Positions 1 to 64,000 of a DNA stretch of 64,000 nt are shown piece after piece (position 1 is the first letter of the stretch; each line of letters begins with the position of its first letter). A model generated the notes under the pieces. That model saw nothing but the letters and a program-made list of their open reading frames with translations. It did no database searches and was not told the origin of the DNA. The stretch is from a virus, in IMG/VR virus record IMGVR_UViG_3300027759_000067, positions 25,708 through 89,707 of that record; one strand, 5' to 3'. Made by a program: the position numbers and the translations under genes.

Positions 1-555
1 TTTGAGCAAGTAGCAGAATGGCAGCATAATCTAACAGTTATACAAAGTCAAGTACGTATAATGCGTGATATTTGTACCTACATTAATGACGAATGTACCA
101 ACAGAGGAGCAACATCCAGCATATACTACAGTGTAGAAAACAATAATATAGGTGAAGCTGCATTAGTTGCTATCAACGAAATTGGTGAAGAAAGCATCCC
201 TGGATTGTTCCTCAGTGAACCTATTAAGAAAGGTCATGTACGTAGATATCGCAAGGGATTTAACACCACACATTCTGTTAAAATCAACGCCTGTGCCAAG
301 CTAAAATACTTAATTGAAAGCGATAGATTAAAGATACATTCTCGTGCTTTTATCAGTGAATTAAAGACATATGTGGCAAAAGGACTGAGTTTTGAAGCTA
401 AAGTAGGCGCACATGATGACCTTGTTAGTGCTATGTTGCTGGTAATTCGTATGACATTAGTACTGCAAGATTGGGATCCTGCTATCTACGATAGGATGCG
501 TGAGGAGCGTGAGGACGAGTTTATCATGCCCATGCCCATCTATATTAGTTCCTAA
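1..555 (+). CDS. 17: Terminase large subunit, C-terminal part (T4 gp17-like)
   Basis: The frame is open from base 1, so the start lies outside the window; the ATG at 61 is internal. The visible 184 residues match the end of the RuvC/RNase H-like nuclease domain of T4-type packaging motors: an AHDDLVSAMLL segment, where the acidic pair is expected to supply a metal ligand of the nuclease, followed by a short acidic tail. The family cuts concatemeric DNA and drives ATP-dependent filling of proheads at the portal. The ATPase half (Walker motifs) is not visible. The next gene follows after 16 nt with a late-promoter motif between. Family assignment is from the nuclease-end motif and genome context. 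Confidence 0.8.
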   Translation, partial: FEQVAEWQHNLTVIQSQVRIMRDICTYINDECTNRGATSSIYYSVENNNIGEAALVAINEIGEESIPGLFLSEPIKKGHVRRYRKGFNTTHSVKINACAKLKYLIESDRLKIHSRAFISELKTYVAKGLSFEAKVGAHDDLVSAMLLVIRMTLVLQDWDPAIYDRMREEREDEFIMPMPIYISS

Positions 556-556
556 T

Positions 557-566
557 TAAATAAATA
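557..566 (+). promoter_or_regulatory. Late promoter motif (overlapping TAAATA copies)
   Basis: Two overlapping TAAATA hexamers (557-562 and 561-566) resemble the T4 late -10 element TATAAATA. The second ends 5 nt before the ATG at 572, with no Shine-Dalgarno between, so the transcript could be leaderless. Confidence 0.55.
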
Positions 567-571
567 ATACT

Positions 572-3500
572 ATGAAACCTATACAACTAATATCGCAAGA
601 TCTCTTTGACAAAGTCCGCAGCCGTTTTACTAATTTAGAAATGGGCGACGAAACAGGTGCAGTTACCATTGACCCAGCAGAAGCACGTTTCTTTGATTTT
701 GACTTTGTTAACGAAGGGGTTGATCTTGGTCGTGTTAGTATGAGTTTAAATGATCTTGGCAGTTTGAAGATTTATTACAGCCAAGGCATTACAGAAAATC
801 AAGATGATCACGCTACACAAATGTGGTACAATTTCCTTAAAGAAATGAGATTGTTTGCCATGCGTAGATTGCTGAGATTTGATACAAGAGACATTGCAAA
901 AACTAATTTAGACAAGAATGATTTTCAACACTTGGCCGCAACACAAGGCCCTAAGGAAGAACCAGATATGAATACTATGAACGAAACTAAAAAAATTAAA
1001 AAGAGTGTGGCGGAAGGCTCGCATGAAGAACAAGTTGCAAGATTGGCCGCATATAATGAAAAAATGGCTGGTAAAAATCCACCAATTGAATTGGGTCTGC
1101 GAGAAGTAGGCAACTGGGCAAAAGTTGGTCACTATGGCGATCCTATCAAAACAGCCTGGCTCAATATAGCAAAATACGGAGTTAGAAATAATAGATTCAA
1201 TAACTCAGTTGAAAAAGTAATGTCAGCAATTAGTGAATTCCCTGATCTTGAGGACGAAGTATACGACATGTATGATATTAACCAAGATGAAGTGGATATA
1301 TTATATAATGCCTATGAAACAGTATATGACCAATGGGAACAATTACAAGGTCAGCAAGGTGTAGCGGAAGGCCTGCAAGAATCACGTTGGAACAATAAGA
1401 GTTCCAGAAAAACTAGCCGCGCAGTACAGGGCAAAACAGAAGTTATTGTACGTCACGCACACGCAGTAGAAGAAACATATCCAGGCGCACGTAGTCAGAG
1501 CAAAAACATCAAGGCAATTTTTATACAGAACGCAGACGGCGAACGTTTCAAGTATCCATTTATACACACAGCAGGTGCGTTCGCAATGGCACAACACGTA
1601 GATCACGGTGGTGTTCCACATGATCCAGCAGGCAAAGCAATTATTAAAATGAGTGAGAATATTGCAAAGTTAGGCGAATTCCAACGACATATACAACGTA
1701 GTTCCTTGCACGCCGATGCACATGGAATTGCAGAACGTGCCATAGGCCACATGAATGAACTTAAAACAAGAATCGCAGCATTAGGAAAACGCCATCATTA
1801 TCAAGCATGGAAAGAAGAATTTGAAGCGTCAGGAATGGGTGAGCCTGCAGACGAAATGATGCTTGACGCAGTAACATTAGAAGATTACAAGAGTAAATTT
1901 ACACAAACAAATTTCCAAGAAGAATTAGTTGGGTTCTTCCCACTACTACATAGCATCATGCGTGAAGCTAATACCGTTGACCTTGAAGAATATGTAGAGG
2001 AAGCAGCAGCACCTTGGGAAGACGAAGAAGCTGATGATAGTGAAAAAGACAAAGACGACCAAACAAATACCAAAGGTTCTGATGGAGCCGAACACGGTGG
2101 GCATTCAAGAGCAAGACACTTGGCAAGACAGGCAATTCCAAAAGAAAAATCAGCAGCAGAAAGCATCAACTCTTTTGAAGAATGGGCAGATTCTACAGAA
2201 CAAGGCAAACTCACAGACGACCAAATGAATCATCTTAAGGCAGCAATTGAGGCATTACCACAGGGACCAAATGGACCACAATTAGACTCTGCGGTGGCTA
2301 ATGATTTCTTTAGCGACCCAGAATTAGGCTTAACAGAATTACCAAATTTTGAAGAATTAACTCAGGCATTACAAGACGAAGAAGGACGCGATGAAGAAAT
2401 TAGAGCAACTCCTTTACAATTATTCCAAACTTGGGCAAAAGAAAATAATCCAGAACTATTAGCATCATTAGGCATGACAGGTGCTGAAGAACCAGCACCT
2501 GCTCCAGAAGCACCTCCTGCTCCAGAGCCTGCACCCGAACAACCAGTAGCAGAAGGCAAGAGCAGTATGGTACACGAAGTAGCCAAGATTGTTAAGAGTT
2601 TTTATAACGCTGATAATGAAAGCGTTGGACCATTCCGTGCAGAAGAAAACATCGCATTGGATTGCAAAAAGCAAATTAGTGAGAAGTTTGGTGAGAAAGC
2701 CGGAGAACAAGCCTACGAAATGGCCGAAGCATTTATTAATAAACTTACACAAGAATGGCAACAAAAACACGGACAGATACAAAAACATAGTCCAGTTGAT
2801 CAAGGCGACGGCCTAAGTGTAGATAGTTTGAAAGAAATATTAGGCAGAATTAAAAGTAAAGTAGAAGGTATTGGAAAACCAGAAATGGAAGAAAAAGATG
2901 AGTGGCATCCATCCAAACATGTCACTGATCCACAAAAGAAAAAAGAACTTGAACCTCATGATAAAGATGTCAAGCGTGGCAGTTATGCCGACCGCGCCAA
3001 CTACTTAGATGCTGCCGGTGTTAAACGTGATACACAACAAGACGAAGGCTTTGTGGGCAATATGATTGACAAGGCTAAAGGTATGTTTGGAAAGACACCA
3101 GCAGCACCGGCCGCTCCAGCACCAGCAACAGGTAACAACGGAGCCCATGCCGATGGTAAGCCAAATTCTTGGATGGAACCAGACATGCGTAAGGACTTTG
3201 AAAATACAGAAATTTCTACTTTTCTCTTATATAACATTCGTATGATATATAGATGGGCTAAAGAAGGTCGTAACATACGCAATTATATTCAAGACTTGAA
3301 GAAATTAGAACACGAAAATATCAGTAAGCCAACAACAGCAGCAGCCTTTAAATTCATTATGGACAATCTTGCTAGTGGTGAAGTAACTGATCCTAAAATG
3401 ATAATGCAAATAGCAGATAAAGCCCACACATTAATGGGACATAGCGATATTGAACAAGCAACTCGTGAAGGCGTAGACAAGAGCCAAGTTCCTGCGGTTA

Positions 3501-3664
3501 TGCGTAAGGAAAAAGGCGGGGACTGGAAAATGTCCACTCAAGATTTAGAAAAAGAACGAGATCAAAGCAGAACAACCAAACCAGGTTTAGACGCACACAA
3601 GGCCAAACTAGGTATGAGTGAAGAGATTGCCGATATTATGAGATTGGTAAATCACAAAAAATAA
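572..3664 (+). CDS. Large modular (probably virion-associated) protein with VAEG-punctuated segments
   Basis: 1030 residues, hydrophilic and charged, with no recognised enzymatic motif. It looks like separate alpha-helical modules joined by low-complexity linkers: an acidic linker near 475-500 and a Pro/Ala/Glu linker near 635-660. The tetrapeptide VAEG recurs at about residues 146, 264 and 659, each time at a module boundary. T4 prohead protease gp21 cuts after Glu before a small residue, so these are candidate maturation sites. Position beside the terminase and a TAAATA motif fits a late structural or internal-head role. Function is unassigned; polyprotein processing is inference. Confidence 0.6.
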   Translation: MKPIQLISQDLFDKVRSRFTNLEMGDETGAVTIDPAEARFFDFDFVNEGVDLGRVSMSLNDLGSLKIYYSQGITENQDDHATQMWYNFLKEMRLFAMRRLLRFDTRDIAKTNLDKNDFQHLAATQGPKEEPDMNTMNETKKIKKSVAEGSHEEQVARLAAYNEKMAGKNPPIELGLREVGNWAKVGHYGDPIKTAWLNIAKYGVRNNRFNNSVEKVMSAISEFPDLEDEVYDMYDINQDEVDILYNAYETVYDQWEQLQGQQGVAEGLQESRWNNKSSRKTSRAVQGKTEVIVRHAHAVEETYPGARSQSKNIKAIFIQNADGERFKYPFIHTAGAFAMAQHVDHGGVPHDPAGKAIIKMSENIAKLGEFQRHIQRSSLHADAHGIAERAIGHMNELKTRIAALGKRHHYQAWKEEFEASGMGEPADEMMLDAVTLEDYKSKFTQTNFQEELVGFFPLLHSIMREANTVDLEEYVEEAAAPWEDEEADDSEKDKDDQTNTKGSDGAEHGGHSRARHLARQAIPKEKSAAESINSFEEWADSTEQGKLTDDQMNHLKAAIEALPQGPNGPQLDSAVANDFFSDPELGLTELPNFEELTQALQDEEGRDEEIRATPLQLFQTWAKENNPELLASLGMTGAEEPAPAPEAPPAPEPAPEQPVAEGKSSMVHEVAKIVKSFYNADNESVGPFRAEENIALDCKKQISEKFGEKAGEQAYEMAEAFINKLTQEWQQKHGQIQKHSPVDQGDGLSVDSLKEILGRIKSKVEGIGKPEMEEKDEWHPSKHVTDPQKKKELEPHDKDVKRGSYADRANYLDAAGVKRDTQQDEGFVGNMIDKAKGMFGKTPAAPAAPAPATGNNGAHADGKPNSWMEPDMRKDFENTEISTFLLYNIRMIYRWAKEGRNIRNYIQDLKKLEHENISKPTTAAAFKFIMDNLASGEVTDPKMIMQIADKAHTLMGHSDIEQATREGVDKSQVPAVMRKEKGGDWKMSTQDLEKERDQSRTTKPGLDAHKAKLGMSEEIADIMRLVNHKK

Positions 3665-3706
3665 TTGGCAAAATTAAGCAGCCAAATAGGTTGCAATGAT
3701 AAATAA

Positions 3707-3744
3707 AACTGTGTATAGTTAACGCTATGCACAGTTTTTCTTTT
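3707..3744 (+). terminator. Rho-independent terminator before gene 32
   Basis: A 12-bp stem (AACTGTGTATAG / CTATGCACAGTT, one G-U wobble) with a short loop is followed by TTTTCTTTT. It separates the virion gene from the replication operon. A TAAATA sits immediately upstream (3700-3705), but it would fire straight into the hairpin. Confidence 0.8.
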
Positions 3745-3801
3745 AGTCAGTTGGCTTTAAGAAAGCGGCATAATTAAAACATTTATTAAGGAAAAATCAT
3801 T

Positions 3802-4797
3802 ATGGCAACTTTAGCAGAAATTCGCGCAAAACTTCAAGCATCATCTCAACAAGGCGGCAGCAATGCAGGCGGCGGAGATAACGGTGTATTCCCCCATTGG
3901 AATATGCCAGAAGGATCAACTACCACAGTTCGATTCTTACCCGACCAAGACCCAAACAACACTTTTTTCTGGATCGAACGTGCAATGATCAAATTGCCTT
4001 TCGCTGGTATTAAAGGTGAAACAAATTCCAAACCCGTTACTGTACAAGTTCCTTGTATGGAAATGTGGGGCGAGACTTGTCCAGTATTGACAGAAGTCCG
4101 TCCATGGTTCAAAGATAAATCTTTGGAAGATATGGGTCGTAAGTACTGGAAAAAGAAATCTTATCTATTCCAAGGATTTGTCACTGACAGCAAACTTGTA
4201 GAAGAAGGTAAGACACCTGAGAATCCAATCCGTCGTTTCATCATCGGCTCACAAATCTTCAATATCGTTAAAAACGCATTAATGGATGCTGAGATCGAAG
4301 AACTACCTACAGACTATGTTCGCGGTCTTGACTTCAAGATTGCTAAAACTAGCAAAGGTGGTTATGCTGACTATTCTACTTCTACTTGGGCTCGTCGTGA
4401 ACGTGCTCTTGCTGAAATGGAACAAGCAGCAATTAAACAACACGGTTTGTTTGATTTGAAGAGCTTCCTACCTAAGAAACCAGGCGAAGTTGAACTCAAA
4501 GTTATCGCAGAAATGTTTGCAGCATCAGTTGATGGTGAAGCATACGATGGCGAGCGTTGGGGTCAATACTTCAAGCCAGCAGGCTTTGGTGGTAGTGGTT
4601 CAGCAACTGGTTCTACATCAGCACCAAAAGCAGCGCCAGCACCAGCAGCAGGTATTGAGGAAGACGACGTCCCTTTTGAACGTGCGGCAGCAACACCCGC
4701 TAAAGTGGTTGCAGAAGAAGCACCAGCTACAAGCAATGCAGGCAGCAGAGCAGCAGACATTCTTGCAGTAATCCGTAGTCGCCAACAAGCAAACTAA
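3802..4797 (+). CDS. 32: Single-stranded DNA-binding protein (T4 gp32-like)
   Basis: 331 residues, close to T4 gp32 (301). It shows the N-terminal cooperativity-type segment (MATLAEIRAKLQ), a Gly-rich linker, an OB-fold core (VRFLPDQDPNN, WIERAMIKLPF, then GRKYWKKKSYLFQGFV around 112-127) and a Pro/Ala-rich linker leading to an acidic C-terminal region with a helical end. It coats ssDNA at the replication fork and during recombination and recruits partner proteins through the tail. Only Cys85 and Cys93 are visible where T4 gp32 has a His/Cys3 zinc site, so zinc binding may be weakened or absent. RBS AAGGAAA precedes the ATG. uvsX follows after 10 nt, as expected for a recombination operon. 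Confidence 0.9.
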   Translation: MATLAEIRAKLQASSQQGGSNAGGGDNGVFPHWNMPEGSTTTVRFLPDQDPNNTFFWIERAMIKLPFAGIKGETNSKPVTVQVPCMEMWGETCPVLTEVRPWFKDKSLEDMGRKYWKKKSYLFQGFVTDSKLVEEGKTPENPIRRFIIGSQIFNIVKNALMDAEIEELPTDYVRGLDFKIAKTSKGGYADYSTSTWARRERALAEMEQAAIKQHGLFDLKSFLPKKPGEVELKVIAEMFAASVDGEAYDGERWGQYFKPAGFGGSGSATGSTSAPKAAPAPAAGIEEDDVPFERAAATPAKVVAEEAPATSNAGSRAADILAVIRSRQQAN

Positions 4798-4807
4798 GGA
4801 GTAACAG

Positions 4808-5863
4808 ATGGGAAAAGCATTTGATATTTCTAAGTTTAGAAAGTCAATTACTAAGTCCATTGACGGACTTGGTATTGGCTTCAATGATCCAACTGACTGG
4901 ATCTCAACCGGCAACTATGCTCTTAACTATCTTATCAGTGGGGACTTCTTTAAGGGAATTCCTCTTGGTAAGGTAACTGTGTTTGCTGGTGAATCCGGCG
5001 CAGGTAAATCTTATATCTGTTCTGGAAACATTATTCGACACGCACAGGAACAAGGCATATTTGTTATTCTTGTTGACAGCGAAAACGCCCTTGACGAAAA
5101 GTGGTTAATTGATCTTGGTGTTGATACCAGTGATGAAAAACTACTTAAACTTAATATGGCTATGATTGATGATGTGGCTAAAACCATTTCTGAATTCATG
5201 AAAGAATACAAAGTTATGCCTGAGGAATCACGTCCTAAGGTGTTGTTTGTAATTGATAGTTTGGGTATGTTGTTGACTCCTACAGACGTTAATCAATTTG
5301 AAGCAGGTGAAATGAAAGGTGATATGGGCCGTAAACCTAAAGCACTTACATCACTGGTTCGTAATTGTGTTAATATGTTTGGCTCGTGGAATGTTGGATT
5401 GGTTTGTACCAACCATACATATGCAAGTCAAGATATGTTCGATCCAGATGACAAAATCTCAGGTGGACAAGGCTTTATCTATGCAAGCTCTATTGTAGTT
5501 GCGATGCGTAAATTGAAGTTGAAAACCGACGAAGATGGTAATAAAACTACCACTGTTAACGGTATTCGTTCAGCTTGTAAGATTATGAAAACACGTTACT
5601 CTAAACCTTTTGAATCAGTACAAGTTGAGATTCCGTACTCAACTGGTATGAGTCCATTCAGTGGTTTAGTTGATTTATTTGAAGCCAAGGGTAAGTTGAA
5701 GAAAGAAGGCAACAGTCTTGTTTATGTAACTAAAGATGGCGAAATTATCAAACAATTCCGCAAGGCATGGAACAGTAATGACAAAGATGGATTAACCATA
5801 GTTATGGCTGAGTGGGATGATACTATTGTGCCTGTAGAGGCAGTGGAAACAGAGGAAGCATAA
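4808..5863 (+). CDS. uvsX: UvsX RecA-like recombinase
   Basis: 351 residues with the RecA core: Walker A GESGAGKS at 61-68, the VDSENAL strand (about 98), Walker B-like VLFVIDSLG (about 145) and the DNA-binding loop region containing KISGGQG. T4 UvsX is 391 residues. It forms presynaptic filaments on ssDNA and drives strand invasion for recombination-dependent replication together with gp32, UvsY and UvsW, all encoded nearby. GGAG lies just before the ATG. The next gene starts 1 nt after the stop. Confidence 0.95.
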   Translation: MGKAFDISKFRKSITKSIDGLGIGFNDPTDWISTGNYALNYLISGDFFKGIPLGKVTVFAGESGAGKSYICSGNIIRHAQEQGIFVILVDSENALDEKWLIDLGVDTSDEKLLKLNMAMIDDVAKTISEFMKEYKVMPEESRPKVLFVIDSLGMLLTPTDVNQFEAGEMKGDMGRKPKALTSLVRNCVNMFGSWNVGLVCTNHTYASQDMFDPDDKISGGQGFIYASSIVVAMRKLKLKTDEDGNKTTTVNGIRSACKIMKTRYSKPFESVQVEIPYSTGMSPFSGLVDLFEAKGKLKKEGNSLVYVTKDGEIIKQFRKAWNSNDKDGLTIVMAEWDDTIVPVEAVETEEA

Positions 5864-5864
5864 A

Positions 5865-6110
5865 ATGGAAGAAGATCAAATTATCGGTGTATGGGACACT
5901 TTTAAAGATTATGTCCCTGAAAAAAATCGAGATGCCGCAGCATCACATTTTGTAGAATTTATAATTGGACAAGATGTTGAATTATCAGTTCTTGAATCAG
6001 TTATAGGATTTGATCCACATCTCGACTCTGCTATCCAACTCGTTGTTGAAGAATTTAAAGACGAAGATCAGATAGACGACGATCTTGACTACTACGAAAA
6101 CGAGGACTGA
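5865..6110 (+). CDS. Small acidic hypothetical protein downstream of uvsX
   Basis: 81 residues, strongly acidic, ending in an Asp/Glu-rich tail (residues about 62-81). No motif is recognised. It is sandwiched between uvsX (1 nt) and the uvsY-like gene (2 nt), so it is co-translated with recombination proteins and could be an accessory or regulator of UvsX. That role is context only. Confidence 0.75.
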   Translation: MEEDQIIGVWDTFKDYVPEKNRDAAASHFVEFIIGQDVELSVLESVIGFDPHLDSAIQLVVEEFKDEDQIDDDLDYYENED

Positions 6111-6112
6111 TC

Positions 6113-6568
6113 GTGAATTGGTACAGCAAAGTAAGCAAGGATATTGCTCACTTGCCAGGCTGTATTGATTACTATTACCTTGAATTAGACACAGCAAGGG
6201 CAGAGGTTAAAATTCACGGAAACGTGGAAAAATCCTCTGCTGCTTTGCCTGGTCTTGTTGCTCATCGATTTAATCAACTTCAAGAAATTGAAGGTATTTT
6301 AGAATATCTAAACATCGAACTACGCCGCTTACGTTCCAAAACTTTTAAGAAATATTTGGAAAACTATCAACGTGCTCTTAGCAGTAGAGATGTTGAAAAG
6401 TATGTAGAAGGTGAGGCAGATGTGGTTGATATGGAAAAGATCATCAATGAGTTTGCACTACTACGCAATCAATGGCTGGGCATTATCAAGGGCTTGGATA
6501 TCAAACAGTGGCAACTAAGTAATATTATTAAACTCCGAACAGCGGGTATGGAAGACGTTGTTATTTGA
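6113..6568 (+). CDS. uvsY: UvsY-like recombination mediator (probable)
   Basis: 151 residues starting at GTG 2 nt after the previous stop. Length, an all-helical pattern, a Lys/Arg-rich middle (RRLRSKTFKKYLENY, about 79-93) and a helix-forming C-terminal end (WQLSNIIKLR) resemble T4 UvsY (137 residues), which loads UvsX onto gp32-coated ssDNA. Position directly after uvsX supports this. There is no diagnostic catalytic motif, so the call rests on size, charge pattern and synteny. A strong terminator follows immediately. Confidence 0.6.
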   Translation: MNWYSKVSKDIAHLPGCIDYYYLELDTARAEVKIHGNVEKSSAALPGLVAHRFNQLQEIEGILEYLNIELRRLRSKTFKKYLENYQRALSSRDVEKYVEGEADVVDMEKIINEFALLRNQWLGIIKGLDIKQWQLSNIIKLRTAGMEDVVI

Positions 6569-6571
6569 CAC

Positions 6572-6599
6572 AGAAAGGACTTGCGTCCTTTCTTATTTT
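6572..6599 (+). terminator. Terminator after the uvsY-like gene
   Basis: Perfect 9-bp stem AGAAAGGAC/GTCCTTTCT with loop TTGC, followed by TATTTTG. The -35 of the next promoter lies inside this hairpin. Confidence 0.85.
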
Positions 6600-6609
6600 G
6601 TAGTATAAT
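6581..6609 (+). promoter_or_regulatory. Sigma70-type promoter overlapping the terminator
   Basis: -35 TTGCGT (6581-6586), 17-bp spacer, perfect -10 TATAAT (6604-6609). The downstream ATG (6619) lies 9 nt after the -10, so any leader would be only 2-3 nt. It would drive the HARP-like gene and uvsW. Confidence 0.6.
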
Positions 6610-6618
6610 AAATGTATC

Positions 6619-7791
6619 ATGTATATTGAAGATTTACTCCACACATTGATGTACTCTGTTAAGACCAATCGTTATGATTCAACGTTGGTCCAGAGTTTCT
6701 ATGAGCAAATAAATTACAAAAGTTTGGGTTTCACAGAAAAACAAGCTACCATAATGCTGAAAATCTCAAAAGCATACAAACAACAGATCTGTACACATCT
6801 TGGTAAAGATATAACTCCATTATTGGACAATCCACAATTTAAATTTAGTATCAGAACTATCAGTATGGTAAAACATATCTCTGTAATTCCTAATACTAAC
6901 AATACCAAATTCATTATGGTGAAATTTCCCTATGATGAAACATTGGTTAAAGATATAAAAAGTGTAAGACAGAAATTTATATCCGCTGAATGGAATCAAG
7001 ATGAAAAAGCCTGGGTTTTTTCCTTAGAAGGATTGACTGTTGAATATTTTAGTGCATACGTTATCTCCAAGGGATTCACTGCGGATGACCAATTTAAAGG
7101 ATACATGGAGCAAGCCCTGGAAATTACCAACAATGTTGAAAAATATGCTCCTATGCTAACCATTGAGCAAGGAATGCCTAAAATTATCAATATTCCTGCT
7201 CATGTTCCGCAACCTAATAGCACAGACATTGTTCAATCATTGTTTGAAGCAAGACGTGTGGGTGTTACTACCTGGGATCATTTAATTGATAACGTCCTAC
7301 TTGAATCCAATCAATCCTCTTTGATTAAAAATTTCATAAAATCTGAGATAGGTGAGGCATTTTCCATAAATTTAGAAGAAAATTCAATTTTAGATTTGAA
7401 ACCCATTGTGAAGCATTTGTTGCCCTGCATCGTTACTGTACCAGGTGGTAATGAATTAAGCAAAATGCAACAAGCATTAGAATTGTTAAAAGACATCGGT
7501 ATTGAAAATCAAGAAATTAGTGTTTTATTCCGCTTGCCCAACGAAACAGGTGGTGAATTTAACAAATTTGTCAAAGAAGAAAAATTAAATTCTCCTGTAT
7601 CTGAAACAACCAAAGTAGTAATCCTCAGTGGAAAACTTCCTAAGCCATTGTTTGAATCTGAACTAAAATTTAATTGTGTGTTGAACTTTAATTTCTACAA
7701 TGTTCACTATACTCTTGCTAATTTTATGAAAAACAAGCATAATGTTATTAACGTGTTAGCAGATAAAAAACAAAAGACCCTACTATTTTGA
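6619..7791 (+). CDS. HARP-domain-like protein coupled to uvsW
   Basis: 390 residues. Residues about 97-140 (FIMVKFPYDETLV, then WNQDEKAWVFSLE) resemble the HARP module of SMARCAL1-type annealing helicases, in which an F/V-rich strand, a short helix and a W-x(5)-W-x-F strand recognise branched or fork DNA. The remainder has no recognised motor motifs. The C-terminal half could be a degenerate helicase-like or scaffolding domain. Its stop overlaps the start of uvsW by 4 nt, so the two are translationally coupled and may act together on recombination intermediates. No Shine-Dalgarno is visible. HARP similarity was judged by eye. Confidence 0.6.
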   Translation: MYIEDLLHTLMYSVKTNRYDSTLVQSFYEQINYKSLGFTEKQATIMLKISKAYKQQICTHLGKDITPLLDNPQFKFSIRTISMVKHISVIPNTNNTKFIMVKFPYDETLVKDIKSVRQKFISAEWNQDEKAWVFSLEGLTVEYFSAYVISKGFTADDQFKGYMEQALEITNNVEKYAPMLTIEQGMPKIINIPAHVPQPNSTDIVQSLFEARRVGVTTWDHLIDNVLLESNQSSLIKNFIKSEIGEAFSINLEENSILDLKPIVKHLLPCIVTVPGGNELSKMQQALELLKDIGIENQEISVLFRLPNETGGEFNKFVKEEKLNSPVSETTKVVILSGKLPKPLFESELKFNCVLNFNFYNVHYTLANFMKNKHNVINVLADKKQKTLLF

Positions 7792-9242
7792 GCACCTGTA
7801 AAGTTATCATTAAAGATGAAGTAAATGTTAAGATTGATAATTTAGATCTTGACACTCGCAAAGCATTGGTTAAAAAATTCAAGTATGAAGACCCTACTGC
7901 CCGCTTCAGACCCAGCTTCAAATTAGGTCGGTGGGATGGCAGCATCAGTTTTTTTGGTCTCGGTGGATCAACTTATCTAAGTATGCTCGGACCAGTGTTA
8001 GAGTACCTTGAAAGCAAAAACTACTACATTGAAGTTGAAGATCTCAGGACCAGCAGTGCCCTGGAATTTCCTGAAATTTCTGAGGATTTTTGGGGTGATT
8101 TATGCTGGCCCAAAGGACATGTTCAGGAGGGGCAACTTATCCGTATGCGTGACTATCAATGCGACGTTGTAAATAATTTCTTGAAGAATCCCCAGTGTTT
8201 ACAGGAAGTTGCCACTGGTGCAGGTAAGACAATTATCACCGCAACTTTGAGCAAAATCTGTGAAAAATATGGTCGAACAATAACCATTGTTCCTAACAAA
8301 AGTTTAGTGGAACAAACGGAAGAAGACTTTATTAATTGCGGATTAGACGTTGGTGTGTACTACGGAGATAGAAAAAATCTCAACAAAACCCACACTATTT
8401 GTACCTGGCAAAGTTTGAATATTTTAGACAAAAAATCACAAGACAATGACGAGTTATTGACCTTGGCAGAATTTCTAGACGGTGTGAGCACAGTCATAGT
8501 TGACGAGGTACATATGGCCAAAGCCGATGTATTGAAGAAATTATTGACTCAGAATCTCGCCAATGCTCCTATACGTTGGGGATTGACCGGAACCATACCA
8601 AAAGCCGATCATGAGTATCAAGCATTGCGGGCAAGTTTGGGAGATGTTATTCATCACATATCTGCACATGAATTACAGGCTCGCGGTGTGTTGAGTAATT
8701 GCCACGTTAATGTTGTACAAACAGCTGAGTGGAAAGAATTTGGAAGTTATGCAGAAGAATTGAAATATCTTGTCACTGATAGCACTAGGATGACCTATAT
8801 CAGCAACATGATTCGCAATATTGCAACATCAGGAAATACCTTAGTCTTGGTTAATAGAATTGACTCTGGTAAATTTATTATTGAACAAATACCAGAGGCG
8901 GTGTTTGTTTCAGGTGAAGTTAAATCTACAACAAGAAAAGAAGAGTACGATGAAATTAAAACTGCTGATAACAAGATTATTGTGGCGACTTTTGGTGTGG
9001 CCGCTGTGGGTATTAATATCCCTAGGATTTTTAATCTGGTTCTTTTGGAACCCGGAAAGAGCTTTGTTAGAGTTATACAAAGCATTGGGCGAGGTATTAG
9101 AAAAGCTGACGACAAAGACTTCGTCCAAATCTGGGATATAACTGCTTCCGCCAAATACGCTAAACGTCATCTGACAGAGAGAAAGAGGTTTTATAAAGAA
9201 GCCAAATACCCATTTAATATTGAGAAAGTAAAATACCTATAA
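7788..9242 (+). CDS. uvsW: UvsW-like superfamily 2 DNA helicase
   Basis: 484 residues starting at TTG, overlapping the previous stop by 4 nt. SF2 motifs in order: Walker A ATGAGKT (142-148), motif Ia (IVPNKSL), DEVH box (239-242), motif III (LTGTIPK), motif V (VAAVGINIP) and motif VI (QSIGRGIRK). The N-terminal region, including RFRPSFKLGRWDG, matches the small UvsW substrate-binding domain. T4 UvsW (503 residues) remodels branched DNA, unwinds R-loops and switches origin-dependent to recombination-dependent replication. The next gene begins within the stop codon. Confidence 0.93.
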   Translation: MSTCKVIIKDEVNVKIDNLDLDTRKALVKKFKYEDPTARFRPSFKLGRWDGSISFFGLGGSTYLSMLGPVLEYLESKNYYIEVEDLRTSSALEFPEISEDFWGDLCWPKGHVQEGQLIRMRDYQCDVVNNFLKNPQCLQEVATGAGKTIITATLSKICEKYGRTITIVPNKSLVEQTEEDFINCGLDVGVYYGDRKNLNKTHTICTWQSLNILDKKSQDNDELLTLAEFLDGVSTVIVDEVHMAKADVLKKLLTQNLANAPIRWGLTGTIPKADHEYQALRASLGDVIHHISAHELQARGVLSNCHVNVVQTAEWKEFGSYAEELKYLVTDSTRMTYISNMIRNIATSGNTLVLVNRIDSGKFIIEQIPEAVFVSGEVKSTTRKEEYDEIKTADNKIIVATFGVAAVGINIPRIFNLVLLEPGKSFVRVIQSIGRGIRKADDKDFVQIWDITASAKYAKRHLTERKRFYKEAKYPFNIEKVKYL

Positions 9243-9745
9243 TGCAGATTTTAACATTGAACAACGAGATTTTTTATCTCAACGACTTACCAGAAGAAGT
9301 AGATGAAGATCTAAGATTTGCTGTATTGGATAATAGTGATAATTCGAACCCTGACTATTTCTTCATTCCACTTATATTCTTGGAGAGCTTTACCGGGCCA
9401 GCAGCCGTACTAAAAATTGGACCACACGAACTTACCATGCCCTTGGATTGGTGTGCCATTGTTGGCGATCCTGAAGGTCCTGAAATGGAAGTGCTTCCAT
9501 TAACAAGTTTAAATGATCGTGGATTTAGAACATTCTGCTTTAATCCATTGAGCAGTTTTAGACCAGAGTTTCATGAGATTGATATCATTGATGTTTATCA
9601 AGATGTTAAATGGTATTTTCCAAAGATGAAGCCTGGACAACTATTATGCACACCATTGGAAACAGGGCCTAAACCAACCTGTGCATATTTTGTCAAAGAA
9701 GTTAGTCGTCAAAGTGAATTGGTAGATTATACAAGGTGCTGGTAA
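9242..9745 (+). CDS. Conserved hypothetical protein downstream of uvsW
   Basis: 167 residues, acidic, mixed alpha/beta, no transmembrane segment and no recognised motif. It overlaps the uvsW stop (TAATG) and is therefore translationally coupled to the helicase, suggesting a replication or late-transcription accessory role. The function cannot be read from sequence. Confidence 0.8.
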   Translation: MQILTLNNEIFYLNDLPEEVDEDLRFAVLDNSDNSNPDYFFIPLIFLESFTGPAAVLKIGPHELTMPLDWCAIVGDPEGPEMEVLPLTSLNDRGFRTFCFNPLSSFRPEFHEIDIIDVYQDVKWYFPKMKPGQLLCTPLETGPKPTCAYFVKEVSRQSELVDYTRCW

Positions 9746-10558
9746 ATGAAAAGCTGGTTTATTAAAAATTGGAATTTATCATATAGCGAAAAACTTAAAA
9801 ATTTTCCTTCAGTTAATTATACAAGTTTACGTGAAAGCGTTGACCGTAGAAAATTTATGCAGGATCAATTTGATCACTTTGGAATAACTAAAACATCTGT
9901 ATATCAAACTGAAAGATATACAGAAATTTCTGATTACGTTAAATGTACAGGAACTGGAGTAGTAAACGATGCTGTAACTTCACAACTAGGAACTATGATT
10001 TCTCATTTAAATCTTATGAGAAATTGGTATGTATCTACTAACGAAGACTATGCTATTTTTTGTGAAGATGATGTTAGTTTTGAAAGTATCAAATATTGGA
10101 ATTTCACTTGGGAAGATTTTGTTGAACATCTTCCTGAAAATTGGGAATGCATACAATTAACAAAAGTAATGGTTCCGTGTGATGCTGGATGTAAAGGTAG
10201 TAAAGAGTTTAATCTTAAATTAACTTGGGGCAGATGGTGGGGCGCTTACTCATTAATGAAACGATCATACGTTAAAAAAATATTAGATAAAACTTGTATA
10301 GGATATAATGAATATTGTTTTGATATAATATATGGAGATATTGATTATGAACCTATTATTGAAAATTTATTATATATAGGCATGGCAACAGTTTATAATT
10401 TTCCTATGTTAGTCGAACAACGTGAATTTAATACAACTTTCTTTTACAAAAACGAAACAGCAACTACATCACAAGAATGGTCACATCATTTTGTATTAGA
10501 AGAATGGCAGACTAATGGAAAAACTTTAGATCTTGATTACGCAATGAGAATAAATTAA
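9746..10558 (+). CDS. GT25-like glycosyltransferase
   Basis: 270 residues. The N-terminal pattern (NYTSLRESVDRR, then KFMQDQFDHFGI) and the metal-site motif CEDDV (EDD at 107-109) are typical of LPS-type family 25 glycosyltransferases, which transfer a sugar from a nucleotide donor. Candidate acceptors are host LPS, virion protein or modified DNA bases; the sequence does not choose. The gene is visibly more AT-rich than its replication-gene neighbours and interrupts an otherwise replicative operon, suggesting later acquisition. It starts directly after the previous stop. Confidence 0.7.
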   Translation: MKSWFIKNWNLSYSEKLKNFPSVNYTSLRESVDRRKFMQDQFDHFGITKTSVYQTERYTEISDYVKCTGTGVVNDAVTSQLGTMISHLNLMRNWYVSTNEDYAIFCEDDVSFESIKYWNFTWEDFVEHLPENWECIQLTKVMVPCDAGCKGSKEFNLKLTWGRWWGAYSLMKRSYVKKILDKTCIGYNEYCFDIIYGDIDYEPIIENLLYIGMATVYNFPMLVEQREFNTTFFYKNETATTSQEWSHHFVLEEWQTNGKTLDLDYAMRIN

Positions 10559-10559
10559 A

Positions 10560-10796
10560 ATGAATATATTTGAAAGTCCGGACGGTGGCAAAACTATATA
10601 TCAACGTGAATCACCATACACCGCTGAACGTAAATTAGTCAAAGAAGATTTTTCAATTATATCAAGAATAAAAGAACGGCAGTTGTGGGATGATATTCGA
10701 CAAGCGGCTATGACCAATAATACTTTACATGAAGCCATGGAACGTGTTAAAGTAATATACTACCTGAGCAAAGATAATGGCAACAGCAAAACTTGA
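10560..10796 (+). CDS. Small hypothetical protein with ESPDGGKTIY motif
   Basis: 78 residues. The N-terminal ESPDGGKTIYQR stretch recalls a motif seen in small proteins of T4-like marine phages. The rest is charged and helical. It overlaps the next gene by 20 nt. No function is assignable; a small replication or transcription co-factor (gp33-like size) is possible but not shown. Confidence 0.65.
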   Translation: MNIFESPDGGKTIYQRESPYTAERKLVKEDFSIISRIKERQLWDDIRQAAMTNNTLHEAMERVKVIYYLSKDNGNSKT

Positions 10797-11241
10797 TATC
10801 AAACGTGAACTCAATGCTGTAGATCGTAAGACCTACAACTTCTACGACAATCTCACTGACGAGGAACGTAAAGCATTTAGTCCTTATATCTTAATGCGAT
10901 ATACAGCCAGCGTTCAAGGCGATAGAGATACACAAGAATGGTTCCTTGAAATGACTAATGAAATGGTTAATAAAAATCATTGGGATCTCAGTAAGAATCA
11001 TAAGGCTTTATTGTGGAAATTATTTGCCGGAGTAGGCACCGGCGCCACTGCTTATCATCCATACTTGGCGGCAGGTAAGAAAGAGAAAGCCAATAAGATT
11101 GAAAAATTATTGTGCGAACTTAATCCAGCAATGAAGATGGCAGATATTAAACTAATGGCCAAAATGATGGATAAGAAAGACAAAGAAGAACTATTTGATA
11201 AAATGGGGTTTGATAAGAAACAACGGAAAGAATACGAATGA
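10777..11241 (+). CDS. Possible clamp-loader small subunit (gp62-like)
   Basis: 154 residues. The segment DEERKAFSPYILMRY, then NEMVNKNHW, recalls gp62 proteins of T4-like phages, in which a phage-specific small subunit joins gp44 to load the gp45 clamp. A Lys-rich helical end (about 125-154) is also seen. The gp44 and gp45 partners are not in this window, so context gives only partial support. The start overlaps the previous gene and the stop overlaps the next ATG (ATGA). An unrelated small replication protein is the main alternative. Confidence 0.45.
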   Translation: MATAKLDIKRELNAVDRKTYNFYDNLTDEERKAFSPYILMRYTASVQGDRDTQEWFLEMTNEMVNKNHWDLSKNHKALLWKLFAGVGTGATAYHPYLAAGKKEKANKIEKLLCELNPAMKMADIKLMAKMMDKKDKEELFDKMGFDKKQRKEYE

Positions 11242-11456
11242 GTTCTTTAGGTGGCAATTTTAAAATGTTTAAATGGGTACCAGACGGCACCTATGACTAT
11301 AGCGAATATTATGTAAGATATGTTATAATTAACTCTAACCCAATAATAGTTATTGCTAAAGAATGGTTAGACAAGGGTGGTCCAACAGATGTATCTGAAT
11401 CATTACGTCAACCTTGGGGCGCATTTCCTAACTTTCCTCCTAAACCAAAAAAATGA
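11238..11456 (+). CDS. Small hypothetical protein
   Basis: 72 residues with Tyr/Trp-rich beta-type sequence and a Pro-rich basic end (FPPKPKK). It is coupled on both sides by 4-nt ATGA overlaps, so it is part of the replication operon. No family recognised. Confidence 0.65.
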   Translation: MSSLGGNFKMFKWVPDGTYDYSEYYVRYVIINSNPIIVIAKEWLDKGGPTDVSESLRQPWGAFPNFPPKPKK

Positions 11457-12148
11457 TTGATCTTGTAGAACAACCTTATACTTGCGTACATTGCGGCAAA
11501 AGTTTTATGAAAGATAAAACTTTGGTTGCCCATATGTGCGAACGCAAACGTCGTGCTCTACAGAAAGATGAGAAACGTGTACAAGCAGGCTTTATGGCAT
11601 TTAATCGCTTTTGGCAATTGACGCAAAATGCTAAACAACCTAAGACCTATGATAACTTTGCTGACAGCAGTTACTATAATGCCTTTGTAAAGTTTGGCAG
11701 CTTCATTAATAATGTCAATCCACTTTATCCAGATAAGTTTGTTGACTATGTGATTAAGAGTGGTGTCAAATTGGATCACTGGTGTAGAGATGAACTCTAC
11801 GAAAGATATCTGTTTGATATGCTTAAAACAGAACCTGTGGAAAGTGCTGTACAAAGAACTCTACAAAATATGATGGAATGGGGCGATGCAAACAATGCCA
11901 ACTATGCACATTATTTTAATTATGTAAGTCTTAACAAAGCGGTACACGACATACTGAATGGTAAGATTAGTTTCTGGATGATACTTAATAGTACTCCTGG
12001 TAAAACTATGATTAGTAATATGAGTGATGAACAATTAATGATGATTGCTCCTGTGTTTGATGTTCCACATTGGATGAAGAAGTTTAAACAAAGTCCAGCA
12101 GATGTTGCATTGGTACAAGAAATATGTGCAGAGGTTGGAATAAAATGA
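11453..12148 (+). CDS. C2H2 zinc-finger protein, possible helicase-loader-type factor
   Basis: 231 residues. The N-terminus holds one C2H2-like finger, YTCVHCGKSFMKDKTLVAHM (Cys-x2-Cys, then His; the second late ligand is a following Cys in MCER), then a basic linker and a long all-helical domain (about 45-231). Length and helical make-up are like T4 gp59 (217 residues), which loads the gp41 helicase, and gp41/gp61 genes lie downstream. gp59 has no zinc finger, so this is only a context hypothesis. It is coupled to its neighbours by ATGA overlaps. Confidence 0.55.
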   Translation: MIDLVEQPYTCVHCGKSFMKDKTLVAHMCERKRRALQKDEKRVQAGFMAFNRFWQLTQNAKQPKTYDNFADSSYYNAFVKFGSFINNVNPLYPDKFVDYVIKSGVKLDHWCRDELYERYLFDMLKTEPVESAVQRTLQNMMEWGDANNANYAHYFNYVSLNKAVHDILNGKISFWMILNSTPGKTMISNMSDEQLMMIAPVFDVPHWMKKFKQSPADVALVQEICAEVGIK

Positions 12149-12534
12149 GTGTAGATAATATTGGAAAATTTCTAAAGTATCATGATATGCAGGTCATTGA
12201 TGATAACAAACGTGCCTATAAACATACACGTATGAATGTAAAATATTTTAACAACTTTGCTGACTATAACGAATTAACGGCAACGGATGCAATTCGATAC
12301 GATACTGAAAAACTACTGACAGTAGAAATTACAGAGAGTGAGTTACAACGTATTGCAGACTTTGAAGCAGAAGTTTTTAATAACTTAAAAGAACACGGTC
12401 ATTATAGAATGTTTGAACATATGACTCAATTAAAAGAACGTGAAAAATATCTTAAGAACAAATATCCAGCAGTGAAGAAAGCCTACGAACATTATAGTCT
12501 AATGTTAAAATTAGCAGAAAGTGGTGAACTATGA
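12145..12534 (+). CDS. Hypothetical helical protein
   Basis: 129 residues from the ATG overlapping the upstream stop (ATGA). An in-frame ATG at 12124 would lie inside the previous gene and is less likely. Charged, largely helical, with a possible coiled coil near 85-129. No family recognised. Confidence 0.65.
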   Translation: MSVDNIGKFLKYHDMQVIDDNKRAYKHTRMNVKYFNNFADYNELTATDAIRYDTEKLLTVEITESELQRIADFEAEVFNNLKEHGHYRMFEHMTQLKEREKYLKNKYPAVKKAYEHYSLMLKLAESGEL

Positions 12535-12998
12535 ATATGCTCAAAGGTCAAAACAGCTATGACTCTACATCCACAGGTGCGGTGATTCCTTTCCTTAATA
12601 GAAACGTTACACCCTATGCCACAGAGGCAGGTGGTTTTAAATTTGATCTTGTTCCTGTTGAGAAGCAAAAAGATATTATGCTCAATGTTGGCAGAATGCA
12701 TGCCGAACAAGAATATAATCGTATCATGGAATTAGTTCGAGTATTAGAAGGCCAAGCTCAGCAAATTAAACGTAGATTGGAAATAACCGATGCTGTTCAT
12801 GCCGCTGAATATCAATTCCAAACATATCACGGACAAACATATTGGTTAGTATTTGAACGAGAAAAAAAGAAAACTATATTGGCAAAAAAAGGACCTAACG
12901 ATTGGTCCAGTAGCGCACCAGAAGAATATGAATACATTGCAGCAGTGAAATGGTTAGGCGATCACACTTGGATAGAAGTAACAGAGGAACAACAATGA
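12531..12998 (+). CDS. DUF2452-like protein
   Basis: 155 residues. The pattern of a beta/Pro N-terminus, FDLVPVEKQKDIMLNVGRMH (about 43-62), a central helix with QAQQIKRRLE and a C-terminal YWLVFE...GPNDWSS...WLGDHTW segment matches the DUF2452 family as I know it, found in bacteria and T4-like phages and of unknown function. It is ATGA-coupled to genes on both sides. Confidence 0.7.
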   Translation: MNMLKGQNSYDSTSTGAVIPFLNRNVTPYATEAGGFKFDLVPVEKQKDIMLNVGRMHAEQEYNRIMELVRVLEGQAQQIKRRLEITDAVHAAEYQFQTYHGQTYWLVFEREKKKTILAKKGPNDWSSSAPEEYEYIAAVKWLGDHTWIEVTEEQQ

Positions 12999-13186
12999 AC
13001 ATACCCAAAGAAGGCAGTAAATGGACCAGCATCAACGAAACATTCGTTGTTATCCATACAATTGAATTAGATGGACATACATGGATACACTATAGAAAAG
13101 AGACCAGCGGACAAGAATATAGTTGCTATGCAGAAAGTTTCTTAGATAGATTTACAGAAATACACAATGAAACAAAAGTTTATTGA
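12995..13186 (+). CDS. Small hypothetical protein
   Basis: 63 residues from the ATG that overlaps the DUF2452 stop; an upstream in-frame start at 12950 lies inside that gene. Beta-rich (WTSINETFVVIHTIE, then HTWIHYRKE), resembling a small SH3-like fold, but no family can be named. It overlaps the deaminase gene by 20 nt. Confidence 0.6.
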   Translation: MNIPKEGSKWTSINETFVVIHTIELDGHTWIHYRKETSGQEYSCYAESFLDRFTEIHNETKVY

Positions 13187-13595
13187 TCTATACATGGACT
13201 GGGCAGCTCGTACTGCTCAACTTAGCCATGCTCAACGACTACAGGTAGGTGCGGTGATCGTAAAGGATGACAGCGTGATTAGTTACGGTTATAATGGTAC
13301 ACCCGCAGGGTGGGATAATAACTGCGAGGACATAGTAAGTTATAATTTAGGCGAACCAATATTAAAAACTAAACCAGAGGTATTACATGCTGAATCAAAT
13401 GCCGTGGCAAAATTGGCCAAAAGTACAAATAGCGGTATGGGCGCTACTATGTTCATTACCCACGCTCCATGTATGGAGTGTGCCAAACTTATATACCAAA
13501 GCGGTATTGGGCATGTTCTATATCGTAGTTCTTATCGGGATATTAGTGGCATCACGTTTCTTGAAAAATCCGGTGTAAAGGTTGAACAAATATAA
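13167..13595 (+). CDS. dCMP/cytidine deaminase family protein
   Basis: 142 residues. The zinc-deaminase signature is complete: HAE at 74-76 (zinc ligand plus catalytic Glu) and PCMEC at 101-105 (two zinc Cys), with the substrate-proximal GYNGTPAGWDNNC segment (41-53) typical of ComEB/dCMP deaminases. It converts dCMP to dUMP for thymidylate synthesis during phage DNA replication. T4 Cd is 193 residues; this is a compact form. The next gene starts within its stop. Confidence 0.88.
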   Translation: MKQKFIDLYMDWAARTAQLSHAQRLQVGAVIVKDDSVISYGYNGTPAGWDNNCEDIVSYNLGEPILKTKPEVLHAESNAVAKLAKSTNSGMGATMFITHAPCMECAKLIYQSGIGHVLYRSSYRDISGITFLEKSGVKVEQI

Positions 13596-14170
13596 TGGAC
13601 ATTGATATAGACTTTCCTGATAGAAAAAAAGTGCTTGATATAATTAAGCATATTCCAGCACGGCTCGAAGATGGAAAGAAACATAACACAGGTGTCTATT
13701 GTCATAACATTCCCTATGACCCTATTAATGATACCGCAAGTTTAGATTATAAATCTGCAGAGGAACGTGGATACTTTAAGATTGACTTCTTGAATGTTAA
13801 TGCTTATGCTGGTGTTAGAGATGAAGCCCATATCATTGAATTACTCAACAATGAACCATTGTGGGATTTGTTATATGAAAAAGATGTGTGCGATCAATTA
13901 TTCCACGTTAATGGATATCACAACTTATTGGCTGAGTTAAAACCTACAAGTATTCTTGATCTAGCCAAGGTCCTGGCCATGATTAGACCGGGCAAGAAAC
14001 ATCTCATCCCAATATGCAAGGAACAAGGATTCCAGGCTATCAAGGATGAAATATGGACTAAAACTGAAGATGCCTATTTCTTTAAGAAGGCTCATGCTGT
14101 TTCCTATGCTAGTGTTATTGTGGTACAGTTAAATTTAATCTGCGAAAAAATTAGTTACGGTTATGGTTAA
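13595..14170 (+). CDS. Stand-alone DnaE (Pol III alpha) core-like protein
   Basis: 191 residues. The start DIDIDFPDRKKVL fits the D-x-D catalytic palm motif of bacterial Pol III alpha. The middle (DQLFHVNGY, then LKPTSILDLAKVLAMIRPG) fits the 'FQ-ES-G...L-P....DL....RPG' region, and the end (FKKAHAVSYASV) fits the conserved FNKSHA-x-Y finger motif. Full DnaE proteins exceed 1000 residues and have PHP, thumb and OB domains; none are here. It may be a relic, a regulator or an unusual small polymerase-like enzyme. It is coupled to the dCMP deaminase and ends convergently on the next gene. Confidence 0.65.
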   Translation: MDIDIDFPDRKKVLDIIKHIPARLEDGKKHNTGVYCHNIPYDPINDTASLDYKSAEERGYFKIDFLNVNAYAGVRDEAHIIELLNNEPLWDLLYEKDVCDQLFHVNGYHNLLAELKPTSILDLAKVLAMIRPGKKHLIPICKEQGFQAIKDEIWTKTEDAYFFKKAHAVSYASVIVVQLNLICEKISYGYG

Positions 14171-14541
14171 CGAACTGCTCTCATTGATCGCACTAATTGT
14201 ATTGATTTGCGTTTGATGCGTTTCTCAGCTATTTCACCAAGATTCACTGTGGGTCCAAATACTACTTCTATATCCTTACTGCTAAATGTTTTTATGTAAG
14301 GTCTGAACTTTTGCATCTCTTGCTTAAGAAATATGTTGATTGGTATTTTACGATTGCTTTCCCACCACCAAACTTCACCTAATTCTAAAAATATTACACG
14401 TTCCTGCTCATCTATTATCATAGATAAATCATAGATGCTGGAAACATAGTCATCGCAATTGACTACAATACCCACATATTCACGATCGTTGGACTTTAGA
14501 CACGATATAAATGGGAATTTTTCCTGGAATTGGTTACTCAT
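14167..14541 (-). CDS. Conserved hypothetical protein on the opposite strand
   Basis: 124 residues, no membrane segment or motif. The central REYVGIVVNCDDYVSS...YDL and LGEVWWWESNRKIPINIFL segments look like a well-conserved phage protein, but I cannot assign a function. It is encoded opposite to the replication operon, sharing stop-codon bases with the DnaE-like gene; its 5' end abuts the next plus-strand gene. Expression must come from a local promoter that I did not identify. Confidence 0.7.
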   Translation of the reverse strand: MSNQFQEKFPFISCLKSNDREYVGIVVNCDDYVSSIYDLSMIIDEQERVIFLELGEVWWWESNRKIPINIFLKQEMQKFRPYIKTFSSKDIEVVFGPTVNLGEIAEKRIKRKSIQLVRSMRAVR

Positions 14542-14548
14542 TGGGTTT

Positions 14549-14558
14549 TAAATAAATA
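14549..14558 (+). promoter_or_regulatory. Late promoter motif (overlapping TAAATA)
   Basis: TAAATA at 14549-14554 and TAAATAC at 14553-14559. The ATG of the structural gene (14563) follows after 4 nt with no Shine-Dalgarno. Confidence 0.55.
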
Positions 14559-14562
14559 CATT

Positions 14563-15399
14563 ATGCAAATTTTACCAATCTATTTATACGCAAACAAACT
14601 CGATGTTACACTAGATTTGGACGCTACAATCAGGGGAGTTAATCAGGTTATGTATCAACGAGACCTAACAGTACAAAAAGGAATTAAGAATCAAATTAGG
14701 ATTCAATTCAAAAACAGCGACCAAAAACGTATATCCATCTCTACTAGCACTATATTTGTGTTTAGTATGTTTGATGCTATAAATCAACGTTTAATAGTGG
14801 AGAAGGACCTTGAAGTCCTCCCAGAAACTACTAGTACCAAAGGTATGGCATTGCTTACCCTTAACGAAAGCGATACCCTGGATCTTGATAAATCTAGCTA
14901 TACCTATAGCGTGAAACAACAAGACACAGACGGAACTTATACACCGGCATATGCTAATACCTATTACGGTATGAACGGTACACTACATATATCCACTGAC
15001 ATTTATCCAGTATTACAGGATAGTACCACTGTTACTAGCTTTAATCCTACTTTTAATTCTAGTACAGGTTTGTACGAACATAAGAGCGGAAATATACACG
15101 CTAACCCTGCCTTTAATGGTAATACTGCATTGCATACCGTGGCATTTTATATGACTGCCTATAAAGGTACAGTTAATATCCAAGCCGCATTGGATAATAA
15201 TCCTACAGGCGATCACAGCTATTATACCATTGTTTCCAAAGCCTATAATGGTAAATCTGGTGTGGATTATGTTAACTTTGATGGCGTGTTTACTTATATC
15301 CGAATTGTACATATTCCAGCCGCTGGCCCACCCCCTAATACTTCCAACGACACCCCTGGTTTCTTCGGTTCATTTGACAAGGTACTATATAGAAGTTAA
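14563..15399 (+). CDS. Probable baseplate/tail structural protein
   Basis: 278 residues from the ATG just after the TAAATA motif; an in-frame ATG at 14530 would place the start upstream of the promoter. The first about 100 residues (IYLYANKLDVTL, then KGIKNQIRIQFKNSDQKRI) resemble the N-terminal beta-sandwich of baseplate-attached proteins. The rest is Thr/Ser/Asn/Tyr-rich beta sequence as in virion adhesins. A late structural gene embedded in the replication operon is unusual, but the late-promoter motif supports it. Exact virion location is unknown. Confidence 0.65.
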   Translation: MQILPIYLYANKLDVTLDLDATIRGVNQVMYQRDLTVQKGIKNQIRIQFKNSDQKRISISTSTIFVFSMFDAINQRLIVEKDLEVLPETTSTKGMALLTLNESDTLDLDKSSYTYSVKQQDTDGTYTPAYANTYYGMNGTLHISTDIYPVLQDSTTVTSFNPTFNSSTGLYEHKSGNIHANPAFNGNTALHTVAFYMTAYKGTVNIQAALDNNPTGDHSYYTIVSKAYNGKSGVDYVNFDGVFTYIRIVHIPAAGPPPNTSNDTPGFFGSFDKVLYRS

Positions 15400-15407
15400 A
15401 ATAGTGC

Positions 15408-16403
15408 ATGAATCAAATTCAGGCAGCACTACAGTCTTTACTACCCGCTAATCGAAAACTAACCACCGGCGGTTGGATAAGTTTCAACGCGGTTTGCTGC
15501 TCACATAGAGGCGATAGACCAGATACTAAGAAACGCGGTGGCGTGATGTTTAACGACGAAAGCTTCACCTACCATTGCTTTAATTGCGGATTCAAAGCAG
15601 GGTGGAGCCCAGGTAAACTACTCAGCAACAATACTAAACTATTATACAAATGGTTGGGCTTGGGCGATACGGATATCAGCAAACTAGGATTGGTAACTTT
15701 AAAATTTAAAGAAGATCAACCTCAGCTGAAAAAAACATTGGTCTTTGATCTAATGGAAAAACCATTACCTAACGAATGCCAAAGTATTACTAAATGGGTT
15801 GAACAAGATTGCCAAGACCCTGAGCTAATAGCTGTGATTGACTATCTACTCAATAGGGGTATGGAATACGATTGGTACAACTGGCACTGGAGTTCAGCAC
15901 CCGGATTTAGAGATAGAGTTATTGTTCCATTCTATGATAAAGGTCAAGTAGTGGGCTATACAGGACGTAAGATCACAGATGGTAAACCTAAGTATCTTAC
16001 TGATAGCCAAAGTGGTTATGTGTTTAACCTAGATAGACAGACCTACGATAGATCTTGTGTTATAGTAGTTGAAGGACAGTTTGATGCTATCGCTGTAGAT
16101 GGCGTGGCCATTATGACCAACGAACCTAACGAAACTCAATGTGCTAGATTAAATGCTGTGGGTAAACAAATCATTGTTGTACCAGATAGAGATCGCCCAG
16201 GTGCTAAGATGATTAAAGCTGCACTGGCTAATGGCTGGGCAGTGAGCTTACCACCCTGGGAAAACAATATTAAAGACGTTGCCGATGCTGTAAAGAAATA
16301 TGGTAGACTTTATACTCTAACCACAATTTTACACTATCGAGAAACTAATAAGATAAAAATACAATTGCTACAGAAAAAATTAGAGGCCCTAACAGATGAA
16401 TAA
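15408..16403 (+). CDS. 61: DNA primase (T4 gp61-like, DnaG type)
   Basis: 331 residues (T4 gp61 is 342). The N-terminal zinc-binding module contains CCSHRG and HCFNCG; the TOPRIM core has VVEGQFDAIAV (catalytic Glu) and VVPDRDRPG (metal-binding DxD). It synthesises RNA primers and works in complex with the gp41 helicase, whose gene overlaps its 3' end by 8 nt. A conserved IMTNEPNETQ segment lies between the TOPRIM motifs. Confidence 0.9.
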   Translation: MNQIQAALQSLLPANRKLTTGGWISFNAVCCSHRGDRPDTKKRGGVMFNDESFTYHCFNCGFKAGWSPGKLLSNNTKLLYKWLGLGDTDISKLGLVTLKFKEDQPQLKKTLVFDLMEKPLPNECQSITKWVEQDCQDPELIAVIDYLLNRGMEYDWYNWHWSSAPGFRDRVIVPFYDKGQVVGYTGRKITDGKPKYLTDSQSGYVFNLDRQTYDRSCVIVVEGQFDAIAVDGVAIMTNEPNETQCARLNAVGKQIIVVPDRDRPGAKMIKAALANGWAVSLPPWENNIKDVADAVKKYGRLYTLTTILHYRETNKIKIQLLQKKLEALTDE

Positions 16404-17877
16404 AAAAGAGAAAACTCCTAAACCAAACTATACTGCTGAGATGCAGAAACTATACTTGGAGATGTTCTTATCAGATGCTGAAACTTTTGTACGTTGCCAA
16501 AACATTTTTGATCCACTGAACTTTGATCAAAGATTCCAGGATACAGCAGAATTTATTACCAAGTATGTAGATGACTATAAAGTCATGCCCGAGGTTGCAA
16601 TTGTTAACGCAAGTTGTAGATCAGAACTCCAATCTATACAATTACCTAAAGAAAACTACGAATGGCTCATGGACGAGTTTGAGAACTTTAGTAGACATAA
16701 AGGACTGGAACGTGCCATTATAGAAAGTGCTGATCTACTCGAAGCCGGCGACTATGGACCAGTGGAAAAACTGATCAAAGACGCTATACAGATATCACTG
16801 AACAAGGATATGGGTACAGATTACTTTGAGGATCCAAGAGCACGTTTGACTAAACTTAAAGACGGTAATGGACAAATTAGTACAGGGTGGCCTAGCATTG
16901 ATCGCAAGTTGTATGGTGGGTTCAATCGTGGTGAACTGAATATCTTCTGTGCAGGATCAGGCGGTGGTAAAAGTCTATTCTTGGCCAATATGGGCGTGAA
17001 CTGGGCACTACAAGGTCTTAACGTATTGTATCTAACATTTGAGTTGAGCGAGGGCTTGGTGGCCATGCGTTTGGATAGTATGATGACCGGTATTGGTACT
17101 AGAGAGATCTTTAAGAATCTAGACGACGTTGAACTTAAAGTCAAAGTCCTAGGCAAGAAGTCTGGAAATCTACAAGTAAAATATATGCCCAGCGGTAAGA
17201 ACTGTAATGACATTAGAGCCTATCTAAAAGAATATCAGGTTAAGAAAGGATGTAAACCTGACGTTATCCTTATTGACTATTTGGACTTAATGATGCCATT
17301 GAGCGTTAAGGTTAGTCCTAGCGACTTGTTTGTTAAGGACAAATATGTATCTGAAGAGATCCGTAATCTAGCTATGGAAACACAATGTATTACGGTGACT
17401 GCTAGTCAGTTGAATCGTAGTGCAGTTGAAGAGATTGAGTTTGATCACAGTCATATCTCTGGTGGACTATCTAAGATCATGACAGCAGATAATGTTATTG
17501 GTATCTTTACATCTAGAGCAATGAAAGAACGTGGACGGTATCAAATCCAGTTTATGAAGACACGTTCAAGTTCCGGTGTTGGACAAAAGGTTGATTTGGA
17601 ATTTAATGTTGATACTCTACGTATCAGCGACTTAGGTGAAGATGAAGAAACTAGCTTTAGTCAACAAAAAGCAGAAAACGGTACAAGCTCTATGATGAAG
17701 GGCTTTAAACGTACTAGTACAGTGACTACCAGCACAGATGAAACTACTGGTGAAGTTAAATGGGAAAGACCTACTCCTGCCGAAGGGTGGAGCATTGATA
17801 AACCTAATAGAAACCCACTTAAGGTTGCAGGCGATATTAGATCAATGTTGGCTAATATGAACAGCGAAAAAGATTAG
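16396..17877 (+). CDS. 41: Replicative DNA helicase (T4 gp41-like, DnaB family)
   Basis: 493 residues (T4 gp41 is 475). RecA-fold motor: Walker A GSGGGKS (187-193), H1a-like LTFELSEG, Walker B DVILIDYLDLM, the Q-containing TASQLNRSAVE segment and an arginine-finger-type KTRSSSG. The N-terminal about 140 residues are the DnaB-like oligomerisation/primase-contact domain. It unwinds the lagging-strand template 5'-3' as a hexamer. It overlaps the primase gene and meets the AlgH-like gene convergently. Confidence 0.93.
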   Translation: MNKKEKTPKPNYTAEMQKLYLEMFLSDAETFVRCQNIFDPLNFDQRFQDTAEFITKYVDDYKVMPEVAIVNASCRSELQSIQLPKENYEWLMDEFENFSRHKGLERAIIESADLLEAGDYGPVEKLIKDAIQISLNKDMGTDYFEDPRARLTKLKDGNGQISTGWPSIDRKLYGGFNRGELNIFCAGSGGGKSLFLANMGVNWALQGLNVLYLTFELSEGLVAMRLDSMMTGIGTREIFKNLDDVELKVKVLGKKSGNLQVKYMPSGKNCNDIRAYLKEYQVKKGCKPDVILIDYLDLMMPLSVKVSPSDLFVKDKYVSEEIRNLAMETQCITVTASQLNRSAVEEIEFDHSHISGGLSKIMTADNVIGIFTSRAMKERGRYQIQFMKTRSSSGVGQKVDLEFNVDTLRISDLGEDEETSFSQQKAENGTSSMMKGFKRTSTVTTSTDETTGEVKWERPTPAEGWSIDKPNRNPLKVAGDIRSMLANMNSEKD

Positions 17878-18434
17878 AACCAATTGGCTACTTGCTGTTT
17901 ACTGGAATCAGCAATGACTTTATGCCACTGATCTATGTCTGTATAACCAAATACTAATTCAGGCTCTGCACGGGTGAATGACCAACTTTGATTGATGTTC
18001 CAGGGCGCCTCACCTAATATCTCACCTTCTATATGCCCGGGCAACCAACGTGTAAACCCTGCTACTGCACGAAACTGACTGGGCCCTTCATGTCTACTAA
18101 TAGCTGTTAATACGGATACATCACTACTGATGCCTATTTGCTCTGTGAGCTTGTTAGTGGTGGGACTAAACCAATCCAACGTATGTATGATGTGTATACG
18201 ATTGGTGCTTTCACTACCTCCTATATACAAGGGTTGATCGCCATCCATGTTTAATCCTATATTACGCATTACACTATCAACAGTGACGTTATTGGTGTAA
18301 GGCCTATTAATTTGTAAACCTATGGCACCTGAGGTGTCATGATCTATGACTAATATGGCACTCCTGCGTAGAGAAGTATCTGTTCGTTTTGGATGAGCGG
18401 CTAATAAGAAGCCAGTGTAGTTTTGTTCGTACAT
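17874..18434 (-). CDS. YqgE/AlgH family (UPF0301) protein
   Basis: 186 residues, the full family length (E. coli YqgE about 187). Family pattern: GFLLAAHP at the start, the core LVIDHDTSGAIGLQINRP (33-50), YIGGSES, and the C-terminal FRAVAGFTRWLPGHIEGEI then W. AlgH was named as a regulator of alginate genes in Pseudomonas, but the molecular function of the family is unsettled. It is rare to see in a phage. It is driven from a TAAATA motif 5 nt before its ATG, divergent from the next gene. Identification is strong; role is unknown. Confidence 0.8.
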   Translation of the reverse strand: MYEQNYTGFLLAAHPKRTDTSLRRSAILVIDHDTSGAIGLQINRPYTNNVTVDSVMRNIGLNMDGDQPLYIGGSESTNRIHIIHTLDWFSPTTNKLTEQIGISSDVSVLTAISRHEGPSQFRAVAGFTRWLPGHIEGEILGEAPWNINQSWSFTRAEPELVFGYTDIDQWHKVIADSSKQQVANWF

Positions 18435-18439
18435 GAAAT

Positions 18440-18445
18440 TATTTA
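18440..18445 (-). promoter_or_regulatory. Late promoter motif, minus strand
   Basis: TAAATA on the minus strand, 5 nt upstream of the AlgH-like ATG; no Shine-Dalgarno between. Divergent with the motif at 18451. Confidence 0.5.
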
Positions 18446-18450
18446 ACCGA

Positions 18451-18456
18451 TAAATA
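18451..18456 (+). promoter_or_regulatory. Late promoter motif
   Basis: GATAAATA ends 7 nt before the ATG at 18464; no Shine-Dalgarno between. Confidence 0.5.
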
Positions 18457-18463
18457 ATTTTAT

Positions 18464-19156
18464 ATGGCGATACTTGACTTTAATCTGGGGTTTGAAACTC
18501 ACTCTACACTTAACCCACGTTTGTGGCGCAATAACGAACTGGACAAAGATGTGGAGTCGGCACTGATTAAAATAGCCCAAGACTTTAAAAAGTTTATAGA
18601 TGTACCATTTGATGTAGTGGATGTGCGTATAACGGGCGGACAAGTATCATACTTCTATACTGAACATAGTGATTTGGATCTGCATCTAATAGCGGATTTC
18701 TCTAGTGTTCGATGCGATAGAGAAGCTGCTGAACTATTTGACGCTAAACGTTTACTCTATAAAGAGAAATACTCTATTACAGTCAAGGGTATTCCTGTGG
18801 AACTATACGTGGAAGATTTGGATCACCCTGCTGTTAGTGCTGCTTATAGCATACAAACTAGATCTTGGATTACACAACCAAAAAAAGATCTTGGCCCTTT
18901 TGACATCGACGAAATTGAAAGACTAAGCAATGTATGGGGCGAAATAATTCAGCATAGTTTGAGGCTGAAAAACATTAAAACTGCTAGAAAAACCTTGGAT
19001 TTATTACGCAAATTCCGCCATTTAGGCCTCAAAATACACGGAGAATATTCCACGGCTAATCTAGTATATAAGACACTGAGAAACAGCGATCTTATTAAGA
19101 AACTACAGAATTTTATAGACACTGAACACGAGAACAATCTGAGCGTAACTGGCTAG
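18464..19156 (+). CDS. Nucleotidyltransferase-fold protein
   Basis: 230 residues. The stretch ITGGQVSYFYTEHSDLDLHLI (about 56-75) fits the G-[GS]-x(8-13)-[DE]-h-[DE]-h signature of the polymerase-beta nucleotidyltransferase superfamily (DLDLH acidic pair). The C-terminal half is helical (about 130-225). The substrate is unknown: it could modify RNA, protein or small molecules. It stands alone between the late-promoter motif and a GC-rich spacer. Family fold is moderately sure, activity not. Confidence 0.6.
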   Translation: MAILDFNLGFETHSTLNPRLWRNNELDKDVESALIKIAQDFKKFIDVPFDVVDVRITGGQVSYFYTEHSDLDLHLIADFSSVRCDREAAELFDAKRLLYKEKYSITVKGIPVELYVEDLDHPAVSAAYSIQTRSWITQPKKDLGPFDIDEIERLSNVWGEIIQHSLRLKNIKTARKTLDLLRKFRHLGLKIHGEYSTANLVYKTLRNSDLIKKLQNFIDTEHENNLSVTG

Positions 19157-19186
19157 CGCGAGACCTTTCCCCGCGCAGCGCCAGCG

Positions 19187-19209
19187 CAAAAAAAAAGATT
19201 TTCTAATCT
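19187..19209 (-). terminator. Minus-strand terminator after the 20.9-19.2 kb operon
   Basis: Read on the minus strand: AGATT/AATCT stem with a 4-nt loop followed by a run of nine T. It lies just beyond the stop at 19227. The GC-rich inverted GCGC elements at 19155-19187 beside it could end the plus-strand transcript. Confidence 0.65.
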
Positions 19210-19226
19210 ATTATACTAGCACTTTA

Positions 19227-19922
19227 TTACCAAACCCACATAGGATAGTTAGAATCTATATAACCTAGATCATACTCACTATACCATCTACCACTTCCTC
19301 CAGCTAGACCGGATAACTTGGATCGCGGTCCATGGGTTAACCCTACTCGATCTACTAATAATTCATAACAACAATGCTCTACTGCTTTTACCCTGTCGTC
19401 AGCTTCTAATAATTTGGGTACTAGACTATTAACAGCAAACTCTAGACTAGAATAGAAGAATCTTGTATCTACGTATGTGGTGTTGAAACCTACTCGATCA
19501 TCATAATGCTGCCAGAAACACGAAGACTTACCCTGCATATATCTGCTAATTTCAGCAAAATTCCTGCAATAGACTTTACCTGTACACTTGTAAAAACTAG
19601 ACTCGGAATTTAATAATACGCTATTATTCAAAGCATATTCTAATAGTCGCGCTTCTCCATAACCTTTTCCACGCTGTTGAACTAATTCCGTGTTTTGCTG
19701 ATAACTAAGTTGCTCAACTTCTATATCAAAATTGGCAAACTCTTCAGGAGAGAATAATACACTGTCTGTGGCATCTACTATGACTACTTTTTTGATACCA
19801 CTTAATATCCAAAATCCTAGAGCTGATCGCGCTGCTAATCGCCTGCTAGCACTATCTACTAATTGTAGATGCGGTACTCCACTAGGAGGCCTGTTGGCTG
19901 TGGTTATTAATACCACACTCAT
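19227..19922 (-). CDS. Probable glycosyltransferase-like protein
   Basis: 231 residues. The start has a nucleotide-sugar-transferase look: VVLITTANRPP, then ARSALGFWILSG and KKVVIVDATDS, where DATD may serve as the DxD-type site. FYKCTGKVYCRNF and a C-terminal Trp/Tyr/Gly-rich part recall small viral GTs. The acceptor is unknown. It lies last in a minus-strand three-gene operon with a nucleotidase and a GNAT-like protein. A non-enzymatic Rossmann-like protein is the alternative. Confidence 0.5.
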   Translation of the reverse strand: MSVVLITTANRPPSGVPHLQLVDSASRRLAARSALGFWILSGIKKVVIVDATDSVLFSPEEFANFDIEVEQLSYQQNTELVQQRGKGYGEARLLEYALNNSVLLNSESSFYKCTGKVYCRNFAEISRYMQGKSSCFWQHYDDRVGFNTTYVDTRFFYSSLEFAVNSLVPKLLEADDRVKAVEHCCYELLVDRVGLTHGPRSKLSGLAGGSGRWYSEYDLGYIDSNYPMWVW

Positions 19923-19925
19923 GGT

Positions 19926-20483
19926 TTATAAAGTCTCAACTATGAGTCTACGTAGATCTAAACTATGCGCTATATTCTCTACCCTAGACTCATAATCCGC
20001 AGCTAACTCTAAGATCACACTATCTAAACTACGATCAACTTTGAAACTTAGACCACCGGCACGAGACCAATCTCGGCAGTTATCTAATCGATCATCTACT
20101 AATATATCACCGGGATTACAATGTAGATGCTTGTCTACACTATAGGGCCCAAAATGTACCGCTATATCTGTGAAATGTAATTTGGCCCACTCGGCTTTAT
20201 CATGAAATGCCCAGGGTAGATCATTATTGTGCGGTATTGCCGTTAGAAACATTAATTCCCAACCTAGTTGATCTCTATACTGACGGGCTATGTTGACTAA
20301 CTCTGTGGCACGGGGCATTACGGGTAAATGTAAGAATAGATGCGGGTTATTACGCAATCTATGCCAATCTGCATCTGGATACATCTCTCCAGGTGCTGCT
20401 TCTTTACCTAATATACGTAGAGAATTGGCTCTCCAATCTGCTACTACTCCATCCATGTCTAAATATATCTTTGGTTTATTCAT
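19926..20483 (-). CDS. 5'-nucleotidase, NT5C-type HAD phosphatase
   Basis: 185 residues. HAD motif I is IYLDMDGVVADW (residues about 6-17, nucleophile Asp and acid/base Asp). Motif II is FLTAIP (about 79-84), the Lys motif is near DKHLH, and motif IV is DILVDDRLDNC (about 125-135). Closest in type to the mitochondrial/phage deoxyribonucleotidase family, which dephosphorylates nucleoside monophosphates. It may tune nucleotide pools in infection. The start overlaps the upstream stop by 8 nt. Confidence 0.82.
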   Translation of the reverse strand: MNKPKIYLDMDGVVADWRANSLRILGKEAAPGEMYPDADWHRLRNNPHLFLHLPVMPRATELVNIARQYRDQLGWELMFLTAIPHNNDLPWAFHDKAEWAKLHFTDIAVHFGPYSVDKHLHCNPGDILVDDRLDNCRDWSRAGGLSFKVDRSLDSVILELAADYESRVENIAHSLDLRRLIVETL

Positions 20484-20913
20484 AACTGTAGTTTACACTG
20501 TCTTCATTGATGTTTAACACTTGAGCACCATTACGCAAGTGAAATACCCGGGCCATTTCAGTGGGTGGACTTAGTGTAACATACTTCTTTATACTAGGTC
20601 TACTACTTTGAATATGCGACCTTGCTGCAACAATTAACTTTCTCCCTGCTCCGGGTACATAACTCCATATGGTGTAGAATACTGCTACTACTGGCTCATA
20701 GGATGCATACTCTAATAACTCTTCTCGACTACGCGGTACACTGTCTCTATACAATACACATACTACAGCACTGGGCTTACCATACTCATCTTGCGCTACT
20801 ATGATTTCACTCGATTCACTGACTCGAAACTCTATACCAATTTCTGGACGTACTGGATCATCTTTGATTAATTGTACAAGTGGATCTAACGGTGAACTTA
20901 TGATGTGTAGCAT
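20476..20913 (-). CDS. Conserved phage protein, GNAT-like
   Basis: 145 residues. A beta-alpha pattern with VAVFYTIWSYVPGAGRKLIVAA (GAGRKLI could be the acetyl-CoA loop) and TEMARVFHLRNGA near the end is typical of small acyltransferase-like phage proteins. No catalytic proof is visible. RBS AAGGT lies before the ATG; a weak upstream promoter (TTGAAT, 18-bp spacer, TATTAT) is present in the 80-nt gap. First gene of the minus-strand operon. Confidence 0.6.
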   Translation of the reverse strand: MLHIISSPLDPLVQLIKDDPVRPEIGIEFRVSESSEIIVAQDEYGKPSAVVCVLYRDSVPRSREELLEYASYEPVVAVFYTIWSYVPGAGRKLIVAARSHIQSSRPSIKKYVTLSPPTEMARVFHLRNGAQVLNINEDSVNYSYE

Positions 20914-20994
20914 GGCGATACCTTAATAATACACGTACTTATCTATTCTATTCAAATTATACGAGTTTAATGACTATAAACAGTAAGTAACATT

Positions 20995-21213
20995 ATGAAC
21001 AACTTATTCCTAAAATTAACCAACGCTAATCCAGTGAACAGAAGCATGCCACTGGCTATACGCAAAGACCTTGTGCTTACTGTACACTCTAATATGGCTG
21101 TACGTGAGGATTCTAGTATAGAAATGGTAACCTACGTTTTTGGACCTCCACACGGTACTTGGGAAGTACTGGAAACCTACGAATACGTAATGGATCAACT
21201 TACACAAGAATAA
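20995..21213 (+). CDS. Small hypothetical protein
   Basis: 72 residues, soluble, beta-rich (DLVLTVHSN, then IEMVTYVFGPPHGTW). No family recognised. It starts a two-gene plus-strand unit with the following ORF, whose ATG overlaps this stop (TAATG). Confidence 0.65.
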   Translation: MNNLFLKLTNANPVNRSMPLAIRKDLVLTVHSNMAVREDSSIEMVTYVFGPPHGTWEVLETYEYVMDQLTQE

Positions 21214-21434
21214 TGTATTTGGTGTTTCCATCAAGTACTGACTACGGTATAGAACTGTTGATACTACGTAGACATCTACTCTTTTGGAGCGAGCAAAATA
21301 ATATTCCACATACTTGTACTGTGGAGAATTCAGAGTTTAGAGTGAGATTACCCAAGCAACAACATTATACCCAATTTGTACTACAGTGGCAGGGCCCAGA
21401 ATTCTATATAGTACCAAAAAAAATTGCTGCGTAA
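21213..21434 (+). CDS. Small hypothetical protein
   Basis: 73 residues from the ATG inside the previous stop. It begins MYLVFPSSTDYGIELL and is basic/aromatic overall. An upstream in-frame ATG (21159) lies within the previous gene. No family recognised; possible partner of the preceding small protein. Confidence 0.6.
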   Translation: MYLVFPSSTDYGIELLILRRHLLFWSEQNNIPHTCTVENSEFRVRLPKQQHYTQFVLQWQGPEFYIVPKKIAA

Positions 21435-21635
21435 AATTTTAACAACCCAGAAAATCTTTACACTAGAGCAAATTTTTGCCGCGTATTTAAAAGCACTTCT
21501 GTTATTAATCTCCCCAGGCCGTTCTAATCTAACTCAACTTTTTTAATGGTGAATTTTGGTGAGAACTTTTTGCAAGCGGGCTTGCTAGCTTGCTAGGGCA
21601 GGGACCATTGCTGCTCCCCACACCCCTCACTCCCC
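21435..21635. other. Intergenic boundary of the early module, with hairpin
   Basis: About 200 nt without a convincing gene. It contains GCAAGC-GG-GCTTGC (near 21573-21586), a repeat of GCTTGCTAGCTTGC, and CCCAGGCCGTT (21513-21523), which is repeated exactly at 34031-34041, the other end of the minus-strand module. No U-tract terminator is obvious. Confidence 0.5.
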
Positions 21636-21920
21636 TCAGTGTTCCCTGATCCCCTCAAAGTCTAAAACCGACTCAATGCTGGGATCTGGAAGGATTTCTT
21701 CACCGTAGAGATCGAACCCCTCAGCTTCCAAGATGTCGCAGGCCTCCTGGAACAGTTGGATGACCATACGGGTACGCTGGGCCTGTAGTGTGTCCTTCTT
21801 ACGCTGCCGACCGCTGCCCACCTTGTAGACTAGTGCGTAGTGTTCAGCGCAGTAGCTACGGCCCTCTAGTGCAGGATGTGTACAGCGTGGCCCTGTGCCT
21901 ATGTATGTGCATGTAGTCAT
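21636..21920 (-). CDS. Small Cys/His zinc-binding-type protein
   Basis: 94 residues. Three Cys and two His in the first 28 residues (TCTYIG, RCTHP, YCAEHY) suggest a small zinc site, followed by a basic segment (GRQRKKD) and an acidic helical C-terminus. It may bind nucleic acid or protein; no family is named. Coupled to the upstream membrane-protein gene (TAATG), with RBS AGGAAG. Confidence 0.65.
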   Translation of the reverse strand: MTTCTYIGTGPRCTHPALEGRSYCAEHYALVYKVGSGRQRKKDTLQAQRTRMVIQLFQEACDILEAEGFDLYGEEILPDPSIESVLDFEGIREH

Positions 21921-22168
21921 TAGTCTTCCTGCCTTACTTTGACGACCAGTTCGATCATGTCCTTGCGTTGTTCTTCAGTCATGTCCACCCACATCTCCAT
22001 AGCGGTTGACACTCCAGTCTCCACACCGTCCTGATAGTGTAGGAAGTTGCTGGTCCAGAGTAGGGCAATGATAGCCCAGAACTCCCAGGTGTCTACATTA
22101 TGACCCATGGCATACAGGGCGATGCCCAGTGTTACCGCTATGGCTATGCGTTGTAGGTTCTCGTTCAT
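21920..22168 (-). CDS. Small membrane protein
   Basis: 82 residues from the ATG in the stop of the AAA gene (TAATG). Two hydrophobic segments (about 6-24 and 29-44) and a charged C-terminal tail (MTEEQRKDMIELVVKVRQED) indicate an inner-membrane protein with a cytoplasmic tail. Function unknown; host takeover or superinfection exclusion are possibilities only. Confidence 0.65.
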   Translation of the reverse strand: MNENLQRIAIAVTLGIALYAMGHNVDTWEFWAIIALLWTSNFLHYQDGVETGVSTAMEMWVDMTEEQRKDMIELVVKVRQED

Positions 22169-23037
22169 TATCGTTTCATACAAGTGGTCTTCACCATTGC
22201 GGTCCAGTTGTTAGGGAAGCCCTTCTTTAGATCAGCGATCTTCAATACCATACGCAGGCTGAGCTCACGAAGCTTGTCCTGGTTCTGTTCTACGAACTCA
22301 ATGAGCTCGTCCTCTACACAGGCATCAAAGTCGTAGCGTTCCAGCATCTGGCCTTGTTTAACTACCTGTTTGATTCTAAGGATCTTCTCACGTGCGGTAT
22401 CCATTTGGAGATCAATGTAGTGGCAGCGGCTTTCCAGGGCATCCAAGTGATCTCTGAGCTTCTTGCTACGTACATGTTCAAACTTGATGTTGGTGATAAA
22501 GATAGCGGCACCCTTGAACTCAAAGCGATCCGGTATGCCTTCTGATCTAAGTATGCGGCTGTCTGTGTTCCAGCTGATGTAGCGGCGGCTACCACTGTCC
22601 AATGCACCCTTAAGGATGTTCAGGCTAAGGTCTTCCATAAGGATACTATCGCAGTCGTCGAAGACCACAACGTTACCTTCAGCGGAGAACTCGTAGAGTT
22701 TGCTGTAGAGTCCGATGGAGCTCATGGCACCCTTGACCACTTCGAACTTGGGCTTCTTCTCTGCCAAGATGTTGAACAGCTCGGACTTGAGCAGGACTTT
22801 CTCTACTCCGAAGCTTTTGCCAACACCGGGTGGGCCACTGACAATCATAGCACGGATCTGTCCGTCTTTGACTGCCTTGGTCATTTGATCCAGGATTTCG
22901 AAGCGTTCACCCAGACGTTGGTAGATCTCGTCGTCTGTTTCTCTGGCCACAGCGTCTTGGGTACGTTTGATTGCTGCTTCGTCAAACTCTAGTACGGTAG
23001 CGCCCTTGCTGGGTTTTTGTGCTGCTCTTGTTGCCAT
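22168..23037 (-). CDS. AAA+ ATPase
   Basis: 289 residues from the ATG preceded by AAGGAAC; the longer open frame (to 23223) crosses the promoter and the next gene and is rejected. Walker A is GPPGVGKS (68-75), Walker B is VVVFDDCD (about 119-126), and sensor 1 is FITN. An arginine-rich segment near LESRCHYIDL may hold the arginine finger. It is not the gp44 clamp loader by pattern. A remodelling ATPase acting on DNA or protein is likely. Promoter P1 carries an 8-bp hairpin in its spacer. Confidence 0.8.
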   Translation of the reverse strand: MATRAAQKPSKGATVLEFDEAAIKRTQDAVARETDDEIYQRLGERFEILDQMTKAVKDGQIRAMIVSGPPGVGKSFGVEKVLLKSELFNILAEKKPKFEVVKGAMSSIGLYSKLYEFSAEGNVVVFDDCDSILMEDLSLNILKGALDSGSRRYISWNTDSRILRSEGIPDRFEFKGAAIFITNIKFEHVRSKKLRDHLDALESRCHYIDLQMDTAREKILRIKQVVKQGQMLERYDFDACVEDELIEFVEQNQDKLRELSLRMVLKIADLKKGFPNNWTAMVKTTCMKR

Positions 23038-23064
23038 AGTGTTCCTTGGTGTGTTTAAAAGTGT

Positions 23065-23093
23065 ATTATAACAGGGACCTAAGTCCCTGTCAA
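23065..23093 (-). promoter_or_regulatory. Early sigma70 promoter P1 with spacer hairpin
   Basis: Minus strand: TTGACA, 17 bp, TATAAT. The spacer forms ACAGGGAC-TTAG-GTCCCTGT (8-bp stem). Drives the AAA+ gene. Confidence 0.85.
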
Positions 23094-23096
23094 TGT

Positions 23097-23423
23097 TCAG
23101 TCTGCCCGACCGCCTGCGTAGGCTGTGACACCCAGTCGTTCTTTCAGGATCCGAGCGGCAGCTGAGGCACCCGCTTCTTTCACTGACATGCTCTGGGTAC
23201 CGTGGCCACTTGGGTTCCACCATTGGAGACCGCCACCGTAGGCTTTGCTGAAGCCTGCTTTAATCAATGCGCGGCCCAGTTTGGTTGAGCCTTTCTCGTA
23301 GACGTTAACCCAAGCAAAGCCGCAGTACCAGTCCTCACCGTGTTGGGTGATGTGGTCTTGTGCGGCTTGGGCAGCGGCTTGTTGGGCTTCTGCTACAGCG
23401 GCGTTGACGATTGCTTGTTCCAT
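23097..23423 (-). CDS. Conserved phage protein, Ala-rich N-terminus
   Basis: 108 residues. A helical Ala/Gln-rich N-terminus (about 1-25) precedes a conserved-looking core: CGFAWVNVYEKGSTKLGRAL, then WNPSGHGTQSMSVKEAGASA and AYAGGRAD. It resembles a protein widespread in phages of Proteobacteria, but I know no function. RBS AAGGAG; own promoter P2. Confidence 0.75.
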   Translation of the reverse strand: MEQAIVNAAVAEAQQAAAQAAQDHITQHGEDWYCGFAWVNVYEKGSTKLGRALIKAGFSKAYGGGLQWWNPSGHGTQSMSVKEAGASAAARILKERLGVTAYAGGRAD

Positions 23424-23450
23424 TTAGTGCTCCTTAGTGTGTAAGTAAGT

Positions 23451-23479
23451 ATTATAACAGGGAGTTGCCTCCCTGTCAA
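23451..23479 (-). promoter_or_regulatory. Early sigma70 promoter P2 with spacer hairpin
   Basis: TTGACA-17-TATAAT. The spacer gives ACAGGGAG-GCAA-CTCCCTGT, an 8-bp stem with a GNRA-type loop. The 29-bp core is identical to P18 (31063-31091). Confidence 0.85.
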
Positions 23480-23483
23480 CCTT

Positions 23484-23747
23484 TTAGTTGTTGTTTATTG
23501 TGTACAATGCATTATCTAAATATTCTGAGATAATTTGCTTTTTGTAAGTGTTAACAATAGTTTCTTGTAGTGTTTCGCAAGCGCACAATAAGTTAGTGTC
23601 GCTGTCGTCTTCTTCTAGCACATAATTAATAACTTGCAGCATTGTTTTACCCGTACGCACTGCTTCGGCAAATACAATTGCTTCGCAATTGTTAACGTTG
23701 TTATTTACAGCGTGGAATCCGTTTGCAGTTTGTGTTACTTGTAACAT
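23484..23747 (-). CDS. Small Asn-rich hypothetical protein
   Basis: 87 residues, Asn-rich at both ends, with a Cys pair (LLCACETL). No family recognised. AT-rich codon use unlike most of the module; first of four such genes (23.5-24.6 kb). RBS AAAGGAAA; promoter P3. Confidence 0.65.
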   Translation of the reverse strand: MLQVTQTANGFHAVNNNVNNCEAIVFAEAVRTGKTMLQVINYVLEEDDSDTNLLCACETLQETIVNTYKKQIISEYLDNALYTINNN

Positions 23748-23775
23748 AGTGTTTCCTTTTAGTGTTTAAGTGTGT

Positions 23776-23804
23776 ATTATAACGCTAAAGGGCTCCGCTG
23801 TCAA
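23776..23804 (-). promoter_or_regulatory. Early sigma70 promoter P3
   Basis: TTGACA-17-TATAAT on the minus strand, 28 nt before the ATG at 23747; no clear spacer stem. Confidence 0.8.
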
Positions 23805-23836
23805 CCTGTGTTGCAAAGCCCTTTCACTTTACTCTA

Positions 23837-24115
23837 CTATTTGTTATAACTTGCGTTAATGCGTAAGTATGTACGCCCCCCGCTCCTAAAACCCATGCAG
23901 CCTGTGTAATTGCTTGTTGTTGCTTTAACTCTGTTAGTAAAGCCCACAAGTGTAAACAAGTCTTGTATCTCTTTTACTAATGCGTGTTTATCCGCATAGT
24001 TAATGTCCCATGTTAGCAAGCGTGTATTATTAACACCTTTGTCTGTGTATTTTGCACTGTCCCCTACAATATTGTTTACAATATTGCGTATTGCTTGCGT
24101 ATCCGCTAGTTGCAT
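23837..24115 (-). CDS. Small hypothetical protein
   Basis: 92 residues, Asn/Thr-rich, ending YTGCMGFRSGGRTYLRINASYNK in two short pieces that suggest a small alpha/beta fold with a basic face. AT-rich. RBS AAAGGAG; promoter P4. No family recognised. Confidence 0.65.
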   Translation of the reverse strand: MQLADTQAIRNIVNNIVGDSAKYTDKGVNNTRLLTWDINYADKHALVKEIQDLFTLVGFTNRVKATTSNYTGCMGFRSGGRTYLRINASYNK

Positions 24116-24143
24116 AAAAAGCTCCTTTAGTGTTTAAGTGTGT

Positions 24144-24172
24144 ATTATAGCAGTTTAGTCTGCTGTTGTCAA
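24144..24172 (-). promoter_or_regulatory. Early sigma70 promoter P4 with spacer hairpin
   Basis: TTGACA-17-TATAAT overlapping the 3' end of the upstream gene; spacer stem AGCAG-ACTAAA-CTGCT. Confidence 0.8.
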
Positions 24173-24331
24173 GTCTTTTTGTGTAAAGTTAAACAGCTCG
24201 TTGTAACAAGCAACCAGCTGCTCGTCTGTCATTTTGTAGCAAGCACTATTAGTGTCGTATTCCATTTTAATATTATACAACATTTCCCAACGTGTTAGTC
24301 CGTTGCTTAATTTACGTTTTGTAAAATACAT
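24155..24331 (-). CDS. Small hypothetical protein
   Basis: 58 residues, using the ATG with RBS AAGGAG rather than an upstream start overlapping the previous gene. MYFTKRKLSNGLTRW at the start, helical end. No family recognised. Co-transcribed with the preceding gene from P5. Confidence 0.6.
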   Translation of the reverse strand: MYFTKRKLSNGLTRWEMLYNIKMEYDTNSACYKMTDEQLVACYNELFNFTQKDLTTAD

Positions 24332-24341
24332 ATAGTTCTCC

Positions 24342-24632
24342 TTATTTGCAGCAATATTTGTTAGCACTAATTAGTGCGTTATCTTCTATGTACAATAGCA
24401 CACTAATGTAAAATTCGCGTACTAATGTATCTTGCATAATAATTGCGTTATGCAATGCTAGTACATTTTTGTCTGTGTTAAACTGCACTAGTGCGTTAAC
24501 GTTATATGCCACGTCCTCTGCAAACATAGTGTCTATGTCCTCTTCGTTAGCAAATACGTTAATATATTCCTCTGTTGTTTTAAGTAATAGCACGTTAATT
24601 TGTGCAATGTGTTTTGCTGTTAGTTTTTGCAT
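24342..24632 (-). CDS. Small hypothetical protein
   Basis: 96 residues, helical, acidic, AT-rich coding with a Cys pair close to the end (YCCK). RBS AAGGAAC; promoter P5. No family recognised. Confidence 0.65.
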   Translation of the reverse strand: MQKLTAKHIAQINVLLLKTTEEYINVFANEEDIDTMFAEDVAYNVNALVQFNTDKNVLALHNAIIMQDTLVREFYISVLLYIEDNALISANKYCCK

Positions 24633-24657
24633 ATAGTTCCTTTTTGTTTATGTGTGT

Positions 24658-24686
24658 ATTATAACGCAGAATAGCACACTTGTCAA
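24658..24686 (-). promoter_or_regulatory. Early sigma70 promoter P5, inverted repeat centred on -35
   Basis: TTGACA-17-TATAAT. A perfect 9-bp repeat, AGCACACTT-GAC-AAGTGTGCT, is centred on the -35 rather than in the spacer, as expected of an operator or read-through hairpin. Confidence 0.8.
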
Positions 24687-24718
24687 GTGTGCTGTTAATA
24701 ACCCTGCTAGCGGTAAGG

Positions 24719-24889
24719 TTATTTCTTGGTGGCTGGGGCCTGCTGTATCTGAACGCAGGTGCCTTTGAATTGCTGTTTCTGTAGGTCCTGAAGAGCCGCC
24801 TGGCATATGGCCTGCTCCTGGAACTGCCCTATGTAGGTCACGCTGGGTGCTGTGGTTCCTATGCCAATGAGTGCTATTGCCCAGAACAT
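24719..24889 (-). CDS. Small protein with N-terminal membrane segment
   Basis: 56 residues. Hydrophobic start (FWAIALIGIGTTAPSVTYIG, about 2-21) then a Gln-rich charged tail with two Cys (ICQA, GTCVQ). It starts 1 nt after the stop of the neighbouring membrane protein with GGAGG just upstream. Likely an inner-membrane-anchored periplasmic or cytoplasmic peptide. The gene pair recalls lysis accessory arrangements, but nothing diagnostic is seen. Confidence 0.5.
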   Translation of the reverse strand: MFWAIALIGIGTTAPSVTYIGQFQEQAICQAALQDLQKQQFKGTCVQIQQAPATKK

Positions 24890-24890
24890 A

Positions 24891-25109
24891 TCACGCCTCC
24901 TTCTTGGTTAGGGTGGACTTGAACAGCAGGGCGAACAGGAACTGGAGTCCCCAGGCCTGTAGCCAACCTATCTCTCGTGTGCCCTCTACAGCAGGTACAA
25001 GGCATTGGTTCCACAGTTCCATCACCGGCCAAGCCAGTAGGAAGGATAGGAACAGTAGGGTAGCGATACTGGCTACGATTGCACCTAATGCTACGATTGC
25101 GTCTTTCAT
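24891..25109 (-). CDS. Small membrane protein
   Basis: 72 residues with two hydrophobic segments (about 5-27, 48-63), Trp-rich, basic C-terminus (STLTKKEA). RBS AGAGG. Middle gene of an operon of three short membrane proteins from P6. Function unknown. Confidence 0.6.
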   Translation of the reverse strand: MKDAIVALGAIVASIATLLFLSFLLAWPVMELWNQCLVPAVEGTREIGWLQAWGLQFLFALLFKSTLTKKEA

Positions 25110-25118
25110 AACAACCTC

Positions 25119-25220
25119 TTACAAAAATGTGTACACAATAGCAATCCCTATAAAGTACAGGAAAAGTGATCCTACTGCTACAATAGCGGCAAACTCGAGT
25201 GTTTCTTTTAACAGTTGCAT
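25119..25220 (-). CDS. Tiny single-span membrane protein
   Basis: 33 residues with one membrane segment (about 10-31). Good RBS (GGAG) and promoter P6 directly upstream, with TTGACC as -35. Short length means modest certainty. Confidence 0.5.
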   Translation of the reverse strand: MQLLKETLEFAAIVAVGSLFLYFIGIAIVYTFL

Positions 25221-25239
25221 TTCTATCTCCTAAAATTGT

Positions 25240-25268
25240 ATTATAGCATCAAATGCGGAATTGGTCAA
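25240..25268 (-). promoter_or_regulatory. Early sigma70 promoter P6
   Basis: TTGACC-17-TATAAT; overlaps the end of the upstream gene; drives the three membrane-protein genes. Confidence 0.75.
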
Positions 25269-25467
25269 GCACTTCTTTAGCCTCGTCTACAGTGGTGATC
25301 TCATCAACGAATGCTGCCAGCATCATTTGGATCAGTGTACGGCACTCGAGTCGTTCTGGCCGGGGCAAGGTAGCGATGAATGCCTCCACTGCCGCGTATT
25401 CCTCAAGACCCCACATAATGTCGCACAGGGCCTTCTGTTTAGCGTTGAGTCCAGTGATAGTGATCAT
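25249..25467 (-). CDS. Small hypothetical protein
   Basis: 72 residues from the ATG with GGAG 7 nt upstream (the TTG start further out is weaker). Helical: LNAKQKALCDIMWGLEE, then LIQMMLAAFVDEI and VDEAKEVLDQF. No family recognised. It overlaps the tiny upstream ORF (TAATG). Confidence 0.65.
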   Translation of the reverse strand: MITITGLNAKQKALCDIMWGLEEYAAVEAFIATLPRPERLECRTLIQMMLAAFVDEITTVDEAKEVLDQFRI

Positions 25468-25556
25468 TACATTCTCCAAAAGTAGATTACAAAGGGTCCG
25501 CCGATTAGGGCTGCGACTGCGGTAGCTTGTGCTAGGTCGATTAGTGCTTGTTTCAT
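25467..25556 (-). CDS. Tiny membrane peptide, predicted leaderless
   Basis: 29 residues, hydrophobic 10-27. The ATG begins 6 nt after the -10 of P7, where transcription should start, so the mRNA would be leaderless. The stop overlaps the next ATG. It may be a real peptide or a translated leader. Confidence 0.4.
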   Translation of the reverse strand: MKQALIDLAQATAVAALIGGPFVIYFWRM

Positions 25557-25562
25557 GTATGT

Positions 25563-25591
25563 ATTATAGCCGAGAACTTGGGTCTCGTCAA
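25563..25591 (-). promoter_or_regulatory. Early sigma70 promoter P7 with spacer hairpin
   Basis: TTGACG-17-TATAAT; spacer stem CGAGA/TCTCG. Confidence 0.8.
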
Positions 25592-25893
25592 CCTATTTCT
25601 AAGACTTTATTCATATCGATGTTGAAGCCGGCAGCATGGACGTAGACTGCTCGTAGTGAAGATTGGGCAAATCGTTGCTCTACCCGTTGTATAGCCTGGT
25701 TCAATGAAGGGGCGCGAACCCGGTATGTATCCTGATTGCCGTCGGCCCACTCTACAGTGACTAGGTGCCAGGTGTTGTTCTCTGCGACTGCATACAGACC
25801 GTTGACCAATAGGACCAACACTCCGGTGATGAGTGTCTCACTATGGGCCAGGCTGGACCCTAGCATCAGGGCTAGGATTACGGCCTTCTTCAT
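25588..25893 (-). CDS. Exported small protein (signal peptide)
   Basis: 101 residues. N-terminal MKKAVILALMLGSSLAHSE is a classical Sec signal with cleavage near AHS. The mature part is a small mixed domain (WHLVTVEWADGNQDTYRV, then IQRVEQRFAQSS). Likely periplasmic during infection. The ATG overlaps the upstream stop (ATGA), so it is coupled to the P8 gene. Function unknown. Confidence 0.65.
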   Translation of the reverse strand: MKKAVILALMLGSSLAHSETLITGVLVLLVNGLYAVAENNTWHLVTVEWADGNQDTYRVRAPSLNQAIQRVEQRFAQSSLRAVYVHAAGFNIDMNKVLEIG

Positions 25894-26111
25894 ACAGCGC
25901 CCACCTTTCGGAACAGGTCCATAAAGGCACCGTTGATCTCGTCCATCTCTTCTTGCTCGACATAGAAGTCTGAGCGTGGATCATAGTACTGACCTTCCTT
26001 GGGATCGTAGTAGAGAACACGTCCGGAGAAGTTGAATGGGCCTTCTAAGCCCTTGCGTGGACCGTAATTGTCACGCATGTTGTCCACAGTGTTCAAAACG
26101 CGATATCCCAT
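25890..26111 (-). CDS. Small hypothetical protein
   Basis: 73 residues, Tyr/Asp-rich (VLYYDPKEGQYYDPRSDFY), acidic end. RBS AAGGAG; promoter P8. In RNA read through from upstream, CCCATCTG in the P8 spacer could pair with CAGATGGG covering this start codon. Confidence 0.65.
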   Translation of the reverse strand: MGYRVLNTVDNMRDNYGPRKGLEGPFNFSGRVLYYDPKEGQYYDPRSDFYVEQEEMDEINGAFMDLFRKVGAV

Positions 26112-26138
26112 CTGGTGCTCCTTAGTGTGTAAGTATGT

Positions 26139-26167
26139 ATTATAGCCTCAGATGGGCTGCTTGTCAA
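26139..26167 (-). promoter_or_regulatory. Early sigma70 promoter P8
   Basis: TTGACA-17-TATAAT. The spacer carries CCCATCTG, complementary to the start-codon region of its own gene. Confidence 0.85.
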
Positions 26168-26168
26168 C

Positions 26169-26396
26169 CTATTTTTTGGTAATTTCTTCAAGTTTCTCTT
26201 TGTACTCTAGTTCGGACACTTGCATCAAGTAGACTTCACGCAGAGCATAAACGGTTCCAATCAGGAGCATAGTGACGAAGAATGCCTCACCGCCGAAGAA
26301 GTAGACAAAGGTCAGTGCTGCTAGACCACCGAGCACAGCAGAGCCAAAGAGTTTAGCCACGTGTACAGCGGCCTTTTGTTTCAATGTAAGCATCAT
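26169..26396 (-). CDS. Small membrane protein
   Basis: 75 residues with two membrane segments (about 13-32 and 36-53) and a charged C-terminal helix (ELEYKEKLEEITKK). RBS AAGGAAA 8 nt before the first ATG. Promoter P9. Function unknown. Confidence 0.65.
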   Translation of the reverse strand: MMLTLKQKAAVHVAKLFGSAVLGGLAALTFVYFFGGEAFFVTMLLIGTVYALREVYLMQVSELEYKEKLEEITKK

Positions 26397-26418
26397 AGTA
26401 TTTTCCTTTTAAAAATGT

Positions 26419-26447
26419 ATTATAGCATCAAGTTGACACCCGGTCAA
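26419..26447 (-). promoter_or_regulatory. Early sigma70 promoter P9
   Basis: TTGACC-17-TATAAT; inverted repeat GTTGAC-CGGGT-GTCAAC overlaps the -35. Confidence 0.75.
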
Positions 26448-26793
26448 CCTTAAAATAGCCGTAAGGTAGGCCAACCAGGTAGCACAGGAACTCGTCGTCC
26501 CCATTGCTGCCCTCTGCTTCGTGGATCCAACGCAGGGCCATCTCACGGTCCTTAGCACCGCAGGCTAGGATAGATTGGACACGCATCTCAAAGGCATGTG
26601 CTGCCTCGTGCTCGGCGATCTTGCGTTCTTGATCGTTCTTGACAATCTCGTTCTGCAGGAAGTCAAACTCCCGGTTGAACTTGGACTCATCCCAGAGGTG
26701 TGTGCTGATGCCACGTGGGCGGAAACCGTAGGCATCCTTGTACATATCCCAGAAGATGCTTTGGAGTTCTTCCATGCGGGTCATTGTTTCCAT
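26428..26793 (-). CDS. Hypothetical protein
   Basis: 121 residues from the ATG with GGAG 7 nt upstream; longer versions cross promoter P10. A His/Glu-rich helix (IAEHEAAHAFEMRV) superficially recalls an HExxH-like metal site but is EHEAAH, so no protease claim is made. C-terminus FLCYLVGLPYGYFKVD. An alternative leaderless start (ATG at 26820, 6 nt after the -10) would add nine residues. Confidence 0.65.
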   Translation of the reverse strand: METMTRMEELQSIFWDMYKDAYGFRPRGISTHLWDESKFNREFDFLQNEIVKNDQERKIAEHEAAHAFEMRVQSILACGAKDREMALRWIHEAEGSNGDDEFLCYLVGLPYGYFKVDRVST

Positions 26794-26826
26794 AGTGTGC
26801 TCCAGTGTGTTGCTGTTCATGTGTGT

Positions 26827-26855
26827 ATTATAGCAGGAAACAATGCCCTTGTCAA
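26827..26855 (-). promoter_or_regulatory. Early sigma70 promoter P10
   Basis: TTGACA-17-TATAAT. An in-frame ATG lies exactly 6 nt after the -10. Confidence 0.8.
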
Positions 26856-26866
26856 CCAAAGGGTCT

Positions 26867-27097
26867 TTACAGATTCTCACCAGAGATTGTATCAATGGCA
26901 CCAGTGTAGACCGCAACGACGCCGTTGCCTTCCTCAAGCCAGCCATTTATGTTCCAGACGTCACGATGTCGATTGTAGGATTCCACCCACATGAGTGCAT
27001 CCTCACGGGTGTCGAACTCTTCCTCTCCGAGCACCTTGTGATCATTCACATGACCAGCATAGATAGGGTAGATTTGAACATTGTGTACGATTGCCAT
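26867..27097 (-). CDS. Small hypothetical protein
   Basis: 76 residues from the second of two adjacent ATGs, which has better spacing (6 nt) from GGAG. Pattern VQIYPIYAGHVNDHKVLGEEEF, then a helix with WVESYNRHRDVW, then VVAVYTGAI: a small alpha/beta fold. No family recognised. The leader back to P11 is long (about 225 nt) and structured. Confidence 0.65.
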   Translation of the reverse strand: MAIVHNVQIYPIYAGHVNDHKVLGEEEFDTREDALMWVESYNRHRDVWNINGWLEEGNGVVAVYTGAIDTISGENL

Positions 27098-27100
27098 CAT

Positions 27101-27329
27101 GTGCTCCAGTTAGGAAAAAGTTAGAGGAACTTTGCTGATCAATTCTGAGCTAGCTACTCTCAGATCAATCGCCGTCATTACTGCCTGCCTATTTCGTCTG
27201 CTTCTCCTTGCGGATTGCCATCTTGTAAGTGGAGGAGTAGCCTGCTAAGGCGGGGCTCAAACCCATAATCCCATCACTCACCTAACGATGCAGGTAACCT
27301 CTAACTCTTTCCTAACTGTCTATGCTTGT
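27101..27329 (-). other. Long structured leader between P11 and the next gene
   Basis: About 225 nt with a bulged hairpin on the minus strand (TTGATCTGAG ... CTCAGAATTGATCA, near 27139-27173). It could be a 5' UTR with regulatory structure. A tRNA was sought because of local GC-rich stretches but no cloverleaf fits. Confidence 0.4.
27189..27281 (-). CDS. Possible 30-residue ORF in the P11 leader
   Basis: GTG-started ORF including SPALAGYSSTYKMAIRKEKQ. No good RBS. Composition looks protein-like but the length gives little statistical support. Confidence 0.25.
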   Translation of the reverse strand: MSDGIMGLSPALAGYSSTYKMAIRKEKQTK

Positions 27330-27358
27330 ATTATAACGCACATAGACAGCCTTGTCAA
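27330..27358 (-). promoter_or_regulatory. Early sigma70 promoter P11 with repeat around the -10
   Basis: TTGACA-17-TATAAT. Perfect 9-bp arms CTGTCTATG (minus strand, 27341-27349) and CATAGACAG (27316-27324) flank the -10: an operator candidate or read-through hairpin. Confidence 0.8.
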
Positions 27359-27362
27359 CCTT

Positions 27363-27605
27363 TTATTCGTCTCCGCCCCAATCTTTTTTCTCTCCAAACT
27401 CTTCATTGTACTCATAGCCTGCGGTGTAGGCTGTGATCTCCGCTGCTGTCATATCCTTCAAACCAATGCGTGGTGTTGAGTAGGTATCGCCCACATAGTA
27501 GTGTGGATCATATCTACGATTGTAATGGCTGTCGGCACTGCCGCGATCCCAAGGGCCACCGTGACGTTGATCGTAGTATGCTGAACGTGTTGCTTCTGCC
27601 ATCAT
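27363..27605 (-). CDS. Conserved small phage protein
   Basis: 80 residues, Tyr/His/Arg/Gly-rich N-terminal half (YYDQRHGGPWDRGSADSHY) and an acidic end (KKDWGGDE). Reminiscent of small 'GxPxDRGxAD' proteins in other phages; function unknown. RBS AGGAGC; promoter P12. Confidence 0.7.
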   Translation of the reverse strand: MMAEATRSAYYDQRHGGPWDRGSADSHYNRRYDPHYYVGDTYSTPRIGLKDMTAAEITAYTAGYEYNEEFGEKKDWGGDE

Positions 27606-27626
27606 ATCTCTTGCTCCTAAAATTGT

Positions 27627-27655
27627 ATTATAGCACCGTTTGAATAACCTGTCAA
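27627..27655 (-). promoter_or_regulatory. Early sigma70 promoter P12
   Basis: TTGACA-17-TATAAT, minus strand; weak spacer symmetry. Confidence 0.8.
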
Positions 27656-27687
27656 CCTCTAAGGTCTTTGGTTGACCAGAATAGGTG

Positions 27688-27776
27688 AACCTCGTATACT
27701 TTGCGGCATACGAGGTTCTGGGGGTTGCCTGAAGACACTACCCTTCAGGGCTTGTGTCTGCTACGCGACAGCAGAC
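27688..27776 (-). ncRNA. Three consecutive hairpins, candidate structured RNA or 3' UTR
   Basis: Arms: AACCTCGTAT/ATACGAGGTT (27688-27717, 10 bp), CCTGAAG/CTTCAGG (27728-27749, 7 bp) and GTCTGCT/AGCAGAC (27756-27776, 7 bp). They lie in a gene-free 135-nt gap just after the HTH gene stop on the minus strand. No U-tract follows any of them, so simple intrinsic termination is unlikely. The stems are also palindromic on the plus strand, so orientation is not settled. Confidence 0.45.
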
Positions 27777-27789
27777 TTTGGAGCGTTCT

Positions 27790-28065
27790 TTAGACTAGGC
27801 CAAGAGCCATAGCGCGGTAACCAGCTGCAATCAACTTGCGAGTAGGTTGTCCGATTTCGTATTCGGTAACTTGAACGTGGTTGCCAGCGGTACGGGTGTT
27901 AGCGTACACCGCAAATCCTGCTTGGCGGATACGGCTGACTTCAGCTGAAACGTTCTTGATGCCAAAACGCTTCTCAGCTTGGCTTGCGGTTACCTTATCA
28001 CCACTCTTAAGAGCAGTGAAGAGCTTATGGGTCTTAGTGCCCTGATTGATGTTATAAGTTTGCAT
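27790..28065 (-). CDS. Helix-turn-helix protein (HTH_39-like)
   Basis: 91 residues. After a short tail the sequence ALKSGDKVTASQAEKRFGIKNVSAEVSRIRQAG (in pieces, about 18-50) has the layout of a winged-helix HTH. Its wing is VQVTEYEIG, matching a family of small phage/plasmid HTH proteins. A DNA-binding regulator of the early module is plausible. Its own promoter differs from the consensus and carries the palindrome ACTGT-TTGC-ACAGT next to the -10, suggesting autoregulation. RBS AAGGAAA. Confidence 0.7.
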   Translation of the reverse strand: MQTYNINQGTKTHKLFTALKSGDKVTASQAEKRFGIKNVSAEVSRIRQAGFAVYANTRTAGNHVQVTEYEIGQPTRKLIAAGYRAMALGLV

Positions 28066-28081
28066 TTTTGTTTTCCTTAAT

Positions 28082-28109
28082 GTTATACTGTTTGCACAGT
28101 TACAACAAT
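28082..28109 (-). promoter_or_regulatory. Divergent early promoter P13 (weak)
   Basis: -10 TATAAC with ATTGTT at 16-bp spacing; palindrome ACTGT-ttgc-ACAGT (28087-28100) touches the -10. Confidence 0.5.
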
Positions 28110-28115
28110 ATTACA

Positions 28116-28418
28116 TTATTCCTTGATGAGAGTCAAGTGATTTTGGAGATCTTTCCTGGCTCGCTCTTTACCTTCTTCCAGGTACTTCTCAACATCCCTT
28201 AACGTTTTGGTATTACCAAACTCTCGATCAGTGTAGTACTCAATGAGTCTACGTTGGATCATAGTCAGCAAGTCACCGTTCTCGTCGTCGATGATGAAAC
28301 GTACAGGGCAGCGGCTCCAAGATCTACGTGCTTGGAACTCTGCAAACCACTCACGATGCTGCTTGTTATAAGCATCGAATACAATCCAGGGTCTACCATA
28401 AAAGGCTAATCTACTCAT
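28116..28418 (-). CDS. Hypothetical protein
   Basis: 100 residues, basic/aromatic N-terminal half (YGRPWIVFDAYNKQHREWF), then VRFIIDDENGDLL and a long charged helix. No family recognised. RBS AAGGAG. No sigma70 promoter is visible directly upstream; instead two hairpins separate it from the previous gene, so expression probably comes from P14 read-through. Confidence 0.65.
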   Translation of the reverse strand: MSRLAFYGRPWIVFDAYNKQHREWFAEFQARRSWSRCPVRFIIDDENGDLLTMIQRRLIEYYTDREFGNTKTLRDVEKYLEEGKERARKDLQNHLTLIKE

Positions 28419-28437
28419 TGTGTTGCTCCTTAAGTGT

Positions 28438-28508
28438 CTTAGTTAAACAGAGTACTCATTTCCTTCGTCGCTCGGCACTCTGTTTAACTAAGAGGGGCAT
28501 ATAGCCCC
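28438..28508 (-). other. Long perfect hairpin plus small hairpin between genes
   Basis: 16-bp perfect arms at 28438-28453 and 28477-28492 (CTTAGTTAAACAGAGT) with a 23-nt loop, preceded by GGGGC-TATAT-GCCCC (28494-28508). No U-tract, so RNA processing or a partial barrier is more likely than termination. A six-codon ORF (MSTLFN) occupies the 3' arm. Confidence 0.6.
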
Positions 28509-28524
28509 AATACCCCGCTATGGG

Positions 28525-28917
28525 TTAGAAGGGTGCTTCTTCCAATGTTGCATCAACCTTAGGAGCCTTGGCCTTGGCAGCAACTGCACGGGCTTTGATA
28601 GCATCCATTGTAGGAGTGCTCTTGGCCTTAGGAGCTGCTTTGGCCTTAACAGCCTTAACAGCCCGGACAGCAGGAGTACGCTTCTCCAGGCCTTCTTCAA
28701 GAGCGGCGCGGATGTTAGCGTTGCCGTTGTCGAAGTTGATGCTGATCAGGAACTGGATAGCAGCCGCTTTGGTCATTGGCTCTTTGAGCTCGATCAGATC
28801 AATGTCGGAACTTCCGGTCTTGGCCAGAACCTTGACACGCATTTGGTCATTAGCAAAGCGAGCCTTGATAACACCATTACGAGTAGAAACACCTGCAAAT
28901 TTAAAAGTCTTTTCCAT
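28525..28917 (-). CDS. Basic Ala/Lys-tailed protein, possibly DNA-binding
   Basis: 130 residues from the ATG with RBS AGAGG; longer forms cross promoter P14. A small N-terminal domain (about 1-80) is followed by an Ala/Lys/Pro-rich tail (AVKAVKAKAAPKAK, then ARAVAAKAKAPK) like histone-H1-type or nucleoid-associated tails. May bind DNA or RNA. Promoter P14 has a perfect 7-bp spacer hairpin. Confidence 0.65.
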   Translation of the reverse strand: MEKTFKFAGVSTRNGVIKARFANDQMRVKVLAKTGSSDIDLIELKEPMTKAAAIQFLISINFDNGNANIRAALEEGLEKRTPAVRAVKAVKAKAAPKAKSTPTMDAIKARAVAAKAKAPKVDATLEEAPF

Positions 28918-28975
28918 AATATACCTCTTTCTATGTGTGTGTTGTATGGATTGCACTATTGCTTTCCATACGTTA

Positions 28976-29004
28976 ATTATACAACGGTTTGGGTCCGTTG
29001 TCAA
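28976..29004 (-). promoter_or_regulatory. Early sigma70 promoter P14 with spacer hairpin
   Basis: TTGACA-17-TATAAT; stem ACAACGG-ACCCAAA-CCGTTGT. Downstream leader holds GTATGG/CCATAC. Confidence 0.85.
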
Positions 29005-29017
29005 CCTCTTTTTGGCA

Positions 29018-29200
29018 TTAGGAGTTGAAAGTTTCGTATGGGCTCATCTCCTCTTGTGGGTTTTCTGCCACAAAGTTGCTTTCAATCCAACCATAGACGA
29101 TCTCTATGGGGCACTCCAGTTGAACTGCAATACTGCGGGCACTGAACCCTGCAATGTACATCTGCTCAATATCGTAACTTAGATCTGCCATCTTACTCAT
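29018..29200 (-). CDS. Small HTH-like conserved phage protein
   Basis: 60 residues: DLSYDIEQMYIAGFSARSIAVQLE, split here as two helices around SARSIA, then PIEIVYGWIE, giving a trihelical HTH pattern like small resolvase-type or sigma-like DNA-binding proteins. RBS GAGG; overlaps the upstream gene by 8 nt. Third gene of the P15 operon. Confidence 0.65.
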   Translation of the reverse strand: MSKMADLSYDIEQMYIAGFSARSIAVQLECPIEIVYGWIESNFVAENPQEEMSPYETFNS

Positions 29201-29405
29201 CGTAGGCCTCCTCGCCCATTTCGGTTACTGTTTCTTCAAACACCCGAACATCAACGATGCGGGCTGTTTGTTCCTCATTGCTAACACCTTCAAACGCCTC
29301 TCGGAAACTTTGGCAATCTGCCAAGAAGTTGAAAACATCCTCTCGGCCCCAAGTGCCCGGCACTTCCAACACCTGTACCAGTTCTGTGCGTACTGTGACT
29401 TTCAT
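29193..29405 (-). CDS. Small hypothetical protein
   Basis: 70 residues, beta start (KVTVRTELVQVLEVPG), acidic end. RBS AAAGGAAA; ATG overlaps the upstream stop. Unknown function. Confidence 0.65.
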   Translation of the reverse strand: MKVTVRTELVQVLEVPGTWGREDVFNFLADCQSFREAFEGVSNEEQTARIVDVRVFEETVTEMGEEAYDE

Positions 29406-29878
29406 GCTGTTTCCTTTGTTTCAACTAAAGCCAACACCAACAATTCATAAGCAGCATCGTGGCACTTCACATACCAGTTGCCGTCTTTGCGCAGGATGTA
29501 CTCGTATTCCTCATACTGGTGATGAGCCAAGTAGTCCTGAAAGTCAACGAACTGCTCTTTGGTCAAGTCTTCGCCACGGTCACGTGCGTAGAAAGTAGTA
29601 TAGCCTGCTTCTCTAGCCTTGTCAACTTCTTTCTGGATCTTAGCCTTCTTCACAATGTCAGTCTCATTGTAAGCAGGACCAAAGGGATGCTTCTTGCCGA
29701 TGACCTTGCCCAGCGAACTGATGCCGCCCATGTCGATCAAGTCGCGCAGTTTGAACGGATCGCTGTAATGCTCAGCGAGGATCTTGCCGTTGTGCTCCAA
29801 GTAACCGTCCCAGTGGCAGTAGATTTGCTCTACTGTGCCATCTGCAAACTCTAGTGCGATAGTGCTGCGTGTACCCAT
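29402..29878 (-). CDS. Conserved phage protein (MGTRSTIALE family)
   Basis: 158 residues beginning MGTRSTIALEFADGTV, then YCHWDGYLEHNGKIL and a region with DLIDMGGISSLG. I recognise this as a widespread phage protein of unknown function. RBS AAGGAG; promoter P15 with a UUCG-loop hairpin. First gene of a three-gene operon. Confidence 0.8.
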   Translation of the reverse strand: MGTRSTIALEFADGTVEQIYCHWDGYLEHNGKILAEHYSDPFKLRDLIDMGGISSLGKVIGKKHPFGPAYNETDIVKKAKIQKEVDKAREAGYTTFYARDRGEDLTKEQFVDFQDYLAHHQYEEYEYILRKDGNWYVKCHDAAYELLVLALVETKETA

Positions 29879-29907
29879 TTGCTCTGCTCCTTAGTGTGTA
29901 AGCGTTA

Positions 29908-29936
29908 ATTATAGCACCGAAGTGCTGTCCTGTCAA
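29908..29936 (-). promoter_or_regulatory. Early sigma70 promoter P15 with UUCG hairpin
   Basis: TTGACA-17-TATAAT; spacer AGCAC-TTCG-GTGCT, a stable C(UUCG)G tetraloop if transcribed from upstream. Confidence 0.85.
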
Positions 29937-29940
29937 CCAA

Positions 29941-30138
29941 TTAGCGATTGGCAAACTCGCAGTCGGCACCCTCGGGGCCAACCTTCACTTCGTCATAAAA
30001 AACAATCTCATGCCCGAAGTCCTCACCTTCCAACACTGCCATGCGAGCCTTAGCCAGCTCAGCAGTGGGATACACTCCGTAGATGATGCTCTCAGGAGCG
30101 CCACAGTCCTCAGCACGAACAATAAAAATAGAAGTCAT
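29941..30138 (-). CDS. Small hypothetical protein
   Basis: 65 residues, alpha/beta (IFIVRAEDCGAPESIIYGVY). No family recognised. RBS AAGGAAA; promoter P16. Confidence 0.7.
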   Translation of the reverse strand: MTSIFIVRAEDCGAPESIIYGVYPTAELAKARMAVLEGEDFGHEIVFYDEVKVGPEGADCEFANR

Positions 30139-30166
30139 TTTGTTTCCTTAGTGTGTGTAAGTGTTA

Positions 30167-30195
30167 ATTATAACAAGGTTTTACCACCTTGTCAA
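30167..30195 (-). promoter_or_regulatory. Early sigma70 promoter P16 with spacer hairpin
   Basis: TTGACA-17-TATAAT; stem ACAAGGT-GGTAAA-ACCTTGT. Confidence 0.85.
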
Positions 30196-30200
30196 CCTCT

Positions 30201-30485
30201 TTATGCAACGTCTACCCAAATATTGCGACCGTACGTGTTCTCTACAACAAAGCCCGGGCTGCAAGGGCAAGAGCAACCTGCAAACTGCGACCATTTTACC
30301 TTTGTGTCGGCACTCCAACCCAATTGGCTAAACAACTTGGGCAACACCTCTTTACGGTAGAACGTATGCGGGCGCTGTCGGCGATTCATTATGTTTTCCA
30401 TAACTGTCTCGCCCACTGGGCTAACATATATGCGGGTCTTGCTGTAACGACGCTCTTGCTCACCTACTTGTACTGTGATTTCCAT
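30201..30485 (-). CDS. Conserved small phage protein with CxCxC motif
   Basis: 94 residues. FAGCSCPCSPGF (about 69-80) is a Cys cluster that could bind metal; upstream are a beta-rich start and RKEVLPKLF. Function unknown. RBS AAGGAG; promoter P17. Confidence 0.75.
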   Translation of the reverse strand: MEITVQVGEQERRYSKTRIYVSPVGETVMENIMNRRQRPHTFYRKEVLPKLFSQLGWSADTKVKWSQFAGCSCPCSPGFVVENTYGRNIWVDVA

Positions 30486-30514
30486 TTGCTCTGCTCCTTA
30501 GTGTGTAAGCGTTA

Positions 30515-30543
30515 ATTATACAATGGTTTTACCACTTTGTCAA
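30515..30543 (-). promoter_or_regulatory. Early sigma70 promoter P17
   Basis: TTGACA-17-TATAAT; spacer core TGGTAAAACCA, shared with P16, P19, P21 and P23. Confidence 0.85.
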
Positions 30544-30546
30544 CCG

Positions 30547-30762
30547 TTAAGCATAAAAGGTTGTTGTAAATTCACAACGGCTGTAGATCATTTCCCGTAC
30601 TGCGGTGTCGTTGATCTCACCAAATTGATCACTCTTCTGATCGCCGATGAATCGCATAATGCTCATAGTCTGCTTCCAATCAAGCCCTGCAGCCTTGGCC
30701 AGCTCTACAATCTTGTCTGCAACCAAGTTGCCTTGGTCTGTGAACATATCATAATCTTTCAT
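30547..30762 (-). CDS. Small hypothetical protein
   Basis: 71 residues from the ATG with GGAG upstream (a longer frame enters the previous gene). Helical (LVADKIVELAKAAGLDW). Unknown function. Coupled to the upstream gene, 1 nt after its stop. Confidence 0.65.
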   Translation of the reverse strand: MKDYDMFTDQGNLVADKIVELAKAAGLDWKQTMSIMRFIGDQKSDQFGEINDTAVREMIYSRCEFTTTFYA

Positions 30763-30763
30763 A

Positions 30764-31036
30764 TCACTCTCCAGTGTAAAGTTCGTAGATGACCCGTGCT
30801 GCTCCGGGATCCAACTCATTGAGCTGACGGGCAGCAGTGATCAACTTGCGATGACGGGCTTGCAACTCTGCACCACGCAGTTCGCCATCACAGGTTAGGT
30901 TCTCTGGGCTTAGATCGCAGTCAATGGTCTCTGCGATGCGCTGCCGGTCTGTGGCGTTGTCCAGGCTTAGAGGTGCCTGCTTAAAGATGGCACGCCACCG
31001 GTTCTTCTCGGCAACATAGTTTGTCAATGCGTTCAT
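30764..31036 (-). CDS. Small hypothetical protein
   Basis: 90 residues, helical and charged, with QARHRKLITAARQL near the end. No family recognised. RBS AAGGAG; promoter P18. Confidence 0.7.
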   Translation of the reverse strand: MNALTNYVAEKNRWRAIFKQAPLSLDNATDRQRIAETIDCDLSPENLTCDGELRGAELQARHRKLITAARQLNELDPGAARVIYELYTGE

Positions 31037-31062
31037 GATAGCTCCTTAGTGTGTAAGCGTGT

Positions 31063-31091
31063 ATTATAACAGGGAGTTGCCTCCCTGTCAA
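31063..31091 (-). promoter_or_regulatory. Early sigma70 promoter P18 with spacer hairpin
   Basis: TTGACA-17-TATAAT; core identical to P2 (ACAGGGAG-GCAA-CTCCCTGT). Confidence 0.85.
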
Positions 31092-31093
31092 CC

Positions 31094-31378
31094 TCACATT
31101 GAGTGATATCGTTCCATGCTTGGGTCGCATGGGCCACCGCGGTCTTCACGGCGGATCATAACTTCCTTGCCCGTAAGTATGTTCTTTACACCGACCAGCT
31201 GCTGCCCGTTGAACTTCTCTACGATGTTGATGAACTCTTTCTGCTTGCGTTTGGGCAAGAGGCTGAGCATATCTACTGCCAATTGCGTGGCATAGCCTGC
31301 TGCGAATGCAGGTTCGTGATCTGCATAAAGTTGACTCAGTGCGTCATTGAGTGCTACTTGGTTGTCTGTACGAAACAT
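31094..31378 (-). CDS. Small hypothetical protein
   Basis: 94 residues: helical first half (ALNDALSQLYADHE, LLPKRKQKEFINIVEKF), then a beta part (VKNILTGKEVMIRRED). Unknown. RBS AAGGAG; promoter P19. Confidence 0.7.
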   Translation of the reverse strand: MFRTDNQVALNDALSQLYADHEPAFAAGYATQLAVDMLSLLPKRKQKEFINIVEKFNGQQLVGVKNILTGKEVMIRREDRGGPCDPSMERYHSM

Positions 31379-31404
31379 TCTAGCTCCTTAGTGTTTAAGC
31401 AGTA

Positions 31405-31433
31405 ATTATACAACGGTTTTACCAACTTGTCAA
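31405..31433 (-). promoter_or_regulatory. Early sigma70 promoter P19
   Basis: TTGACA-17-TATAAT; imperfect spacer palindrome around TTGGTAAAACCG. Confidence 0.85.
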
Positions 31434-31453
31434 CCCCTAAATCTGTTGTCTTT

Positions 31454-31684
31454 TTACAACGGAAGTGGTACTCCTAATAACCCTATAGCATATATGGCTA
31501 ATAGTACTGCATTGACAATGACCAAGTTCATCTCCCGTATCCGCATAGCCCAGATCATATACACTAGAGCACCTAGGTTCAATAGCATAATGTTCAAGGG
31601 ATCTATACGCAAACTGGTACATAGGGCACCGGCAATGACCAAAGCCATGCCAGTCCACTTCAATATGTTATTAAGCAAGAGCAT
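31454..31684 (-). CDS. Small three-span membrane protein
   Basis: 76 residues, hydrophobic at about 10-25, 29-47 and 53-73. GGGAG is very close to the ATG; a TTG two codons in would have better spacing. It overlaps the upstream gene by 14 nt. Third gene of the P20 operon. Function unknown. Confidence 0.6.
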   Translation of the reverse strand: MLLLNNILKWTGMALVIAGALCTSLRIDPLNIMLLNLGALVYMIWAMRIREMNLVIVNAVLLAIYAIGLLGVPLPL

Positions 31685-32042
31685 TCTCCCGATCCACTTG
31701 CTCGCTCAATGCAGCGAACTTCTTGCTTAGTCGATATACTTGAGCCTTGGCTTCTTTCATAGCCTCGTCAATGAAGTCCTCGGCAGTCCCGTCACTAAGG
31801 ACTTCGCGGGCATCTTCGTATAAGCATCCCCCAAGGTAGGCACTGCCCAACTCGAGCCCTTCGACGAGTACACGTACCCGCAACATGAACCATTCGTAGG
31901 TCCCGTTGTCAATCTTACGGAGGATCTCGTCGATGTTGTCGTCTTCGAAATGATCCCTGGGGTTAATATCTTCATAGGTCTTATCCACAATTACGGTAAA
32001 GCCATCACGCTCAAAACGCTCAATTAGATCATAGTGTTGCAT
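31671..32042 (-). CDS. Hypothetical protein
   Basis: 123 residues, acidic first half (KTYEDINPRDHFEDDNIDEIL), later helices (FIDEAMKEAKAQVYRLSKKF). No family recognised. RBS AAAAGGAA; the ATG lies in the upstream stop (TAATG). Confidence 0.7.
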   Translation of the reverse strand: MQHYDLIERFERDGFTVIVDKTYEDINPRDHFEDDNIDEILRKIDNGTYEWFMLRVRVLVEGLELGSAYLGGCLYEDAREVLSDGTAEDFIDEAMKEAKAQVYRLSKKFAALSEQVDRENALA

Positions 32043-32329
32043 TATGCCAATTCCTTTTCAGTTAATGTAAGCATATTCGCAGGCACCCTCCACAGGCCCA
32101 TGTTAGTCTTAACTGTGACGAACTTGATAGCAATCTTCTCTACAGTGCCCTGCATGACTCGGCCTGTCTTAGAACTAGTGAAACTGACCTCGTCGCCGTA
32201 GCGTAGGCTTCGCTTGTTCTTCTCCATAAGGCGTGCTCGTGCAAACTTGACAGCATCTATGATCGATGTCAATTCATCGTTGGTAAAGCCGCTTTGCAAG
32301 ATTGCGGTGTTGATCTGCGTAATGTTCAT
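32042..32329 (-). CDS. Conserved small phage protein
   Basis: 95 residues. The helical N-terminus is followed by a compact beta domain (LRYGDEVSFTSSKTG, GTVEKIAIKFVTVKT, LWRVPANML) resembling a KOW/SH3-like fold that could bind RNA or ribosome. A similar protein occurs in other T4-like phages. RBS AAGGAG; promoter P20. Confidence 0.7.
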   Translation of the reverse strand: MNITQINTAILQSGFTNDELTSIIDAVKFARARLMEKNKRSLRYGDEVSFTSSKTGRVMQGTVEKIAIKFVTVKTNMGLWRVPANMLTLTEKELA

Positions 32330-32356
32330 CTCATGCTCCTTAGTGTGTAAGTATGT

Positions 32357-32385
32357 ATTATAACGCCGTTAGGCACTCTTGTCAA
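32357..32385 (-). promoter_or_regulatory. Early sigma70 promoter P20
   Basis: TTGACA-17-TATAAT; drives three genes. Confidence 0.85.
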
Positions 32386-32627
32386 CCTAATACCACTACA
32401 CGACGAACGGACTCTAGGTAGTCGCCAGTCTCTTCGTCGTAGCAGTCCTCGTCGTCAACCAGCTTGTCCATGCGGTGGTACTCACTGAACTCTACAACAC
32501 CTTCACTTACCTCGCCTACCTTGGGCGCTACAGTAGTGCGCCAGTGGTCGCCGTAACTGTAGGCAAAGTGTACTTCAGCGTTGGGGTCCAAATACTCTAG
32601 CTGCTCTATTAGTTGAAATACTTGCAT
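32382..32627 (-). CDS. Small conserved phage protein
   Basis: 81 residues: LIEQLEYLDPNAEVHFAYSYGDHWRT (two segments), then acidic DDEDCYDEETGDY and VRRVVVLG. Known as a type in phages but without function. RBS AAGGAG; promoter P21. Confidence 0.7.
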   Translation of the reverse strand: MQVFQLIEQLEYLDPNAEVHFAYSYGDHWRTTVAPKVGEVSEGVVEFSEYHRMDKLVDDEDCYDEETGDYLESVRRVVVLG

Positions 32628-32653
32628 GACTGCTCCTTAGTGTGTAAGTGCTA

Positions 32654-32682
32654 ATTATAGCGTGGTTTTACCAATGTGTCAA
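32654..32682 (-). promoter_or_regulatory. Early sigma70 promoter P21
   Basis: TTGACA-17-TATAAT; core TTGGTAAAACCA. Confidence 0.85.
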
Positions 32683-32693
32683 CCAAAGACCCT

Positions 32694-32912
32694 TTAGCAG
32701 TCAGGGTCAAAGTCTGCCCACTCTTGCTCTTCATCGGGCTGACCGTCGTAGTCCTCGTCGTCTTCATCAAAACGCTCGCTCAACTCGTTGGCATCTAGCA
32801 GGTCTTCAACTTCGCTTTCGCTCATGAAAGCGATGCACATGTCAACCACTTGCTCGTGAGTGATAACACCCTGATCTAGCAAGTCGTATAGTCTCTCTCT
32901 AGCTTTAGTCAT
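32694..32912 (-). CDS. Small acidic protein
   Basis: 72 residues; a helical N-terminal half and an extremely acidic C-terminal half (about 42-72), possibly a DNA-mimic or host-protein binder. RBS AAGGAG; promoter P22. No family. Confidence 0.7.
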   Translation of the reverse strand: MTKARERLYDLLDQGVITHEQVVDMCIAFMSESEVEDLLDANELSERFDEDDEDYDGQPDEEQEWADFDPDC

Positions 32913-32936
32913 CTCTGCTCCTTAGTGTATGCGTGT

Positions 32937-32965
32937 ATTATAGCAGTCTTTTACTGATTTGTCAA
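32937..32965 (-). promoter_or_regulatory. Early sigma70 promoter P22
   Basis: TTGACA-17-TATAAT; spacer stem CAGT-AAAAG-ACTG. Confidence 0.85.
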
Positions 32966-33301
32966 GTCACCGCGAATGTCCGTGTTCAGCATAGGGTTAA
33001 TCAAACGTCGTAGCTCAACTTCCCGCCGGTGAGCAGCAGCCTTACCACGTATGATCTCATGCACACGGATCTCAATCTCCGACTTGTCAGATAACTCACG
33101 CAAAGCCACGCACAATGCCCAGTCCTTGTTCTCAGTCTTAGCACGGTAGAAATGCTTGTTAGCACGTACACGCACGCTCTTGAGTACAGTGCTCTCAGTC
33201 TTGGCAGTGACACCAATGTAGTTCATGCCATTGACTACGAGCTCATAGATGATGTGATTGCGATCTACACGTTTCTTGCGAGTGTTAAGTTCTTTGTTCA
33301 T
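32951..33301 (-). CDS. GIY-YIG-like nuclease, predicted leaderless
   Basis: 116 residues from the ATG 6 nt after the -10 of P23; longer starts lie upstream of the promoter. Pattern IYELVVNG-MNYIGVT (about 18-32), Arg44/Arg46, His50 and a late Glu (RREVELRR, about 94) fit a compact GIY-YIG domain, with the first motif degenerate. GIY-YIG enzymes nick or cut DNA: candidates are homing, repair or host-DNA attack. No Shine-Dalgarno is present. Assignment by motif spacing only. Confidence 0.5.
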   Translation of the reverse strand: MNKELNTRKKRVDRNHIIYELVVNGMNYIGVTAKTESTVLKSVRVRANKHFYRAKTENKDWALCVALRELSDKSEIEIRVHEIIRGKAAAHRREVELRRLINPMLNTDIRGDLTNQ

Positions 33302-33307
33302 GTGTGT

Positions 33308-33336
33308 ATTATAGCGTGGTTTTACCATTCTGTCAA
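33308..33336 (-). promoter_or_regulatory. Early sigma70 promoter P23
   Basis: TTGACA-17-TATAAT; core ATGGTAAAACCA. Start codon 6 nt after the -10. Confidence 0.85.
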
Positions 33337-33533
33337 CCCCATAATGCCTTAAGGGTTATTTGTTGTCTTTTCACCACATTGCCGGCACTCCACGCCAGGT
33401 TAACATAACGCCAAAAGAAAACCTGATACCCTACTCGGATACCAGGTCTCTTAGTCAGCATACTTAGCAAGTCTCTAGCACACTGCCCGTTCAGCTTGTT
33501 CCAGTATACACTTGTTATACGAGCCTTTACCAC
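33333..33533 (-). CDS. Possible small basic protein
   Basis: 66 residues from GTG, basic and aromatic (ARITSVYWNKLNG, KRPGIRVGYQVFFWRY). Its TGA stop is inside the -35 of P23. No RBS. Codon content looks coding, and a TTGTCC/TATACT promoter lies 187 nt upstream, but a non-coding RNA is equally possible. Confidence 0.35.
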   Translation of the reverse strand: MVKARITSVYWNKLNGQCARDLLSMLTKRPGIRVGYQVFFWRYVNLAWSAGNVVKRQQITLKALWG

Positions 33534-33719
33534 CGGAAGTCGTGGTCACTGATTCGACTCAAATAGCGTACAATCTATGACTGTACTCAATATAACCATA
33601 TAAACTGCTTGGCTTCCGGTCCGTTGAGTTTATATCTTATATCTATCTCCAAGTCTACGGTTTCGATATACATTAGACATTGTGGAATTCACTGTCTACA
33701 ACAGTTAAGTCTAGTGTAT

Positions 33720-33748
33720 AGTATAACATACTTATAAGGTTTGGACAA
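33720..33748 (-). promoter_or_regulatory. Possible sigma70 promoter
   Basis: TTGTCC-17-TATACT on the minus strand, pointing toward the early module. Confidence 0.4.
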
Positions 33749-34042
33749 CACAGTGTAGATCTCGTGTAGTCTATACACAACATTGACAATATATAGTGTA
33801 TAAACTGATGCTAGAATGGAGACCAAACAGGCTCAGAATCGTGGATTTACGGTGGAGAAATGGTCAAAAATCCCAGAAATCCCACCGTTTTGGCTCAATT
33901 TTCACAGTAAATCTACAGTAGATCTATAGTGATTTTAGATTTCTGCATGGTGGGGATGAGAGGCTATCGTACAATACTCCCACCATAGACCAAAGAAAAT
34001 CACAGTATAGATCGTTTATTCTTTGGTCTTCCCAGGCCGTTG

Positions 34043-34196
34043 CAGCGGGGTATTTGTGTAGGTGTATACAGCGGGGTATTAGGATGTATATAGTCTAATG
34101 TTAGTATGTATAGATCATGCTGTCACACGCTGTCACTACTACATTCGGCAAGTGTATACAGCGGGGTATTAGTGTGTAAGTGTATAGTGGGGTATT
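34043..34196 (+). repeat. Four direct repeats CAGCGGGGTATT
   Basis: Copies at 34043-34054, 34069-34080, 34159-34170 and a variant (AGTGGGGTATT) at 34186-34196. Copies 2 and 3 share a 21-nt unit (GTGTATACAGCGGGGTATTAG without its last base fits within 20). A related GCGGGGTATT is on the minus strand near 28509-28520. Confidence 0.8.
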
Positions 34197-34198
34197 GA

Positions 34199-34279
34199 TC
34201 ACCAATTCATTTTATCGCATACATAAGCAGTTGCAAGTATAATCAATGGTGCGCCAATAATAGATAGTAGTTCTAACAT
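34199..34279 (-). CDS. Tiny membrane protein (26 residues)
   Basis: 26 residues, one membrane segment (ELLSIIGAPLIILATAYV). Strong RBS AAGGAG and a minus-strand TAAATA motif 28 nt upstream (34308-34313). Small size limits certainty, but the initiation signals are good. Confidence 0.5.
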   Translation of the reverse strand: MLELLSIIGAPLIILATAYVCDKMNW

Positions 34280-34307
34280 AGTATATTCTCCTTTTTTGTT
34301 ATATAAG

Positions 34308-34313
34308 TATTTA
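34308..34313 (-). promoter_or_regulatory. Late promoter motif, minus strand
   Basis: TTAAATAC upstream of the 26-residue ORF. Confidence 0.45.
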
Positions 34314-34370
34314 ATATTGTTATTAAAAAAATATCTGCTGCAGATGCTAGTGCATTATGTCAGGGTATGG

Positions 34371-34376
34371 TAAATA
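34371..34376 (+). promoter_or_regulatory. Late promoter motif
   Basis: GGTAAATAT, 30 nt before the ATG at 34407. Confidence 0.5.
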
Positions 34377-34406
34377 TTGATTATAAACTTATATAGAAGC
34401 AACACA

Positions 34407-35225
34407 ATGGCATTACCATCATTTCCAGGGCCGATAAGCCTAAGTCAACTACAAACTGAGTTTGGAGGTACTAATCCCATAAGACTAGGTGGAGAGTATC
34501 ATGCAGGGCAAGGGTTAGTAGCACCTGGGCTCAGTGGATACCCTATTGTTGATGGTGTTAGTACAAAAACATTAATACCCAGTGGCACCACAAGCAGGAT
34601 CAGTTTAGGTAATTTCTTTGGAGGGGACGTCACAGAGTTTTATTTTGTAGCAGATTATATAATATTAACCTATTATTTTGCCACTGGATTAGATTTAGAC
34701 ACACGTACACGTATGACCAGTCCGTATTCTGCAGGCACATATGTAGGGTGGGGGCAAAGTGGAAGTGGACAAACTCGAGCTGAAGATCTCGCATATCCAG
34801 AATACAGTCAAGATCTACCCAATGGAGCAATAGCCTTACTATGGGCAGGGGATAACACAAATACAGGGTTAGAATCAGTTCAAATCAACGTAGCAAATAT
34901 TCGTTCGTACTATGGTAACACCACCATAAGTCTTGATCTAAGGGCACAATGGTATATGACAGTAGGAACCACGCCGGTAAAAATACAAGCTGACCTGTAC
35001 AAAGGTGGAACCATGGTATATTCCAGTGGGAACTTCACCTGGACCAACCCCACTGCTACCAGCAGTTTATTAGACATTGCTTCGGGAGAAGTTGCTGCCA
35101 GTATCATCAGAGGGCCCACATTTGGTGGCGATCCGGATAATGGGTTCAGTGAGATTGGTACTAGTGTAGCTGTTATGACCTACAACACATTATCCGGAGT
35201 AGGCCGCTTTGACATGACGGGTTAA
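34407..35225 (+). CDS. Virion structural protein (tail/fibre type)
   Basis: 272 residues from the ATG; a TTG at 34377 overlaps the late motif and is rejected. The N-terminal GPISLSQLQTEFGGTNPI pattern is common in tail-associated proteins of T4-like and other phages; the remainder is Gly/Thr/Ser/Asn-rich beta sequence (GTTSRISLGNFFGG). Probably an adhesin or fibre-associated protein. The end overlaps the convergent methyltransferase by 4 nt. Confidence 0.7.
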   Translation: MALPSFPGPISLSQLQTEFGGTNPIRLGGEYHAGQGLVAPGLSGYPIVDGVSTKTLIPSGTTSRISLGNFFGGDVTEFYFVADYIILTYYFATGLDLDTRTRMTSPYSAGTYVGWGQSGSGQTRAEDLAYPEYSQDLPNGAIALLWAGDNTNTGLESVQINVANIRSYYGNTTISLDLRAQWYMTVGTTPVKIQADLYKGGTMVYSSGNFTWTNPTATSSLLDIASGEVAASIIRGPTFGGDPDNGFSEIGTSVAVMTYNTLSGVGRFDMTG

Positions 35226-35881
35226 GTAATCAACCAGTGATTAATACTAGGTTTAATTTTAGGTCTACGACTGGACATTATAGCTTCTCTAGTCCACAGA
35301 TACATATAGCGTTCAGCGTGTCCGGGAATCCAATCACTGATGTTATATAAGTAGTTCTGTTCAAGATTAACAGGGTTATTAAACAAGTTCAGTTGTCTAT
35401 AGTCGCCGGAAGTAATAATGTTATTATCAGCGTAGGTATGTGAAGTAAGCAAGAGATATTTTATATTACTTTTAAGGAAGTTATCAAAGAAGTGATTGAT
35501 ATCCTCAAAGCTAAGATGCATCAAGCAATCTCTACATATCATAAGATCAGCAATGGGTAGTGGATCTTTAGTTATATCCAGTTGACTCCAGGTATGTTCT
35601 GGGAATTTAGTTTTTAGGTCATTGATCAGAGGTTCGACTATGTCAGCGCCGTGATATTTGTAGTTGTTCAGTTGTGCCAATACTAATGGCATCCAATTAA
35701 AGTCTCCGCAGGCAGCGTCCAAGATAGTGTATATATTCAGTTCTTTGATGATATTAGGTAGTTCTTTAACTAGATTTTCTGTATAGAGTAGGCTACTGCC
35801 CGGACCGCTGTAGGTATTTGGATCTGAGTCTTTATTAGTCCAGAACTGTGTTTGATATATGTTGGTAAAGTGTTCTTGCAT
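35222..35881 (-). CDS. SAM-dependent class I methyltransferase
   Basis: 219 residues. Motif I ILDAACGDFNWMPL (about 53-66) binds SAM; the acidic ADIVEP after beta-2 (about 79) and LMICRDCLMHL (about 113-123) complete the Rossmann pattern. The substrate is unknown; the setting among fibre and glycosyltransferase genes suggests surface sugar or virion modification. A TAAATA motif lies 5 nt before the ATG with no RBS. Confidence 0.75.
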   Translation of the reverse strand: MQEHFTNIYQTQFWTNKDSDPNTYSGPGSSLLYTENLVKELPNIIKELNIYTILDAACGDFNWMPLVLAQLNNYKYHGADIVEPLINDLKTKFPEHTWSQLDITKDPLPIADLMICRDCLMHLSFEDINHFFDNFLKSNIKYLLLTSHTYADNNIITSGDYRQLNLFNNPVNLEQNYLYNISDWIPGHAERYMYLWTREAIMSSRRPKIKPSINHWLIT

Positions 35882-35886
35882 ACTGA

Positions 35887-35892
35887 TATTTA
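35887..35892 (-). promoter_or_regulatory. Late promoter motif, minus strand
   Basis: AATAAATAT, 5 nt upstream of the methyltransferase ATG. Confidence 0.5.
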
Positions 35893-35939
35893 TTATACTA
35901 GTATATAACGGACATCAAATATTAATCAGTGTAGTGTGG

Positions 35940-35945
35940 TAAATA
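35940..35945 (+). promoter_or_regulatory. Late promoter motif
   Basis: GGTAAATAC, 24 nt before the ATG at 35970. Confidence 0.55.
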
Positions 35946-35969
35946 CTGTTTAATCAGCAGAAATAAAGC

Positions 35970-36353
35970 ATGGCAACACTAACAGCAGCATTAACGGGAC
36001 TCACATATTCCAATAGTGGTTATACACAAACCACAACAGCTTGGATATACAGGAATCAGACCTGGACCAATGTCACGGCTAGTAGGGCGTTCGCCACACA
36101 ATACACCAATAGTTTAACCTACCCTATAGAAGTAAGGGTTAGTGTTTATCAAGGGGCAGTAGCATCGTCGGCCAATCTAGTACAGTGTATTATTAATAAC
36201 ACCCAGTACGTGGTGCAGTCGCAATTTTTTGGATTATCGTCATTGGCCTATGAAAGTCTAACGTTTCATGTACCGCCCAGTTCCATATATCAAGTAAATG
36301 TATTTGGTACACAGGGTAATCCCACATTAACCTCTTGGTGGGAGTTAAGATAG
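35970..36353 (+). CDS. Small structural protein, tandem paralogue 1
   Basis: 127 residues, beta-type, Thr/Asn/Tyr-rich. The end (SIYQVNVFGTQGNPTLTSWW) parallels the ends of the next two genes, marking a tandem family. Probably small virion decorations or fibre-tip domains. Same operon as paralogues 2 and 3. Confidence 0.65.
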   Translation: MATLTAALTGLTYSNSGYTQTTTAWIYRNQTWTNVTASRAFATQYTNSLTYPIEVRVSVYQGAVASSANLVQCIINNTQYVVQSQFFGLSSLAYESLTFHVPPSSIYQVNVFGTQGNPTLTSWWELR

Positions 36354-36354
36354 T

Positions 36355-36747
36355 ATGGCAGCAACCACATTCGGCAATGGTATAGTAACTTTTCCAGATG
36401 CCACAGTTCAAAGCACAGCAGGGGTTGAGTTTGGCAATTTTCTTCAATGCATACCCGAAGTTACCAATACAGCCATCAACACCACATATACCAATAGTAC
36501 AGGAAAATCGCAGTATTGGTTTGTCCGTGTTACCAATTCTTATAGTGGACTTGGAGCATTGACCGCTAATTTCATAGTAAATGGTAATACCATATCCAGT
36601 AACACCATTATCTACAATGTCAGTGGGTTTTTCACTTGGGTAGGGGGATTGGTCAAGAATGGGGAAACATATCAAGTTCAGGCCAGTGAATATCTTGCTC
36701 GTGGCACACCCACTGCCACGTGGTTGAAATATGTTTCGGAAAATTAA
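36355..36747 (+). CDS. Small structural protein, tandem paralogue 2
   Basis: 130 residues. The start (FGNGIVTFPDATVQSTAG) is a fibre-tail motif also seen near the end of the large fibre (FPDNTQQTTA). The C-terminal YQVQASEYLARGTPTATW aligns with paralogues 1 and 3. It starts 1 nt after the previous stop. Confidence 0.65.
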   Translation: MAATTFGNGIVTFPDATVQSTAGVEFGNFLQCIPEVTNTAINTTYTNSTGKSQYWFVRVTNSYSGLGALTANFIVNGNTISSNTIIYNVSGFFTWVGGLVKNGETYQVQASEYLARGTPTATWLKYVSEN

Positions 36748-36749
36748 CT

Positions 36750-37130
36750 ATGGCACAAGTAACACTAGGCGCAAGCACGTTAAAGTATGGAGATAATACT
36801 CTACAAACATATCCACCATGGAAAAAGAGTATGGCCTGGACTGATTTATCGGGCAGTAGGGTTCTAGGTACATATTATACTGTACCAGCCACCACCCCTG
36901 TTCGATGGGTATCAGTAGTAGCTGTGACCTCCAATCCCGGCGCAAACAATTTGACCATAGCCGCCTATATAGGCACAGGTGTTCTAACTCAGTATAGAAT
37001 TTCTTATAGTGCCAACAATGGTTATGGTAATGGTGTATATTTTTCAGTACCCCCGGGTCTGCCCTATACTGTCACTGCTTCGGAACTTGCTGGATATACG
37101 CCCAGTATTTACTGGTATGAAATGTCATAA
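36750..37130 (+). CDS. Small structural protein, tandem paralogue 3
   Basis: 126 residues from the ATG 2 nt after the previous stop. The start ASTLKYGDNTLQTYPPW repeats the 'GD-TxQTxxP' fibre motif; the end YTVTASELAGYTPSIYW aligns with the other two. Likely exchangeable receptor-contact or decoration proteins. Confidence 0.65.
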   Translation: MAQVTLGASTLKYGDNTLQTYPPWKKSMAWTDLSGSRVLGTYYTVPATTPVRWVSVVAVTSNPGANNLTIAAYIGTGVLTQYRISYSANNGYGNGVYFSVPPGLPYTVTASELAGYTPSIYWYEMS

Positions 37131-37133
37131 ATA
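37128..37133 (+). promoter_or_regulatory. Late promoter motif
   Basis: CATAAATAT, 8 nt before the ATG at 37142; overlaps the previous stop. Confidence 0.5.
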
Positions 37134-37141
37134 TACACATT

Positions 37142-37435
37142 ATGAAACACTTTTTAAACCCTGTTACACAAGACATCTATGCCTACGAAGCTGATGGTAG
37201 TCAAGATTCGATTATACCCAAAGATTACATCCCCTTAACAGATGCAGAAGTTGCAGCACATCGTGAGCAGCGTAGACAAGCTCATTTAGCCACTATAACC
37301 TATGATCAATGGCGTAGAAGTTCATATCCTCCAATGGAAGACTATTTAGATGCTATAGTCAAGGGTGATCAAGCACTAATACAAAAGTATATTGATGCTT
37401 GTCTAGCTGTTAAAGCCCGATATCCCAAGCCTTAA
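37142..37435 (+). CDS. Tail-fibre-assembly-like small protein
   Basis: 97 residues. The start FLNPVTQDIYAYEADGSQ and the C-terminal YPPMEDYLDAIVKGDQ, then KYIDACLAVKARYP, match the general layout of small proteins that sit after fibre genes and are thought to assist fibre or tail assembly. No RBS; late motif directly upstream. Convergent 4-nt overlap with the GT9-like gene. Confidence 0.6.
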   Translation: MKHFLNPVTQDIYAYEADGSQDSIIPKDYIPLTDAEVAAHREQRRQAHLATITYDQWRRSSYPPMEDYLDAIVKGDQALIQKYIDACLAVKARYPKP

Positions 37436-38190
37436 TTTGGTACGCCGATACTTCGAGCTGCTGGGTTAAGATTTGGGTTAGTCAACCATGTCCAATGATT
37501 AGCCTGTACAGGCGTTAGTCCAATATGGCTACGTGGAATAAAATAGTTGTCATCCCCAATACTCATTTGATCCACTATATTAGAAAACACAGAATCCACC
37601 AATACCAAACTTTGGGCACGTTCTAAGATCATTAGCCAATCAAAGATGTTATCTGTTTTATCAGGTGTAATCTCAATAGTTTGCCAACCTTCGGGCACCA
37701 TACTAGGGTCCCAACCTGCACGATGGTCTGACCCTTCTAGATGTACAACAACATAGTTAGGGTTGGTGACTAAACGATCGTACAATGCTTGTTCTCTAGC
37801 AGGGTTACGTGTAATACATCGGGCCAATTGCCATTTTTCAATAAAAGGAACACCTGTACGTAGGTATTTGTATTGATCAAACTTAGTATGTTGGAAGTAT
37901 ACTTCGTTATGGAAGTCCTGTCCAGTTAATGCTTGATATAGTGGAATGATCTCATCGCATTTAAAGTTCTTCAAACGTTTTAGTGGTTCTTCGTAGAAGA
38001 ATGGACCCTGATCTGGAGCAACTGGTATCCATTTAATCCAAGGGCAAGCAGCAGTCATTTGATCAACCCAAGAGTCAATGATAGGCCAGTATACTTCCCA
38101 ACCTTCTCGATGATAATGATGTGCAATAGGTATGGAGATGATTATATCTCCGAGTCCTCTAGTTTGTATAAGTCCAAGCTTCTTAGCCAT
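37432..38190 (-). CDS. GT9-like (heptosyltransferase-type) protein A
   Basis: 252 residues. Start LGLIQTRGLGDIIISIPIAHH carries the G-LGD-I-SIP loop of GT9/ADP-heptose transferases. The C-terminal half has LVLVDSVFSNIVDQMS at the donor-site position. It lacks much of a typical 340-residue two-domain GT-B enzyme, so it is compact. Coupled to the upstream paralogue (stop and start adjacent). Likely sugar transfer to host LPS or virion components. Confidence 0.65.
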   Translation of the reverse strand: MAKKLGLIQTRGLGDIIISIPIAHHYHREGWEVYWPIIDSWVDQMTAACPWIKWIPVAPDQGPFFYEEPLKRLKNFKCDEIIPLYQALTGQDFHNEVYFQHTKFDQYKYLRTGVPFIEKWQLARCITRNPAREQALYDRLVTNPNYVVVHLEGSDHRAGWDPSMVPEGWQTIEITPDKTDNIFDWLMILERAQSLVLVDSVFSNIVDQMSIGDDNYFIPRSHIGLTPVQANHWTWLTNPNLNPAARSIGVPN

Positions 38191-38961
38191 TTAAAAGTAT
38201 TCTCCATTAGGGTGATCAGGGAAGTAGCATTCATTGCGTTCTAGTGGCATATCGTCTCTAGCTTCACAGGCAAAGTTAACGCCTAGACCAATAGCCAAAG
38301 ATAGTGCCACACTTTGATTGCCAATAAATTGTTCACAGCCAGCAATGACTTCTGCCAGTTCAAGTAATGTATTAGTAGGTCTAAAGGGTATATCCCAACC
38401 TGTAGCACATTCAAATGCGATATGTTCTTCGGTTAGACCTACAAATATGCTTTGTTCTTCAATACCGGTATTTTTCCATTGTTGCCAAAGTGGGCTCAAT
38501 GTTCTAGGTTGCCAACGTGCTGTACGATTAATCACAATTGCTCTATCTTTAAGATCCACAGTGTTAGGCACAGTAAGCCAAGGGGTATTTCTTAATTGGG
38601 TATGTATTGTAGTATCAGTAATACCAAATGTGCGAGCATAGAGATCCACATAGTTTCCCGGGTGGCCAACAAATGCAGGTCTAAAGCGATCTAGGTTATG
38701 TGTAATAATGTCTGTATTTGGATCCAGATCTGCATATTTTGTAATATAAGTTTGGGCTTCAAAGAACTCTTGCATAAACTTTGAATCGTTCTTGGTCATA
38801 CGACCTTGATGGAATGGGCTAGGTTTACTACCGTAGTAGTGCATACCAATCCAATCAATTTGGTTCAAGTGGAGATAGAATTCACCGCCACTAAGGTGTT
38901 TCATTATGGGTAGAGCGTAGATGATATCACCCAATGTTCCACTGTGTTTAAATGTTTTCAT
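38191..38961 (-). CDS. GT9-like protein B
   Basis: 256 residues. GTLGDIIYALPIMKHL is the same N-terminal loop. Later features are INRTARWQPRT, FVGLTEEHIAFE and the site-like CEQFIGNQSVALSLAIGLG. Probably a glycosyltransferase or a sugar-recognising relative; the pair A/B may act together. A minus-strand TAAATAC and an inverted repeat (TACCTAT...ATAGGTA) precede it. Confidence 0.65.
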   Translation of the reverse strand: MKTFKHSGTLGDIIYALPIMKHLSGGEFYLHLNQIDWIGMHYYGSKPSPFHQGRMTKNDSKFMQEFFEAQTYITKYADLDPNTDIITHNLDRFRPAFVGHPGNYVDLYARTFGITDTTIHTQLRNTPWLTVPNTVDLKDRAIVINRTARWQPRTLSPLWQQWKNTGIEEQSIFVGLTEEHIAFECATGWDIPFRPTNTLLELAEVIAGCEQFIGNQSVALSLAIGLGVNFACEARDDMPLERNECYFPDHPNGEYF

Positions 38962-38982
38962 AATTACCTATTATTATATAGG

Positions 38983-38988
38983 TATTTA
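38983..38988 (-). promoter_or_regulatory. Late promoter motif, minus strand
   Basis: TTAAATACC, 21 nt upstream of GT9-like B. Confidence 0.55.
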
Positions 38989-39023
38989 ATGATATGGTCA
39001 ACGTCTTAGAAAAAATTTTTGGC

Positions 39024-39029
39024 TAAATA
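39024..39029 (+). promoter_or_regulatory. Late promoter motif
   Basis: GCTAAATAC, 23 nt before the ATG at 39053. Confidence 0.6.
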
Positions 39030-39052
39030 CAGAGATATTATACATTAACTCT

Positions 39053-39835
39053 ATGCCTACACCCGGAAGTCCCATCTCTGTTACTGATTACAACGACATA
39101 CAAGTCATATTAGATGACATATTAGGTCTTGGCGAAAATGGATATGGTCTACCTCAAACAACTTCTAGTCCAATAACTGGAGGAAGAGCAACAATCAACC
39201 AGTGGAATGCATTAATCACTGATCTCAATACTGTACGCCGTCATATGACCAATACAGGAACAAGCACAGCATATTTTGTAAGTGGAAGCACCATAGTCAG
39301 TACCACAACAATTAATAAGTTATATTCAGATTCTTTAGCCATACAGAATTCTAATAATAGATGGATATGTCATCCTAACCAATTCTATGTATCGAGTGGT
39401 AACAAAACACTTTTTCGAGATAGTATATCTTTAAGAACTACCGCCTGGGGAACACAGACTAATAGTATATCACATCAAGTAGTAGCTACATTTCCAGACA
39501 GATTAACCGCACGATATTATTTCAATCTAGGTTCGTATTTAAACTTTGTTCCTTTTATCAATGGTAGAGGATCAAATGATTTAGATGGTGAGTGGATTAA
39601 TTTTATCAATTATCTAAGGGCACCTGTAAATGAATATAGATATACACATAATGAATATGTTAATTATCTAAGTACCACTACAACTATCAATAGTGGTACA
39701 TTACAAGTAAAAATACTAGCAGAAAAAGCCATAGACGAAGCGTCTATAAAATTTACTGTAACCTACAAGAACAATGCATCGTCGACAATATATTTGTTAC
39801 CGTCGGTATCTGTATATAACTTAACAGCCGTTTAA
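39053..39835 (+). CDS. Virion structural protein
   Basis: 260 residues. Start PTPGSPISVTDYNDIQVILDDILG (in two parts) and a middle with GRATINQWNALITDLN, then beta-rich Thr/Ser/Asn sequence, typical of tail-associated proteins in T4-like environmental phages. The exact part is unknown. Late motif upstream; the next gene starts 2 nt later. Confidence 0.65.
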   Translation: MPTPGSPISVTDYNDIQVILDDILGLGENGYGLPQTTSSPITGGRATINQWNALITDLNTVRRHMTNTGTSTAYFVSGSTIVSTTTINKLYSDSLAIQNSNNRWICHPNQFYVSSGNKTLFRDSISLRTTAWGTQTNSISHQVVATFPDRLTARYYFNLGSYLNFVPFINGRGSNDLDGEWINFINYLRAPVNEYRYTHNEYVNYLSTTTTINSGTLQVKILAEKAIDEASIKFTVTYKNNASSTIYLLPSVSVYNLTAV

Positions 39836-39837
39836 TC

Positions 39838-42800
39838 ATGTCTAATATACTACACACAATAAAAAATACCAGCACCACACTTGCGGCCACAATAACCAAT
39901 ATTTCTTTCAGTAGTCCAGCAGGTATACAGCATCATGCAGATCTTAGTGTATTTGGGTTATCCAGTGATTTTACAGGAATATATACAACAGCCTACAGTA
40001 AAAATTATGTTACAGGTAGTCCATTAAGTAGGAAGTATCTGTCGGATACTTCCAATATAGTTAAAACAATATCTGGTTATGATAGTACTACTTTAGTAGT
40101 TAACAATACCACCAACCTAGTCACTGGGTGGGAAGGTAGTGGAGTTTATTCTGGGCGATATATAGTAAGCATAACATCCGCTACTTGGTTATTAATGAGT
40201 AATACTCCATCTGCGCCGCCAACACCGGGTGCCAGTATTACTTTCTCTACTTCCAGTTATGAGATAAAATTACAAACACCTAGCACCACAAGTGGTATTG
40301 GTCCAGGATGGTATATCAATGGCAATGGATATAGTACATCAGCAACTGTTCTTAGTGTAAAAAGTAGTGATACTCTTGTAGTTGATTTTTTACCCACAAG
40401 TCCTTCTGTAGGTAATCCCCTTACATTCTCAACGTCTACTAAAATTAATTATGTAGAGTTAGACAGTGTTACTTCATTGTCCATTGGTCAGAAAGCCTAT
40501 GGTAATGGTTATAGTGGTCAAAGCATAGTTAATATTGCTGGTAATATTGTTACCATGAGTGGGTTGCCTAATACCTATCCAGTGGTAGGAGACCCAATAG
40601 GGTTTGGCACTGGAAATATATATACAATCCCTGCCTCAAGTGAAGTAGGATTCAATTTAGATTTTACCAAATCAATATCTACCACTGGAACCTATACTTC
40701 AATAACATCAGTGGATATTTGGCAAGGTGTAGATAATTCAACTTATTATTTTACCAATTATATAGTTATATCAAGTTCGACATATGCATTGCCAAGTCCA
40801 GGTCCGACAAATGCCATTAGTGACATATACTTCGATAATAACAACCTTGGTCTAGGTTATGGTCTAGCCTATATCAGTCCGTTCCCAAATGCAGAATATG
40901 TGCCAAACACAGGTAGACTTGAACCTGCTGAAATAATTGATAAATCATCAGGTTTTGTTTCAGAAGTTGGTGAGTTTGAAGAACAGAGATTACTGGCTTC
41001 TGGTGCCACAGCCGCAGCGTCTTTGTTAATGTTCAATGACAAAGACACGTTTGGAGATGTTTCATCTGTAAATGATGCAGCAATTAAAACAGCTCTATTT
41101 GAACAGCAATACTCTGAATATCGAAGTATTACCTATCAACAACTCCAAGCTGCTAATATGCTTCCATCACAGTCACAGGTTGATTATAAATTGTTAAGAG
41201 ATGAAGCACAGTTTCAGGCGCAACAACAAGCTAATTCATTGAAAATAACAGCTCAGCAATCTGGTATTATAGTAGCAGTTAGTGATAGTGCTCGCAGCGG
41301 TCTTCAAAAGATAATAGCAGATAATGTTAAAAATGGAATAACTTCAGAAAATAATTATGCGATGGCAGCATTACAAGGCGTTCAAAAAGTTATACAGGTT
41401 GTAGGCGAAGGTATAAATTGGGTAATTGAACGTTTAAGTTTAAACAGTATAGGAAATCTTAGTTTAAATAGTATATACACCAGCGTGAAAGAGTTCAATT
41501 TAAATAGTGTATCAACTGGTTTTAATAATTTTGTTAACAATAACCAATATGTTTCATATGCAATAAAAACTGTTCAAGGATTTGTAACTGATATAGGTAA
41601 ATCATTGCAAGGCCTTGTTCCTGGTATCAATCTTGGATTTACTGATAATAGTAATAGAGTCGGTGGTGCTGCTGCTGCAACATCAATTTTTGGCGATCCT
41701 TTTGTAAAAACTGGAATAGCCATAGTATCAACATTAATGTCGCCGACTACTGCAATTCTATCAACATTAGCATCACTAGCTGGATTCCAGGTAGGTCCTA
41801 CTGGAGAGATAGGTGCAGGGTTAGCTAGGTCTTTGTCAAATCTAACCATCAGCTCTGCATTTGATTCTATTAGTACTTTTATTAGTAATACTGCAAAATC
41901 ATTTGATGGATTTGGAAAAACCATCACAGAAACATTTGATAGACTATTTGGAAATAATCAAACTGCGTTAGCAGCCAATGTTGATGCACTTAGAACAGGT
42001 AATGGTGTTGGTTCAATATTAGGTGGGCTTGATGGCCGCTCACTGAGCACAACATTAAATGGGCTTGATACAAACATTTCTCAATCAACCGGTCTTAGCA
42101 AAGTTTGGGAGACATTATCAAATTTTGGAACAAGCATTTTGAATAACGTTACAGACTGGGCAACTAATTTGTTTACAACAAATAGTGTCGCAACGTCTGG
42201 CCTGGCCATTGTGTCTGCATCATATAGCACTAATATGTCATCAGCTGCAACAATATCAGCAATAGCAGGAACTAATCAAGCTACCAGAGAATCGGTCATA
42301 GCAGCTCTTGCTGCGGCAAACGCTACTGGCACTGGTCGTGAGATTGTGTTTGATGCAGCAGAACGTGCCGGTATAGATCGAGCTACCTTGGCCAACTTGC
42401 AGGCATCCGCAGCCGCAACAGTAAATTACGAAGGAACATTGTACAATAATACAACTGTTACTAAAAATGTAACAAAAGATCCCTACGAAGACACTCCAAC
42501 ATCAACATCGGTATCTCTTAGCTATGATAGTTTTGCTCCAACTACTACAAATCTTGGTGCATTTGGCGAACCAATAATCAGCGGCGGTGGTGGTGATTCT
42601 AGCGGTAGTGTTAATGTTAATGCACGTATGCCAGGTACTTCTAAATTAGCTGGACAAATGATACACGGTGATGCCCTAGTATTATTAGCTGAAGATAGAC
42701 AAGGTACTATACCAGGTGTGGTTATATCAAATACAATCAGTGAACAGCGATTATTAACAATGGTCAGTGAATCTGGTATTAAATTAACTTGTTCGGATAA

Positions 42801-43089
42801 TACTCCACTAACATTAGAAGATGGTAGTTCTATCAATAGTACAGAAGTATTGGGTAAGAAATTACCAGTAGAAGATCAAAATGGATTCCGTTGGGAACTC
42901 ATAGTTGAAGTACTAGATGCAGGACACGGAAAGGTAGCAACAATATATTGTGAAGATCAATGTTATGCTGCTGGAGATGAACCAGGCCGCTGGATATGGA
43001 CACATAATGCCGATGCAATCAAATATGGTGATTTTGCTGCCAATTTTGACGGCCCGGACATTTATGGTCTGAACCTAGGAAATAACTAA
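39838..43089 (+). CDS. Large tail/baseplate protein with Hint-like C-terminus
   Basis: 1083 residues. The N-terminal about 340 are beta-repeats; about 365-640 are helical, Gln/Ala-rich with NSIGNLSLNS-type repeats; about 640-860 are Ala/Ser/Thr-rich; a Gly-rich linker (GGGGDSSGS, about 915-923) leads to a terminal about 150-residue domain. That domain (MIHGDALVLLAED, ESGIKLTCSDNTPLTLEDG, VLGKKLPVED, GDEPGRWIWTHN) looks like the Hint/intein-type fold appended to some tail proteins. No N-terminal Cys nucleophile or terminal Asn-Cys pair is seen, so splicing is not claimed. Confidence 0.6.
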   Translation: MSNILHTIKNTSTTLAATITNISFSSPAGIQHHADLSVFGLSSDFTGIYTTAYSKNYVTGSPLSRKYLSDTSNIVKTISGYDSTTLVVNNTTNLVTGWEGSGVYSGRYIVSITSATWLLMSNTPSAPPTPGASITFSTSSYEIKLQTPSTTSGIGPGWYINGNGYSTSATVLSVKSSDTLVVDFLPTSPSVGNPLTFSTSTKINYVELDSVTSLSIGQKAYGNGYSGQSIVNIAGNIVTMSGLPNTYPVVGDPIGFGTGNIYTIPASSEVGFNLDFTKSISTTGTYTSITSVDIWQGVDNSTYYFTNYIVISSSTYALPSPGPTNAISDIYFDNNNLGLGYGLAYISPFPNAEYVPNTGRLEPAEIIDKSSGFVSEVGEFEEQRLLASGATAAASLLMFNDKDTFGDVSSVNDAAIKTALFEQQYSEYRSITYQQLQAANMLPSQSQVDYKLLRDEAQFQAQQQANSLKITAQQSGIIVAVSDSARSGLQKIIADNVKNGITSENNYAMAALQGVQKVIQVVGEGINWVIERLSLNSIGNLSLNSIYTSVKEFNLNSVSTGFNNFVNNNQYVSYAIKTVQGFVTDIGKSLQGLVPGINLGFTDNSNRVGGAAAATSIFGDPFVKTGIAIVSTLMSPTTAILSTLASLAGFQVGPTGEIGAGLARSLSNLTISSAFDSISTFISNTAKSFDGFGKTITETFDRLFGNNQTALAANVDALRTGNGVGSILGGLDGRSLSTTLNGLDTNISQSTGLSKVWETLSNFGTSILNNVTDWATNLFTTNSVATSGLAIVSASYSTNMSSAATISAIAGTNQATRESVIAALAAANATGTGREIVFDAAERAGIDRATLANLQASAAATVNYEGTLYNNTTVTKNVTKDPYEDTPTSTSVSLSYDSFAPTTTNLGAFGEPIISGGGGDSSGSVNVNARMPGTSKLAGQMIHGDALVLLAEDRQGTIPGVVISNTISEQRLLTMVSESGIKLTCSDNTPLTLEDGSSINSTEVLGKKLPVEDQNGFRWELIVEVLDAGHGKVATIYCEDQCYAAGDEPGRWIWTHNADAIKYGDFAANFDGPDIYGLNLGNN

Positions 43090-43093
43090 AGTG

Positions 43094-43110
43094 TTGGTAT
43101 ACAATACCAA
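43094..43110. other. Short inverted repeat after the large tail gene
   Basis: TTGGTAT-ACA-ATACCAA, 7-bp arms, 3-nt loop, no U-tract. May stabilise the 3' end. Confidence 0.4.
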
Positions 43111-43116
43111 GTCTCT

Positions 43117-43122
43117 TAAATA
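43117..43122 (+). promoter_or_regulatory. Late promoter motif
   Basis: CTTAAATAAC, 12 nt before the ATG at 43135. Confidence 0.45.
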
Positions 43123-43134
43123 ACAAATAATAAT

Positions 43135-44577
43135 ATGGCAACTTCATTTGATGTTAATGTAAAACTAGGCAGCGCTATAGGCTTTAATATAGCCGGTGGC
43201 ATCACGGGCGGATATGCTCCACAGATGCAAACTATTAGAACCTTAGATGGTACTACTTCTACACAAAATTTATCATACACTCAGTATCAAGGGCCTTTGT
43301 TAAAAGTTGATCCATTGACAGACTTTATATTATCTGTGGGTAATACAAGTACCAAACAAACGGTAAAACTGCACAATATTGGTAATGCTGTTTTAACAGT
43401 TACAGATGTATTATTCTCATTCTCCCAAGATATTAAACCTATATTATATTTTAGCAGCACTAGTACGTTGGTTAATGGTTCTATTATTAGTATACCACCA
43501 GGAAATACTTCTTCTTTTCAAATATCTTATACTGGAAATACAAAAGGAGTTTTTGACAATGCTATAACTATAAAATCAAATAGCAGTATTGGCCCATATT
43601 ATAAACTTACCACACACCAGGTAGTACAAGTTACATCTAGTTCTACAGTTTCTCCTGCATCATTTACTACCACAACAACAGAGATTGGTAAAATTGAAAG
43701 TGTAAAATATAATATTATTCCTATTATTAATGAATATAACGTAACTAATTTAGCTATTAGATTTACTACAACATTTGTTACCAATACTACCGCTTGGACG
43801 TATACCACAGGTACAAATTCTATAACCGCAACATTTAATTCGTGGGAAGTTAATAATACAAATGGTACCTACATTTCAACATTAACTATAGCAGCTAATA
43901 ATTACACATCAACTGTTACAAATATAGCAATTGTAAATATTGATCATTCATTGAATAAGAATCTTAAAACTTGGGTTAGTCCTGTATCTAAACATAATAG
44001 TATAATAGGTATTAGCTACGATTTAGATAATGGTGAAAGATACCTAACCATTGGTATAGGACTAGGCGGTGATGGATCTAACATCTACGATGCTGGTGGC
44101 AATATATATCAAGATATAAATGCACTTGGGTTAGGTGCTGACACGGTATTAACTCCATACCCATTCTGGTCCAATGTATGTAAGATTAAATTTACAGGTC
44201 TTGCACAAACTTATTACAGCAATGATTACGTGGTTAAACGCACAGCAAACAATAACTATATGAAATACTTTGGCGAATATAATGCGCTAGGTTCGATGTT
44301 TATTATTACAGATGATGGTTATGGATCTCTAACCATTGAGCTGAACCATCTGAGAGAACTTAGCAACGATGAAACATTTGATGCTACATTGCAAAATCTT
44401 ACCAGATCTTTCTATTATTATTCAACCGTGGATGTACTTGGTAGAATATCACCATTACCCACTGAATATTCTAGTTCCATTGATGATTATACCACATACT
44501 TGTTTACTGGATTTAGTTACAATGCCACAAGCAAAACGGCAATTGTTAAAAAAGTCATTGTAGATCTTCCTGTATAA
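43135..44577 (+). CDS. Virion structural protein with Ig/ASH-like domain
   Basis: 480 residues. About 60-170 shows KQTVKLHNIGNAVLTVTDV, then ISIPPGNTSSFQISYTG, the pattern of ASPM-SPD2-Hydin/choice-of-anchor Ig-like beta-sandwiches used in adhesion. The remainder is Thr/Asn/Ile-rich beta sequence with GERYLTIGIGLGGDGSNIY. Probably part of the tail or fibre complex. No export signal. Confidence 0.65.
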   Translation: MATSFDVNVKLGSAIGFNIAGGITGGYAPQMQTIRTLDGTTSTQNLSYTQYQGPLLKVDPLTDFILSVGNTSTKQTVKLHNIGNAVLTVTDVLFSFSQDIKPILYFSSTSTLVNGSIISIPPGNTSSFQISYTGNTKGVFDNAITIKSNSSIGPYYKLTTHQVVQVTSSSTVSPASFTTTTTEIGKIESVKYNIIPIINEYNVTNLAIRFTTTFVTNTTAWTYTTGTNSITATFNSWEVNNTNGTYISTLTIAANNYTSTVTNIAIVNIDHSLNKNLKTWVSPVSKHNSIIGISYDLDNGERYLTIGIGLGGDGSNIYDAGGNIYQDINALGLGADTVLTPYPFWSNVCKIKFTGLAQTYYSNDYVVKRTANNNYMKYFGEYNALGSMFIITDDGYGSLTIELNHLRELSNDETFDATLQNLTRSFYYYSTVDVLGRISPLPTEYSSSIDDYTTYLFTGFSYNATSKTAIVKKVIVDLPV

Positions 44578-44593
44578 TTTGGTAAAATATCCA

Positions 44594-44622
44594 TTGACAC
44601 AGTTGGTAAAATCTAGTATAAT
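44594..44622 (+). promoter_or_regulatory. Sigma70 early-type promoter for the ligase
   Basis: TTGACA (44594-44599), 17-bp spacer, TATAAT (44617-44622). The spacer TTGGTAAAATC and the leader AATTAACGCATTACA echo the minus-strand early promoter family. Confidence 0.85.
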
Positions 44623-44654
44623 TAACGCATTACAAACACTCTTTGAAAGAAAAC

Positions 44655-45968
44655 ATGAGTAATTGCGATAGCATTATCCGAATTCTAGAAGATCATCCTA
44701 GCCGATTGAACAAAGAAGGCATAATTGAAGCTGAAGCCAAAGCAGATAATATTGAATTGTTTGAAGGCTTCCGTATGGCCTTGGACAATCTATATACTTT
44801 TGGTGTAAAGAAAGTACCTACACATGGTGGTCCAGATGGTCAAGGATTGCCCTGGGAGGCATTTAAAGAACTTGCCCATTTACTCTACACACGACAACTT
44901 ACAGGGCACGATGCACGTGATGCCATTGAACTAGCATTGAGTGCAAGTACACAAAACCAATGGAACGATTGGTATCGTCGTATCCTTATCAAAGATCTAC
45001 GTTGCGGTGTCAGTGAAAAGACTGTAAACAAAGTACTCAAAGCATATACAACAATTAAGAGTGTACCTGTGTTTGAATGTATGTTAGCACATGATGGTGC
45101 TAATCACGAAAAGAAGATTACAGGTAAAAAACTACTAGAACCCAAACTGGACGGTGTGCGTGTTATCACCGTAGTCAATGCCGAGAACCATACTTGTACA
45201 ATGTACAGCCGCAATGGCAAGGTATTAGAAAACTTTGGACATATCACAACAGCTATTGAAGCAAACATTGGATTGTTTGATCGTAGTTTAATCCTTGATG
45301 GCGAAATGGTTAGCTCTAGTTTCCAAGCATTAATGAAACAGGTACATCGTAAAAGTGATGTACAAAGTGATGATGCCCGTTTGATGTTGTTTGACATCAT
45401 TCCTCTCAGTGAATTCCAACGTGGCGAGAGTGTTTTAGGTCAGCGCCGTCGCAGTAATCTATTACGCAGTATGAAAGCTGTGTTTGATAAAGTTGGTAGC
45501 ATTGATGTTATTCCCCAAAAAGAAGTTGATCTTGAAAGTTATGTTGGCGAATTGGAATTTAAGCAATACAACAAAGATGCCATTGAAGCAGGTTTTGAAG
45601 GTATTATGATCAAAGACATTGATGCTGTCTATGAATGCAAACGCAGCGTTAGTTGGTTAAAGATGAAACCTTTTATTGAAGTAAGTTTGGAGATCACGGA
45701 TGTTGAAGAAGGCACTGGTAAGAATGTGGGACGCTTGGGAGCTCTTGTTTGCTCCGGCGTCGACGAAGGTAGGGACATACGAGTTAATGTCGGTAGCGGT
45801 CTTAGTGACGCTGATCGAACTGAGTTTTGGGCTAACCGTGATAGTCTTAATCGTCAAATTGTGGAAGTAAGAGCAGATGCTGTTACACAAAATCAAGATG
45901 GTACTTATTCGTTGCGTTTCCCGCGCTTTCTCCGTTTCCGTGGCTTTGCAGCTGGCGAGAAGATTTAA
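44655..45968 (+). CDS. 30: ATP-dependent DNA ligase (T4 gp30-like)
   Basis: 437 residues from ATG; a TTG 12 nt earlier is weaker. Adenylation motif I is EPKLDGVR (Lys164 nucleophile), motif III-like LILDGEMV, motif IV EGIMIKD and motif V SWLKMKP, followed by an OB-fold. T4 ligase is 487 residues. It seals nicks and Okazaki fragments. It has its own sigma70 promoter inside the late region. The next gene starts at the stop. Confidence 0.93.
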   Translation: MSNCDSIIRILEDHPSRLNKEGIIEAEAKADNIELFEGFRMALDNLYTFGVKKVPTHGGPDGQGLPWEAFKELAHLLYTRQLTGHDARDAIELALSASTQNQWNDWYRRILIKDLRCGVSEKTVNKVLKAYTTIKSVPVFECMLAHDGANHEKKITGKKLLEPKLDGVRVITVVNAENHTCTMYSRNGKVLENFGHITTAIEANIGLFDRSLILDGEMVSSSFQALMKQVHRKSDVQSDDARLMLFDIIPLSEFQRGESVLGQRRRSNLLRSMKAVFDKVGSIDVIPQKEVDLESYVGELEFKQYNKDAIEAGFEGIMIKDIDAVYECKRSVSWLKMKPFIEVSLEITDVEEGTGKNVGRLGALVCSGVDEGRDIRVNVGSGLSDADRTEFWANRDSLNRQIVEVRADAVTQNQDGTYSLRFPRFLRFRGFAAGEKI

Positions 45969-45969
45969 T

Positions 45970-46212
45970 ATGGAAAAAGACGCAGTAAAATCTATCATCT
46001 ATGGTGGTATCAACGAATTAATGAATAATAGAGATTATTATCGTCGAAGTGCCGTTGGTTCCAGATATAGTGAATGGACTGAAACAGGTATGAAAGTTTT
46101 ATTAGAATACACCGTCTATATGGCTCACTATATACACGATGCCGAAGACAAGGTGTTAGACAAACGTGCCAAAGAATTGGTAATTAAAGGTTTAAAAGGA
46201 GAAGAAGTTTAA
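45970..46212 (+). CDS. Small hypothetical protein
   Basis: 80 residues from the ATG directly after the ligase stop; helical (DRDYYRR-like and [19 protein letters not shown] segments), resembling small phage proteins of unknown role. Lies between ligase and the IF-1 gene in the same transcript. Confidence 0.65.
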
Positions 46213-46214
46213 TC

Positions 46215-46433
46215 GTGTCAAAAGAAGACTTAATAACGTCAGATGGAGTAGTAGAAGAAGTATTACCCAACGCAATGTTCAGGGTAAAACTAGCACAAGG
46301 TGCTACCATACTTGGCCACATCTCAGGCAAGATGCGCCAAAATAAAATACAAATCCTAGCAGGTGATAAGGTTCGTATAGAAATGAGCCCGTATGATCTA
46401 AGCAAATGTAGAATAACTTATAGAGAACGGTGA
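46215..46433 (+). CDS. infA: Translation initiation factor IF-1
   Basis: 72 residues, exactly the E. coli IF-1 length, starting at GTG 2 nt after the previous stop. The family signature is continuous by eye: [59 protein letters not shown], i.e. the full S1-like OB-fold that binds the ribosomal A site. The usual glycine of SKGRI is Cys here (SKCRI). IF-1 assists IF-2 and IF-3 in start-site selection. Co-transcribed with ligase. Host contamination is unlikely because phage genes flank it closely. Confidence 0.93.
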
Positions 46434-46434
46434 T

Positions 46435-46623
46435 ATGGTAGTTGTTGACTACGGAGTTAAGCGGGTTAAGATGCGCTACAAGGTTGATCAAGGTGATAAT
46501 TGGCTTGAAAAAGATCGTTGGTGTGTTAAAAATTTCAAATTTGATGAATATCATCGATGTGGTTTCAGTTTTTACTTTGCAAAAGAAAAACACCTAACGT
46601 GGTTTATATTAAGATGGTCATAA
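46435..46623 (+). CDS. Small basic hypothetical protein
   Basis: 62 residues, basic and aromatic (GVKRVKMRYKVDQG, FSFYFAKEKHLTWF). Starts 1 nt after the IF-1 stop; ends immediately before the terminator. Unknown function. Confidence 0.5.
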   Translation: MVVVDYGVKRVKMRYKVDQGDNWLEKDRWCVKNFKFDEYHRCGFSFYFAKEKHLTWFILRWS

Positions 46624-46626
46624 AAA

Positions 46627-46655
46627 AATAGCACCCTAAGGTGCTATTCTTTATT
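46627..46655. terminator. Bidirectional terminator
   Basis: AATAGCACC-CTAA-GGTGCTATT, 9-bp perfect stem with A-run upstream and CTTTATT downstream, between convergent genes. Confidence 0.85.
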
Positions 46656-47163
46656 CTAAGTATGCTGCCCAGCTAGGGTGGCGCAGATCAAACTTCATCT
46701 TCTTCCGCTTGTCAACCAATTGGAAGTAAGTTGGCTTGAATGGCTTAACTTTAGGAACGATTCTCTTATCATTGCCTTTGTTGGCATTACATTTAGCACA
46801 ACTACAGACACAGTTCTCATAGGTAGTCTTACCACCGTGGCTAGTTGGCAATACGTGATCTAATGTAGCGGTTTTGTTGGTTACATCTACACCACAATAT
46901 TGGCATTTGAAAAGATCACGCAGGAATACATTCTGTTTGCTAAAACGCACACTAGTTTTCTTCTTTTGGTATTCCTTTAAGATCATAACAGCAGGCACAC
47001 GGGTTTCCCAGGTTGCGCTATGTACAATCCAATCTTCATACCATTCCAAGACCGTGGCTTTATCTAATACTAAGTATTGTATAGAAACTTCCCAAGGAAT
47101 TACGCTCAGTGGAAGTACAGAGATTGGTGCCGCATCGGCGTTAAGGATAAGTGTAGCTGACAT
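46651..47163 (-). CDS. HNH endonuclease
   Basis: 170 residues. C-terminal HNH domain: CQYCG (about 88-92), LDHVLPTSHGG (catalytic His region), ENCVCSCAKCNANKG (Asn/His-type and zinc Cys pair). The N-terminal half (about 1-80) is a separate conserved region as in phage HNH proteins of the McrA type. May be a homing enzyme or a DNA-processing nuclease. A sigma70 promoter and a late motif lie upstream. Confidence 0.85.
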   Translation of the reverse strand: MSATLILNADAAPISVLPLSVIPWEVSIQYLVLDKATVLEWYEDWIVHSATWETRVPAVMILKEYQKKKTSVRFSKQNVFLRDLFKCQYCGVDVTNKTATLDHVLPTSHGGKTTYENCVCSCAKCNANKGNDKRIVPKVKPFKPTYFQLVDKRKKMKFDLRHPSWAAYLE

Positions 47164-47171
47164 GATACTAA

Positions 47172-47177
47172 TATTTA
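47172..47177 (-). promoter_or_regulatory. Late promoter motif, minus strand
   Basis: AATAAATAT, 8 nt upstream of the HNH ATG. Confidence 0.45.
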
Positions 47178-47198
47178 TTTGAATAAAATAGAGCTATA

Positions 47199-47227
47199 AT
47201 TATAACATTAAGTTACCAAAAGAGCAA
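47199..47227 (-). promoter_or_regulatory. Sigma70-type promoter for the HNH gene
   Basis: TTGCTC-17-TATAAT on the minus strand, just after the stop of the zinc-ribbon gene. Confidence 0.6.
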
Positions 47228-47228
47228 C

Positions 47229-47516
47229 CTATATTTTGGTAATATCAATATCGCTATCCACAGGTAGTTTCCACAATTGTTTGCGTTCTACACCTTTCTT
47301 TTGAGCAAATTGTTTTGGATTACAATTAGGGCAAACATGATAGAATTGATCATTAATTCTACGATAGTCCATACTGCCCTGATCTCTTTCAAACAAGGAC
47401 TGGCAGCTATCGCATTGTAGTACAGCTACAGTTTTAGTTCTACTATAAGAGTGTGCATTTTTTAGTTTGCTAATTTTAGTGTATTGAGTTTTAATTTTCT
47501 TTGTTTCGATGAACAT
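47229..47516 (-). CDS. Zinc-ribbon-like small protein
   Basis: 95 residues with CDSCQ (about 35-39) and CPNCN (about 62-66), a four-Cys zinc ribbon, and basic termini. Probably nucleic-acid binding; could support late transcription or a partner nuclease. TAAATA lies 4 nt before the ATG; no RBS. Confidence 0.65.
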   Translation of the reverse strand: MFIETKKIKTQYTKISKLKNAHSYSRTKTVAVLQCDSCQSLFERDQGSMDYRRINDQFYHVCPNCNPKQFAQKKGVERKQLWKLPVDSDIDITKI

Positions 47517-47520
47517 TGAT

Positions 47521-47526
47521 TATTTA
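47521..47526 (-). promoter_or_regulatory. Late promoter motif, minus strand
   Basis: TGTAAATAATC, 4 nt before the ATG at 47516; divergent with 47551. Confidence 0.5.
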
Positions 47527-47550
47527 CATTCGGATTACAGAAATCCAAAC

Positions 47551-47556
47551 TAAATA
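47551..47556 (+). promoter_or_regulatory. Late promoter motif
   Basis: ACTAAATACC, upstream of the large fibre gene. Confidence 0.6.
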
Positions 47557-47597
47557 CCGTTATGACCTAATCAATGGTCAAAAATCAGGAATTCAAA

Positions 47598-50500
47598 ATG
47601 ACTATTCAATATATCAACACAGGATCCGGAGCCAATGCCGGCGATGGTGACAGTTTAAGATCAGCGTTTATCAAAGTTAACAATAACTTTGCTAGATTTG
47701 CTGTACTTGAAAATGCCACAATAGGATATACAGGTAGTTTTGGTGATACTGGATACACTGGTAGTAGTGGTGCTTATGCCGCAATAGGATATACTGGTAG
47801 TGCTGGTGCTGGTGGAGTATCTATATCAGACTTTGGTGAAGGGTTTAGTCTAACTGTTGCTAACCAGATTGTTACCAACAAACTATACAGTACAAATCAA
47901 ACACAACCAACACAGCACTACAGATTGGAACTTGATACCAATGGTATTATTATATTGCCAGATCAAAGTATTATCAATGGTAGTACTTTACGCGGAGTTT
48001 ATGGTACAGGTGACGCAAACTATACTGGTATCACTATTGGTCCTGATGCCAACCATAGGGAAGAATCTTGGGTATGGGTCGATCACACCGGTGTTAGCAT
48101 TGCTACAGAGTATAGTACAAGTGCTTATACTTGGAAGTTTGATAACAATGGTGTATTAACACTACCATACGGACAGAGTATCAGTAGCGGCCCTTTAGAT
48201 GGTATTAAACTAACCACTGATCGTGGCACCGTATTGTTTGGTAATACTCCGGAGTGTGTGCCAACCTTAGCAAGTCATTTCCACATCATGCGTGATGACC
48301 CTACTACTGTAGATTTATTCTTTGGTGATGACTACAACTATGTTAAGTTACCCTATTATTCAACTTTAACAAATGTGGGTGTAGAGATCAACGCAGACGG
48401 ATACTCTTGGCAATTTGATAAAAGTGGCATACTAACATTACCTAGCGGTAATGCCGTTATTGGAAATACTTTTGGTTCAGATGCTATTCTAGGAAGTACT
48501 GATACTTCGGTAGCAGTGGTTGCTCAAGGTCTATATGGTTCTTCTTCTCTACTATGGGTAGATGACATCGCAAATATAGGATCATCGGGCACACACGTTG
48601 CGGCAGTAGTAGTTAACGATCCATTTGCTTCAAGCAGTGGCACCGTTCAAATAGCAACAGGATTATCTAACGGTCTCATCAGTAACAACATCTGGGAATT
48701 TGGCGCAGATGGTACATTAACTATACCCGATGATATACAAGATGCTAACGGTTCTGTTATCCGTATAGCAACAACTAGTACAGCACCTACTAGAGTTAAT
48801 GGACAACTATGGTTTAACACCGAAGACGGCCGTGCATATATTAGATATGATAATAATTGGATTGATTTTAGTCCTCCAGAAGTTCCTCCTCCAAGCACAT
48901 ACTTAGATGGGTTAATTATAGATGGTACTACAATCAGCACCGTAGATTCAACAGCAACTACAATTTATTTAGAAGGTGATTTAATACCTACAATGAATAA
49001 CACATATGACTTGGGTGCTCCTGAGAATCAATGGAAGTCATTGTATGTTAGTACAGGTACTATCTATATTGGTGGAACACCGTTAAGCGTTGATCCTGAC
49101 GGTAATTTAACAGTAGCAGGAAGTCCAGTAAGTGGAGCATTACCATCCGTACTAGGTGTTGTTACATTCCCTGGTGATCTACTAATTGGTACATTGTGGC
49201 CCAATGACCCAATGCCAATGGGTGACAAAGAAAGTGTAGTCTGGGCCAAAGATGATACTGAATATCTAGGACTTTGGTGGGGCGGAAGTCAAACATATCC
49301 TGATTCAGGATATGGTCCAGTTGCTGGTATCATGATTGGTACTGGTGATGGCAGCATGACTGATGATTTCGTTCAAGGACCTTCCCCAACAGGCACTAAT
49401 ATTACTTTGGCTATTAATGATGATATAGGTACCCTAGAATGGGTATTCGGTAGGGATGGAGAACTAACACTACCAACCAATGGTCGTTTGGGTGCTATAG
49501 ATCCTAAAGGTGGAACCATGCTGGACGGTGGTCTTGGTTCTAATGTAAGTTTAACTAGTTTTTACTCTACTGGAAATTATTCTTCCTGTGTTACTGCCAG
49601 TGCAGGCGGAACACTTTATATCAGAGCATACAATGACGGTGGTCCCAATCCAAGCAGTACTTGGATATTTGATAAAGATGGTAGTTTAACATTACCCGAA
49701 GGTGGAACAATCAAAGGTGGCGGCACAGGTACTAATGTTACTATTGTGGCCAGTACAGGAACTAATCCAGCAGTTTGGATGTTTGAGGCTGATGGTGTAT
49801 TAACATTACCAAATGCTATGACCATAGATGCATCAGACAGTTTTGGTACGGTTAAAATTGGCGGCTCCAATACTCAGATTAGAATTGACGACGGTGGAGC
49901 ACCTCCGGGGTTATATATTAGAACTGATATGACTGGTGCAGATCATGGCTGGTTGTTTGGCACAGATGGTAACTTAACATTGCCACTTGAGTCTAAATTA
50001 AATTCAGGTGGTGTTGGCGTTGCTAATAGTGCAGAGTTTGGTACATCAGTTACGGTATCAACATCAACTGTTGTTAATAGTGAAATCTATATGGGATCCG
50101 GCTACGGTGAATTCCGTAGCATATACAACAAGGTAGGTGAAATTGAATCTGGATTAACCTACGCTGGTGTAGAAGGATTTAATTATGCCCAGTATGGAGA
50201 TGTTAACTTCAGCGGTATGGTTAGTCAAACTCCTCATATAGATAGTATGTATACTATTTCTGTCAGTACAACTACTGGACTGATCAGTATTGGATTTACA
50301 CAGGATGGTGGAACATCAGTATCAAAAGATTGGATTACTGTATTAGGAACACTTAACGCTTACTACACAGTTAATGGTATTTTTGTCGATACTACTCAAA
50401 CTGTTATAGCAGGTGGCGATGGTGTTTTGAGTAGCATTGTTAAATTAACAGATTCTGTGAACATTACTACTATTGATAGTATAACAACAGGTACTCAGAC

Positions 50501-52256
50501 ATGGACCTTTGGCACAGATGGTACACTAACACTACCACACGGTGGCACTATTCTTGACACTGTACCAACACCGGGTATAACAAGAACAAAATACACGGGT
50601 TCAGCGGCATATGATGTAAACTGGTATTCAACTGCCACAGTAATTGAAACGGGTATCGCAACAACAATGAGTGAAAGCTACGATGATACCTTGGTAGGTG
50701 GTGCTGATTATAGTTTCCAATATGCGGGATACTTCAAGGCACCGGCCACAGGTACTTACACATTTACAATGTTTGCCGATGATAGTGGAAGATTCTGGAT
50801 TGGACCAAACGCACTAACAGGATACACTGCCGGAAATGCTAATATAAGTATACCCATGTATGACGAGGGCAGTACTACAACATCGTTAACAGCAGATGAG
50901 TTTTATCCTATAAGATTACAATGGAATAACGCTTCGGGCCCCGGATCGATGGTTTTTAGTTGGAGTAACAATCAAGGACAATCTACCACTACCGACTTTA
51001 CTGGTGTGATATTCGCAGAGCTTGGCCAAACAGCAATAACATCTGATAATGACATTGAATTGAAAATCAACAACGGAACTACCAGCACCTGGACCTTTGG
51101 CACAGATGGATCTACCTCGTTGGCATCTGGAGTGGAGATTTCCAACAGCAGTGAATTTAACTTTGTAACTTGGAATACTGGATCGGCACTAATATTAACA
51201 GATACTGTCAATCTCAATCCTCCTTCGTTCATCTATATTCCCAGTTCATCAGATACTGTGTCTAGAGTTAGTATAGCTAATACTAATACTACTGGGGGAG
51301 TAATGTTAGTTCAAGGACCCGGAGACAGTCAGAGTTCATTAGAAGTCAACAGCGGTGGTGTGTCTATTTCTACTATCGTTAATAATTCTCAAACAGGTGC
51401 TTGGCAATTTAGTTCAACTGGAACATTAAAATTCCCAGATAACACACAACAGACTACAGCCTACACAGGTGGCGGTGCCGGATTTGCTACAACTTCAACA
51501 TTAGTCAACGGTACATCTACAGTTAGTCTCAGTTCAACTGGAACACTAACTGTTCCTGGAAACATCATCCCTGATGCTGACAGTATCTATAGTTTAGGTA
51601 GTCCAACACGTAAATTTAAAGATTTATATGTTAGCACCACAACTATATATATGGGTGACCTTGTTATTAGTGGAAGTCCTAGTACAGGATTAACTATTAA
51701 TGGAAACTCGGCTAACAGCAAACAAACTTTTGTTGGAGGAGAAGGCGTCGGCCCTGATAATTGTTCTTGGATTGAGTGGGCAATTGGCACAAATTATCTC
51801 ACAGTAAGAAATCCTGGTACAAACTTTAAACTTATCATGGAGGGACTAAAGACAGGAAATACATTTAATGCAGTTAGTCCAATTGATCTTACCTTTACGG
51901 TATCATCAACCTTATGGCATTTTGATAATGAACTTACTCCAGATAATCCAGAATATCGAATTGGTGTGAACGAAACAAATGTTTCATTCTCTGGAGAATT
52001 TATATATCTATTAGCAGTTCCTGTACCTGAAAGAACTAATGCACTATCAAATGGTGTATACTCATTAACATTAAATTCTACAGGAACAGTAACATTGCCC
52101 GGATTATTAACATTGCCAGTTACTACATCTATTCCTGCTATAACAACTGCTACAGGTACAGTAGCAGTATGTGATGGTACACTGTGGGACGGAGGTGGTG
52201 ATGGTTTTGAACACTTAATGATTTACATCAACGATGTTTGGACTAAAGTAGTTTAA
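47598..52256 (+). CDS. Giant tail fibre with PA14-like and repeat modules
   Basis: 1552 residues from the ATG with AGGA upstream (an ATG at 47574 lacks an RBS). The N-terminus IQYINTGSGANAGDGDSLR is a virion-attachment motif of T4-like fibres; GYTGS collagen-like repeats follow (about 44-75). About ten copies of W-x-F-x2-[DN]-G-x-L-T-L-P repeat along the shaft. A PA14/GLEYA-like carbohydrate-binding domain (YAGYFKAPATGTYTFTMF, then DDSGRFWIG) sits near residues 1000-1140. The end IYINDVWTKVV is a fibre-end signature. Likely the receptor-contacting long fibre. Confidence 0.8.
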   Translation: MTIQYINTGSGANAGDGDSLRSAFIKVNNNFARFAVLENATIGYTGSFGDTGYTGSSGAYAAIGYTGSAGAGGVSISDFGEGFSLTVANQIVTNKLYSTNQTQPTQHYRLELDTNGIIILPDQSIINGSTLRGVYGTGDANYTGITIGPDANHREESWVWVDHTGVSIATEYSTSAYTWKFDNNGVLTLPYGQSISSGPLDGIKLTTDRGTVLFGNTPECVPTLASHFHIMRDDPTTVDLFFGDDYNYVKLPYYSTLTNVGVEINADGYSWQFDKSGILTLPSGNAVIGNTFGSDAILGSTDTSVAVVAQGLYGSSSLLWVDDIANIGSSGTHVAAVVVNDPFASSSGTVQIATGLSNGLISNNIWEFGADGTLTIPDDIQDANGSVIRIATTSTAPTRVNGQLWFNTEDGRAYIRYDNNWIDFSPPEVPPPSTYLDGLIIDGTTISTVDSTATTIYLEGDLIPTMNNTYDLGAPENQWKSLYVSTGTIYIGGTPLSVDPDGNLTVAGSPVSGALPSVLGVVTFPGDLLIGTLWPNDPMPMGDKESVVWAKDDTEYLGLWWGGSQTYPDSGYGPVAGIMIGTGDGSMTDDFVQGPSPTGTNITLAINDDIGTLEWVFGRDGELTLPTNGRLGAIDPKGGTMLDGGLGSNVSLTSFYSTGNYSSCVTASAGGTLYIRAYNDGGPNPSSTWIFDKDGSLTLPEGGTIKGGGTGTNVTIVASTGTNPAVWMFEADGVLTLPNAMTIDASDSFGTVKIGGSNTQIRIDDGGAPPGLYIRTDMTGADHGWLFGTDGNLTLPLESKLNSGGVGVANSAEFGTSVTVSTSTVVNSEIYMGSGYGEFRSIYNKVGEIESGLTYAGVEGFNYAQYGDVNFSGMVSQTPHIDSMYTISVSTTTGLISIGFTQDGGTSVSKDWITVLGTLNAYYTVNGIFVDTTQTVIAGGDGVLSSIVKLTDSVNITTIDSITTGTQTWTFGTDGTLTLPHGGTILDTVPTPGITRTKYTGSAAYDVNWYSTATVIETGIATTMSESYDDTLVGGADYSFQYAGYFKAPATGTYTFTMFADDSGRFWIGPNALTGYTAGNANISIPMYDEGSTTTSLTADEFYPIRLQWNNASGPGSMVFSWSNNQGQSTTTDFTGVIFAELGQTAITSDNDIELKINNGTTSTWTFGTDGSTSLASGVEISNSSEFNFVTWNTGSALILTDTVNLNPPSFIYIPSSSDTVSRVSIANTNTTGGVMLVQGPGDSQSSLEVNSGGVSISTIVNNSQTGAWQFSSTGTLKFPDNTQQTTAYTGGGAGFATTSTLVNGTSTVSLSSTGTLTVPGNIIPDADSIYSLGSPTRKFKDLYVSTTTIYMGDLVISGSPSTGLTINGNSANSKQTFVGGEGVGPDNCSWIEWAIGTNYLTVRNPGTNFKLIMEGLKTGNTFNAVSPIDLTFTVSSTLWHFDNELTPDNPEYRIGVNETNVSFSGEFIYLLAVPVPERTNALSNGVYSLTLNSTGTVTLPGLLTLPVTTSIPAITTATGTVAVCDGTLWDGGGDGFEHLMIYINDVWTKVV

Positions 52257-52282
52257 TAACCCAAATTTAATATTATTTCCAA

Positions 52283-52288
52283 TAAATA
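52283..52288 (+). promoter_or_regulatory. Late promoter motif
   Basis: AATAAATAC, 15 nt before the ATG at 52304, followed by RBS GAGGAA. Confidence 0.6.
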
Positions 52289-52303
52289 CAACGAGGAACA
52301 CCA

Positions 52304-53308
52304 ATGGCACATCCGATACAATTTCCAACAGAACCAACAGTAGGTCAAGAATATTTGGCAGAAAACACCGTAACCTACATTTATACAGGAGATCGTTGGT
52401 CTGCTGCCCGTGCAATTACTACTAAAAAGTACTTTTTTACACAAAATGGTTCTTTTTCAGATTGGGAATACAATCCATCTGTTGATGATTTACTAGATGG
52501 CGGCTGGTCAGGCGGCTCAGAACCTAATCCCGGCCCTCCTCCGCCAAACATACCTAAATTCCACTGGACTAAAGATCCAATTGACGCACGTGATTACATT
52601 TGGCAAATACAACCATTAACTGCAACTCCTACCAGCGTAGATCTACGCCCTTACTCATCTGCAATAGAAAATCAAGGTAATTTAGGCAGTTGTACAGGCA
52701 ATGCCATTGCAGCAGCCATTGAACTTGTAGATAGAAAAAAGAACAAACCGCTTGAAGTTAGTAGATTGTTTATCTACTATCAAGAACGACTGTTAGAAGG
52801 TACAATTAGTGTAGATGCAGGTGCTTACATACGTGATGGTATCAAAGCCTGCTATACTTGGGGTGCTCCTGTTGAAAGTTTGTGGCCTTATACAATATCA
52901 AAGTTTGCAACAAAACCTAGCACAGCAGCCTATACTGATGCACTTAGAAGAAAAGTAACAGGTTATCAACGCTGTACAAATTTTGCAGCAGTAAAGAATG
53001 CATTAGCGTCTGGCTATCCAGTAGTAGCAGGATTTTTAGTATATAGTAGTTTCTATAATATTACCAGCAATGGCATCATGCCTTATCCTAATGTAAATAC
53101 AGAACAATTGTTAGGCGGTCATGCAATATGCATAGTTGGGTATAATGATAATTATGGCGGAACTCCTGGCAACGGTAGATTCATCTGTAAAAATAGTTGG
53201 GGCAGTGCGTGGGGCAATAACGGATACTTTTATATGCCTTACCAAGTGATACAAAATACATCCATGAGCAGCGACTTTTGGGTAATAAACGGTGTAACTA
53301 ATCCATAA
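52304..53308 (+). CDS. Tail-linked papain-like cysteine protease
   Basis: 334 residues. N-terminal about 70 residues (FPTEPTVGQEYLAEN, then YIYTGDRW) are a virion fibre-attachment-type module. A Pro/Gly linker (about 66-83) joins a C1A papain domain with QGNLGSCTGNA (Cys130), GGHAICIVGYN (His273) and CKNSWG (Asn297): the complete catalytic triad. No signal peptide or inhibitory prodomain is evident. It may digest host surface protein, mature fibres or act at entry. Flanked by two giant fibre genes. Confidence 0.85.
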   Translation: MAHPIQFPTEPTVGQEYLAENTVTYIYTGDRWSAARAITTKKYFFTQNGSFSDWEYNPSVDDLLDGGWSGGSEPNPGPPPPNIPKFHWTKDPIDARDYIWQIQPLTATPTSVDLRPYSSAIENQGNLGSCTGNAIAAAIELVDRKKNKPLEVSRLFIYYQERLLEGTISVDAGAYIRDGIKACYTWGAPVESLWPYTISKFATKPSTAAYTDALRRKVTGYQRCTNFAAVKNALASGYPVVAGFLVYSSFYNITSNGIMPYPNVNTEQLLGGHAICIVGYNDNYGGTPGNGRFICKNSWGSAWGNNGYFYMPYQVIQNTSMSSDFWVINGVTNP

Positions 53309-53321
53309 TAGGAAAATAAAA

Positions 53322-56300
53322 ATGACAACAAGAATTAAATTACGTAGAGATACAGCAGCAAATTGGGTTTCAAACAATCCTATTTTAGCCTTAGGTGAAA
53401 CAGGTTTCGAAACCGATACCCGAATGATGAAGTTGGGCAATGGTTCAACTCAGTGGAATAACTTAAAATATGCTGTCACTGGTGATATGCGTATGTCTGG
53501 TACAACCATTGCCAGCGATACTGATATTAAATTTAGTTCTCACTCTGGACTACGAGAAAATTGGGCATTGACTGTTAATGCTCTTAGTAGTCCAACTGAT
53601 CCTATTGAGGCCTGGACAGATGCTGTGGCCTACGATAGTCAGGGTAATGCTTTTGTTGCCGGTTGGTATGTTGATATTGGACCTACTGCTTCCGCTAAGT
53701 ATAGCGGAGCATTCTTAATGAAAGTTGATTCTACTGGACAAGTATTATGGAACAAATATTATAATGAATATACCACATATGGTTGGGGTGTAGCAGTTGA
53801 TCATGCTGGTAATGCTATATTGATTCTAAGTGAAACTGACAATCCAGATTCTGATATTGTTATGATCAAAGTTAGAGGTGACAATGGTGTTCCAATTTGG
53901 CAAAGATACCTTGCCAGTGTGGGTGACTATGATGACTTTGCTACCAGCATTGATGTTGATGCCAACAATGATATCTTTATCACAGGTTGGAGTGGTGATG
54001 ATGCAGTTAATGATAGTAATGAAACTTTCCTAATCGCCAAGATCAGTGGCGTAGATGGTACTTTTAATAATGGTGGTTGGCAGAAAATGCTTGCTCCAAC
54101 TGAAGGATGTAACACAGGACTCGGATGGGGTATTGCTGTAGATCCAGCAGGCGATGTATGTATTGTGGGCAATGATTGGACAGGCCCAAGGTTTATTGCA
54201 GTGGTTAAACGTCTTGGTACAACTGGTGGTGTAGCATGGCAAACACGCATACTTGATCAACTCAGTTACAATGGCAATGTATATACTGATTTGACACTAT
54301 ACGGTACAGATGTAACATCAGACAGTCAAGGTGACTTTTATGTTACATGGTGGGGAGATTGGGAAGGAGACGGCCCAGGATTCCCTGGCACACAATGCGG
54401 TGTGACCAAACTCAGCGGCACAGATGGTACTGCACTATGGAGTCGTCAAATTGGTTGGCCTGACTACACAAGTGTATCAGGATCCATAGTATGTGACAGC
54501 GATGATAACATCTATGTACATAGCAGTATCAATTCTGATCAAGCCAGCGGCGATAATAACACTAGATTTAATTCTGTTATAGTTAAATTAAACGCACAAG
54601 GTACAGTGGTTTGGAAACGTACATTAAGCAGAGAACAATATACTACATTCAGCAGTGTAGTTCCTATGCCTTACAGTCCAAGTGGATTACCAGGCGGACA
54701 AACAGTGGCAGTCAATGATGAATACTTGTTGATCGGTGGCACACAATTTATTACTGAAGATTATGATAATAATCAAAATTGGAAAAATCAACCATTCTTA
54801 GTACAGGTAGATAAAGATGGTACAGAGTTCTCTGTGGATGGTTGGCATTTTAAAGCCTGCCCAGAATGGCTTGCTGTTAATCTTGTAACTCCTGTAATTG
54901 ATAATCAAAATTTCTTTGATGATGTAACAGCAGTTCCTGGTACATTGACCAATGTTAATGCTGTTGATGTTTATTATGAAACCAACATGGATACCACTGA
55001 TCTAAGTTATAGAATCATGGACCGTGCAGAGACTATGACCTTTGATGGTAATAAATTAACATTACCTCTAAGTGGTAGTGTTGATATTCCACGTAAGAAA
55101 ATTGGACATATCACCAGTGTTGGTAGATTTGATGGTACAGAAGGTCTTAAAGGCGGTAACCAAGAAGGCGATGTATGGTTCAATGGTGTGGTTAGAGATA
55201 CACAAGGCAATAGTTATGTTGCTGGTACTCGGTATATGTATTATCCTTTTAATGACAGTGGATCCAATATCGACGACGATGTTCCACTCTTATTCAAGAT
55301 AGACAGCGATGGTAAGATTGCGTGGCAAGCCAGCGATAGTTTAGATTACTTCACTGAAGCAGTTGATGTTATGATCAATCCAGTGACCAACAATCCTGTG
55401 TTGTTAAGTTTAGATGCTGATCAAGACGGTAGTGAAGGCTTCACAGTTAAAACATTAGATGCCAATAGCGGACAAGTTGTAGGTGATGTTATCCATGTAC
55501 AGGATGCAAGCGGATCTCAACGTGATATAAATGCTCGCAACCTTGCTCTATTGAGCGATGGTACTCCTGTAGTAGCAGGTTATATCAACAACAACAAAGA
55601 AGACTACTTGAATGTAACTAGTGGTGGTGCTGGTCTAACTGGCAGCAATGATACAGATACATTGGTTATACCTAAGAGTGTATTTAATACCGGTAACTAT
55701 CCAAGTGCTAATGGATTATGGTATATCAGTAATCCTTCACCATCCTTAAGTACAGCAATTGTCGGAGTTAATATCTTTAACAATAGTGGATCTGGATTCA
55801 CTGCTACTAATGTAAGCAGCACTGGTACAGATGCTACATTTAATATTAATATTGCACCAGCAACAGGTGTATATTCTGTAACGGTGGTCAGTGGTGGAAC
55901 TAATTATCTCAATGGTGATACGCTGTCTATTCCTACACTACAGTTCTTAGGCGTAGCAGGTCAAGGTGATATAGCCTTAACAGTTACTACCAACGGTAGT
56001 GGTGCAATAACAACTGCTACAACCGTAAGCACAAGTTCTTGGGCTAATATTAAGTTAGTAATTAATAGCCCTTACAATTTCACCACATCTACTAGTACAT
56101 TGAAGGTCTATGAAGAAACCAATGATGATGGATTTATTTGGACACCTAATTGGAGCACTGCTATTGGTGGAACAACTGGTACTGACTACTTCCACGCATT
56201 GGCAGTGGATTCAGACGACAACATTATCGTTGGTGGATATTATGAATACACTGGATTACCACCTACCGATGCTGAATATATTTGGAATAAAACCAGTATG

Positions 56301-57455
56301 GTGGCCAAGTATTCCAGCACTGGAACACAGCAGTGGGCAGTGAGTTTAGATGGTACAGAAGGTGAAGGATTTGTTACAGGTATTGTTACAGATCCTGACA
56401 ATAACATCTATGCTATGAAAAGTTGGACTAACAGTGATAGCAACTATCTAATAAAAGTTTCATCTACTGGTACTATGTTATGGCAAGTTAATATTGGAAA
56501 ATATCAATACTTTAACGGTGGGGATCACGGTATTGCCATAGACAGCGATCGTAACATCCTAATTGGCGGCCAATATTATGGCGATCGTGTAGATAATGAT
56601 GAACACAATTATAACGATGGTATATTACTCAACAAGTTTGACACTGATGGTAATCTATTATGGATGAGACTACTCTATAGTAGAACTCGTGATATTCGCA
56701 ATGGTTATAACGATGACTATCGTAATGCTATTGATATCCACGGTGATAGATTCAGTGTAATTGGTTATAGCGATGCAGTTGGTAATCAAGATTACAATGG
56801 ATTCTTTGCTGATCTACCATTAGATGGCAGCGGTACTGGACACTACAACGACTTTATCTATGAAGCAGTTGAACACCTTGTTGATCGTGTTACTCCTTAC
56901 ACTACAAGTACCGTCTTTACATTTACTCCAGCAACAAGATCACACGCATTTACAGTGACCAATGAAACAAATGTATTGACCATATATACAGATAGATCGG
57001 ACAAAGTTGAAAATGTCTATGAGGACATGGGTGGTGAGATAACGTCTGTTAATAAGATTGTATTTGAAGATGGTACTGAGCAAATGACCAGTGCTCAAGA
57101 CATCCCCCAAGTACCAATGAGTCGTGTAAATAGTGATTCCGATTATATTCTAAGATTAGAAGATCGTGGTCATCATGTGTATTCAGGAACAGAATATAGT
57201 CCATCGTATGTCCGAGTTCCAAGACACAGTGATGTACCATTCCCGATTGGTACTGCTATTACTATCGTCAGCGGTGGGTGGGGCGAAGTAAGAATCAAAG
57301 CACAACATACTGGTGACACACGAATTTATGGTGATGGTACTGGCGACTATAATGATGGTTGGTATATACCAGAAAGATCAATGGCAACATTGCTCAAAAT
57401 TGAAGAAGATGTATGGATGTTGGCAGGTGCTGGCTTAGGTACTGGACATAATTAA
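53322..57455 (+). CDS. Giant fibre with beta-propeller (SBBP-like) repeats
   Basis: 1377 residues. The N-terminal about 60 (RIKLRRDTAANW, then ALGETGFETDTRMMKLGNG) is the phage fibre head-binding/Mtd-type module. The main body has many repeats with core D-x-[DQ]-[GD]-N-x-[YFI]-[VI]-x-G (for example VAYDSQGNAFVAGW, IDVDANNDIFITGW, VDSDDNIIVGGYY, IDSDRNILIGGQ), as in SBBP seven-bladed-type propellers. The C-terminal part (EDRGHHVYS, IVSGGWGEVRIKAQ) looks like a fibre tip. Adhesion role inferred. RBS GGAAA. Confidence 0.75.
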   Translation: MTTRIKLRRDTAANWVSNNPILALGETGFETDTRMMKLGNGSTQWNNLKYAVTGDMRMSGTTIASDTDIKFSSHSGLRENWALTVNALSSPTDPIEAWTDAVAYDSQGNAFVAGWYVDIGPTASAKYSGAFLMKVDSTGQVLWNKYYNEYTTYGWGVAVDHAGNAILILSETDNPDSDIVMIKVRGDNGVPIWQRYLASVGDYDDFATSIDVDANNDIFITGWSGDDAVNDSNETFLIAKISGVDGTFNNGGWQKMLAPTEGCNTGLGWGIAVDPAGDVCIVGNDWTGPRFIAVVKRLGTTGGVAWQTRILDQLSYNGNVYTDLTLYGTDVTSDSQGDFYVTWWGDWEGDGPGFPGTQCGVTKLSGTDGTALWSRQIGWPDYTSVSGSIVCDSDDNIYVHSSINSDQASGDNNTRFNSVIVKLNAQGTVVWKRTLSREQYTTFSSVVPMPYSPSGLPGGQTVAVNDEYLLIGGTQFITEDYDNNQNWKNQPFLVQVDKDGTEFSVDGWHFKACPEWLAVNLVTPVIDNQNFFDDVTAVPGTLTNVNAVDVYYETNMDTTDLSYRIMDRAETMTFDGNKLTLPLSGSVDIPRKKIGHITSVGRFDGTEGLKGGNQEGDVWFNGVVRDTQGNSYVAGTRYMYYPFNDSGSNIDDDVPLLFKIDSDGKIAWQASDSLDYFTEAVDVMINPVTNNPVLLSLDADQDGSEGFTVKTLDANSGQVVGDVIHVQDASGSQRDINARNLALLSDGTPVVAGYINNNKEDYLNVTSGGAGLTGSNDTDTLVIPKSVFNTGNYPSANGLWYISNPSPSLSTAIVGVNIFNNSGSGFTATNVSSTGTDATFNINIAPATGVYSVTVVSGGTNYLNGDTLSIPTLQFLGVAGQGDIALTVTTNGSGAITTATTVSTSSWANIKLVINSPYNFTTSTSTLKVYEETNDDGFIWTPNWSTAIGGTTGTDYFHALAVDSDDNIIVGGYYEYTGLPPTDAEYIWNKTSMVAKYSSTGTQQWAVSLDGTEGEGFVTGIVTDPDNNIYAMKSWTNSDSNYLIKVSSTGTMLWQVNIGKYQYFNGGDHGIAIDSDRNILIGGQYYGDRVDNDEHNYNDGILLNKFDTDGNLLWMRLLYSRTRDIRNGYNDDYRNAIDIHGDRFSVIGYSDAVGNQDYNGFFADLPLDGSGTGHYNDFIYEAVEHLVDRVTPYTTSTVFTFTPATRSHAFTVTNETNVLTIYTDRSDKVENVYEDMGGEITSVNKIVFEDGTEQMTSAQDIPQVPMSRVNSDSDYILRLEDRGHHVYSGTEYSPSYVRVPRHSDVPFPIGTAITIVSGGWGEVRIKAQHTGDTRIYGDGTGDYNDGWYIPERSMATLLKIEEDVWMLAGAGLGTGHN

Positions 57456-57537
57456 TCATGAGTATCATATCAGCAGTCATAGGGGCGGTAGCGTACAATT
57501 AGTATCACAAATAGTTAAACTGAATTATCATAGCAGT

Positions 57538-57543
57538 TAAATA
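57538..57543 (+). promoter_or_regulatory. Late promoter motif for the metabolic cassette
   Basis: GTTAAATACT, 5 nt before the ATG at 57549; no RBS. Confidence 0.55.
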
Positions 57544-57548
57544 CTGCT

Positions 57549-58301
57549 ATGACTAAATCACAATGGGAAGAACGTAGTAAGAACTGGAATAGTGGCTCGC
57601 CAATGGTTCCAAATTACGAAGTAATTGATTACTTAAAATCACAGATAGACAATGACTCCGATGTATTAGTGTTGGGCGTGACTCAACAATTCCATCAGGC
57701 ATTTGATAATGTAACAGCAGTGGATCGAGAACCTGCAATGATTGAAAGAGTTTGGTTAGGCGACACCGATACCAAACATGCCATACTGGACAATTGGCTA
57801 ACAGTGGATTTACCCGACAATAACTTTGATGCTATACTAGGTGATGGTAGCCTTAACATGTTGGTAAATTCCAAAGAAATACAGACTGTGGTTGATCGTT
57901 GTCGAGAATGGCTCGCACCCAATGGCAAGTTCATATGCCGTATGTTCATACGCCCATACCAACCTATTACTAGAGAATATCTATTAGAACAAGCAGCAAA
58001 TCTCACAATAAGTTGGACAGCATTTCGTAGATTCATTCCTATGTTATTGGCACACGAACAAGGTGCTTTTGTACCCTGGGCAAAAACATACAATTTCTTT
58101 AATGAATTGTTTCCAGATAAAAGTAAGTTACCATTTACCGCTGAACAACTATCACGCATGGATGCTTACAAGGATGTTACAACCAGCACATGGTTCCCTA
58201 CACGTAAAGAGATATTGGATCTGTTGCCCGATGCTGAGTTTGTAGATGTTGGCACCTATGATATTGCTGAACTGTTTCCGTTAATAGTGATTAAGAAATG
58301 A
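57549..58301 (+). CDS. SAM-dependent methyltransferase
   Basis: 250 residues. Rossmann pattern: DVLVLGVTQQF (motif I, degenerate Gly-rich loop, about 39-49), VTAVDREPAMIERV (acidic Asp after beta-2), FDAILGDGSLNML (motif IV) and LAPNGKFICRMF. A small-molecule or sugar methylation role is suggested by its 4-nt overlap with the adenylate-forming enzyme gene. The substrate cannot be read. Confidence 0.75.
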   Translation: MTKSQWEERSKNWNSGSPMVPNYEVIDYLKSQIDNDSDVLVLGVTQQFHQAFDNVTAVDREPAMIERVWLGDTDTKHAILDNWLTVDLPDNNFDAILGDGSLNMLVNSKEIQTVVDRCREWLAPNGKFICRMFIRPYQPITREYLLEQAANLTISWTAFRRFIPMLLAHEQGAFVPWAKTYNFFNELFPDKSKLPFTAEQLSRMDAYKDVTTSTWFPTRKEILDLLPDAEFVDVGTYDIAELFPLIVIKK

Positions 58302-59587
58302 AAGCAGCAATAGCAGCATTGGTTGGTGAGTTAGATAAATCACAATACTTCACACTTGAACAACTACATAACATACAGGAATCACAACTGGCCAACATAG
58401 TCAAGTATCACGCTCAACGTAGCAGTCATTTTGCCGCAAGATTAGCAGCACAGGGATTGAATCCTAAAGACATACTTACTTTAACCAACCTAAAGAAACT
58501 AACGCCCTTTGCCAAGAAAAATATACAGCAAGCAGGCGATGACTTTAACGTTAAGAATGTACCACCTGCACATCTACCAATTGGTAAGTCAGAAACCAGC
58601 GGTAGCACTGGCGAACCCGTAACAATAAACAAATCAAAGTTATGTGACCTGTTTTGGAATGCCCATACTCTACGAGATCATCAATGGTACAAAAGAGATT
58701 ATACAGGCAAACTAACCAGCATACGTGCCACTAATAGAAAGTACTTAGAAGCAGACAACTGGGGAGGACCTGTGCATATGCTATATGGTACCGGCCTGGG
58801 ACAGGGTATTCCTGTGTCTATGGATATTCAACAACAAATGAAACATCTTGCTGAGTTCCAACCTAACATTATAATAGTACATGCCGGTGTGTTAGCGGGC
58901 ATGATCACAGAGTGGGAACGTACTGGATATACACTTACAGAACTTGTACATCTTAAGAACATAGGTGATACATTACACGACGATACAAGACAGCGATTTA
59001 AAACACTAACAGGATTAACCATAGAGGACAACTACAGCAGCAGCGAAGTAGGCTGTATTGCTATACAATGTCCAGAAGGTGGTATGTTCCACATAATGGC
59101 AGAGAATCTCATAGTAGAAGTTATCAACGAGGATGGTACAGGTTGTCAGCCCGGCCAAGTAGGGCGTGTAGTTGTCACTGACTTGTTCAATGCCGCTGCC
59201 CCCGTCATACGCTACGACATTGGAGACTATGCTGAAGTAGGCACACCCTGTACATGTGGCAGACATTTACCCACATTGAAACGTGTATTAGGACGTGAGC
59301 GTGGTTTGTTCCAACGTGCAGATGGTAGTAAGTTTTGGCCCACAGCAGGACAATATGCTGCGGCTAAAGTTGTTCAAGTACGACAATGGCAAATCGTACA
59401 GCATAGTTTAGATGACATAGAGTACAAGTTAGTCACAGATCTGCCACTTACCCAAGAACAACACGATCAACTATTAATTATCTTTCGAGAAAGATTAGGA
59501 TTTGAGTGTGTTAGGATTACAGAGTATAGAGATCAAATACCTTTAAGGAATGGAAAATATGAGGAAACCGTATGTTTAATCGAATAA
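58298..59587 (+). CDS. PaaK/CapK-like adenylate-forming enzyme
   Basis: 429 residues, standard for phenylacetate-CoA-ligase-like enzymes. P-loop-like SETSGSTGEPV (98-108), DNYSSSEVG (about 246-254), RYDIGDYAEVG (about 305-315) and a Cys pair CTCGRHLPTL match the AMP-binding PaaK family, which activates a carboxylate as acyl-AMP and usually forms a CoA thioester; CapK relatives occur in polysaccharide clusters. Overlaps both neighbours (4 and 16 nt), so the three genes are one translation unit. The acid is unknown. Confidence 0.85.
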   Translation: MKAAIAALVGELDKSQYFTLEQLHNIQESQLANIVKYHAQRSSHFAARLAAQGLNPKDILTLTNLKKLTPFAKKNIQQAGDDFNVKNVPPAHLPIGKSETSGSTGEPVTINKSKLCDLFWNAHTLRDHQWYKRDYTGKLTSIRATNRKYLEADNWGGPVHMLYGTGLGQGIPVSMDIQQQMKHLAEFQPNIIIVHAGVLAGMITEWERTGYTLTELVHLKNIGDTLHDDTRQRFKTLTGLTIEDNYSSSEVGCIAIQCPEGGMFHIMAENLIVEVINEDGTGCQPGQVGRVVVTDLFNAAAPVIRYDIGDYAEVGTPCTCGRHLPTLKRVLGRERGLFQRADGSKFWPTAGQYAAAKVVQVRQWQIVQHSLDDIEYKLVTDLPLTQEQHDQLLIIFRERLGFECVRITEYRDQIPLRNGKYEETVCLIE

Positions 59588-60495
59588 TAGCCATACTATT
59601 ATTAGCCGTTAGTTTATCAGCACAAGCACAACAGAAGCCTATTAGAATGGTCATAGCCTATGGAGCAGGTGGGCTCACTGATATTATCAGTCGTAAGTTT
59701 GAAGAGCCCTTAGAAAAAGAATTAGGACGTAAAATAATTATAGATCCCCGCGTGGGTGCCGGTGGTTATATAGGATTTAAGAATGTAGCAAATACTCGAT
59801 CGGATGAAGTGGTTATTGCCATAACAGACTCTATGGCATTATCTAATATATCATTATTATACGATGATTTAGATATCAACGATTTTAAGTATATTGTACA
59901 AATTGGATACACACAAGGATTGGTATTAGCAGTTCGTAAGGGCAGTCCATTAAAAAACATAGACACTTGGCGTAATCATCGAGGACTGCCCATAAATGTA
60001 GGTGTTAATGGCATGGGTGCTGCCCATCATTACTATAGTTGGTTGGTTAGTAATCAACTGGGTTTTCCAAGGACTGACATTTACTACAAGGGTTCTGGAG
60101 AAATGGTCACTCAGATCATAGGTGGGCATGTTGATGCTATATGGGTTAATCTTGCCAGTATAATTCAATTTGAAAATAGAGTTGATATAGTGGCAATAAC
60201 AGCACCTAAAAGAAATGAGTTAATACCAAATGTACCTACGTTTAAGGAACTTGGTATAGATTTGCCCCCTAAGCCTCTTTTTATGGTAATTGCAAATAAC
60301 ACCACAGACACCGCTACATTAAGAGAAGTTGAACGTGCTGTGACAAAATTGCTGAATAATCCAGAATTTGTAAAATCATTAAGTCTTGAGTTACAAATAG
60401 AGCCAGGAACCGGTGCAGATGCCCGTAATGACACTGAAAAATTATTCAAAGCACAGGCTAAGTTTATAGAATACGTCAAGACATTAAAGAAGTGA
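59572..60495 (+). CDS. Bug/TctC family periplasmic solute-binding protein
   Basis: 307 residues. Signal peptide (MFNRIIAILLLAVSLSAQAQ) then the Bug signature: KPIRMVIAYGAGGLTDIISR (about 22-41), VGAGGYIGFKNVA, NVGVNGMGAAHHYYS, DIYYKGSGEMVTQIIGGHVDA and VPTFKELGIDLP. The family binds carboxylates or similar solutes for TTT transporters and is highly expanded in Burkholderiales. No transporter membrane subunits are nearby. A phage copy probably feeds a host transporter or senses or sequesters a ligand. It overlaps the PaaK-like gene by 16 nt. Confidence 0.92.
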   Translation: MFNRIIAILLLAVSLSAQAQQKPIRMVIAYGAGGLTDIISRKFEEPLEKELGRKIIIDPRVGAGGYIGFKNVANTRSDEVVIAITDSMALSNISLLYDDLDINDFKYIVQIGYTQGLVLAVRKGSPLKNIDTWRNHRGLPINVGVNGMGAAHHYYSWLVSNQLGFPRTDIYYKGSGEMVTQIIGGHVDAIWVNLASIIQFENRVDIVAITAPKRNELIPNVPTFKELGIDLPPKPLFMVIANNTTDTATLREVERAVTKLLNNPEFVKSLSLELQIEPGTGADARNDTEKLFKAQAKFIEYVKTLKK

Positions 60496-60501
60496 GTGTG
60501 C

Positions 60502-60507
60502 TAAATA
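60502..60507 (+). promoter_or_regulatory. Late promoter motif
   Basis: GCTAAATAC, 19 nt before the ATG at 60527; RBS GAGGA follows. Confidence 0.6.
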
Positions 60508-60526
60508 CACACAGAGGATTCAAATA

Positions 60527-61630
60527 ATGGCGGCCAACGGCATATCAACACTATCTACAAAACAATTACGTCAAGTTGCTAAACTAGATCTGGCTCAATT
60601 AAAGCGTAAAGGCTATACACTATACGCAGATGGTACTACGAATTTTGGCAGCGCACAGTTTAGCGGTAGTAATTACCTGTCAGTAACTAATGCGGCATTT
60701 ACCTTTACTGGCAACTTTACAGTTGAAGGTTGGTATTATCCTACAAATGTAACAGGTTCTCACAGTTTATTTTGTTTAGGGCCAGATCCGGCTAATAGAT
60801 ATGTTTTTGCTTTGTCAGGAACATCGGTAAGCAGTAACCTATACGGCTTTGGCTTAACAACCTATACCAGTACTGTGCCTATCAATACTTGGACTCACAT
60901 TGCTGTAGTACGCAGTGGAAGCACAGTTAAGGTATATATTAACGGTATTGCCAGTGTAACAACAGATACTCAAGCAGGTACAATAGGCAACGGTACATTA
61001 AACATTGGTGCAGATGCCGCCAATGGTGCTCTATTTTTAGGCAACATATCAAACTTCAGAGTAGTAAAAGGCACAGCATTATACACAGCAACATTTACAC
61101 CATCGCTAAGTCCATTTAAGGCCATTGATGGAACACAGCTATTATTAAACACCGACAACGGTGCTAACTTTTTAAAAGATAGTTCAACAAATAACTTTAC
61201 AGTTACTAATTATGGTTCAGTTGTTACATCGAACACTGGGCCAGGCCCGGACACAGTTGCTAACTTTTATCGTGTTCGTAATGTTTACGATATAGATTTA
61301 CTGGCAGACAAATATACCAGCAATACTACCACTGTAATGACCACAAGCACATTAGTCGAAGGACGTCCTTGGGCTACGGTATATACAAGTTTAACTTTTA
61401 CCTACGGCGAGGCTACAATTAGTTTTAGTCTATCCGGCAGTACTTTTAGTAATGTTACTTGCCCTTACGGCGCAGGCGGATATTCAGCTAGTAGTGGTCA
61501 ACTAACTATGCTTGGTACAAAACTCATTGGAGGAACTACTCCTGCTAATGATATAATATGGAACTATGTGTGTGCGGCCAACGATGGTGTTATAACAGGA
61601 TTTACCTACAGTTCAGGTACTCCTCCTTAA
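60527..61630 (+). CDS. Virion protein with LamG/concanavalin-like domain
   Basis: 367 residues. Residues about 40-210 have the Laminin-G_3 pattern (FSGSNYLSV, FTVEGWYYPTN, INTWTHIAVVRSGSTVKVYING (in two parts), ISNFRVVKGTALYT, TQLLLNT). Such lectin-like domains bind glycans. The helical basic start (LSTKQLRQVAKLDLAQLKRKG) may be the virion anchor. Likely an adhesin or tail decoration. Confidence 0.8.
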   Translation: MAANGISTLSTKQLRQVAKLDLAQLKRKGYTLYADGTTNFGSAQFSGSNYLSVTNAAFTFTGNFTVEGWYYPTNVTGSHSLFCLGPDPANRYVFALSGTSVSSNLYGFGLTTYTSTVPINTWTHIAVVRSGSTVKVYINGIASVTTDTQAGTIGNGTLNIGADAANGALFLGNISNFRVVKGTALYTATFTPSLSPFKAIDGTQLLLNTDNGANFLKDSSTNNFTVTNYGSVVTSNTGPGPDTVANFYRVRNVYDIDLLADKYTSNTTTVMTTSTLVEGRPWATVYTSLTFTYGEATISFSLSGSTFSNVTCPYGAGGYSASSGQLTMLGTKLIGGTTPANDIIWNYVCAANDGVITGFTYSSGTPP

Positions 61631-61685
61631 GATATAGGCGTTCACAATTTTAACAACACATTACCCTTTGGGCATTAAAACAGAC

Positions 61686-61691
61686 TAAATA
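61686..61691 (+). promoter_or_regulatory. Late promoter motif
   Basis: ACTAAATAAC, 5 nt before the ATG at 61697; no RBS. Confidence 0.5.
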
Positions 61692-61696
61692 ACACT

Positions 61697-61942
61697 ATGA
61701 GAGCAAGAGAATTTACAATCAATATTCCAATTTCGATCAAGATTAACGGTGACGGCGAACCCGAAATTGATATGGGTCAAGATGCTCCTATAGATCCAAG
61801 TGAGCCAAAACAAGATCCTGTTATGGTTCCTCCACTACAACAGCAAATAGAGCTGCAAAAGGCTGACGTTGGTAAAATCAGTCCTATTATTAAAGATCTT
61901 ACACAGGACGAAGTAGATCCAGAAACCAAACAACTGCCTTAA
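61697..61942 (+). CDS. Small hypothetical late protein
   Basis: 81 residues: a short basic/beta start (MRAREFTINIPISIKING) then acidic Pro/Gln-rich sequence (MVPPLQQQIELQKADVGK). Small proteins of this layout accompany fibre genes in related phages. Function unknown. Confidence 0.65.
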   Translation: MRAREFTINIPISIKINGDGEPEIDMGQDAPIDPSEPKQDPVMVPPLQQQIELQKADVGKISPIIKDLTQDEVDPETKQLP

Positions 61943-61967
61943 TGGTGTCTAAGGGAGCAAGACCCAG

Positions 61968-64000
61968 ATGACCATTAGAAAAATAGAAGCAGGTAGGGTA
62001 ATAACCAAAGATATTGACACCTTCATTGGTTATGAAGGTACGATCTTCTATGACGAACAAACTGGTGAATTTAGATTATCTGACGGTATAACTGAAGGTG
62101 GAATACCCTTAGGAGCTGGTGGCGCCGGTTATGTTTTAACAACAGCAACATCAATTAGACTTGGTGGAGTTAGAATTGGTGCAGGTATTAGTGTAAGTCC
62201 TAATGGAACTATTTCTGTTAATACAGGTACTCCTTATGTTTTAACCATAGCTACCACAAGTACACTTGGTGGAGTTAAAATTGGTGCTGGTATTGATGTA
62301 AGCCCAACGGGTGTAATATCTGTTAATACTGGTACCCCTTATCTTCTAACAACTGCAACCACTAACACACTTGGCGGAGTTAAAATTGGTGCAGGCATTG
62401 ATATAAGTGCAGATGGCACTATATCTGTTAATACTGGTACTGCATATTCATTGCCTGTTGCAACTACTACAACATTGGGTGGTATAATAGCAGGTTTAGA
62501 ATTATCTATAGATAACACCGGTACACTTAATGTTGATCTATCTGCAATCAAGCAATCAATAATACCAAATATTGATCTTAATTATGATTTAGGCACATTA
62601 GAAAATAGATTTAGAAATATATATGTACAAGATATATTCTCCAGTGGTACTATCTATACTAACTCTATAGTAATAAATTCAACAAGTACTATTGGTGGTG
62701 CTGAAATTATTACTACTGCTACTATTTCTCAGTATGCATCTACTTCTACAACAAATGTTCTCATAGCAACTACCAGTACTGCACCTAATGCAGTAAATGG
62801 TCAACTTTGGTTTAATTCCGAGGACGGCCGTGCTTATATAAAATACGATAATGCGTGGGTTGATTTAAGCCCGAGTATAGTACCACCAGTTAGCACATAC
62901 CTGGGTGAATTAACTATAGATGGTACTACAATTAGTACTATAGACAGCACCTTAACAAATATCTATATAGATAGCATTTTAGATGTTAGTGGAGCAATCT
63001 ATACAAATAACTATTTGGTTAGTACTCTTACTAATATTAGTAGTGGTGTTGGCATCAGTGTATCACGTACAAATAGCGGAACTGTAACTGTTAGCAACAC
63101 AGGTGTATTAAGGATAGTAGCAGGTGTAGATACATCTATATCTACTGCCACAGGCGTTGTAATAATAAACAACACAGGTACATTGCAAACAATTACCAAT
63201 CGTGGATCCACAACAACTAATGCTATTAACATTACTTCAACTGCGGCAAGTACAAATACAATCACAGGTGCATTAATAATCGCAGGTGGTGTTGGCATAG
63301 GTGGCGATATATTCATTGATGGTGATATTAGAGATGTTAATGGATCACTAATACATATAGCAACTACCAGCACAGCTCCTACAAGAGTAGATGGACAGTT
63401 ATGGTTTAACTCTGAAGACGGACGTGCTTATATCAAATACAATAATAATTGGATTGATTTTAGTCCAAGTATAGTACCACCAACAAGTACATACCTTGAT
63501 GGATTAGTAGTTGAAGGCACCACTATTCGTACAATAGACACCACAGCTACTACTGTTTATATTGATAAAGATTTAGATGTAGCCGGTGCATTGTTTGTTA
63601 ATACCACAAGTTTTGTAGCAGGTGCAGAAATAATAACTACGGCTACAATTGCTGAATTTGCTTATCTTGGACCACAAGGCATTCAGGGCATACAAGGTAT
63701 TGTTGGTTATACTGGTAGCCAAGGCATTCAGGGTGTACAGGGCATACAAGGTATACAAGGTATTGTTGGTTATACTGGTAGCCAAGGTATACAAGGAACA
63801 ATAGGTCAACCAGGACAAAGCGTAAGAATTACTGGCAGTACATCATCCTATGCTACTTTAGAAACTCCATATACAGGTCTTCAATGGGACGGGTATATTA
63901 CTTTAGATAATGGACATTTAAATGTATGGGATGGTGCAATATGGCTTGATGTTGGTAATATTACAGGTCCACAAGGTACTCAAGGAATTCAAGGTATACA
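61968..64000 (+). CDS. Tail fibre, collagen-like repeats, truncated by window end
   Basis: Open to base 64000, at least 677 residues. RBS AAGGGAG precedes the ATG. Start TIRKIEAGRVITKDIDTFIG; then repeats TLGGVKIGAGIDxS...GTISVNTGTPY (about 45-175), two copies of a module also present in the 1552-residue fibre (IATTSTAP...GQLWFNSEDGRAYIKY), and GIQGIQG/GYTGSQG collagen-like triplets from about residue 567. Likely a second long fibre. The stop is outside the window. Confidence 0.8.
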   Translation, partial: MTIRKIEAGRVITKDIDTFIGYEGTIFYDEQTGEFRLSDGITEGGIPLGAGGAGYVLTTATSIRLGGVRIGAGISVSPNGTISVNTGTPYVLTIATTSTLGGVKIGAGIDVSPTGVISVNTGTPYLLTTATTNTLGGVKIGAGIDISADGTISVNTGTAYSLPVATTTTLGGIIAGLELSIDNTGTLNVDLSAIKQSIIPNIDLNYDLGTLENRFRNIYVQDIFSSGTIYTNSIVINSTSTIGGAEIITTATISQYASTSTTNVLIATTSTAPNAVNGQLWFNSEDGRAYIKYDNAWVDLSPSIVPPVSTYLGELTIDGTTISTIDSTLTNIYIDSILDVSGAIYTNNYLVSTLTNISSGVGISVSRTNSGTVTVSNTGVLRIVAGVDTSISTATGVVIINNTGTLQTITNRGSTTTNAINITSTAASTNTITGALIIAGGVGIGGDIFIDGDIRDVNGSLIHIATTSTAPTRVDGQLWFNSEDGRAYIKYNNNWIDFSPSIVPPTSTYLDGLVVEGTTIRTIDTTATTVYIDKDLDVAGALFVNTTSFVAGAEIITTATIAEFAYLGPQGIQGIQGIVGYTGSQGIQGVQGIQGIQGIVGYTGSQGIQGTIGQPGQSVRITGSTSSYATLETPYTGLQWDGYITLDNGHLNVWDGAIWLDVGNITGPQGTQGIQGI
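63673..63822 (+). repeat. Collagen-like in-frame repeat (GIQ/GYTGS units)
   Basis: Tandem units encode Gly-x-Gln triplets with a duplicated ATTGTTGGTTATACTGGTAG-type block around 63696 and 63759; typical fibre-shaft trimerising repeats and prone to copy-number change. Confidence 0.75.

Follow-up and report, generated by a model that had tools for sequence, protein, structure and literature searches.

The window analysed in this work is a stretch of 64,000 nucleotides, corresponding to bases 25,708-89,707 of a virus record of 89,707 bases. Three genes lie in tandem on its plus strand. The first (57549-58301) encodes a predicted class I SAM-dependent methyltransferase of 250 aa with a degenerate motif I (LGVT), the second (58298-59587) a PaaK-like adenylate-forming (ANL) ligase of 429 aa carrying the adenylation motifs and a Cys-His...Cys-x-Cys zinc knuckle, the third (59572-60495) a Bug/TctC solute-binding protein of 307 aa, plausibly exported, with the signal peptide MFNRIIAILLLAVSLSAQA. 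The first two ORFs overlap by 4 nt (ATGA), the second and third by 16 nt. Upstream resides a fibre gene (53322-57455, plus strand) combining an Mtd_N domain and beta-propeller repeats, downstream a fibre-like gene (60527-61630, plus strand) with a concanavalin A-like domain. The fibre cluster also includes a gene for a papain-like (C1) cysteine peptidase (52304-53308, plus strand), a homologue of which directly precedes the methyltransferase in five other loci (L003, L006, L008, L023 and L024). An earlier reading, made from the sequence only, had described three overlapping genes under one late motif between fibre genes, and ORFs, families, motif and flanks were all borne out.

The virus is evidently, by gene content, a fragment of a large T4-related, jumbo-like myovirus. 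The record carries myovirus genes for tail sheath, tail tube, terminase, single-strand binding protein and helicases, and its UvsX shares 60-68% identity with homologues in jumbo phages (among them Sinorhizobium phage Phosso, CBB, GAP32 and Atu_ph07). The terminase large subunit is encoded by two ORFs separated by about 630 bases (L115, 5064-7763; about 23563-26262 of the record, G000, thus extending into positions 1-555 of the window). The second ORF has an extra N-terminal part, and the split is intein-like in look when judged by eye. An AlgH-like (DUF179) protein is encoded at 17874-18434 on the minus strand of the window.

The P-loop A3, the A5 acid, the A7 Asp, the A8 Arg and the A10 Lys (motif definitions from PMC8388817) are all present in the ligase, and place it in the ANL superfamily. 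SGxTGxP, E250, D310, R333 and the A10 lysine K420 are invariant in an alignment of 18 phage and bacterial sequences, as are the zinc ligands C258, H265, C318 and C320. The latter align with Cys248, His254, Cys308 and Cys310 of NatL2, in which the Cys-His-Cys-Cys knuckle is reported to bind a structural zinc (PMC7204872). The knuckle residues are found in ClxA and BT_0428 as well, hence are not exclusive, and are absent from PaaK1/2. The AlphaFold2 model (pLDDT 88.5) is predicted to share the fold of PaaK1 (Foldseek E 3e-27, TM about 0.65). NCBIfam models of the DVU_1553, FlxY and PaaK types are matched at 1e-16 to 1e-28, all under the curated cut-offs, and the score with the phenylacetate-CoA ligase model PaaK (TIGR02155) is 61.2 bits, about a tenth of the cut-off of 646.3. 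The designation PaaK-like given by the sequence-only reading holds for fold and motifs, and does not extend, by the curated model, to phenylacetate-CoA ligase; a role in phenylacetate catabolism was discarded because the curated PaaK cut-off is missed.

The nearest PDB matches are NatL2 and AjiA1 in single-sequence searches, BT_0428, PaaK1/2 and ClxA in profile searches, and the closest solved relatives activate aryl or small carboxylic acids. NatL2, AjiA1 and ClxA, which join aryl acids in benzoxazole pathways (PMC7204872, PMC8388817), share with the phage ligase the PaaK-family fold, the size and the adenylation motifs, and in NatL2 and ClxA the Cys-His-Cys-x-Cys knuckle occupies the same places. 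The phage enzyme, however, is only about 20% identical to them, and is partnered by a methyltransferase and by no amidohydrolase. Only nine residues follow K420, and the profile alignment stops short of the part in which NatL2-type ligases have a C-terminal extension that keeps them in a closed, CoA-excluding form. PaaK1 and PaaK2 are among the best fold matches and share the A10 lysine, but the phage ligase differs from them in having the zinc knuckle, and no paa catabolic genes reside nearby.

The methyltransferase matches Methyltransf_11 with 30.2 bits (cut-off 21.2), and its AlphaFold2 model (pLDDT 93) is predicted to resemble many SAM methyltransferases. The matches are small-molecule N- and O-methyltransferases; the best profile matches, which are weak, are CysG and BelI of beta-lactone pathways. 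The His-His of the CysG/BelI metal site (PMC11408123) aligns with Asn103-Met104 of the phage protein, and assignment to the CysG-type carboxyl-methyltransferases was rejected because the His-His-Asp metal site is not conserved. CysG masks the C1 carboxylate of isopropylmalate by methylation, after which the adenylate-forming CysF closes the lactone (PMC11427300). The CysG-CysF pair of cystargolide, in which a SAM carboxyl-methyltransferase and an adenylate-forming enzyme act in turn on one dicarboxylic acid, is a precedent of the works-like kind; the phage pair is not, as far as shown, the same by descent, and its enzyme misses the His-His. Another class I methyltransferase is encoded in the window at 35222-35881, on the minus strand.

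The third protein matches the TctC domain at 5.4e-26 (92.2 bits, gathering score 27). A Sec-type signal peptide could be recognised by eye in the sequences of all five Bug members of the A3 set, and the phage protein keeps the conserved loops of BugD-type proteins, including GG-x-x-D. Its closest solved relatives, BugD and the terephthalate-binding proteins, share TctC domain, signal peptide and GG-x-x-D loop; unlike known Bug/TctC proteins, the one described here is phage-encoded, its gene overlaps a ligase gene, and no TctA accompanies it in phage records. The TctA permease (PF01970) was found in none of the 12 phage records searched, which are fragments.

Additional genes of these families occur in large phages. 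Two more Bug genes alternate and overlap with genes for PP-loop ATPase-like proteins (SGG-x-DS) at 6344-16293 of L120 (G017:68000-86000), in a cluster which includes a Rieske protein and a fatty-acid desaturase. In G018 a Bug gene lies just downstream of one for a DctP binding protein, and overlaps a PP-loop ATPase-like gene. An operon at 5254-10493 of L037 encodes a TRAP-type DctP, a 256-aa protein, a Bug protein, and PP-loop ATPase-like, lipase-like and IscU/IscA-like (iron-sulphur) products. The PP-loop assignment is by eye on the motif, with no match in Pfam. A lone and distant Bug/TctC gene resides among small early-type ORFs at 8804-9751 of L121 (phage G015). When used as queries, the additional Bug proteins of L120 and L121 retrieved their own contigs only. 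In an unrelated phage of 147 kb a PaaK-like ligase gene overlaps by 1 nt a TP_methylase gene, encoding a tetrapyrrole-methylase-type SAM enzyme (L019, 799-2975). Given the Bug operons of G017 and G018, and the ligase-methylase overlap of L019, it looks like more than one accident that large phages combine a binding protein with acid activation and methylation.

TAAATA is found 11 nt ahead of the methyltransferase ATG, leaving a gap of 5 nt, and the next copy occurs only at 60502, before the downstream fibre-like gene. There are 15 plus-strand copies in the 34-64 kb region of the window; of 10 late gene starts, 7 are within 40 nt of a copy, against about 0.2 expected from its density. Given this enrichment, and the single copy heading the three genes, the trio looks like one late unit. 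The motif (TTAAATA, resembling late promoters of the T4 type) is set inside a perfect 7-bp palindrome, TAGCAGT-TAAAT-ACTGCTA (57531-57549, plus strand), the final base of which is the A of the methyltransferase ATG. Its 15-base core GCAGTTAAATACTGC is found at the methyltransferase start in L004, L006, L008, L022, L023 and L024, with a one-base variant beside the ATG in L023, and has been kept although the proteins of those phages diverged to 40-50% identity; no copy was found elsewhere in the fetched loci. No Shine-Dalgarno sequence precedes the methyltransferase ATG. With the spacing typical of T4 late promoters transcription would begin at the ATG, and the product is possibly, given the lack of a Shine-Dalgarno, a leaderless mRNA. 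The palindrome may serve as an operator or as a leaderless promoter. L001 has an inverted repeat at the start (TATCGACA...TGTCGATA), which is weaker in L002 and was set aside.

Viral contigs, the records of which are fragments, were scanned with each of the three proteins. The methyltransferase-ligase pair was identified in 15 different contigs, window included, and a Bug gene comes third in 11 of them (the window, L001, L002, L004, L006, L008, L009, L021, L022, L023 and L032). Ten viral contigs besides the window thus feature the same order and the same 16-nt overlap, at protein identities of 34-59%, which makes the trio more than a chance adjacency. Bug is replaced by a DUF2061 membrane protein in two lineages, one of them L003 (with its copy L005), the other L024. 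L015 and L017 have neither: there, a gene for a VUT-family (PF02592) transporter precedes and overlaps the pair (VUT-methyltransferase-ligase, at about 5530-8290 in both). Since two lineages have DUF2061 instead, and two have neither protein, Bug is, by this distribution, not essential to the enzyme pair.

The third gene, be it Bug or DUF2061, starts with an identical 16-nt overlap in 13 of 13 phages. Its Shine-Dalgarno in the window, GAGGAA (59561-59566, plus strand), corresponds to ligase codons E422-E423, beside the catalytic K420, from which E422 is two residues away, and its ATG is formed across the conserved ligase codons that follow. Any gene put there would gain a working start from ligase codons, and the third position is therefore best described, on sequence grounds, as an exchangeable slot. 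An outer-membrane barrel gene is fourth in 9 of the 13 phages (8 of the 11 with the trio, plus L024); its product has a signal peptide, and scores 21.1 bits in Pfam, under the cut-off of 28.7. A fatty-acid desaturase gene follows the barrel in two phages. Most phages with flank sequence have fibre-type genes next to the cassette, on one side or on both.

The trio was not found in 50,697 catalogued phage records. Tblastn searches of INPHARED with the three proteins, and megablast with 24 kb, retrieved only ligase and Bug matches of 21-24% in unannotated faecal contigs, and no precedent emerged from the literature on phage Bug proteins, phage PaaK or jumbo-phage binding proteins. An earlier report of TTT in phages is limited to a domain hit for tctA (PMC4164917). 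The combination had been presented by the sequence-only reading as unfamiliar in phages, which agrees with its absence from the catalogued records. The search for the same trio in phages and bacteria, suggested in that reading, returned the ten further viral contigs and bacteria with the pair, and the genes were neither confined to separate, unlinked positions nor disrupted in relatives, as they should have been if the unit were spurious.

A ligase-profile scan of 84,980 genomes identified the nearest cellular relatives, up to 47% identical, in Proteobacteria. Most of the close bacterial relatives have an LGVT-type methyltransferase directly upstream of the ligase, and the pair occurs in about 20 Proteobacteria. 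A separate search led by the methyltransferase gave hits in two taxa, 7 of 300 genomes for the order of G001 and 8 of 69 for the family of G004; a ligase adjoins in 6 of the 9 cases in which the flank was read, one of them on the other strand. As linkage recurs from both searches, methyltransferase and ligase are, on comparative grounds, a rare bacterial two-gene module that entered phages. No recognisable pathway or biosynthetic cluster surrounds the bacterial pairs. A Bug gene flanks a bacterial pair once only (L055), and upstream; since that genome carries 121 Bug genes, the adjacency may be due to chance. Bug is thus best seen as an addition made to the pair by phages. The move of a ready-made trio from a bacterium was set aside, as no bacterial trio in that order was found.

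All three genes are under purifying selection, with dN/dS values of 0.04-0.19 in close pairs. Pairwise identities correlate between methyltransferase and ligase (r=0.77), methyltransferase and Bug (0.88), and ligase and Bug (0.92), values reached in 0, 0 and 1 of 2000 permutations, respectively. Recurrence and co-inheritance exclude a chance adjacency of the three genes. In trees, the 15 phage methyltransferases all group together (support 97), and the phage ligases make up two groups beside Aestuariivirgaceae ligases; a single origin of the phage ligases is possible. The Bug proteins of the trio form a group of their own (support 94), separate from the bacterial Bug proteins sampled; deeper nodes are weakly supported. 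The three genes almost certainly are a genuine co-inherited genetic unit. They are a probable auxiliary metabolic cassette, made of genes of cellular origin which reside on a virus and are under selection, as indicated by trees, phage structural flanks and dN/dS. Of the transferred unit acting together that had been surmised earlier, the unit stands (order, overlaps, co-inheritance, purifying selection), as does the bacterial origin of the enzyme pair, but the genes probably did not move as a trio.

At both ends, the cassette encodes members of carboxylate-handling families, as the closest solved relatives of ligase and Bug handle carboxylates. Because the corresponding proteins are also the best co-inherited pair, one shared carboxylic acid is the most economical reading. 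We tentatively favour, at somewhat less than even confidence, a joint mechanism in which the trio would be a late module for carboxylate uptake and conversion. The exported Bug protein would capture a carboxylic acid in the periplasm, and hand it to a host permease of the TctAB type. The cytoplasmic ligase would adenylate that acid, or a close derivative, to yield a thioester, an ester or an amide. The methyltransferase would add a methyl group to that molecule, perhaps to mask a second carboxylate in the way CysG does ahead of CysF, and the product would be used or released during late infection. The other neighbours of the pair (DUF2061, the VUT transporter, the outer-membrane barrel) are envelope proteins too. 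The 12 phage records searched, all fragments, yielded no acyl carrier protein.

The late timing and the fibre-type flanks found in most phages would also suit a modification of surfaces. According to this rather unlikely hypothesis, an activated and methylated acyl or aryl group would be placed on host LPS, on the capsule or on the phage's own fibres, altering adsorption or blocking a second phage, and Bug, barrel and desaturase would make further changes to the envelope. The barrel gene directly after the module (8 of 11 trio phages, and L024) and the desaturase found in two phages fit this scheme, and PaaK-like enzymes of the CapK group are found in polysaccharide clusters. However, the loci read show neither an acyltransferase nor a glycosyltransferase linked to the cassette, such a pathway has no need of an exported solute-binding protein, and in T4-like phages metabolic genes commonly settle in structural regions.

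The matches of the ligase to NatL2 and AjiA1 (single-sequence) and to ClxA (among profile hits), together with the weak best matches of the methyltransferase to the beta-lactone enzymes CysG and BelI, raise the unlikely alternative that a small molecule is released. The product might be a signal or inhibitor, such as a methylated ester, amide, lactone or benzoxazole-like compound, with Bug or another slot protein serving export, sensing or self-protection. The ligase overlapping another SAM methylase in L019 is in line with this. Yet identity to NatL2, AjiA1, ClxA and CysG/BelI is only about 20%, no further biosynthetic enzymes are linked, and bacterial pairs lie outside recognisable biosynthetic clusters.

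It is quite improbable that Bug has an envelope function of its own, whether it scavenges for the host's catabolism, senses, or occupies one of the host's permeases, and is tied by translation only to an enzyme pair with another job. The swap with DUF2061 while the overlap stays, and the extra Bug genes away from any ligase in L120 (G017) and L121 (G015), speak for such independence. Against it, Bug-ligase distances correlate best of all pairs, and Bug genes are found in overlapping operons with PP-loop ATPase-like genes in L120 and L037, so that the association of Bug with ATP-using enzymes is recurrent. A module for deazaguanine-type modification of DNA or tRNA, suggested by the overlap of the VUT (queuosine-precursor-type) transporter with the pair in L015 and L017, by FolE, QueD and QueE-like genes a few kb from the pair in L017, and by the QueD/PTPS family in G012 and G009, is most improbable, as the PTPS family is absent from the window's record and from every Bug-trio record searched, leaving the deazaguanine link unsupported in trio phages.

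A bolder reading, in which jumbo-like phages run a modular chemistry of their own, is speculative, and in our view rather doubtful: late in infection the pair would make a specific acyl or methyl compound, the precursor or product of which would cross the membrane by way of an exchangeable envelope protein (Bug, DUF2061 or VUT, all overlapping the pair), and the system would be aimed at the host or at rival phages.

As in other phage auxiliary metabolic genes, bacterial metabolic genes are here carried and conserved by a phage, but this combination is absent from the 50,697 catalogued records and from the literature searched. Most metabolic genes in phages are lone host genes whose role is obvious, whereas the cassette brings together putative uptake, activation and methylation. 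The unit has been kept intact across deeply diverged phages, and features a plug-in third gene, the ribosome-binding site of which resides in codons of the ligase active site. All this points to a virus-run small-molecule step, not described before. The cassette offers a directly testable case of multi-step small-molecule chemistry carried out by a phage, and of a phage that makes a periplasmic solute-binding protein.
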